A stretch of DNA of 27,087 nucleotides from positions 1-27,087 of IMG/VR virus record IMGVR_UViG_3300043436_004896; one strand, written 5' to 3'. The DNA comes from a virus. The translations under genes and the position numbers were made by a program. The notes under the pieces are model-generated. The model saw only the letters and a list, made by a program, of their open reading frames with translations. It was not told the origin of the DNA and made no database searches. This document shows positions 1-27,087 of the stretch, one piece after another. Each line of letters starts with the position of its first letter. The stretch's first letter is position 1.

Positions 1-44
1 ATGTAGGCGGATTCGTTACCCAAACATTTTAACCCCATATCCCC
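1..44. other. C-rich stretch downstream of HNH gene, possible packaging-site region
   Basis: These bases follow the stop codon of the small HNH endonuclease and hold two C runs (CCCC and CCCCC on the plus strand, so G runs in the transcript), unusual in such AT-rich DNA. In many HK97-like cos phages a G-rich stretch and the cohesive-end site lie next to a small HNH gene upstream of the terminase genes. That parallel is the only support for a packaging role, and no cos site can be proven here. No gene is seen in these 44 bases. Confidence 0.25.
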
Positions 45-344
45 CTAACTTCGACTTTCTGTTGCAGATTTTATATTATGACAACGTTCACACAATGCTT
101 GAAGGTTCTCTTCATCTAACCTTTCACCACCACGGTTGATAGGTAGTATATGGTCGGCTACTGTTGCTTTGGTTACTTCATCATTCGCTTCACAATGTTT
201 ACACAACGGATTCTTATCTAAGAATAACTTTCTTAACTTACGCCACGCCCAACTGTTATAGAAGTCTGCATTGCTGTTATCACGTTCAAACGGCTTGCGG
301 TCCACTACCCAACTACGCTTCACTGCTTTAGGTTTGTTTGCCAT
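45..344 (-). CDS. Small HNH endonuclease
   Basis: Free-standing HNH nuclease of about 99 residues. The C-terminal half has a zinc-type CxxC pair (CKHC, later CERC) around the HNH core: an ADH motif, then the LQALCERCHN segment that supplies the N and the final H. Phage HNH proteins of this size usually sit beside the terminase genes, and in HK97-like phages such proteins nick DNA and help terminase in cos cleavage; a role here is inferred from that. I chose the ATG at 344, two bases after the helicase stop; an in-frame ATG at 365 would overlap the helicase gene by 19 bases. It is the last early gene in the window and reads towards the left edge, where terminase genes would be expected. Confidence 0.8.
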   Translation of the reverse strand: MANKPKAVKRSWVVDRKPFERDNSNADFYNSWAWRKLRKLFLDKNPLCKHCEANDEVTKATVADHILPINRGGERLDEENLQALCERCHNIKSATESRS

Positions 345-346
345 AA

Positions 347-1873
347 CTAATCTTCTTTTAACCAATCAGGCAAATCTGAATGTGGATTAATATTATCAAA
401 AGCTTCAGTAGGATTTCCCATTGGTATCGCTTGTACTACATCGGATTCATAGTGTATGTGATTCTCGCTTTCATCTTGCGGATCTACAAACTTTGTCTTA
501 TCACCAATCCATTTCAAGTTTGTAACACCAACAGAACCACCACGGTATTTAGCGAATATCAATTCAGTATTACCACCATCAGCTACCATATCTTCAAACT
601 CCGGACTTCCTTCTATTTCAATCTTGTAGTATTCAGGTCGGTATATAAATTGAATGATGTCTGCATCTTGCTCTATTGCTCCTGATTCACGCAAATCAGA
701 TAACAATGGTCTTTTACTTGAACCACGTGTTTCTACTGCTCTACTCAATTGCGATAAGGCAATCACCGGAATATCTAATTCCTTTGCTAACATCTTCAAT
801 CTTCTACTTATAGATGATATTTCTTGTTCTCTATTACCTTTGATTGTACTGTTTGTCATTAGCTGTAGGTAATCGATAACCAATAACTTAATATCAAACA
901 TACGTTTCCAATAGCGCGCTTTTAATACAATGATGTTTATATCAGTTTCAGAAGCATCATCGATAAGTAAATTATATTCAGACATTCTACCCTGGTGATT
1001 CGCATACGATTCGAAATACTTTTGTTTATCGAATCCGGTTTTAATCAATTGTGAAAGATGAAAGTTTGTATCAATTGCTACAGCACGTGCTGTTAATTGA
1101 AGTGCCGACATTTCTAAAGAAATAAATCCTACAGGATTTCCCATCTTCACATTCTCGATAGCAGTTTTAAGAATCAAAGAAGTTTTTCCCATTCCAGGGC
1201 GTGCTGCTAAGATGATTAATTCTTGCGGTTGATAACCACCGGTGTATTTGTTTACACGTTTGAATCCGGTATGCACACCGATTAGTTTATCGTTTTCTGT
1301 TTGGTTTGAAAGGAATTCAATCTTCTTTGAAAGTTCCTGAAGATTTTCTTTAAATAACTTTGCTTTTCTTCCATTGATACCAATGTTAGAAATTACATCA
1401 AACTGATGTTGAAGCTTTGCCATCAAATCAAAAATATCAGTTGAATCGCTGTAGGCTAATGCAGTAGTGTTGTGATTGAATTTAATGATTTCACGTGCAA
1501 TGTATTTCTGTAAAAGAATTCTACACCAGTACTCTATGTGTGCAGCAGAAGAAGCTTTTTGCATCAATTGAATCAAATAGTATTCACCACCCACCAATTC
1601 CATTTTACCAAATCGGCGTAACCTTTGCGAAATAGTTAACATATCGATTGGTTCGCCTTCAGCAAATAAAGAATGGATTGCTTCAAAAATGTATTTGTTT
1701 TGTTCTTTGTAGAATGCATCACCGGTTTTAATCACCATCATCATTTCATCCACACCTTGCTTATCAATAATTGCAGCACCCAAAACTGATTCTTCAATAT
1801 CAATTGCAGAAGGTGGAATCATACCTTTATGCATTTCAATTATCTTTGTTTTATTTACTTGAATTGGTTCCAT
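347..1873 (-). CDS. dnaB: Replicative DNA helicase, DnaB family
   Basis: Hexameric 5'-3' helicase of 508 residues that would unwind the phage replication fork. The N-terminal DnaB domain (about residues 20-125) is followed by a RecA-type ATPase domain. Walker A is AARPGMGKTS (about 223-232), Walker B is LLVIDYLQL (about 330-338), the conserved DnaB block SDLRESGAIEQDADII is at about 392-407, and AKYRGG carries the likely arginine finger near 444. Length is close to the family norm with an acidic extra tail after about residue 465. It lies two bases downstream of the replication initiator, the usual lambda O/P-like pairing of origin binder and helicase function. Because the phage encodes its own DnaB it may not need the host helicase, though no loader protein is recognised. 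Confidence 0.95.
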   Translation of the reverse strand: MEPIQVNKTKIIEMHKGMIPPSAIDIEESVLGAAIIDKQGVDEMMMVIKTGDAFYKEQNKYIFEAIHSLFAEGEPIDMLTISQRLRRFGKMELVGGEYYLIQLMQKASSAAHIEYWCRILLQKYIAREIIKFNHNTTALAYSDSTDIFDLMAKLQHQFDVISNIGINGRKAKLFKENLQELSKKIEFLSNQTENDKLIGVHTGFKRVNKYTGGYQPQELIILAARPGMGKTSLILKTAIENVKMGNPVGFISLEMSALQLTARAVAIDTNFHLSQLIKTGFDKQKYFESYANHQGRMSEYNLLIDDASETDINIIVLKARYWKRMFDIKLLVIDYLQLMTNSTIKGNREQEISSISRRLKMLAKELDIPVIALSQLSRAVETRGSSKRPLLSDLRESGAIEQDADIIQFIYRPEYYKIEIEGSPEFEDMVADGGNTELIFAKYRGGSVGVTNLKWIGDKTKFVDPQDESENHIHYESDVVQAIPMGNPTEAFDNINPHSDLPDWLKED

Positions 1874-1875
1874 GA

Positions 1876-2565
1876 TTAAAATCTATTTGCCATGTAGGCT
1901 GGTTTATTGTTTTCTTCTTTTTGGTGTAGATCAATTACTTTTGATGATTCGTTTTGATTTCTGATGAAGTTCACTGCGAAAGAAATTAATCGGCCACGAA
2001 TTACACGCTGATCAAACTCTAATTTTTCTTTTTCACATTTCGCATTGAACAAAATTTTAAACTCATTGAAGTCTGAAATTTTAGATTTATATTCCATACA
2101 AAATTGCTCATAAGCAGAAGGAAAATTATTTTCAAAAAAATCAAGTGCGAACTCCTCTCTATTAATTGTATTATTAATTGTAATATTCTCATATATTGAT
2201 TTGCGCTTTTCGTCAATAGGTCTTGCGCTTTTCGTCAATACCTCTTGCGTTTTTTGCGTATAGGTCTTGCGCTTTTCGTCAATAGCTTTTAAAGGCTTTA
2301 CACTTAATACAATTTGTCTTGTATTCCCTTGTTTTTTGTTTAATTTAGTTTTGATATGACCTCTTTTTTCTAACTGAGAAATCCATCTAGAAATAGTAGA
2401 ACAACTTACTTTGTAAAGTTCAGCGAAATAGCTATTTTCTGCCCAGCAATACCCTTCTACATTACACATAGCCGATATTTCACCGTAAAGCAATTTAGCA
2501 TTAGGTATTATTTCGTTATCATAACGAACAGAAGCTGGTATTATAGCGTAGAAATTAGGTTGCAT
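1876..2565 (-). CDS. Replication initiator with N-terminal helix-turn-helix (lambda O-like)
   Basis: Protein of 229 residues. The first ~95 residues form a winged-helix/HTH domain of the kind seen in phage replication initiators (PNAKLLYGEISAMCN, then FAELYKVSCSTISRWISQLEKRGHI as the recognition region). A low-complexity linker (about 95-135) follows, encoded by the iterons listed separately, then a C-terminal helical domain (about 135-210). The arrangement matches lambda O: DNA-binding N-terminus, origin iterons inside the gene, C-terminus that contacts the helicase. The gene sits directly upstream of dnaB. The linker contains IDEKRK twice, but these come from DNA repeats read in different frames, so the repeat is kept for its DNA, not its protein. 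Family identity is inferred from layout and motif. Confidence 0.8.
   Translation of the reverse strand: MQPNFYAIIPASVRYDNEIIPNAKLLYGEISAMCNVEGYCWAENSYFAELYKVSCSTISRWISQLEKRGHIKTKLNKKQGNTRQIVLSVKPLKAIDEKRKTYTQKTQEVLTKSARPIDEKRKSIYENITINNTINREEFALDFFENNFPSAYEQFCMEYKSKISDFNEFKILFNAKCEKEKLEFDQRVIRGRLISFAVNFIRNQNESSKVIDLHQKEENNKPAYMANRF
2161..2200. other. AT-rich block beside iterons, candidate DNA-unwinding element
   Basis: Forty bases made almost wholly of A and T, with a repeated ATTAATTGTA-like unit, directly adjoin the four-iteron array. Lambdoid origins have the same order: four iterons, then an AT-rich region of about 40 bp that melts on initiator binding. It lies inside the initiator coding region (residues of the NITINNTINREE type), so the composition is compatible with coding. 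The unwinding role is inferred. Confidence 0.6.
2201..2284. repeat. Four 22-bp iterons, candidate phage replication origin
   Basis: Copies of TTGCGCTTTTCGTCAATA start at 2201, 2223 and 2267, with a diverged copy (TTGCGTTTTTTGCGTATA) at 2245, so the period is exactly 22 bp, two helical turns. Twenty-two is not a multiple of three, so the copies are read in different frames of the overlapping initiator gene (IDEKRK, VLTKSARP, YTQKTQE, IDEKRK). Conservation across frames shows selection on the DNA. The initiator would bind here and recruit DnaB; that is inferred from the lambda model. Confidence 0.8.
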
Positions 2566-2568
2566 AAC

Positions 2569-3015
2569 TTATCTTTTACTTAATGCTAAATAACCCAGTT
2601 TAACCTTTTCTACATCGATAATTTTACCGGCAATATCACTCATAGATTTTGCTTTCTCATAATCTTCTTTAGTAGCATTACCACCTGATATTTTTTGAAA
2701 CATACCCATTAATCCAGCACTTAAATCAACACATGTTTCAGGAACATATACAGCAGGCGTTTTAACCTCTTTTTTAGCTTTACTTTGTTGAATTTCAGTA
2801 GATGAATTACCAACAAAAGTTACTTTAGTCATGAAATCTTCAATAGCTGAATGATTCACTACAAAAGTTCGTGAATCTGTTTCAATCTTATACTTATTAC
2901 CCACTAAAGCTACTTCAATACATTTGTGTGTTTTTTTAATTAAATGCGGTGCTTCCTGGTACACAAAATCGAACCCTTCGAAATTGTATTTTAATTCTTC
3001 TAACTTGTTTTGCAT
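2569..3015 (-). CDS. Early operon protein of unknown function
   Basis: Protein of 148 residues that I do not recognise. The first ~75 residues look like a small mixed alpha/beta domain (KYNFEGFDFVYQEAP, then KYKIETDSRTFVVNHSAIEDFM). A Lys/Thr/Val-rich linker follows, and the last ~60 residues are helical (SAGLMGMFQKISGG, then KAKSMSDIAGKIIDVEKVKLGYLAL). The C-terminal pattern resembles small phage proteins often found beside replication genes, but no catalytic motif is visible. Its start overlaps the end of the upstream HNH gene by 16 bases and its stop is three bases before the initiator start, so all are probably translated from one early transcript. A replication or recombination accessory role is a guess from position. 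Confidence 0.7.
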   Translation of the reverse strand: MQNKLEELKYNFEGFDFVYQEAPHLIKKTHKCIEVALVGNKYKIETDSRTFVVNHSAIEDFMTKVTFVGNSSTEIQQSKAKKEVKTPAVYVPETCVDLSAGLMGMFQKISGGNATKEDYEKAKSMSDIAGKIIDVEKVKLGYLALSKR

Positions 3016-3728
3016 GATTCTTTTAATTTTTGGTTTAACTTAATTAGCGTGCGCTTTGCTTCAATTAGAATAGACGCATTTTCTTTTATATATTCAACTT
3101 CAATTGGATTTTTAACCCCTAAAAAACGTTTTACAATAGAATCATCACAAAACGAATTTTCGATTAAATTTTCACCCATAGAAGCCATAAATAAATTTTC
3201 AATAACTATATTTTCTTTGTTGCCATCTTTAAACTTAATCATCATTCCTTTTGGAACTGGTCCGTTGTGTTGCTCCCAAAGTAATCGATGTTTTAATTCA
3301 AAGTTTTTAACCCTTTTTTCGCCATATTCATCACGAACTTTTACTTCAATATAACCATCACGTGTTTTGCGTTCCCAACCAATAGCTTTCCAATTTTGCG
3401 GAATATTACGTTTTGGAAATTGTGTTTTTCTTGAACGTTCCTGACTTTCTTCAGGCATAAAATCATCCCACTTTTTACCTTTGTTATGTGATACATTACC
3501 TTTTTTAAATCGGCTTTTTACACCATGCGTTCGTAAAGTTTCTGCAAACATTTCTTGTTGCTTCAATAAAAATTCAGATGAACGTTCTATTCCTAAGTCT
3601 TTTGCTTTTTTCCAACAGTAAGGACCTTTTCTACCAATTATTTCACCTACTTCTTCCGTTGGTGTATTTGGCCATAAATCTCTAAGCAACTGCAATTCGC
3701 TTGCATTCCATTTTCGAGGCATATCCAA
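3000..3728 (-). CDS. HNH endonuclease with N-terminal homeodomain-like DNA-binding domain
   Basis: Protein of 242 residues with two parts. Residues ~4-47 (KWNASELQLLRDLWPNTPTEEVGEIIGRKGPYCWKKAKDLGI) form a SANT/Myb-like helix-turn-helix. Residues ~150-190 hold an HNH_3-type nuclease core: LKHRLLWEQHNGPVPKG supplies the first His, FKDGNKEN and IVIENL the Asn pair. A basic linker (SRFKKGNVSHNKGKKW) joins them, as in phage homing-type endonucleases. The first ~40 bases overlap the end of the DnaA-like gene; a second in-frame ATG at 3722 (MPRKW) is an equally good start. It may be a selfish insertion in the early operon or a working phage nuclease; the sequence cannot tell. Confidence 0.8.
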   Translation of the reverse strand: MDMPRKWNASELQLLRDLWPNTPTEEVGEIIGRKGPYCWKKAKDLGIERSSEFLLKQQEMFAETLRTHGVKSRFKKGNVSHNKGKKWDDFMPEESQERSRKTQFPKRNIPQNWKAIGWERKTRDGYIEVKVRDEYGEKRVKNFELKHRLLWEQHNGPVPKGMMIKFKDGNKENIVIENLFMASMGENLIENSFCDDSIVKRFLGVKNPIEVEYIKENASILIEAKRTLIKLNQKLKESCKTS

Positions 3729-4002
3729 TAATTTTAGTTACTTCAGTAATTTTGTTTCTAGTAGTTGCATCAATCAAAAAAATCATTTCAATTTCATCTA
3801 CAACCGTTGGCACGTAATAAGTATTCATTGAATACGCTACTGCAATGTTTCTTTTATCAAATTCAAGCAACTTGCTTAAGATGAAAACCACTACTTTTTT
3901 GTATGGTGTATCTTTTACTCCAATTACTTCTGATAATTTGCAGTTGAATACTTGCATTACAGCTAATTCAACTTCTTTTGCTTTGGTTTCGTTGTAGATC
4001 AT
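3682..4002 (-). CDS. Small early protein resembling DnaA domain IV
   Basis: Protein of 106 residues. Residues ~10-70 read like the origin-binding C-terminal domain of DnaA: a helix (AKEVELAVMQVFN), a loop (CKLSEVIGVKD), a long helix (YKKVVVFILSKLLEF), the segment KRNIAVAYSMNTYYVPTVVDEIE where DnaA has its turn and DHSTV signature, then helix. The signature is only loosely kept (YYVPTV), and no ATPase domain is present. If correct, it would be a stand-alone DNA-binding module that could compete for or mark DnaA boxes. It begins just downstream of a structured intergenic element. An unrelated HTH fold is the main alternative. Confidence 0.65.
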   Translation of the reverse strand: MIYNETKAKEVELAVMQVFNCKLSEVIGVKDTPYKKVVVFILSKLLEFDKRNIAVAYSMNTYYVPTVVDEIEMIFLIDATTRNKITEVTKIIGYASKMECKRIAVA

Positions 4003-4021
4003 ATTTTTAATTTTTTAATAA

Positions 4022-4106
4022 AAAAGCAGTTGTCCCAGATTTCGAGTTAAACATTTTCATGCCTTGTACTATTCCCTACTTCTCACGATAGTAGGCAACT
4101 GCTTTT
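4022..4106 (-). ncRNA. Structured intergenic RNA or complex terminator
   Basis: An 11-bp perfect inverted repeat (AAAAGCAGTTG at 4022-4032, CAACTGCTTTT at 4096-4106) encloses a second hairpin (CCTACT at 4075-4080, AGTAGG at 4090-4095) that abuts the outer arm. On the minus strand the outer stem ends in a T-run, as in an intrinsic terminator, but the ~63-base interior is far longer than a normal loop and includes an unpaired stretch. It fills almost the whole space between the 60-residue protein and the DnaA-like gene. It could be an attenuator, a processed small RNA, or a terminator separating immediate-early from later genes. No known RNA family is recognised. Confidence 0.5.
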
Positions 4107-4108
4107 AA

Positions 4109-4291
4109 TTATACTGATTTCAATTTTTTACAATTCACACATTTACTAATTGTATCACACACATACTCTTCATTGCATAATTCACCTGGTTTACATTTTG
4201 GATATGTTTTACCAACACGGCTATTGGTTCCGTTATATTTTGCAGCTGCATTGGATGCAGATTTTGGAAATTTTAAAACTTTGCTAGACAT
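4109..4291 (-). CDS. Small cysteine-containing early protein, unknown
   Basis: Protein of 60 residues with a basic N-terminal half and five cysteines in the C-terminal half (CKPGELC, then VCDTISKCVNCKK), spaced so that four could hold a zinc ion as a small knuckle. I do not recognise a family. It overlaps the stop of the preceding gene by eight bases, so it belongs to the immediate-early operon driven from the operator region. Small zinc-knuckle proteins in this position in phages often bind nucleic acid or host proteins; that is only a possibility. Confidence 0.65.
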   Translation of the reverse strand: MSSKVLKFPKSASNAAAKYNGTNSRVGKTYPKCKPGELCNEEYVCDTISKCVNCKKLKSV

Positions 4292-4592
4292 ATCCTAAAC
4301 GTGTTAATGCAGCTGTTAAAATGATAATTTGATTGTGTTTGTTTCTTGCTACTTCAGTAGGTAAAAAAGTGCCGTTTTGAATCCAGCGTTCTAATGAAGT
4401 GCGGGTTTTTATAGGAAGCAATTCCAATTGCAATATTTCACCAAGCGTTAAAGTAGATCTACGCAATAAATCTTTACGTTTTTGATGAATGTCTGTTTTT
4501 GCCATTTTCTCCAATTGCGATTTTGAAACAATTACCAAACCTCTTTTTTCAAGGTATTTAGCAAAATCCGATGCTTTAATTACAGCTTCCAT
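4284..4592 (-). CDS. Early DNA-binding-like protein, excisionase/MerR-type fold possible
   Basis: Protein of 102 residues. The N-terminus is helical and charged (SDFAKYLEKRGLVIVSKSQLEKMAK). The second half (LGEILQLELLPIKTRTSLERWIQNGTFLPTEVARNKHNQIIILTAALTRLGYV) reads like a compact winged-helix of the excisionase/MerR-like kind, with SLERWIQNGTF as the recognition helix and turn. Such proteins in early phage operons act as Xis, AlpA-like regulators or Cro analogues. It is coupled to the preceding gene by a TAATG stop-start overlap. The phage has an integrase and an attP but no clear excisionase elsewhere, which makes this the best Xis candidate; low certainty. Confidence 0.65.
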   Translation of the reverse strand: MEAVIKASDFAKYLEKRGLVIVSKSQLEKMAKTDIHQKRKDLLRRSTLTLGEILQLELLPIKTRTSLERWIQNGTFLPTEVARNKHNQIIILTAALTRLGYV

Positions 4593-4855
4593 TATTCTGA
4601 TTTTAAACGATCAAAAACATCAGTTAATTTTTCACATATATCTTCATCAACAATTCTAAAGTGCCAAAAATCCCATAAGCGACCTTCAGGCATTTCAGGA
4701 TAATAATTTGATACAATAGCAAACAATGCATCAAAACTTTTAAAACCTTTATCAAAGAATTTTTTCAAAACTTGTGAAGATTTAAATGCGGTATCAATTC
4801 TTTTAATCGTCTTAATATCTCGCTGTTTCATTTTCGATAATTCATCTAATGGCAT
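4592..4855 (-). CDS. First early protein, unknown (possible regulator)
   Basis: Protein of 87 residues, largely helical and charged, with a distinctive aromatic run (VSNYYPEMPEGRLWDFWHFRIVDEDICEKLTDVF). I do not recognise the family. It is the first gene of the minus-strand early operon, directly downstream of the operator-bearing promoter and divergent from the XRE repressor, the place that Cro or an antirepressor takes in lambdoid phages. No evident helix-turn-helix is seen, so a direct Cro role is not supported; a partner of the repressor or a host takeover protein is as likely. Confidence 0.7.
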   Translation of the reverse strand: MPLDELSKMKQRDIKTIKRIDTAFKSSQVLKKFFDKGFKSFDALFAIVSNYYPEMPEGRLWDFWHFRIVDEDICEKLTDVFDRLKSE

Positions 4856-4892
4856 AACTTTTGTATATTTGTATTATAAATTATGTGAATAA

Positions 4893-4912
4893 TTACTATA
4901 CAAATATAGTAA
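4893..4912. promoter_or_regulatory. Operator palindrome 1
   Basis: Perfect palindromic arms TTACTATA and TATAGTAA separated by CAAA. It overlaps the minus-strand -7 element at 4901-4908, so a bound repressor would block the early promoter. The same half-site TACTATA recurs in operator 2. The XRE-type protein encoded alongside is the natural ligand (inferred). Confidence 0.7.
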
Positions 4913-4933
4913 GTTATACTATACAAAAAACAA
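4901..4933 (-). promoter_or_regulatory. Early operon promoter (Bacteroidota type)
   Basis: On the minus strand a perfect -7 element TATATTTG (4908-4901) is preceded by TTG at 4933-4931 with a 22-base spacer, within the Flavobacterium range for TTG / TAnnTTTG promoters. It lies ~45 bases upstream of the first early gene's ATG, giving a leader of ~35-40 bases. Operator 1 covers the -7 element and operator 2 covers the upstream element. Confidence 0.6.
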
Positions 4934-4943
4934 AAGTATAGTA
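4917..4943. promoter_or_regulatory. Operator palindrome 2
   Basis: Arms TACTATAC (4917-4924) and GTATAGTA (4936-4943) are perfect inverse copies with an 11-base A-rich spacer. The half-site matches that of operator 1, giving four half-sites in 51 bases. The wider spacing suggests the two dimers contact each other or bind half-sites of neighbouring palindromes. Its right end lies ~44 bases before the repressor ATG, so it may also control the repressor. Confidence 0.65.
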
Positions 4944-4987
4944 ATTTTTACAAATTTTAACATTTTAAAAAAGATAAATAACTGATT

Positions 4988-5374
4988 ATGTACAACTTAA
5001 GTAAAATTGAGAAATTAAATTTTGTATTGGAAAAATGCAAAGAATTGAGTATTTCAGCTTATGAAATTGCTAAAAACACAGATTTAACTGAAGCAGGAAT
5101 CATAAGAATACTTAACGGAACGTCAAAAAATCCACACGAAAACACCTTAAATTCAATTATTTTGTTTTTAGAGAAAAAAGTTTTGGGTAAAAATATTGGT
5201 GAAAATCTTCACATAATAGAAGAAGAAAAAGAAGAATATAATAAATCAAACAGAACAGAAGATTATATTAAATGTTTAGAAGAAAGAAACAATTTAAATA
5301 TTAAAATTACCAAACTAAAACTTCTTTTAGCTAAACATAATATAGATTTTGAAAGTATTTTAAATGAAAAATAA
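4988..5374 (+). CDS. XRE-family phage repressor (CI-like)
   Basis: Protein of 128 residues that probably keeps the lysogenic state. The N-terminal ~70 residues form a helix-turn-helix of the XRE/Cro type (ISAYEIAKNTDLTEAGIIRILNGTSKNPHENTLNSIILFLEK, with DLTEAGIIRILNG as turn and recognition helix). The C-terminus is a charged linker and a predicted coiled coil (about 88-118: DYIKCLEERNNLNIKITKLKLLLAKH) that would serve for dimer formation. No S24 self-cleavage domain is present, so induction must differ from lambda CI: removal by an antirepressor or another signal. It is transcribed divergently from the early operon and faces four TACTATA half-sites. This short HTH plus coiled coil layout is common in flavobacterial phages and islands. 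Confidence 0.85.
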   Translation: MYNLSKIEKLNFVLEKCKELSISAYEIAKNTDLTEAGIIRILNGTSKNPHENTLNSIILFLEKKVLGKNIGENLHIIEEEKEEYNKSNRTEDYIKCLEERNNLNIKITKLKLLLAKHNIDFESILNEK

Positions 5375-5383
5375 TTATATTTG
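5349..5383 (+). promoter_or_regulatory. Promoter of the secreted-protein gene
   Basis: A perfect TATATTTG -7 element at 5376-5383 begins just after the repressor stop, with TTG at 5349-5351 and a 24-base spacer, slightly longer than usual. The ATG at 5403 is 19 bases past the -7 element, implying a leader of only about 12 bases. The element lets the gene be expressed apart from the repressor, as expected for a lysogeny gene. Confidence 0.5.
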
Positions 5384-5402
5384 AAGATAAATTACTTTAC
5401 AA

Positions 5403-5846
5403 ATGAAATACCTATTATTATTAATTTGCAGCATATCTTTTGCTCAAACGGAAAACATTTCGATTAAACACAATACTATTTATTTTACTGAAAAAATAAG
5501 TACTGATTCTACCTATATATCAAAACTTACTGATCACCCAAAAATTCAATTAAACGGTAATAAAGGATTTTTCAAAAACGCGGAATGTAAATGCCCTGGA
5601 ACATCTTTTTTTATATCAGAAGAAATGGATTTTGATTTTACAATCAAAGAAAATTCAGTAGAAATTTATAATATTCGCTTCAAAAACTCAATACAAGTTA
5701 ACCTTGGTGGCGCTTCAACAAGTTCAAGCGAAAATTCATTAGAATATTACGCTATAAAAAACGATGGAACATTGCGCCAAAACGGAACATTCAAAAAGAA
5801 TTACGAATGTTTGTCTAATTTTTTCAAAAGCGTTTTTAATCTATAA
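5403..5846 (+). CDS. Small secreted protein, candidate lysogenic-conversion factor
   Basis: Protein of 147 residues beginning with a Sec signal peptide (MKYLLLLICSISFAQ, cleavage likely near AFAQ/T), so it would be exported to the periplasm or surface. The mature part is mostly beta-strand like, with three cysteines (a CKC pair near residue 60 and YEC near 133) that could form a disulphide, and a Ser-rich loop (GGASTSSSENS). No family is recognised. It lies with the repressor on the lysogeny strand, has its own promoter-like element and overlaps the integrase stop by 11 bases tail to tail. Genes in this spot often change the surface of the lysogen, for example by excluding other phages; this is inferred from place and signal peptide only. 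Confidence 0.7.
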   Translation: MKYLLLLICSISFAQTENISIKHNTIYFTEKISTDSTYISKLTDHPKIQLNGNKGFFKNAECKCPGTSFFISEEMDFDFTIKENSVEIYNIRFKNSIQVNLGGASTSSSENSLEYYAIKNDGTLRQNGTFKKNYECLSNFFKSVFNL

Positions 5847-7047
5847 TATCCATTAACGCTTTATCTCTCATTTCGGCTGGAAACTTATCTTTGTAGTAAT
5901 TATCTACATCATCCCTTTCATGGCCCATCAATTCGCGCAAAATATCAGCATCAATCATTTTGTTTTTTCCAATGGTTGCGAATGTATGTCGTGCTACTTT
6001 TACACCTAAATTACCACCCATAGGCATCACTTCAATACCTAAAGCAGTTTGAATAGCTTTCAAATTCTTAGCGTAACGCGATCTAAATGTTTCATATCCT
6101 TTCACATCCTTTCGGAACTCAAAAACATATTTAGTGCTATTTTTGTATTTTTTCAAAATGGCGGCGGCTTTTGGATGAATGTATAAATCAATCAGTTTTC
6201 CGGTATTCGTTTTTCCACGTTCAAAAAATAAGCGATTATTAACGATTTGCTTTTTTTCTAGGTAATAAATATCAATCAAATCAGCACCCGCAAAATAGAA
6301 TTGCAGCAAAAAGAAATCCACCGCTTCAGTTTTCATTTTTGGACCAGTCCAGGATTCTAATTTTTCAATTGATTCTTTAGAAATATGTTTCTTTTTTGAA
6401 TTATAGGATTTAATTTTCATTCCGGCAAAAACACCCGCAAACGGCTTTTTATTTTCAAAGCCATACTTTATACTAGCTTTGTTGTAAAGCGAGCGCAACG
6501 TACTCAAATAACCGTGAATTGTAGGTTTTGAATTGCCTTTGTTAATCAAATATTGTTTAAAATCAGTCAATACATTGTAATTTATTTCAGATGCGGGCAA
6601 ATCTTCAATAAAAACTTCAAACTGATTCAATACATTTTGATATACTTTCAAATTTCCAGCGGTTTTATTTCGGTACACAATGTTATTATGTTTTTCAAAA
6701 ACTGCAATTTGTTCTTTCAGCTGCTCAAATAATTGGGCGCAAAACTTTTTAAAAGAAGGTTCTTTGTAATTGGATTCAAAAAGTAAGTAAAATGCTTTGG
6801 CCACATCATCCACACCAGATAAAACAATTTTGCGTGCTGCAATTTTATAATCATTCAAAAGCGGAAACAAAATATTAAAATCGGGATGTTTTGCAGAAAT
6901 AGTTTTATGATCTTCCAAAAAATGTGCTATTTTTGAAAATCCAATTGTTTTTTGTTTTCGCACACCTTTGTGCGATATTTCAAAAACCATTGGAAACCCT
7001 TCAGGAGTTTCTTTTTTAGCTTTAAGAAGTTTTAGTTCAATTTTCAT
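5836..7047 (-). CDS. int: Tyrosine integrase, Bacteroidota phage type
   Basis: Site-specific recombinase of 403 residues that would join phage DNA to a tRNA-Arg gene. The N-terminal arm-binding domain (1-~100) is followed by a SAM-like core-binding domain (~110-205) and the catalytic domain (~220-403). Catalytic positions: Lys279 in RGKT, Arg353 in VARHTF, His376 in LMGH and Tyr384/385 in DNYYKDK. Two canonical residues are replaced: the place of Arg I reads GAD (Asp256) and the HisII place of HxxR is Lys350. Some Bacteroidota integrases such as IntDOT also lack Arg I, so the enzyme may still work. The gene lies beside attP, and TCCG repeats end seven bases before its ATG, so integrase may repress its own expression. 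Confidence 0.92.
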   Translation of the reverse strand: MKIELKLLKAKKETPEGFPMVFEISHKGVRKQKTIGFSKIAHFLEDHKTISAKHPDFNILFPLLNDYKIAARKIVLSGVDDVAKAFYLLFESNYKEPSFKKFCAQLFEQLKEQIAVFEKHNNIVYRNKTAGNLKVYQNVLNQFEVFIEDLPASEINYNVLTDFKQYLINKGNSKPTIHGYLSTLRSLYNKASIKYGFENKKPFAGVFAGMKIKSYNSKKKHISKESIEKLESWTGPKMKTEAVDFFLLQFYFAGADLIDIYYLEKKQIVNNRLFFERGKTNTGKLIDLYIHPKAAAILKKYKNSTKYVFEFRKDVKGYETFRSRYAKNLKAIQTALGIEVMPMGGNLGVKVARHTFATIGKNKMIDADILRELMGHERDDVDNYYKDKFPAEMRDKALMDIID

Positions 7048-7053
7048 TTGTTA

Positions 7054-7081
7054 TCCGATTTTAATCCGCAATATTTCCGCA
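7054..7081. repeat. Integrase arm-type sites, left array
   Basis: TCCGAT at 7054, TCCGCA at 7065 and TCCGCA at 7076 recur with exact 11-bp spacing. The stretch 7063-7081 matches 7282-7300 at 18 of 19 bases, in the same orientation, so similar sites flank the attP core on both sides. This is the expected pattern for arm sites bound by the integrase N-terminal domain or for excisionase sites. The array lies right upstream of the integrase ATG. Confidence 0.7.
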
Positions 7082-7146
7082 AAAATGTTTTGAAAAGTGG
7101 TAAAATATGGATGTAAAAGTAAAATAAAAAAATATAAAAAAACAAA

Positions 7147-7170
7147 AAAACCCAACAAATGTCGGGTTTT
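7147..7170 (-). terminator. Intrinsic terminator downstream of the tRNA fragment
   Basis: On the minus strand AAAACCCGAC-ATTT-GTTGGGTTTT forms a hairpin (seven outer pairs, one mismatch, two inner pairs) followed by a T-run. It lies five bases beyond the tRNA 3' end. After integration this would terminate the rebuilt host tRNA and shield the phage integrase from read-through. Confidence 0.75.
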
Positions 7171-7175
7171 AAGTG

Positions 7176-7217
7176 TGATCGCGCCAGGATTCGAACCTGG
7201 GACCTACTCATTAGAAG
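7176..7217 (-). other. attP core: 3' part of tRNA-Arg(TCT)
   Basis: Read on the minus strand, this is a tRNA from the anticodon loop to the discriminator base: loop CTTCTAA with anticodon TCT (Arg), stem TGAGT, variable loop AGGTC, T-arm CCAGG-TTCGAAT-CCTGG, acceptor strand CGCGATC and A. The 5' half is absent: bases past 7217 do not pair with TGAGT. It is therefore the attachment core, which would complete a host tRNA-Arg gene on integration, with crossover probably at the anticodon loop. Inverted GAAGAT/ATCTTC (7214-7219, 7230-7235) at the edge may be core-binding sites. The integrase gene lies 130 bases away. Confidence 0.88.
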
Positions 7218-7283
7218 ATATATTATAAAATCTTCATTAAAGCCTATTATAAATGGATTCACAAAAATTATTTTCAAAATAAA

Positions 7284-7300
7284 TCCGCAATTTTTCCGCA
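7284..7300. repeat. Integrase arm-type sites, right array
   Basis: Two TCCGCA copies at 7284 and 7295, again 11 bp apart, within a 19-bp stretch (7282-7300) almost identical to the left array. The array ends three bases before the stop codon of the spanin-like gene. Asymmetric arms (three and two sites) are normal for tyrosine-integrase attP sites. Confidence 0.7.
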
Positions 7301-7302
7301 GT

Positions 7303-7980
7303 TTACCTACTTATTTTAAAAAGTGAGAAATCATATTCAGCTAAATAGTAATCTTGATTTCCTATTCTTTGAAACGAACCTCGAATTATATTTCCTTTTT
7401 GGTTTTGAAATCCTGCGTTAAACTTATAAGTTGATTGATTTAAGTCTTTATTTATTCCTAATCCACCACCAACTAACATTCTAAATTTCACTTGCTTTTG
7501 TACTACATCGATTTTCTTTGCTTTTATGGTGTAGGTTGGTGTAATTTCTTTGACTTGATTTCCAGCGATGATGCCATTGATTGTAAGCTTCAAATGTTCA
7601 TCTTCGAAGTTCGATTCAAACTTTTTTAATTCTGTAGCCAAACGATACATTTCGGCTTGTTTGATAGAATCACCCCATTGGAACTCAGATTGCATATTGT
7701 CGATTTCTTCCTGGTAAGCAATGATTCTTTGTTCGGCTTCTGTGAGGTCTTTCAAGTACTTTTCTTCATTTTTATTGGTCTTTTTTTGGCCATTTATTTT
7801 TTCATGTTTTACAACGGTTGACGTTGGTAATTGCTTATATATTTCAGGAATTGTAATAGTAGTTTTGGTCTTTTCTTGGCCATTTGAACAACCTCTGAAA
7901 AATAATAACAAGAAAAGCAAAATCCAACCTAAGTATAGAAATGCTTTTTTAAATTTTGAGTTATCTAAGTTGATTTGCAT
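7303..7980 (-). CDS. Membrane-anchored coiled-coil protein, spanin-like
   Basis: Protein of 225 residues. A short cytoplasmic N-terminus precedes one transmembrane helix (about 13-29, YLGWILLFLLLFF) and an exported part. Residues ~70-125 are a charged coiled coil (KYLKDLTEAEQRIIAYQEEIDNMQSEF), and the C-terminal ~75 residues are beta-like, with alternating strands and GGGLGIN and NAGFQNQKGNIIRGSF segments. One membrane helix plus coiled coil beside endolysin and holin genes fits an inner-membrane spanin that would disrupt the outer membrane at lysis, and Bacteroidota phages often carry such a protein here. The beta-rich tail is more than a plain i-spanin has, so it may span to the outer membrane alone. 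Function is inferred from topology and place. Confidence 0.75.
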   Translation of the reverse strand: MQINLDNSKFKKAFLYLGWILLFLLLFFRGCSNGQEKTKTTITIPEIYKQLPTSTVVKHEKINGQKKTNKNEEKYLKDLTEAEQRIIAYQEEIDNMQSEFQWGDSIKQAEMYRLATELKKFESNFEDEHLKLTINGIIAGNQVKEITPTYTIKAKKIDVVQKQVKFRMLVGGGLGINKDLNQSTYKFNAGFQNQKGNIIRGSFQRIGNQDYYLAEYDFSLFKISR

Positions 7981-8108
7981 TATCTATGAAATTTAGATGT
8001 TGAAATAATTGTTTTACTTAAATCGTGAGTTTCAAAAATTGGTAAACCAATAATATTAACTCCAATTTGAAAAGACACTGATACAATTAAATTTTTAATT
8101 TTTTTCAT
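7980..8108 (-). CDS. 42-residue small protein in the lysis cassette
   Basis: Short reading frame MKKIKNLIVSVSFQIGVNIIGL followed by a polar tail (PIFETHDLSKTIISTSKFHR). A basic start and a ~17-residue hydrophobic stretch suggest a membrane insert or a signal peptide. Its stop overlaps the start of the spanin-like gene as TAATG, and it begins four bases after the endolysin stop, so the position is fully consistent with a translated gene. It may be an o-spanin-like or antiholin peptide, but it has no lipobox cysteine. Confidence 0.5.
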   Translation of the reverse strand: MKKIKNLIVSVSFQIGVNIIGLPIFETHDLSKTIISTSKFHR

Positions 8109-8112
8109 AAAA

Positions 8113-8613
8113 TTAAATTTTAGGGTAAACAATTCCGTTTTCAGTTATTGTAATTCCTTTGTCTACTCTTTGTTTTAAAACTTTCCAATTAAAACCAAAT
8201 GTTTTTTGAAAATGTGGTGCATCAGGAAATTTTTTCCAATCACCGCCCCATTCCCAACCAGCATCTTTGAATACTTTTACTACTTCCATCCAATCGGCTG
8301 TTCCATCAAAATCAAAATCTTTTAAGGTGTCCCAGGTTGCCGTTTCAAAAGTTCCGTTTTTATCTTTATCTATCAATAAAACAATATCAAATGCTAATCC
8401 ATAATTGTGAATACTTTCCCAGGCATCTGCATTTGTAACTTTTGGTTTTTGTAAAAATAAAATGTGCTGTTCTTTTGGAGTTGAGTAAACTCTTGTAATT
8501 CTTAAACGAACATACTTGCCTAAATTATTATTAGCAACAATGTACAAAGCACCTAATTCATCCTTTATTCTAGGATGAGCTGTTTTAATTCTTTCATGCG
8601 ATATCTGATCCAT
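8113..8613 (-). CDS. Endolysin, M15 peptidase (L-Ala-D-Glu / D-Ala-D-Ala type)
   Basis: Zinc peptidase of 166 residues that cuts peptidoglycan cross-bridge peptides at lysis. The M15 signature is complete: SIHNYGLAFD supplies His69 and Asp76, WGGDW (about 122-126) the acidic catalytic region, and DAPHFQ the third zinc ligand His134. Within the domain are two calcium-loop-like segments, DKDKNGTFE (about 82-90) and DFDFDGTADWME (about 99-110). The T5 endolysin of the same family is Ca2+-activated, so this one may be too. There is no signal peptide, so release needs the holin encoded just upstream (7-base gap). Confidence 0.93.
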   Translation of the reverse strand: MDQISHERIKTAHPRIKDELGALYIVANNNLGKYVRLRITRVYSTPKEQHILFLQKPKVTNADAWESIHNYGLAFDIVLLIDKDKNGTFETATWDTLKDFDFDGTADWMEVVKVFKDAGWEWGGDWKKFPDAPHFQKTFGFNWKVLKQRVDKGITITENGIVYPKI

Positions 8614-8619
8614 ATTTTA

Positions 8620-9177
8620 CTATTTAGCTTCGTTAATTTCCGTTTTTACTTTCTTATAGAAACCAATCATTTTTTTTATTTGTTCCCAAAGATTAAAACC
8701 GCACTTTGGTAGGTTTTCATTAAAAATAGAGTAAAATTCATTCAAGCAAAAAAGCAATATTAAAAAGGTAGTTAACTCAATTTCTGCATCTGAAATGGTT
8801 GAATACTTTAAATTTTTAATTAAGAAAGTATCTTGGAACTTATCTATTACTATTGGCGTACCGAGATAAACCATTAGCTTGATAAACATTTTCTTAAACT
8901 TGTCAGAAGAAAATCCTTCACCTTTTCCAAAAAACCACTTGTCTTTTCGGTCTTGTTTTTTTCTCCAAATTAACCAACTTGCAAGCAATCCTGTAGCAAA
9001 ATCGGCTATAAATAAAATCGTAAGCAAATCGACTGCACCCCAAAAACTAACTATTTGCACTGCCACAACGGTTGAAGAAAGTGTAAACAATCCAAACAAA
9101 GGCTTGTTGAACAACTCTATAAACATTGAAAATTTAGGAGCTGTGATATGCAATATTTCGTTTATATAATTTTTCAT
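8620..9177 (-). CDS. Phage holin family membrane protein
   Basis: Protein of 185 residues. Hydrophobic segments fall at about 28-48, 51-71 (LLTILFIADFATGLLASWLIW), 98-111 and 134-152, with a basic cytoplasmic loop between the second and third (RKKQDRKDKWFFGKGEGFSSDKFKK). The pattern ADFATGLLASW followed by a basic loop is that of the toxin-secretion/phage lysis holin family (holin class 4). Directly upstream of the endolysin in the same operon, it would form the inner-membrane holes that let the enzyme out. It is larger than the ~140 residues usual for this family because of an extra C-terminal helix. Confidence 0.85.
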   Translation of the reverse strand: MKNYINEILHITAPKFSMFIELFNKPLFGLFTLSSTVVAVQIVSFWGAVDLLTILFIADFATGLLASWLIWRKKQDRKDKWFFGKGEGFSSDKFKKMFIKLMVYLGTPIVIDKFQDTFLIKNLKYSTISDAEIELTTFLILLFCLNEFYSIFNENLPKCGFNLWEQIKKMIGFYKKVKTEINEAK

Positions 9178-9187
9178 AGTTTTAATA

Positions 9188-9349
9188 TTAAGATATGTCC
9201 TCGTTTGAATAAATTAAATATTGTGCATTTGCAGGAATTTCACAATTCACTTTTTCAAATAAGTCAGGAAAATCAATCAATGCTTGCTCTCCGTTTTCAA
9301 TAACTACTATGTAAGTGTTATTATCTGTAATTTGAATTATATGCTCCAT
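9188..9349 (-). CDS. 53-residue small protein between tail fibre and holin
   Basis: Small frame starting MEHIIQITDNNTYIVVIENGEQ and ending in a short acidic tail, with a beta-strand-like first half and no membrane segment. Its ATG overlaps the stop of the tail fibre gene as TAATG, the coupling used throughout this phage, which strongly supports expression. The size and place fit small tail-fibre accessory proteins (chaperone or cap), but no family is recognised. Confidence 0.6.
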   Translation of the reverse strand: MEHIIQITDNNTYIVVIENGEQALIDFPDLFEKVNCEIPANAQYLIYSNEDIS

Positions 9350-11025
9350 TATGCGGTAAAGTATTGAATGGTTATTTTTACTATTTTAGCACTTATTGAA
9401 CCTTGCGTAATTATTAATTGAAATCCATTGTTTGCTGAATTAGAACGTAATAAACAACTGGCTAATAGATTTACAGAAGATGTTGCTGTTTGTCTTAAAT
9501 CCCCACTACCGTTGTATAAAACCTCACTTGCTCCCGTAAGCCCATCAGGTTTTACAGGAGTTGGAAAATCATTCATAAAATCCATCACAACAGAAGTCAA
9601 GGCAGTTCCAGAATTTTGATAAAATAATGTAACATTTAAAGTGACTAAATTACCTGCTTTTTGCCAATTGTAAGAATGTGAAGTTGTGCCGCTTGGTGCT
9701 GTTGTTCCTGTCCATGTTATACCACCTGTATAAGTACCTTTGTTGGTATTAACACCTTGTAATTCACTAAAATCTTCCCACGATTTTGTTACATCGATAA
9801 ATTTACCAGCTATAAATTTTAAATGAAGAACACCTCTTCTTGGTAATTTAATATCACCGCCTTTTTTGAAATTAAAGTCATAGGTAGTATCATCAAAATT
9901 ATGTTTTAATAATATTTCTTCAGACGAATTATTATAAATATAATAATCCTTGCCTTCATACAAATCACTGAATGAAACACTAAAACCCTTAACCAAATTA
10001 ATAAGTGTATCAATTATAAGATAAGATTCTTTTTCAGGCAATTCTAATCTAATTGATGAAATTGGTTCTGAAAAAGCATAATTATATTGGCGTAAATTTT
10101 CTTTTGAGGCAAATTTATCATATACCCATTCTTGAGTGGATAAATATTCGCCTTCAGTATTTTTAAAGGCAGCCGCAGTAATTTCGTTATCAGTAACATT
10201 TCCCTGGTCAGTTACTTGTTGAAAAGTTGGTATTCCATTATTCCAACTTGTTAAAAATAGCTGACAATAGGTTCCACCATATTTTAACCAAACTTTACCA
10301 CCTGGTGGCACTACCAAATCAGTTTCATCTAAAAAAAAGAATTTTGAAGTTGCGGAACCTGTTCCATTATGTAATAAAGTGAATGGTGTTGTACCTTTAT
10401 TATGAATGAATAAATCTTTCATTGGATAAGGCATTTCTGCATCTGGATTGCCTGTAATTAAACTGGTTCCAAATCCATCAACCGAAACTAATAAAGAACT
10501 TTCGAGAGAATAATAACTATGTCCTTCAGGTCTTAACTGAATTACAGCTCTTGTTCCTTTTAAAATTGGATAGCTATAGTCTAAATTTTCAGATTTCTTT
10601 TTGAATTGCGTGCCTACAATTGGTTCAGTTGGCACACCTACTACACCATCAGTTACTGTAATAAAAGATATTGCAATTTTATTAGAAGGTATTGCTGGTG
10701 CTATAGGGTTTGAAGTGCTTTCTATACCCGCAATTCGCTCAAAAGTGTTACTTTGATTGGCTACTATTAAATCAATTCTGTGATTTTCAGTAGTCGCAAA
10801 CGGAATAGAAATTACAACATTAGAAGGATTAGTATATAAAACACCTAAAATACGCCAATTCCAGCCTGAATTTATAGTTAAATCCTGATCTAATAAAGCA
10901 AAACCTGTTTGTTCTATAACACTATTTCCTTCACCACCTACTAAATTTTCAAGGTGCTGAAAATTACCATCTACTTCTGCAGATGTTAATTTAGAACCTT
11001 TTGTACTTCTATAAACTATACTCAT
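9349..11025 (-). CDS. Tail fibre / receptor-binding protein
   Basis: Protein of 558 residues. The N-terminus YRSTKGSKLTSAEVDGNFQHLENL carries the pattern LTsaEVDgNFqhL that recurs at the N-terminus of many phage tail fibres, where it starts the stalk or virion attachment region. The middle is beta-rich, and the C-terminal ~130 residues (starting near TYTGGITWTGTTAPSG) form a Gly/Thr/Ser-rich beta domain likely to be the host-binding tip. As the penultimate tail gene before the holin it takes the usual place. Variation in the C-terminal part would decide host range. The exact receptor is unknown. Confidence 0.8.
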   Translation of the reverse strand: MSIVYRSTKGSKLTSAEVDGNFQHLENLVGGEGNSVIEQTGFALLDQDLTINSGWNWRILGVLYTNPSNVVISIPFATTENHRIDLIVANQSNTFERIAGIESTSNPIAPAIPSNKIAISFITVTDGVVGVPTEPIVGTQFKKKSENLDYSYPILKGTRAVIQLRPEGHSYYSLESSLLVSVDGFGTSLITGNPDAEMPYPMKDLFIHNKGTTPFTLLHNGTGSATSKFFFLDETDLVVPPGGKVWLKYGGTYCQLFLTSWNNGIPTFQQVTDQGNVTDNEITAAAFKNTEGEYLSTQEWVYDKFASKENLRQYNYAFSEPISSIRLELPEKESYLIIDTLINLVKGFSVSFSDLYEGKDYYIYNNSSEEILLKHNFDDTTYDFNFKKGGDIKLPRRGVLHLKFIAGKFIDVTKSWEDFSELQGVNTNKGTYTGGITWTGTTAPSGTTSHSYNWQKAGNLVTLNVTLFYQNSGTALTSVVMDFMNDFPTPVKPDGLTGASEVLYNGSGDLRQTATSSVNLLASCLLRSNSANNGFQLIITQGSISAKIVKITIQYFTA

Positions 11026-11645
11026 ATTTCAATAGTTTGATTTTGATAATTAAACTGAATATTATATTTTTCTGTTACCACACTCGAAGGCTGATAAAAA
11101 GAAACTTGATAAGGCACTAATTGTGTTTTTACCGAAAATAACGCACCGGTAATAGACAAATTCAATTCGATTCCAACCGCTAACAAAGCAGCTCTATCAG
11201 TAGAAGAAATAGCTCCATTATACGGCAAATCAATTGTAGTGTACACTGGACCACTTAAACCAGGTGTCATAAAAATAGCTTGTAACAATTGATCTGTTGG
11301 AATAACCGACATCGTTCCTGAAGTATCTTTCACATCCCTGATATAAGATGTAGTTAAATCGAATTCTTTGTCAATTGCATTGTAATTTACCACCCACATC
11401 ATAGCGTTTTCTTCATGGATAAAAGAAGCTGCATCTACGAAACGTTTTAAAGCCAAAATATAATCGATAGTTACATCTTCAAACTGAGTAGGTAAAACGG
11501 CACTCAATAATTCAGGTACATCTGCTAAAACATATCTTCTTTCAACTTCTAATAAAATAGTATCAGTACCCGCCAAAAGCGAATCTATTTTATCCTGGTT
11601 CAAAGGTTCGTATAAAACTATTTTTCCTATTGGTTTAATTGCCAT
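11022..11645 (-). CDS. Tail or baseplate protein, unknown family
   Basis: Protein of 207 residues with a mixed helical N-terminal half (LLEVERRYVLADVPELLSAVLPTQFEDVTIDYILALKRFVDAASF) and a beta-rich C-terminal half (YNGAISSTDRAALLAVGIELNLSITGALF, then QVSFYQPSSVVTEKYNIQFNYQ). No motif is recognised. It overlaps the tail fibre start by four bases (ATGA) and lies between the large baseplate protein and the fibre, so it probably belongs to the tail tip that carries the fibre. Confidence 0.65.
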   Translation of the reverse strand: MAIKPIGKIVLYEPLNQDKIDSLLAGTDTILLEVERRYVLADVPELLSAVLPTQFEDVTIDYILALKRFVDAASFIHEENAMMWVVNYNAIDKEFDLTTSYIRDVKDTSGTMSVIPTDQLLQAIFMTPGLSGPVYTTIDLPYNGAISSTDRAALLAVGIELNLSITGALFSVKTQLVPYQVSFYQPSSVVTEKYNIQFNYQNQTIEI

Positions 11646-11657
11646 TTCTTTTCTTTT

Positions 11658-11774
11658 TTAATCACAATAATCATCTTCACAATAATCAGCAAAACAATAT
11701 ATTCGATATACTACCGTAGTAATATACTGCGGCACTTTTACAAAAATTACATGTATGGTATTGTTAATCGACAT
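11658..11774 (-). CDS. 38-residue Cys/Asp-rich peptide
   Basis: Short frame beginning MSINNTIHVIFVKVPQYIT and ending DYCEDDYCD, with four cysteines and a strongly acidic end. It overlaps the 3' end of the large tail protein by 11 bases and fills the otherwise gene-free space before the next tail gene, leaving 12 bases. A metal-binding tail-tip peptide is conceivable. The evidence is only the coupling and the lack of other content here; it might be fortuitous. Confidence 0.4.
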   Translation of the reverse strand: MSINNTIHVIFVKVPQYITTVVYRIYCFADYCEDDYCD

Positions 11775-14112
11775 AATCTGTAACTATTTGGTGTAAATTT
11801 TCTAATAATAACACTTCGCTTCTTCCTTTAGTAAAATCAATAGTAATTCTAGTTGGAATAAACTTTTTAATATCACGCCATAAAAAACGCCCAATTTCTC
11901 TAGGAAATAAACAACCGATTGCACTACCTTCAATTTTTACTAAAGCTTCAGGTTGCACATCATGGTATATTTTAGCCATCGCTACACCATAACGAATATC
12001 TTCTGTTTGTCCAAAACGTTTCCAGCTTTCACGCCATTCGTTATCTTCGGTTTCATATCCAATTATATATTGTTCAGATTCACCAACTGATAAATTTAAA
12101 AAATCAGTTATATTGGTTCCGATTCCTGAAGGATGATCTATTAATTGTGAATTGATTTGCAAAAAATAAGCACCACCAAAAGTCGCCGTTAAACTCCATG
12201 CTTCAGTAGAACTGCTAGCCAAATCATTCATTAAAATATCATTACCACCAAACGTTACATAAAACAATTCAGGATTCGCATTTATAGCTACATACGAATC
12301 ATAACTAATAAAATAATGATAGAACCAAGGTTGCAATGGAAATAGATTTTCATACGATAAAACAGCTACCACACCATAACCACCCGCCGTTCCATAAATA
12401 GGTCGTCTAAAACGAAATTGTTTTTCTGTTAAATCAGCAATTGAATCACCATGAAATATTGAAATACTTGTTGTGGTAGAAAAATCAATATTTCTAGTAT
12501 ATATATCTTCCCATGTTCTTAATTCAGTTATTTTCACTGATAAGCTTTTAACCACATAACTATAAAACCAAGGTTGCGTAAAATCAGCAGATAAAGGCGC
12601 ATGTAGTTTAAAATCAAAAAAACCATTTTGAGGATAATTCAAATCTTTTAATTCTAAATTAGCAGAAACAGTTTCAGGTTTAGAAGTATAGTAATCACCC
12701 ACTGTAATTAAACTGTTATAATCTGAAGAAGCAGTAACTTTTTTACAAGTTAAACGATTATTTTTTTCATCTGATTCAGGCAACTTAGAAGAAACTATTA
12801 TATTGGATCCACATAATAAATCATATTTATAAGACCTTGAAAACTCTTTTTCTTCAATTGAGTTTATTACAGCAATACCACCACTTGTATATCTTGATAT
12901 TGATTCTAAATTAATTTTATAATCAATAGAACGATCTATATATTCGTCTGAAATTTTTAAATATTTACGGTTTAAAATTGAAAAATAATTATTAACATAA
13001 TCTGTTTCATTTTCAGCCTTTGCAGGACTTGTTCCATAATTTAAAATTTTTATAACTTCTAGATGCAATGGTTTAACAAAACCCTCAACAAAAGAAAGCC
13101 CTAAATATGATGTTAAAATATAACGTAATTTAGATTCTCTATTAATTGAACTAAAATTTAAAATACCATTTGTTTTCCAAAACGAAAACATATCTTTTGG
13201 CGCAGCATACAAAATAGAATTACCTGTTGTATTATCTTGAATGGCATAATCAGGGATTAAATTACCATCTTCATCACAATTCCAATCAATTTCAACTGTT
13301 TTCCATGGTGAAACTATTGATACAGTTGGTGTTTTAAAAAATACCAAATCCATCACATTTTTAGTTAGTGTTTCTGTTGAAACATATACACCATTAGTTG
13401 TGTAATTATACACCAATTGGCTTTCTTCATGCTTGCGATTGATTCCTTCAATATACCAGGTATCACCTTGACCATATAAAGTACAGCCTAAACTGTTTAA
13501 TAATAATTCAAGGATTTCATACGCATTTTTTCGTTTAGGCATTACTTCACCTACTAACAAAATCACTTCAATTTCACCATCTAAATACGTTGCACCATTT
13601 ACCACAATTTCATCCCAACGGTAATCTGTTACAGCCGATTCAATTGCAGGAGCAAACACAATATTTTTATCTAGCTTTGTGAAACGTAAACATTCTGCAA
13701 TTAATTTAATTACAGATGTTTCTTGTTTGTAGTAGCTATTTGGTAAGTAATTACCTTTCAGTAATCCAATACCATCAGTAGCGGTTAAATCAACAAAAAC
13801 AACGCCGTTATCATATGGTTCCGAATAGAAATCAGGCAATAAATACCCTTCGAATATTAAGTTATTATCCTGATCCTCTACCGTTACTAAATAACGTTTT
13901 TCGTTACCACTATATAAGTGAAAGAATTTACCATCGGTTTTATCATTTACCATAAGGTTAAACTGAAATTCCGAAGCCATAATAGACTGGTATTTATCAT
14001 CAGCACCATTATAGATAAGTTTTGGAGCGCCTACAGCTGTAAACTCTTCAATTAAGTTACGATCATTCGTAAACTTATCTATAATTTTTACTATGATATT
14101 GGTAATATTCAT
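11764..14112 (-). CDS. Large tail tip / baseplate protein (Tal- or gp27-like position)
   Basis: Protein of 782 residues directly after the tape measure, where siphoviruses encode the distal tail and hub proteins. The first ~220 residues (EFQFNLMVNDKTDGKFFHLYSGNEKRYLVTVEDQDNNLIFEGYLLPDFYSEPYDNGVVFVDLTATDGIGLLKG, then AYEILELLLNSLGCTLYGQGDTWYIEG) resemble hub proteins: paired beta barrels followed by a helical insert and a domain that reads out on itself. The rest is beta-rich with many aromatic residues. It probably closes the tail tube and anchors the fibre. Exact homology cannot be shown by eye. Coupled to the tape measure by TAATG. Confidence 0.7.
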   Translation of the reverse strand: MNITNIIVKIIDKFTNDRNLIEEFTAVGAPKLIYNGADDKYQSIMASEFQFNLMVNDKTDGKFFHLYSGNEKRYLVTVEDQDNNLIFEGYLLPDFYSEPYDNGVVFVDLTATDGIGLLKGNYLPNSYYKQETSVIKLIAECLRFTKLDKNIVFAPAIESAVTDYRWDEIVVNGATYLDGEIEVILLVGEVMPKRKNAYEILELLLNSLGCTLYGQGDTWYIEGINRKHEESQLVYNYTTNGVYVSTETLTKNVMDLVFFKTPTVSIVSPWKTVEIDWNCDEDGNLIPDYAIQDNTTGNSILYAAPKDMFSFWKTNGILNFSSINRESKLRYILTSYLGLSFVEGFVKPLHLEVIKILNYGTSPAKAENETDYVNNYFSILNRKYLKISDEYIDRSIDYKINLESISRYTSGGIAVINSIEEKEFSRSYKYDLLCGSNIIVSSKLPESDEKNNRLTCKKVTASSDYNSLITVGDYYTSKPETVSANLELKDLNYPQNGFFDFKLHAPLSADFTQPWFYSYVVKSLSVKITELRTWEDIYTRNIDFSTTTSISIFHGDSIADLTEKQFRFRRPIYGTAGGYGVVAVLSYENLFPLQPWFYHYFISYDSYVAINANPELFYVTFGGNDILMNDLASSSTEAWSLTATFGGAYFLQINSQLIDHPSGIGTNITDFLNLSVGESEQYIIGYETEDNEWRESWKRFGQTEDIRYGVAMAKIYHDVQPEALVKIEGSAIGCLFPREIGRFLWRDIKKFIPTRITIDFTKGRSEVLLLENLHQIVTDYVD

Positions 14113-16460
14113 TATCGTTTTCTACTATTTTTATTTACAGCACGTTCTATAACCAATTCCAAATCGGAACCAGCTAATCTAAAACCGCCTTCTATATTTA
14201 CATTTACACCTTGATCACCACTTTGCATCATTCCCCAAAGGTTGCCTTGTTGTTTTTGGTTTAAGATTAATTCACCACTATTTACACGTGCTAGAATTTT
14301 ATCACCATATAAAGAAGTGCCAGGAACAACACCACCATTTGCAAATGCAGGAGCACCACCGCCACCAGCTATATTAGATAAAGCAGATTTTGCTAAAGTT
14401 CCTAAAGCAACCAAAGCAATACCAGCTGCAATAGCCACTACCGGATTTAAAGAAGTAAGCGCTTTTTTAATTCCACTTACAGAAATACCAATTCCAATTG
14501 CTAATTTTCCAACCTGGATTGCCATATCCGCTAATGCAGTTATCATTAAAGTCCAAACAGATTGAATTGATAAACCACCCGCAATAGATTGACCTAACAT
14601 TTCACCAAAACCAACAGCAAAACTTTCAGCTGTAGATTCCATTACCTGAGCAATACCCTCATTAAAAAGTTTTGCATTTTCTTGCATTTTATATTGCTCA
14701 GCCGAAATTGAAATTACAGCATTTTCAGTAATAGTTTGTGCAGCAGCCCAACTTTGTAAATAAGCTTCAGTATCTAATGGTTGCAAAGAAAGATTCAAAT
14801 CTTTTAAAGAAGTTAATGGTTTTTGAAGCTCATTTAGTTTAATCTGAACTTCATCTATTCTTTGCTGATACAATAACCACTCACGATTAGATTCAGCCGT
14901 TTTAGATTGTAATTCTTTTAAATCTGAAATTTGTTTTTCAAAATAAGCAGCAGTACCTACTTTTAAAACATCACCTAATTTTTTAGCACCTTTTCCAATT
15001 CCAGCAACAACACCTTCTTCAGCACCAGTTTCAACAGAAGTTTCTACTTCATTTGTTAAAGATTCAGTATCAACATTTACATAGGCTATTTTTTTTCTAG
15101 AAAGGGTTCCATCAATAGCTTCATTAATATTTTTTGAAGTATCAACCGCAAATGCTTTTACATCCGCAGAAGCTTCTTTTACAAAACTTTTAACATTATC
15201 AACTTGCCCTGTAAAAGCATTTTTTAAAATATCTGGAATAGCTTTAAAATCACCAGTTAAAATTGCTTTAACTAAAGAACCAATACTTTTAAAACTATTA
15301 ATAATAGTTGTACCCGCTAATTTAAAACCATCAATTATCAAACTAACTACTAACTTACCAGCAGTATATAATTGTTTAAATGATAAAATAATATATTGAA
15401 CAGCACCTCTTACTAACATTGATTCATTATATAAATCAATAAAGTAATTTGCCACATCTACAATTCCTTTTTTTACAGACGACCAATTTTTAACTAAAGC
15501 ATAAATCAATAAACCAACACCCGCAATAACTAAGCCTATTGGACCAGTCATTGTAGTAAAAGCAATACCTAAAGCACTAATACCCGCTGTAATCATTGGA
15601 AGTAAAGACATAAAACTACCAACAGCTAAAATTAACGGTCCTATAGCTGCTAAAATACCCGCTACAACTACAATCATTTTTTGTGCTTCAGGCGAAATAT
15701 TTCTAAACCATTCTGCTAAATCTTGTAAACCATCAATTAATGGTGAAATAAAATCTAAAATTATACTACCAATTGAATCAGCAAAAGAAGCAATTGAATC
15801 CTGCAAAGTTGACATTCTACCTTTAAAAGTTTGCGCCTGTAAATCCATAGCTCCGCTAAAGTTTACATTACCAATACCTAATAAATAGTTTTGAATGTCT
15901 GTTGCGTTTTTTGCAACCGTTGTAGTAACACCTTGAAAAGTAAAAGAAACATTTTCACCTTCCGATTTTGCTTTGATTCCAAACTCTTTTAAACGTTCAA
16001 ATTCACCCGTACTAGCATCAGCAACCGCTTCAATCATTTGATTTAAGCTTTTTCCCATTGCACTAGCAGTATTACCATAAGAAGTCAATGCTTCTTCAGA
16101 TGGATCTAATCCTAAATTTTTAAGTTTAATGAATGCATCTAAAACCTCTTCCATTTGGTAAGGTGTTTCAGCGGCAAAAGATTGTATTTGTTTAAATGCG
16201 CTATCAGCTGCATCTTGATTTCCTTGAAACGTAGATAGCAAAGAAGTACGTAAAGTTTCAAAATCAGCAGCAGTTTTAACCGCCATAGTACCCAAACCAA
16301 GTATTGGCGCTGTTAAGCCTAAAGATAATGAAGAACCAATAGAAGTAAGTTTATCGCCCATTTTAGCAATATCACGCTGTGCATTTTGCATCTGTGTGCT
16401 AAATTGCTGTAAATCAGCACTAAACTTAATATTGATACTCGCTAAACTTCCAGCCATCAC
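14112..16460 (-). CDS. Tail tape measure protein
   Basis: Protein of 782 residues that sets tail length and passes through the tail tube at ejection. The N-terminus (INIKFSADLQQFSTQMQNAQRDIAKMGDKLTSIGSSLSLGLTAPILGLG) is the common start of tape measure proteins. Helical segments follow, then a hydrophobic region (about 260-325), and a second Ala/Gly/Ile-rich hydrophobic region near 670-725 (IAIGIGISVSG to LGTLAKSAL) ending in GGGGAPAFANGG. At ~0.15 nm per residue this predicts a tail of roughly 115-120 nm, an estimate from the family rule. It starts a new transcription unit: a terminator and a 21-bp repeat promoter precede it. Start at 16460 or the adjacent ATG at 16457. Confidence 0.92.
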   Translation of the reverse strand: MMAGSLASINIKFSADLQQFSTQMQNAQRDIAKMGDKLTSIGSSLSLGLTAPILGLGTMAVKTAADFETLRTSLLSTFQGNQDAADSAFKQIQSFAAETPYQMEEVLDAFIKLKNLGLDPSEEALTSYGNTASAMGKSLNQMIEAVADASTGEFERLKEFGIKAKSEGENVSFTFQGVTTTVAKNATDIQNYLLGIGNVNFSGAMDLQAQTFKGRMSTLQDSIASFADSIGSIILDFISPLIDGLQDLAEWFRNISPEAQKMIVVVAGILAAIGPLILAVGSFMSLLPMITAGISALGIAFTTMTGPIGLVIAGVGLLIYALVKNWSSVKKGIVDVANYFIDLYNESMLVRGAVQYIILSFKQLYTAGKLVVSLIIDGFKLAGTTIINSFKSIGSLVKAILTGDFKAIPDILKNAFTGQVDNVKSFVKEASADVKAFAVDTSKNINEAIDGTLSRKKIAYVNVDTESLTNEVETSVETGAEEGVVAGIGKGAKKLGDVLKVGTAAYFEKQISDLKELQSKTAESNREWLLYQQRIDEVQIKLNELQKPLTSLKDLNLSLQPLDTEAYLQSWAAAQTITENAVISISAEQYKMQENAKLFNEGIAQVMESTAESFAVGFGEMLGQSIAGGLSIQSVWTLMITALADMAIQVGKLAIGIGISVSGIKKALTSLNPVVAIAAGIALVALGTLAKSALSNIAGGGGAPAFANGGVVPGTSLYGDKILARVNSGELILNQKQQGNLWGMMQSGDQGVNVNIEGGFRLAGSDLELVIERAVNKNSRKR

Positions 16461-16477
16461 TTTACTTTTTTAGTATA

Positions 16478-16528
16478 GCTAAAGTACTTTTAGGTGTTTA
16501 TTTTGTTGTGTAACTTTGTTCCGTTTTT
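16478..16528 (-). promoter_or_regulatory. Candidate late promoter of the tail operon
   Basis: On the minus strand a 21-bp box (16528-16508, containing CGGAACAAAGTTACAC) is identical to that upstream of the portal gene. Exactly 21 bases downstream lies TACTTTAGC (16486-16478), matching TAATTTAGC at the portal, followed by 17 bases to the tape measure ATG. The short element fits a -7 region (TAnnTT). The box covers the -33 region and beyond, where a phage or host activator could bind. Confidence 0.7.
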
Positions 16529-16535
16529 AAATAAA

Positions 16536-16566
16536 AAAAAGCCTTTGCATTACACAAAGGCTTTTT
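16536..16566. terminator. Bidirectional intrinsic terminator between head and tail operons
   Basis: AAAAAGCCTTTG (16536-16547) and CAAAGGCTTTTT (16555-16566) form a perfect 12-bp stem with loop CATTACA, with A and T runs on both sides. On the minus strand it ends the transcript of the capsid/chaperone genes seven bases before the 21-bp box of the tail promoter. Confidence 0.88.
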
Positions 16567-16600
16567 CGAGTTTAACCAAAATTCAAAAAGAAGAAACACG

Positions 16601-17086
16601 TTAACATTCAGGGATTTTACCACGAGCTTTATCTACTCTTGCCCAAAAATCTTTCATTTCATTAATTTCTTTTTCAATTTCTTCATTTGTTTTGATATTC
16701 TGCATTTCAATAATATCAGATTCCCATGGGAATGGCATATATTCATGCTCAGAAACTTTAGATTTTAAATGTGGTAATAAGCTTACGTAGCTTAATTTTC
16801 TCATTATGATTAAACGCTCTTTAGATAAACCATCTTCTTTACGTCGATAGCCTTCTAATGTGTTAGCAAATTGCCGATAGGTTAAGGAATAAAAGTAATC
16901 TACTTGCAATCCTATTTCACCTAAAGCAATGCTTTCTAGTTCATCCCAGGTTAGTTCTTTGCGCTCCTCTTTTTCGGCGCTATCTGCTTTCCCTGGTCGG
17001 CGTTTTGTTTTGGCATGGATTCTACTATTCCTGCAATAATTTGCTGAAGCAATGCGGTGTTTGTAAATACAGTATCTACAATACAT
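16601..17086 (-). CDS. Tail assembly chaperone, frameshift extension (gpT-like)
   Basis: The open frame runs from 17086, but its first ~33 codons overlap the upstream chaperone gene and look unnatural (MYCRYCIYKHRIASANYCRNSR). Translation more probably enters at 16987 by a -1 frameshift at GGGAAAG, giving ...DQGK-ADSAEKEERKELTWDELE and 128 further residues. The fusion would be about 240 residues. The extension has a helical, charged pattern (ELTWDELESIALGEIGLQVDYFYSLTYRQFANTLEGY) like gpT-type chaperones that link the tape measure to tail tube subunits. Its location just before the tape measure is the invariant place of G/GT pairs. It is unlikely to be a free-standing gene. Confidence 0.8.
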   Translation of the reverse strand: MYCRYCIYKHRIASANYCRNSRIHAKTKRRPGKADSAEKEERKELTWDELESIALGEIGLQVDYFYSLTYRQFANTLEGYRRKEDGLSKERLIIMRKLSYVSLLPHLKSKVSEHEYMPFPWESDIIEMQNIKTNEEIEKEINEMKDFWARVDKARGKIPEC

Positions 17087-17322
17087 GCACTACTTTCACT
17101 TTCATCATCAATAGGATTTCCAGCATTATCTGCTGCTGCTATAACTAAGTTTTCAATTAAATCAAAAAACTCATAAGGAATATCATCTTTAATACCATCC
17201 AACACACTTAAACGTGCTAAAGTTTGATTCAAAGTAGTATCACCATATACACGCCCTAAAACTCTAAAAAAGCCCAGCCCGAATTTCAGGCTGTAGCTTT
17301 CATTATTTAATGTGATATTCAT
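16951..17322 (-). CDS. Tail assembly chaperone, gpG-like
   Basis: Protein of 123 residues made without frameshift; it coats the tape measure during tail assembly and is not in the finished virion. N-terminal beta/helix part MNITLNNESYSLKFGLGFFRVLGRVYG, then helices and a basic C-terminal tail (PKKRSAKN). It lies between the major tail protein and the tape measure, as in lambda-like and HK97-like phages. The last 12 codons follow a GGGAAAG heptamer at which a share of ribosomes would slip back one base and make the G-T fusion. It starts one base after the tail tube gene stop. Confidence 0.85.
   Translation of the reverse strand: MNITLNNESYSLKFGLGFFRVLGRVYGDTTLNQTLARLSVLDGIKDDIPYEFFDLIENLVIAAADNAGNPIDDESESSACIVDTVFTNTALLQQIIAGIVESMPKQNADQGKQIAPKKRSAKN
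16961..16993 (-). promoter_or_regulatory. Programmed -1 frameshift site with downstream hairpin
   Basis: The heptamer G-GGA-AAG (16993-16987) lies in the correct frame of the chaperone gene and is the same heptamer that lambda uses for G-T frameshifting. Slipping to GGG-AAA enters the 16601-ending frame. Six bases on, GCGCC (16980-16976) can pair with GGAGCGC (16967-16961) with one bulge, a plausible stimulator. Spacing fits known -1 sites. Confidence 0.85.
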
Positions 17323-17323
17323 A

Positions 17324-17746
17324 CTAAGCCGGAACTGTTCCTACTGTATAATCACCTGTTCCTTTAAAACTTGCATCACCAGTAGCAAAACCACTTGTAG
17401 GAGCTGCAAAGTTAATCGATTCAATATAGGCATTCCCTGAGATGATAATATCACCAACAGTTCCAGTTGTGAATTCGATTGCTACTTGCGTTCCTGCTTT
17501 GTGCTTGTTTAATAAAGATGCAAAATCTTCTTGCGTAGATAAAGCCGCTTTATCAGCTACTAACATATTTGTTGCTACACCCCAAGTGTAGTTTCCTGAA
17601 ACTACTAAATTACCATCGGTATCTTTAGTAGCAATTTCTTCTAAAGACATAGAAGAATTAAAAGAACATTCTGTAGCGTGAAAGATAGTTTCACCATCTA
17701 CACTAATTCGAAGGTTCTTACCTTTGTATGGTTGCCCTGCTGCCAT
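17324..17746 (-). CDS. Major tail tube protein (TP901-1-like family)
   Basis: Protein of 140 residues that polymerises to the tail tube. MAAGQPYKGKNLRISVDGETIFHATECSFNSSMSLEEIATKDTDG and the later NAYIESINFAAPTSGFATGDASFKGTGDYTVG are the two recognisable beta-rich blocks of the TP901-1 major tail family, in which a DGE...FH..E and a T.K. pattern recur. Length is near the family's 140-170. It follows the tail terminator and precedes the chaperones, as expected. Being a structural protein it should be abundantly translated. Confidence 0.9.
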   Translation of the reverse strand: MAAGQPYKGKNLRISVDGETIFHATECSFNSSMSLEEIATKDTDGNLVVSGNYTWGVATNMLVADKAALSTQEDFASLLNKHKAGTQVAIEFTTGTVGDIIISGNAYIESINFAAPTSGFATGDASFKGTGDYTVGTVPA

Positions 17747-17750
17747 TGTT

Positions 17751-18098
17751 TTATAATTTTATAATGTTAATTACTCCTGCATACGAATTATTTGCTTCCA
17801 TCCACATTAAAGATGAAGATTCAAATTCGATATTTTGTGAAGCTTTTACTAATTCAATCATTTGATCAGTGAATTGTAACGCTTCATTGTATTGGTTTTC
17901 CTGGAACCAAAAAAACAAAGTAGCACTAAACATGTCAGCATCTTTGCTTTCACCTTCTTGACTTTCTAAACTGTAGGTTGCAAAAGGAAATTGCACATCT
18001 TCAGGCGCAATAACCGGATACATTCTCTGCTGCATTACATCTGTAAAAAATGTACTAGAAGTAAAAAAACTGAATATTAACTCTGAAAACTGAAACAT
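17751..18098 (-). CDS. Tail terminator / completion protein (DUF3168-like)
   Basis: Protein of 115 residues. The block RMYPVIAPEDVQFPFATYSLESQEGESKDADMFSATLFFWFQENQYNEALQFTDQMIELVK matches the gp17/DUF3168 type, where v-yP...aP.....fPfi-ys is followed by a strand and a helix with a bury pattern. Family members form the hexameric ring that ends the tail tube and mates with the head. Position directly before the tube gene fits. It overlaps the upstream gene by one base (TAATG). Confidence 0.8.
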   Translation of the reverse strand: MFQFSELIFSFFTSSTFFTDVMQQRMYPVIAPEDVQFPFATYSLESQEGESKDADMFSATLFFWFQENQYNEALQFTDQMIELVKASQNIEFESSSLMWMEANNSYAGVINIIKL

Positions 18099-18619
18099 TA
18101 TCTACTTAATTTATCAATTCGTTTTTGTATGTATCGTGCTACTTTAGCTTCTGATTCTTGCGTAACCGCACCTTTTGTTTGTTCGTAAGCATTTTTCATA
18201 AAAGGATTTCCTTTTGTTCTACGAATTGCTGCACCATTATTAGCACCCGCTTTTCGTTTACGCTTGAATCCTTTGTTATACACATTGAATCCATATTCTA
18301 CAAAATGTCCGTACCAACCATCTTGTTTGCCTTTTGCTCTAGGTCCTACATATACCGTAGGATTATCTTTTGCACTTCCTTTTCTACCCACAATAGTGCC
18401 AATAGATTTTTTTAGGTTTCCTGGTTGTATTACTCGCCCACGTGCCGTGTGTTTCTTTTTAGAAATTGGTGCCGTTTGCTTTGCCGCTTTAACCGTACTG
18501 CTTGCCACTTGTTTAAGAATACCAATGATTTCCCTCTTTTTACTTTTATCATCACTTAATGCTTTGATTTTTATTTCAAGTTCAGGAAAACCTGTTATTT
18601 CTACCATTGGCTTTGCCAT
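18098..18619 (-). CDS. HK97 gp10-like tail component
   Basis: Protein of 173 residues. Typical gp10 features: MVEITGFPELEIKIKALSD at the start, a basic middle with AKQTAPISKKKHTARGRVIQPGNLKKSIGTIVGRKG, and the G.Y.HFVEYG motif (YGHFVEYGFNVYN), then GNPFMKNAYEQTK, all of which recur in HK97-gp10-type proteins that take part in the head-tail joint. It lies between the head closure gene and the tail terminator, in the usual order. Confidence 0.88.
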   Translation of the reverse strand: MAKPMVEITGFPELEIKIKALSDDKSKKREIIGILKQVASSTVKAAKQTAPISKKKHTARGRVIQPGNLKKSIGTIVGRKGSAKDNPTVYVGPRAKGKQDGWYGHFVEYGFNVYNKGFKRKRKAGANNGAAIRRTKGNPFMKNAYEQTKGAVTQESEAKVARYIQKRIDKLSR

Positions 18620-18948
18620 TACACATACATTTTAACCATTAATTGCAAATGCTTTTTTCGACCTAATTCTTTTACGTGAATTACTTCAAATGTTTCATTT
18701 GTATCTTTTACCTTTAATTGATTGCTTTTTGCTTTGATTTCGGCATTGTAGCGAATTGTATACGTACGATTCACTAAATGTCGAATTTTACCTTCAGCTT
18801 CTTCATCACCGGATATTTCTTTCATGAAGGCAAAAGGATTCGCAATTACTTCTTCAGTAGTTGTTACACTTCCTGTAGAAGTAGGCACTTTCACTAACTC
18901 AATAACTTCAATTTTGCGGTCCATTTGCCCAATGAAAGGATTCTCCAT
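18619..18948 (-). CDS. Head closure / head-tail joining protein (SPP1 gp16-like)
   Basis: Protein of 109 residues with a beta-rich fold. GQMDRKIEVIELVKVPTSTGSVTTTEEVIANPFAFMKEISGDEE and RTYTIRYNAEIKAKSNQLKVKDTNETFEVIHVKELGRKKHLQLMVKM follow the head-tail joining family pattern: m..r.....-...G....W/F.......G.E......-f-iRy...i-....v......y.I..v.... It forms the ring below the connector. TAATG overlap with the gp10-like gene. Confidence 0.85.
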   Translation of the reverse strand: MENPFIGQMDRKIEVIELVKVPTSTGSVTTTEEVIANPFAFMKEISGDEEAEGKIRHLVNRTYTIRYNAEIKAKSNQLKVKDTNETFEVIHVKELGRKKHLQLMVKMYV

Positions 18949-18950
18949 GA

Positions 18951-19502
18951 CTAGAATTTTTTATATGATCTAAGTAAAGACATTACAGTAGTAGAAAATA
19001 CTTCTGCTCTATCTTCTCTTCGTTCGTACATATCAGCAACCATTAATAACACGGCTTGTGCAATAGGTTTATCAATCGTTTCCATCCCTACATTAATAGT
19101 AACGGTAACTGCATCGAATCTATCTTGAACTGTAGGTAAATCACCTTTAAAACGAATAGCAAATCTTTTGCTAGTTTCAGCAGTTAACGTGTAGTTTTCC
19201 GCATCTATTGTTTTTTCAGCTTCAGTGCCCTGCTCAAAATACTTAACAGATGTAACCGCTTTAACCGGAAACGCTTCAAACACCAAAGGATTATCAAAGC
19301 CAGTCATTTTAAATACGATGTTTTTATCTGTAACATGACCACCGATGTAGTTTTCCGCTTGCGTTACAGCTGCATCGATATAATCCTGGATTAAATCATC
19401 TTCATCTGTAAAATCAGCATCCACTCTAAGGTGTTTTTTAGCTTTTGCTAACGTTACTACATCTACTGAAGTTCCTGCTGTTATTTGAATATCTGTTATC
19501 AT
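18951..19502 (-). CDS. Head-tail connector (HK97 gp6-like)
   Basis: Protein of 183 residues. The N-terminal part VVTLAKAKKHLRVDADFTDEDDLIQDYIDAAVTQAENYIG is the signature of gp6-like connector proteins (slee.k.hLRvd...dD..i...i.aA......), and the C-terminal helix PIAQAVLLMVADMYERRED also fits. The middle (about 65-150) is a beta domain larger than in the smallest members. It forms the ring under the portal. It begins six bases after the small head protein gene. Confidence 0.9.
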   Translation of the reverse strand: MITDIQITAGTSVDVVTLAKAKKHLRVDADFTDEDDLIQDYIDAAVTQAENYIGGHVTDKNIVFKMTGFDNPLVFEAFPVKAVTSVKYFEQGTEAEKTIDAENYTLTAETSKRFAIRFKGDLPTVQDRFDAVTVTINVGMETIDKPIAQAVLLMVADMYERREDRAEVFSTTVMSLLRSYKKF

Positions 19503-19508
19503 ACCCTA

Positions 19509-19697
19509 TTATTTTTTAACCAGTTCTACAGCTTTAGCTTCGACAAGTTCGTTTGCTTGTTTTTCTTCAATTTCAAAAACTTGACCAGCACTCCATGCTA
19601 ATCCATAAGTTCCTGCTAGATTTACTAAAGCTTCTACTTTTACTTTTTTAGAAGAAGGTGCTTTTTCAGCACCTTCTTTATTTTTAGCATCTGCCAT
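19509..19697 (-). CDS. 62-residue small head protein
   Basis: Small protein with a Lys/Ala-rich start (MADAKNKEGAEKAPSSKKVKVEALVNLAG) and a compact domain (GTYGLAWSAGQVFEIEEKQANELVEAKAVELVKK). Proteins with this v.vn..g...y..Gdv.e......a..lv..g.a... pattern often lie between capsid and connector genes in HK97-like phages. A role as capsid accessory or decoration is possible, not proven. Confidence 0.7.
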   Translation of the reverse strand: MADAKNKEGAEKAPSSKKVKVEALVNLAGTYGLAWSAGQVFEIEEKQANELVEAKAVELVKK

Positions 19698-19707
19698 CTT
19701 AATTTAA

Positions 19708-21012
19708 TTAAGCAGTTAACAATGCGTTTTTAGCAAATGCTTTAGGATTAGCAATTTGCATGTCAGCATGTGTATTTAACACTAAACGTACTGAATTTGA
19801 CAAGTCAGCAGAATAAGGATTAATTGACACATTGATTGCGCCCCATTGACCAATAGTCATTTGCGAGAAATCACCATAAATTAATGGATAAACAGCAGTT
19901 CCTGAAGCATCTAAAACTGGAACTAAAGAAGAAGAAACCGCTTTAACACCATCAATTAAACCACCTTCATATAAGAAACGACCTGATCCAGCATCTTTAG
20001 TGATTTGTTTTAAAGCCGCTTTTAATTTAGGATGTAATAAATATCCTAAAGATTGTTCTGTAGCATTATCTTCTTCGATTAACGCTTGTAATTCCACAAT
20101 TCTTGCCCAAGTAGAAGCACCTGATCCTGATTGAGTAGATACATTTACACCTGAAACAGATAATAAACCTGTAGGAGCAATACCACCCGCACCATTAATA
20201 CATGCCGCATGTAATAATTGCGCAAAACCATTGCTTAAACCATTCATAATCATTGTTTCTACATCTAAAGATGATTGTAACAATAATTGGTTAGAAATAT
20301 CAACCGCACCACCCGCACGTTTAGGTGCTAAAGTAGGACCAGCAAATGTTTTCTTTTGCGGTGTAATTGCAGCAGTTTCTGCTAGGAATTCCATTGCAAA
20401 ATCATTTCCAACTACTAAAGGAATATTTCCACCGCTTAAATTAGTTAAGAAAGTTGCTCCTAAATCTTCAAAAACCAAACGAGGTCTTAAAGGCTCCACC
20501 ATTCTAGGCGCTTGATTTTGCACTAATGCTCCACCATAAGATCCTGAATCTTGCGTTACTGATTGCTGTGTAGCACGTAACATAGATAATGGTAAAGAGA
20601 AAACCGTATCAGCAGGAGTTGAAACACCCGCATTTCTACTTTCTTCAACACCCATTTCATGGATTTCTTTTTCAATTCCTGTAAGCTTACCGCCACCCAT
20701 TGCTGGATTAGCTTCTCTTAAAGCTTTACTAATTGAGAAACGCTTTTGCATATTCTCTTTTTCTCTTGCCTCACCATCGTTACCAGGAACGAATGTTGCA
20801 GATGCAGCAGCTGCTCTAGCTTCCACTGCTTCCATTTCTAAGGCTCTATTGATTTGCATGTCTAAAGCTTCCATTTCAGCTTTACGCGTATCAAATTCCC
20901 CATTTTCAGCATCGGTGAAATCTCTGTTTTCAGCCTTTGCCTTGTTAATTAACGCTAACTGCAATTCGTTTGCTGCATGGCGTTGTTGCTTTAAAGCATC
21001 ACTTTTTTTCAT
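19708..21012 (-). CDS. Major capsid protein, HK97 fold
   Basis: Protein of 434 residues. Residues 1-~105 form a charged helical delta domain (ALINKAKAENRDFTDAENGEFDTRKAEMEALDMQINRALEME) that scaffolds assembly and would be removed by the protease encoded next to it. The mature part begins near residues 110-140 and shows the fold's usual elements: MVEPLRPRLVFEDLGATFL, the N-arm and axial domain, then LAPKRAGGAVDISNQLLLQSSLDVETMIMNGLSNGFAQLLHAACINGAG, and the C-terminal strand VRLVLNTHADMQIANPKAF. The order portal-protease-capsid is conserved. Cross-link residues cannot be assigned by eye. Confidence 0.95.
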   Translation of the reverse strand: MKKSDALKQQRHAANELQLALINKAKAENRDFTDAENGEFDTRKAEMEALDMQINRALEMEAVEARAAAASATFVPGNDGEAREKENMQKRFSISKALREANPAMGGGKLTGIEKEIHEMGVEESRNAGVSTPADTVFSLPLSMLRATQQSVTQDSGSYGGALVQNQAPRMVEPLRPRLVFEDLGATFLTNLSGGNIPLVVGNDFAMEFLAETAAITPQKKTFAGPTLAPKRAGGAVDISNQLLLQSSLDVETMIMNGLSNGFAQLLHAACINGAGGIAPTGLLSVSGVNVSTQSGSGASTWARIVELQALIEEDNATEQSLGYLLHPKLKAALKQITKDAGSGRFLYEGGLIDGVKAVSSSLVPVLDASGTAVYPLIYGDFSQMTIGQWGAINVSINPYSADLSNSVRLVLNTHADMQIANPKAFAKNALLTA

Positions 21013-21023
21013 TTTAACCGGAT

Positions 21024-21650
21024 TTATTTATTATTCAACAATTCAAACTCTTTTTCTCTTAAATTTCTGTTGTGAAACGAAAGTTTTTCAGGATTTACAA
21101 CTTCAATACCTTTAATCATTTCCGCACGAATTTCTTCTAATGTTTGTGCTTCACGTTTTAAAGCATCAGGATTAGAACCAATAGGAACAATGGACCATTC
21201 CAACAATTCTTGTTCATCAAAATAAATCACATCTTTATCTTCTCCTAACTTTTCATCACCCCAATGACCACGTTTTGGATTTGCACCAATAGAAGCCATA
21301 CGTAATGTTCCCGCTTGTACTTTTTTCCAAACCTTTTCAGCAATTGGATTTGTATCTGCATCTTCAAAACGAATTCTACCAATTAACTGATCACCATCTG
21401 TAAAAACCGAAGATGTTCCAATTAACATATCAGGATTATCAGAATAAGAACGATGCGCATAAAAAACTACTGGATTAGCTTCGTATCTTTTTAAATCCCA
21501 CCCACTCATTTTAAATACCGTTCCATAGGTATCAATAGCTTCAGTAGAAATAACGAATTCCGCTTCGCGGTTTTTTATGTTTTCTTCGGATAAAGCACGA
21601 ATAACGGCTTCACGAACTACTGCTTTATTTAATTCTAGTTTCATATTCAT
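21024..21650 (-). CDS. Prohead protease, HK97 / U35 family
   Basis: Serine protease of 208 residues that trims the capsid delta domain. Family blocks: REAEFVISTEAIDTYGTVFKMSGWDLKRYEANPVVFYAHRSYSDNPDMLIG with the catalytic His66, then GTLRMASIGANP with Ser120 as nucleophile, and LLEWSIVPIGSNPDAL with the acid Glu151. N- and C-terminal charged tails are probably self-cleaved. It overlaps the portal stop as TAATG and lies just before the capsid gene. In-frame starts at 21650 and 21644 are both possible (MNMKLEL). Confidence 0.94.
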   Translation of the reverse strand: MNMKLELNKAVVREAVIRALSEENIKNREAEFVISTEAIDTYGTVFKMSGWDLKRYEANPVVFYAHRSYSDNPDMLIGTSSVFTDGDQLIGRIRFEDADTNPIAEKVWKKVQAGTLRMASIGANPKRGHWGDEKLGEDKDVIYFDEQELLEWSIVPIGSNPDALKREAQTLEEIRAEMIKGIEVVNPEKLSFHNRNLREKEFELLNNK

Positions 21651-22858
21651 TACTCATTATTATTTGAAGTTCCATCAGCCGATCGTAATAAAGATGCATT
21701 CTCTAAAGTTTGCATATTAACCGGTAAGAAAATTTGATCTAATCCATCAATTGGATTTAATTCTTCTAAAGCACGAATTTCATTTGGTGTATAAATTCCA
21801 AAGTTTACCATTGCTGTATAGTAATTACGTTTTGATTCCAAATCACCACGTAACAAAGCATTGATATTCATTTTGAAATAATATCCTGATTCGCGCGTAA
21901 AACATTTTTTATTGATTTCTTGTTCGAAACGTGTAACCCAAGGAAGAATTGAATCTTGAACATGTTCGATTCCTTGCTGATAGATGTTTAAGTAAGTACC
22001 AGCTGACATGTCTTTAATTTTTACCGGTGCAAGATTTAACCATCTACAGCATTCGATAACCGCTAATTTGTTAGTTTCTAAAAACATAGATTCAGCAGGA
22101 GTAATAGAAATACTTTTGTACTTCATTCCTTCATCTAACATTGGAACTTTGAAACGTTCAGCAGAATTCATTTTAGAAACGAATCCATCTTCGATAGCTT
22201 TTTTATTTTTAGAATCAACTGATTTATCAGATTCGATAACACCATGACCAACACCCTGATGCCTATAAACTTCAGATGCGTATTCTTGCGTATCTAAAGA
22301 AATACCTAACTGCTTTGCAGCGAATTTTATAACTGAATTACCACGAATTCCATCAAAAGAAAATGCTTTAAAATGAATCATGTTTTCAGCTGGAATAATT
22401 CCATAACCTTTTACATCGTAGATTATTTTTAAACCTACAACCGATACTTTCACATCATCGTAATTATGAAATATAATAGCTTCTTCAAATCCTGATTGCC
22501 CATTACGAGCTATAGAAGAAAAACCATCACCTTTAAGAATACATGAAATAGTCATGATTTTCCACCAATCAAAAGAAGTCATTAATTCGTTTGGTGAACC
22601 TGAAAGCAAATAAGAAACTGGATGTTCATCACCCGAATTTCTTCCTGTTTCAGACTTAATAAACACTGATTTAGGAAGTTTTGCGATGTCATTAGAAATT
22701 ACATCGACACCATTGTAAAAAGCCGAAATAGTTAAAGAAGAATCCGCTGTTGCATTTGCACCAGGCTTTTTAATCATAAAATTAAATAAAGAATTAGATG
22801 TATTATCTACTTCTCTATTCTGTATTTTATTAGGAAACAATTCACTTAAAACGCCCAT
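21650..22858 (-). CDS. Portal protein, HK97 type
   Basis: Protein of 402 residues that forms the dodecameric ring for DNA entry. Family features: SLTISAFYNGVDVISNDIAKLPKSVF (the start of the portal domain), HPVSYLLSGSPNELMTSFDWWKIMTISCILKGDGFSSI, the AENMIHFKAFSFDGIRGNSVIKFAAKQLGISLDTQEYASEVYRHQG block, and MFLETNKLAVIECCRWLNLAPVKIKD with DSILPWVTRFEQEINKKCF. Length is close to the HK97 portal. It opens the head operon and is preceded by a 21-bp repeat promoter element. Confidence 0.95.
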   Translation of the reverse strand: MGVLSELFPNKIQNREVDNTSNSLFNFMIKKPGANATADSSLTISAFYNGVDVISNDIAKLPKSVFIKSETGRNSGDEHPVSYLLSGSPNELMTSFDWWKIMTISCILKGDGFSSIARNGQSGFEEAIIFHNYDDVKVSVVGLKIIYDVKGYGIIPAENMIHFKAFSFDGIRGNSVIKFAAKQLGISLDTQEYASEVYRHQGVGHGVIESDKSVDSKNKKAIEDGFVSKMNSAERFKVPMLDEGMKYKSISITPAESMFLETNKLAVIECCRWLNLAPVKIKDMSAGTYLNIYQQGIEHVQDSILPWVTRFEQEINKKCFTRESGYYFKMNINALLRGDLESKRNYYTAMVNFGIYTPNEIRALEELNPIDGLDQIFLPVNMQTLENASLLRSADGTSNNNE

Positions 22859-22876
22859 AACTTAGCTTTTATATGT

Positions 22877-22927
22877 GCTAAATTATAGGCGTTTAGTGTT
22901 TTAAGTGTGTAACTTTGTTCCGTTTTT
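22877..22927 (-). promoter_or_regulatory. Candidate late promoter of the head operon
   Basis: The 21-bp box (22927-22907, containing CGGAACAAAGTTACAC) is identical to the one at 16508-16528. TAATTTAGC (22885-22877) follows after exactly 21 bases, and the portal ATG after another 18. Two independent copies at equal distance from the starts of two operons argue for a shared promoter or activator site. It begins five bases past the stop of a 50-residue gene. Confidence 0.7.
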
Positions 22928-22931
22928 GTGT

Positions 22932-23084
22932 TTACTCTTTAAAATACCATTCATCTTGGTGTTTTTCGAATTTTAAACGGTATTGACCTACTGCGATTGT
23001 AATTATGTTTACTGGATAGGATTTTGCTTCAGGCAAAGATGTAATTGCCATTTTTAATGTTTTGGCTTTTAAGTTTGGATTCAT
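22932..23084 (-). CDS. 50-residue small protein
   Basis: Frame MNPNLKAKTLKMAITSLPEAKSY followed by a beta-like part (NIITIAVGQYRLKFEKHQDEWYFKE). It starts one base after the stop of the 46-residue gene (TAA-A-ATG) and ends just before the late promoter. A compact single domain; the family is unknown. Position in an unbroken series of coupled small genes supports it as real. Confidence 0.6.
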   Translation of the reverse strand: MNPNLKAKTLKMAITSLPEAKSYPVNIITIAVGQYRLKFEKHQDEWYFKE

Positions 23085-23085
23085 T

Positions 23086-23226
23086 TTATAGATTTAATTT
23101 TAATTGTTTTGATTCTCGCATTTTATCTAAGATTTTACCCATTTTTTTACACCATTTTAGTTTTGGCTTTGTAGATGGATGCGCAAGCCATTCTTCATAA
23201 GTGAATGGATAAACTAATGGTTTCAT
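23086..23226 (-). CDS. 46-residue small basic protein
   Basis: Frame MKPLVYPFTYEEWLAHPSTKPK followed by a basic helix (KMGKILDKMRESKQLKLNL). The motif YPFTYEEWLAHPSTKPK looks like a specific short fold or a partner-binding segment. It overlaps the upstream gene's stop by one base (TAATG). Unknown family. Confidence 0.6.
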   Translation of the reverse strand: MKPLVYPFTYEEWLAHPSTKPKLKWCKKMGKILDKMRESKQLKLNL

Positions 23227-23459
23227 TATATAAAAATTTTAATAATTAACAATCCACTTACAGCACCACATCCAGCGCCTAAAGCATAAGTTAGTTTTTG
23301 ATTCAAAGTTGAAATTGCTACCTTACTGACATTGAACGCCCATAGTAAGCTAATTAAGAAACTAACCAGGAACACGCCATAAATATATCCTTTTGCAATT
23401 AGCATTGTATTGATAGCTACTAATCCAACTTGAAAGAACGATTGAAGGAAGATTTTCAT
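23226..23459 (-). CDS. 77-residue membrane protein
   Basis: Three likely transmembrane helices (about 5-22, 26-43 and 57-76) joined by short loops; no cysteine or charge pattern points to an enzyme. It follows another small membrane protein gene with an ATGA overlap. Genes for small membrane proteins away from the lysis cassette are often superinfection-exclusion or holin-like factors. Unknown family. Confidence 0.65.
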   Translation of the reverse strand: MKIFLQSFFQVGLVAINTMLIAKGYIYGVFLVSFLISLLWAFNVSKVAISTLNQKLTYALGAGCGAVSGLLIIKIFI

Positions 23460-23635
23460 GATATTTCTTTATCGATTTTAAAACAGATTAATACTATCAG
23501 GACCATTAAAGCATACACTGCTATTTGTCGCACGATTCTTTGTTGGATGAATTGTAAATCCAATAGTAATGAAGCTGCAAAAATTAGCAGCATCATTACG
23601 ATTAATATACTTACTGAAATTATATATTTTCTCAT
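23456..23635 (-). CDS. 59-residue membrane protein
   Basis: Two predicted transmembrane helices: residues ~5-25 (IISVSILIVMMLLIFAASLLL) and ~36-52 (RQIAVYALMVLIVLICF), with a polar linker of ~10 residues. The frame is fully coupled: its ATG overlaps the preceding stop as ATGA, and its own stop overlaps the next ATG as ATGA. With the 77-residue protein it may form one membrane complex. No family recognised. Confidence 0.6.
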   Translation of the reverse strand: MRKYIISVSILIVMMLLIFAASLLLDLQFIQQRIVRQIAVYALMVLIVLICFKIDKEIS

Positions 23636-23877
23636 TTTTTTAGGTGTTTGTTTTTTACTTTTCTAAAACTATCATAAGATGAATACTTGTACTCACCAAA
23701 ATATTCGAAATACAAATCATTGACAGCTTCAAAGCATTCGATTTCTGTTTTATGATTTTTTAATTGTTGGAAATAATATTCATAAAATCCGGTAACGGTT
23801 CCAATTCTACGAATGATTTCGTTTTCTTTTTTTAATTTTTCAATTAAGGCGGCTAAATGTTGTTCCTGTGCTGTCAT
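23632..23877 (-). CDS. 81-residue coiled-coil protein, unknown
   Basis: A coiled-coil N-terminus (QEQHLAALIEKLKKENEIIRRIG) precedes an aromatic helical domain (YEYYFQQLKNHKTEIECFEAVNDLYFEYFGEYKYSSYDSFRKVKNKH). The domain reads like a small conserved fold of flavobacterial phages with a repeated F/Y-E-x-V-N...YF..FG..kYsSYdSFR pattern. ATGA overlap with the terminase stop side. Function unknown. Confidence 0.6.
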   Translation of the reverse strand: MTAQEQHLAALIEKLKKENEIIRRIGTVTGFYEYYFQQLKNHKTEIECFEAVNDLYFEYFGEYKYSSYDSFRKVKNKHLKK

Positions 23878-25583
23878 ATGTAAATGTCATCTGTTGGTTT
23901 ACTATATTTTGAAACTTCTTCTTCAGGTGAATAAGAAGCGGCAATTGCATTAATTAAAGCCGCTATTCCATCAATCCTTTTTTTATTTTTATGACTAGCA
24001 CCTTTACTAATCATAATATTACCTTTTGAATCTTCAATTGGAACACAAGCCGAAAGCATCCATTCCATAACTGGATTTCCATCATGTTTAATTTTACCAT
24101 CATAAACTAATTTTTCTAACATTTTTGTTGGAAAATTTAGCTTTGGCATAGTTTGCGATAATTCAGAAACATTAATTCCTTCATCCATCATATCAGAAAC
24201 CAAATGTGAAGCATTCCAGGGATCAACTTCGACACGTTTAACATTGTATTTTATATAATTTTCTTTGATATACGTTAATAGAAAATTATAATCAACTCTA
24301 TTTCCAGGTGTTGCAATCATAAAACCAGAATCAATCCAATATCTATAAGGAACACCATCGTTTTTACTTCTTTTATCAATATTATCTTCAGGACAAAATA
24401 AAAATGGTTTTAAATATCTATAATCATTTTCATCAGGTTCAGATAAAATAATAAATGCTGTAATATCTGTCGTAGATGACAAATCTAATCCTGAATAACT
24501 TCCAAAGTTTTTGAATTTAGATAACGGAATTTTATCAACTTTGTTGTTTTTCCAAATTTCAGTAGGAATCCAAATACTTGCTCCATCAACCCACATATTT
24601 AAGTGTTTTGTTTTGAAGTTTGGAATCTTTGAAGGTTGATTTTTAGCTTTGATAAATTCTTTTTGAAGGTTATCAATATCCAATCCGTTTTTTAGCAATG
24701 GATTTGCTTTTTCCCAATTCTTTTCATCTTCCCAATCATCCTCTTCATCCAGGTCGTGAATCATAATCCAAAGGTGATGATCTATTTTTCTACCTTCTAA
24801 AACTTCTATAACAGAATCTTCATAGTTTTTACAAACCGAACCGATGTTAGTACCCGCTGTAGTGATATGATATGTTATTGGCTGGCGGCGTTGTACTGAT
24901 GATGATTCTAGATTTTCTTTTACACCATCATCTTTGTGCGCATGGTATTCATCGATAATCGCTACATGCGCATTGATTCCATCTTGCGTTTTGGAATCAC
25001 CGCCCAAAGGTCGCATTTTAGATTTTGTAGGATGAAAACCCACGATGCGTTGCATGGTATAGAATCCCATTTGCGCCAAAGCCTTGTTTGCTACTGGTGA
25101 ATTAATAAATGAAGCAGCTTGTTCCCAACAAATTTTTGCCTGATCTTCTTTTGTGGCTCCGATGTAGATTTCGGCTTCCATTTCCATATCGAATGACATA
25201 CAGTATAAACCCAAACCCGCCATTTCTGCTGATTTTCCGTTTTTCTTTGCACGTTTATCGTAAATGGTATTTATACGGCGGTTTCCTTTGCTATCCTTCC
25301 ATCCAAATAGGTTATAAATGGTAAATGCTTGATAAGGTGCCAAAACGAATGGTTTTCCTTGCATTTTTCCTTTTGTATGATTTAAGAAGGTAGGAAAAAA
25401 GTTTACGGCACGCATTCCGGCTTCATGGTCCAGGATAAAACCATCTTTTTCAGCAGTTTCTAACCAACCATAAAAACGTTGCACGGCTTTTTTAATGCGG
25501 TTTCCGGTGATAATTTTACCACTTGAAACCGCTTTTGCGTACTGAAACGGAACGGATTGTAGTTGTTTTCTAGTTGGTTTCAT
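23874..25583 (-). CDS. terL: Terminase large subunit
   Basis: Packaging motor of 569 residues. The ATPase half has the terminase-type Walker A, here RAKKNGKS (about 111-118) without the classical GxGKT, Walker B VAIIDEYH (about 208-214) and the coupling motif TTAGT (241-245). The nuclease half has the three acidic positions in SYSGLDLSSTTDITAF (Asp367), VEVDPWNASHL (Asp454) and KKRIDGIAALINA (Asp538), so it should cut DNA. Size and order fit Terminase_1/HK97-like enzymes. ATGA overlaps with both neighbours tie it into one operon. No small terminase partner is recognised in the window. Confidence 0.95.
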   Translation of the reverse strand: MKPTRKQLQSVPFQYAKAVSSGKIITGNRIKKAVQRFYGWLETAEKDGFILDHEAGMRAVNFFPTFLNHTKGKMQGKPFVLAPYQAFTIYNLFGWKDSKGNRRINTIYDKRAKKNGKSAEMAGLGLYCMSFDMEMEAEIYIGATKEDQAKICWEQAASFINSPVANKALAQMGFYTMQRIVGFHPTKSKMRPLGGDSKTQDGINAHVAIIDEYHAHKDDGVKENLESSSVQRRQPITYHITTAGTNIGSVCKNYEDSVIEVLEGRKIDHHLWIMIHDLDEEDDWEDEKNWEKANPLLKNGLDIDNLQKEFIKAKNQPSKIPNFKTKHLNMWVDGASIWIPTEIWKNNKVDKIPLSKFKNFGSYSGLDLSSTTDITAFIILSEPDENDYRYLKPFLFCPEDNIDKRSKNDGVPYRYWIDSGFMIATPGNRVDYNFLLTYIKENYIKYNVKRVEVDPWNASHLVSDMMDEGINVSELSQTMPKLNFPTKMLEKLVYDGKIKHDGNPVMEWMLSACVPIEDSKGNIMISKGASHKNKKRIDGIAALINAIAASYSPEEEVSKYSKPTDDIYI

Positions 25584-25837
25584 GGTTGGTTAAAAATTTG
25601 ACATTGCCCGGATTTAGATTTTACTATTTTTACTAATCTTGATTTATGGAAACCTATTGGTATTTTATGTTTATTGATTGAAGTGATGTACATATAATCG
25701 GTTTCATCAATAATTTGCACTTTTTTTTGTGTTTCTCTACCACCTTCAGAATAAGAGTTGTAAATAACTACATCACCTACTTTTGCTTTTATTGGAAGAT
25801 TGAATAGGTATTTATCTTTTATCATGGAAGCTTTCAT
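25580..25837 (-). CDS. 85-residue protein upstream of terminase, unknown
   Basis: Mostly beta protein (KAKVGDVVIYNSYSEGGRETQKKVQIIDETDYMYITSINKHKIPIGFHKSRLVKIV) resembling a small SH3-like barrel. Unknown family. Overlaps the terminase start by four bases (ATGA) and the upstream gene by one (TAATG). Confidence 0.6.
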   Translation of the reverse strand: MKASMIKDKYLFNLPIKAKVGDVVIYNSYSEGGRETQKKVQIIDETDYMYITSINKHKIPIGFHKSRLVKIVKSKSGQCQIFNQP

Positions 25838-26106
25838 TATTCAGTTATTTCTTGGTAGTTTTTACGGATTACCGTATCTACTTTGTTACATAGGTCGGTT
25901 AAATAGGTAGAACCTTTGATTTGTTTTACCTGGAATAGATCTTCTAGAACTTGTTCGCATTGTGCTCCTAAAACTTCGGCGTTTGCTTTCATTTCTAAAG
26001 CGGTTTCTGCATTGGCCCCTACTTCATGTAGGGATTCTGCTAACAAATAACACAAAGCCGCTATTTTGTGTGATTGTACTGCTGATTTTTTGTTGTTTGA
26101 GTTCAT
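25837..26106 (-). CDS. 89-residue helical protein before terminase
   Basis: All-helical pattern: SAVQSHKIAALCYLLAESLHEVGANAETALEMKANAEVLGAQCEQVLEDLF, then TYLTDLCNKVDTVIRKNYQEIT. Its size and place two genes before the large terminase allow a small-terminase role, but no DNA-binding helix-turn-helix is evident. Overlaps the recombinase stop by four bases (ATGA). Confidence 0.6.
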   Translation of the reverse strand: MNSNNKKSAVQSHKIAALCYLLAESLHEVGANAETALEMKANAEVLGAQCEQVLEDLFQVKQIKGSTYLTDLCNKVDTVIRKNYQEITE

Positions 26107-26936
26107 AACCTTATGTTGTTAATTGGTGATTGTATTTTACTGATTAAACTATCTGAAATTTGAACGTACATCATGGTTGTTTTTACTGAATTATGGCCCG
26201 CTAACTTTTGGATTAGATTTATATCTGTTCCGTTTTCTACCATATGAGTAAAACAATTGTGTCGCATTTGATGTGTCCAAACTCTTTTTTTTATTCCAGC
26301 TTTAGTTGCAAGTTGTTTTAGTACTTGCGATACACTTCGGCTGCTGTATTGTTCCGAAAATTGACCGCTTAAAATGTATGTTTTGGTTTTGTATTGTTTC
26401 CAATAGTTTTCCAAAAGCGGAACTACGATTTCCGGCAACATTACTTGGCGGTCCTTTTTTCCTTTTCCGTTTAGAATATTAATTACCATTCGTGATCTGT
26501 CGATGTTGGTCCAGGTTAAGTTTATTAATTCTGAAACTCGTAAACCGCATGAATATAGCAGCGCTAATATTACTTTGTGTTTTAGGTTTTCGCAGACATC
26601 AAACATTTTTTGTACTTCTTCCTGGCTTAATACTTGCGGTAACTTTTTTTCTGAACATGGGTATTCAATATGCTTAAATTTTAACGGTTGTTTTCCGGTT
26701 AGTTTGTAGAATAGCTTTACTGCTGATATTCTATGTTTTAATCCGTTTACTGATTTTGCCTGAAGCAACCATTCTTTAATTTGTTTTTCTGATATTTCAG
26801 ATGGTTTTGTAGCGACATTATTAAAGTGTTCTAAAAAGCATCTGACTTGGCTTTTATAATTCTCAATTGTGTTTTGAGAATAGTTTTTTAGTCTTAAATC
26901 TTCGGAATATAATTCCGTATATTTTCCGATGTTCAT
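26103..26936 (-). CDS. Second tyrosine recombinase, XerC/XerD-like
   Basis: Recombinase of 277 residues with the full catalytic set: Arg133 (SCGLRVSEL), Lys158/160 (NGKGKKDRQ), His222 and Arg225 (THQMRHNCF), His248 (LAGHNS) and Tyr257 (MMYVQIS). The N-terminal SAM-like domain (LRLKNYSQNTIENYKSQVRCFLEHFN) binds the core site. Length and motifs fit XerC/D, unlike the longer phage integrase beside attP. It lies at the head of the packaging operon with a four-base overlap to the next gene, so it is probably made late. Roles could be resolving genome multimers, acting on a second site, or a captured integrase from another element; no second tRNA-like site is seen nearby. Confidence 0.92.
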   Translation of the reverse strand: MNIGKYTELYSEDLRLKNYSQNTIENYKSQVRCFLEHFNNVATKPSEISEKQIKEWLLQAKSVNGLKHRISAVKLFYKLTGKQPLKFKHIEYPCSEKKLPQVLSQEEVQKMFDVCENLKHKVILALLYSCGLRVSELINLTWTNIDRSRMVINILNGKGKKDRQVMLPEIVVPLLENYWKQYKTKTYILSGQFSEQYSSRSVSQVLKQLATKAGIKKRVWTHQMRHNCFTHMVENGTDINLIQKLAGHNSVKTTMMYVQISDSLISKIQSPINNIRL

Positions 26937-27000
26937 GGCGTAAAGTGTTTATTTTGTTAGTAATTTAGATGGTTGAATACATATAGGAGTTATGCCTCAG
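26937..27000 (-). promoter_or_regulatory. Promoter-like region before the second recombinase
   Basis: This 64-base gene-free gap carries GTGTTTATTTTGTT (26945-26958), identical over 14 bases to the sequence beside the tail promoter box (16494-16507). On the minus strand it is preceded by CTAAATTAC, which matches the box's CAAAGTTAC at 7 of 9 bases, so this may be a third, weaker copy of the late promoter. The start codon is nearer here than at the other two, which lowers confidence. Confidence 0.35.
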
Positions 27001-27087
27001 CTACGAAGCAACCGCCAAAGCAACTCGTTTCAAATCATTTTTAACATCTAACCAAAAATCAATTTTACTTTGATTAAATTCGGGTAA
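27001..27087 (-). CDS. 3' end of a truncated gene at the window edge
   Basis: On the minus strand a frame runs in from the right edge and ends in TAG at 27003-27001. Its 28 visible residues (LPEFNQSKIDFWLDVKNDLK, then RVALAVAS) look like a real amphipathic C-terminus. Its place before the packaging genes would suit a small terminase, but too little is seen to say. Joining this edge to position 1 gives a stop a few codons upstream with no ATG, so the missing start lies in DNA outside the window. Confidence 0.5.
   Translation of the reverse strand, partial: LPEFNQSKIDFWLDVKNDLKRVALAVAS

Follow-up and report, generated by a model that had tools for sequence, protein, structure and literature searches.

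A perfect repeat, TGTGTAACTTTGTTCCGTTTTT (22/22 bp identical), stands in front of the portal and tape measure genes of the phage fragment analysed here, and is probably the operator of a phage-encoded dimeric late regulator that would activate the head and tail promoters. On sequence comparisons, the regulator is most likely an 81-aa protein encoded just ahead of the portal gene. The layout of box and promoter is kept in dozens of related phages, and the box and the protein change together. The window, meaning the whole stretch of DNA that was analysed, is a 27,087-bp linear IMG/VR fragment; its relevant features are given in Table 1.

Table 1. Features of the two putative late promoters and of the candidate regulator in the window.
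Feature	Position	Strand	Remarks
Late box, portal promoter	22906..22927	-	Dyad core CGGAACAAAGTTACA, centre 22915, 30 nt upstream of the −7 element
Late box, tape-measure promoter	16507..16528	-	Dyad centre 16516
−7 element, portal promoter, TAATTTAGC	22877..22885	-	Variant of the host sigma-A type
−7 element, tape-measure promoter, TACTTTAGC	16478..16486	-	
Intrinsic terminator of the upstream transcript	16535..16567	-	Directly before the tail box; the scan gives a 15-pair stem with a 12-bp core
Portal gene	21650..22858	-	First gene of the head-module late promoter; Pfam PF04860, E 1.8e-78
Tape measure gene	14112..16460	-	First gene of the tail-module late promoter; conserved ATG 16457
81-aa candidate late regulator	23632..23877	-	Unannotated family; between terminase large subunit and portal
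Helix 4 codons (residues 68-80)	23638..23676	-	Proposed recognition helix; residues covary with the half-site
Terminase large subunit	23874..25583	-	Directly upstream of the 81-aa gene

The initial annotation had described the repeat as 21 bp long, and the identity was found to extend one base further. The 21-mer has exactly two matches at up to 3 mismatches, where shuffled sequences gave an expectation of 0. The motif TA(A/C)TTTAGC was confirmed exactly 21 nt downstream of the box at both copies, on the minus strand. The reported distance of 17 or 18 bases to an ATG holds for the portal gene, whose ATG (22858) lies 18 nt past TAATTTAGC; at the tape measure, 17 nt past TACTTTAGC leads to an in-frame GTG (16460), and the ATG that is conserved among relatives (16457) lies at 20 nt. 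The 12-bp terminator said to precede the tail copy is part of a strong stem. No comparable terminator was found at the portal box within the window, while one is present in several relatives. The terminase small subunit lies beyond the window and was seen in the close relative G003. Scanning the window for Rfam families and tRNAs gave no matches.

Promoters recognised by sigma-A in F. psychrophilum have TTG at −33 and TAnnTTTG at −7, the latter spanning −12 to −5 (PMC9723704). With numbering after that work, the predicted starts are at ~22873 for the portal promoter and ~16474 for the tape-measure promoter. The phage −7 elements resemble those of Bacteroidota sigma-A promoters in kind and place, but the −33 TTG is replaced by a phage-specific dyad; across the relatives, 0 of 51 promoters had a TTG at the −33 spacing (19–21 nt). 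The −7 element reads TAnTTT(T/A)(A/G)C in most relatives, and in three Flavobacterium prophages of the same layout (L158, L160 and L161) it is TAAGTTTGC or TAAGTTTG, a full match to the sigma-A box.

Relatives were collected by a direct portal search of genome contigs, which gave one prophage, and by a scan of Flavobacterium genomes with a profile of the regulator, which was more productive; single-protein scans added almost nothing new. In 31 phages, a palindrome-like portal box was centred −30.0 nt from the −7 element, at about −42 from the predicted start, and self-complementarity at this centre averaged 0.70, against a column-permuted maximum of 0.52. Measured from the first T of the −7 element, this −30.0 centre lies where the operator of a class II activator is expected, near −41.5 and overlapping −35. 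The −30 rule was checked afterwards in distant relatives with an identifiable −7 element and was taken to hold if no centre from −20 to −40 scored higher symmetry than −30; it held in 13 of 14, prophages with the full TAAGTTTGC included, with −25 tying with −30 in one of the 13 (L174, score 3/6).

Next, the two boxes of each phage were compared. Portal and tape-measure boxes of the same phage matched at a mean of 17.0/18 positions (15–18 in 17 of 18 phages), compared with 9.5/18 between phages, and this within-phage excess was reached in 0 of 100,000 permutations. The spacer adjoining the box did not match (7.3/17 within a phage vs 5.6/17 between phages). The exception was L040, in which the two boxes differ (9/18). 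In G014, G017, L153, L162 and L163 there was no recognisable tape-measure promoter, and in Cellulophaga phage phi39:1, which has a protein of the 81-aa family, a clear dyad at −30 was not seen. One phage (G010) has a third box, before the terminase large subunit. Close relatives could have retained the genes and lost the repeats, which would have counted against the initial annotation; instead, G002 and G003 retain both copies, and in further relatives the sequence of the box is altered while its place and spacing are kept. This conservation excludes chance, which the initial annotation had called very unlikely. Exact matches to the box in the unrelated contigs L003–L005, L007, L011 and L013 are without a −7 element at +21 and were dismissed as chance.

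The 81-aa protein was present in every relative in which both genes were found, among the portal matches listed. Its covariation with the box was computed as a Mantel correlation, and only the last 20 residues follow the box: for residues 62–81, rho was 0.388 (0/2000 permutations), and 0.379 (0/2000) in a partial test given the portal protein. Values were weaker for residues 1–26 (0.156), residues 27–61 (0.179) and portal (0.136). When 20-aa windows of 14 other late-module families were compared in the same phages, none exceeded residues 62–81. Pairs of phages show the same pattern: G011 and G013 share 51/61 N-terminal but 7/20 C-terminal residues, and their boxes differ (10/18), whereas G008 and G011 share 36/61 and 12/20, and their boxes match at 17/18. 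The protein is predicted by AlphaFold2 to form a coiled coil and a helical domain (helices 3–25, 28–41, 45–60 and 68–80), and the last helix bears the covarying residues; the strongest residue–base associations include 67, 69, 72, 73 and 77, on predicted helix 4. Residue 48, outside helix 4, also scored high, which is perhaps a lineage signal. The box was predicted from the nearest neighbour at 12.7/18 positions with residues 62–81, 11.2/18 with portal and 11.7/18 with residues 1–61; as this gain is modest, the recognition code is so far not predictive.

The 81-aa protein matched nothing in Pfam or NCBIfam, including HTH_3, MerR, LuxR, ArpU and other HTH families, and a sequence search of the PDB returned noise only. 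Foldseek found no PDB match with E <1 and no solved DNA-binding relative. The small viral protein S0A4G7 in BFVD has the same predicted fold (TM 0.80/0.85, 32% identity over 69 columns), and it and similar small viral proteins there evidently belong to the same family.

The covariation could also arise if the 81-aa protein served in packaging or in the head and its C-terminus followed the box through linkage, the true binder being an early-operon protein such as the Myb-like/HNH protein (3000–3728) or the 148-aa protein (2569–3015). The 81-aa gene is indeed less than about 1 kb from the portal box in the window. Linkage, however, predicts the best tracking for the portal N-terminus, which physically adjoins the box, and for the small membrane protein encoded between the 81-aa gene and portal, and these gave 0.267 and 0.246 against 0.388; furthermore, the tape-measure box is 7 kb distant and still matches the portal box. 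Early-operon proteins could be compared in just 5–9 phages. Among comp 28, 34, 35, 36 and 41 (6–8 phages), none was clearly better than the 81-aa C-terminus and two were about equal: one window of each of the two proteins named above came near it in 7–8 phages (comp 28, 0.68 vs 0.71; comp 35, 0.66 vs 0.62). These best windows are maxima over many windows. We regard an early-operon binder as unlikely.

Slightly less likely still is a repressor, CI-like or other, that uses the box as its operator and silences the late promoters in the lysogen. A dyad over −33 could equally occlude polymerase, so the layout is compatible with a repressor, and the window contains a weakly HTH_3-like gene (4988–5374) divergent from the early operon. 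The early control region, however, has another palindrome, TTACTATAcaaaTATAGTAA with its relatives at ~4892–4947, which is the expected operator of the CI-like repressor, and the CI-like family (comp 46) showed no tracking of the box (best window 0.45 vs 0.63; n = 5 phages). A CI-type repressor was rejected as the box binder on these two grounds. Repression would require neither the exact −30 placement nor the missing −33 element, and the covarying protein is encoded directly before the late genes, away from the repressor gene. A phage-specific or modified sigma factor acting at these promoters, with the box as an unusual upstream element, is highly improbable: the usual −7 sequence departs from TAnnTTTG and the −33 TTG is absent, but the box is palindromic and replaced wholesale between phages while the −7 element stays constant, as expected of a dimeric activator, no sigma-factor match was found among the window proteins scanned, and we reject this reading because the −7 element fits the sigma-A box either fully, as in the three Flavobacterium prophages, or closely, and the box alone varies. 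The initial annotation had proposed either modified sigma recognition or an activator of late genes. The former is not supported; the latter is well supported by a phage-specific dyad at a fixed place over −33 at two, sometimes three, promoters of structural genes in dozens of phages and by a covarying candidate regulator.

In the proposed late switch, the 81-aa protein would bind operators at two sigma-A-type promoters, one for the head module, starting with portal, and one for the tail module, starting with the tape measure. The protein would pair through its N-terminal helix and recognise the half-sites with the last one. On a dyad at ~−42 that covers the −33 region, the dimer would contact RNA polymerase in the manner of a class II activator, and we infer activation rather than repression. 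Since this region is without TTG, both promoters should stay silent before binding of the regulator. The regulator would be made in the preceding transcription phase, and the transcript of the terminase large subunit would deliver it. In G010, the third box lies upstream of the regulator gene and would give positive feedback.

The Mor protein of phage Mu binds as a dimer to a dyad centred at −43.5, upstream of and overlapping −35 (PMC4287176). The present system is similar in having a small phage protein, a dyad overlapping −35/−33 (here ~−42) and, presumably, dimer binding; Mu C drives several late promoters via related sites, and Mor/C promoters are activator dependent. Unlike in Mu, the host sigma and promoter type are different and the sites diverge completely between phages. 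When 40 members of the 81-aa family were compared with Pfam-A, the Mu Mor/C family (PF08765) was not among the families listed, and Foldseek gave no Mor-like fold in the PDB at E <1. Our best reading is that the 81-aa family would work like Mor/C, with kinship seen in neither sequence nor fold searches. The ArpU/RinA proteins of Gram-positive phages are likewise small, are encoded near packaging genes and switch on late operons. They differ in that their genes mostly precede the one for the terminase small subunit, and no sequence match to the 81-aa protein was found.

A limited search of open-licence literature turned up neither a late activator described for Flavobacterium or Bacteroides phages nor a late switch for temperate tailed Bacteroidota phages. 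We think it likely, if a little less so than the operator itself, that the 81-aa proteins make up a new, as yet unannotated family that activates the late genes of Bacteroidota phages, in which recognition helix and dyad co-diverge fast and give many orthogonal activator–promoter pairs. If true, this would name the late switch and assign functions to a class of promoter and to a protein family that has no model in Pfam or NCBIfam. The many phage-specific pairs would be possible orthogonal expression tools for Flavobacterium and its relatives, whose promoters are atypical. Furthermore, as operator and recognition helix would have co-diverged many times, they would form a natural data set from which a protein–DNA recognition code could be derived and directly tested.

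The IMG/VR virus fragment is linear (27,087 bp) and belongs to a siphovirus-type phage, which is probably temperate: it carries two tyrosine recombinase genes and a weak repressor candidate of HTH_3-like type. Viral contigs make up its nearest relatives, and among the relatives L017 seems to be a Flavobacterium oncorhynchi prophage (G- and L-numbers denote related phages, prophages or viral contigs). The late genes lie on the minus strand in the order terminase large subunit, an 81-aa protein, a small membrane protein, a 77-aa protein (DUF5698-like), a 50-aa ORF and portal, followed by protease, capsid, connector and tail genes, tape measure, and then tail, holin and endolysin genes. In G007 (L107), DNA methyltransferase-like genes (by eye) occupy 10788-13118, between the terminase small and large subunits, a variable region where other relatives have unrelated small genes.

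Coordinates of features in the window
Feature	Coordinates	Strand	Remark
Replication initiator gene	1876-2565		
Tandem repeats	2201-2288		Imperfect, 22 nt (TTGCGCTTTTCGTCAATAGGTC), within initiator gene; possibly origin iterons
Early protein gene	3000-3728		HNH_3 domain, N-terminal stretch Myb-like by eye; kept in most complete relatives
Small gene	3682-4002		DnaA/TrpR-type HTH by eye; overlaps early protein gene
Early control region	4892-4947		Between divergent repressor-like gene and early operon; palindromes TTACTATAcaaaTATAGTAA and a similar arrangement, probably operators of the repressor-like gene product, distinct from the late box
Repressor-like gene	4988-5374		
Tyrosine recombinase gene	5836-7047		
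Late box, tape measure	16507-16528	-	
Late box, portal	22906-22927	-	
81-aa protein gene	23632-23877	-	
Tyrosine recombinase gene	26103-26936		Adjoins terminase large subunit on upstream side; also in several relatives (G010, G011, G013, G015, G016, G017)

The initial annotation had proposed two late promoters marked by an identical 21-bp repeat at equal geometry. The exact match in fact extends over 22 bp, and the −7 element TA(A/C)TTTAGC does lie 21 nt downstream of it at both sites. The proposed start codon 18 nt after the −7 element holds for the portal ATG; at the tape measure the codon at 17 nt is an in-frame GTG, and the conserved ATG lies at 20 nt. A strong terminator was found before the tail copy, as claimed. 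The repeat, hereafter the box, is unique in the window, a scan of which gave no near matches, and it is an imperfect palindrome (4/6 pairs).

Both copies are kept in the close relatives G002 and G003, and contigs L006 and L012 have one copy each. In phages further removed, whose portal proteins show about 30-60% identity, the box position is occupied by other sequences. When aligned on the −7 element, these boxes are mostly approximate palindromes, for example GTTTGAAATTCAAAC, GTTAAAATCTTTAAC, TCCAACAAAGTTGGA, GGAACAAAGTTTCC and GTTACATAATGTAAC. Averaged over 31 phages, the symmetry score was highest (0.70) for a centre at exactly −30.0 nt, counted from the first T of the −7 box, against 0.41 for the runner-up non-adjacent centre and a maximum of 0.52 when letters were permuted within columns. 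Once this rule was fixed, it was checked in 14 distant relatives, either prophages of Flavobacterium or viral contigs, with portal identity down to about 26-39%, using anchor −7 sequences picked by eye, such as TAAGTTTGC, TAAACTTTGC and TATAATTGC. Among centres from −20 to −40, −30 was unbeaten in 13/14, with perfect 6/6 dyads in L031, L158, L161 and L183 and a tie with −25 in L174 (3/6). The rule does not hold for L063-type phages or phi39:1. In the distant relatives L054, L056 and L058, the late box and the 3′ end of the gene for the candidate regulator (the 81-aa protein) overlap, and the portal start follows shortly after.

The box is shared within a phage and differs between phages. Where both promoters could be recognised (18 phages), the portal box and the tape-measure box agreed at a mean of 17.0/18 positions, compared with 9.5/18 between different phages, a within-phage level reached in 0/100,000 permutations; the spacer just downstream showed almost no such sharing. 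Scanning each phage of this set with its own box gave two sites in most and three in a few. Additional sites lie before the terminase large subunit (G010), as a second site close to portal (G012, L040, L041) or close to the tape measure (G015, G018, G021), and all sites with the −7 element in place are on the late-gene coding strand. The sole exception to sharing is the fragment L040, whose tape-measure box, CGTATATTTTATAC, is unlike its portal box, perhaps through a recent tail-module exchange.

The candidate regulator is the 81-aa protein, whose gene lies between terminase large subunit and portal in 18/18 phages first compared. All of the roughly 110 portal-bearing sequences listed, many of them near-duplicates, yielded a relative. 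Profile searches recovered it in 17/400 genomes of a Flavobacterium genus sample (at a looser cut-off than in the family and order searches), in 8/400 genomes sampled from the family, and also in genomes at the level of the order. It has no counterpart among Pfam or NCBIfam families, and no PHROG match was credible. The AlphaFold2 model (mean pLDDT 91) has helices at 3-25, 28-41, 45-60 and 68-80; a structure search returned no similar solved structure, and the viral predicted structures resembling it are small uncharacterised phage proteins.

Across 30 phages, box distance correlated with distance in residues 62-81 of this protein (rho 0.388, 0/2000 permutations), but scarcely with residues 1-26 (0.156), residues 27-61 (0.179) or portal (0.136). 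With portal distance partialled out, the correlation was 0.379 (0/2000), and no 20-residue window in 14 other late-module families from the same phages exceeded residues 62-81. Linkage does not explain this covariation, because the portal N-terminus, which adjoins the box, gave only 0.267. Phage pairs show this directly. Between G011 and G013, 51/61 of residues 1-61 are identical but 7/20 of residues 62-81, and the two boxes are unlike (10/18); G013 and G016 have 18/20 C-terminal residues in common and boxes alike at 17/18. G008 and G011 differ more over residues 1-61 (36/61 identical) than at the C-terminus (12/20), and their boxes agree at 17/18. The top residue-base associations include residues 67, 69, 72, 73 and 77, which lie within the last predicted helix or where it starts; residue 48 also scored high, which may be lineage signal. 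Binding of the box by a different early protein is less likely than by the 81-aa protein; early proteins could be compared with the box in 5-9 phages only.

The F. psychrophilum sigma-A −7 box, TAnnTTTG, spans −12 to −5 (PMC9723704), and by this numbering the dyad centre lies at about −42. A TTG at a spacing of 19-21 upstream was present in 0/51 promoters, and at any spacing from 17 to 23 in 1/51, while shuffles gave 2.9. A dyad at about −42 without a −33 element is the layout expected of a class II activator, and it resembles that of Mu Mor, where the dyad has its centre at −43.5 (PMC4287176). Repression from the box is less likely than activation.

Mu already provides the precedent for this logic, in which a small phage activator works from a dyad around −42. 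The open literature searched gave no description of the protein family, of its Bacteroidota setting, of sigma-A promoters that lack the −33 element in this way, or of operator and proposed recognition helix diverging rapidly as a pair; these therefore appear undescribed, although absence from such searches is weak evidence. In the most likely mechanism, DNA binding, dimerisation, direction of effect and timing are inferred. The 81-aa regulator would be produced from the transcript that reads terminase and build up, then, as a dimer, occupy the −33 region of both late promoters and recruit or activate host sigma-A polymerase, so that head and tail modules are turned on together. The terminator before the tail box would insulate the tail promoter against the head transcript, and the third site in G010, before terminase, would make a self-reinforcing switch.
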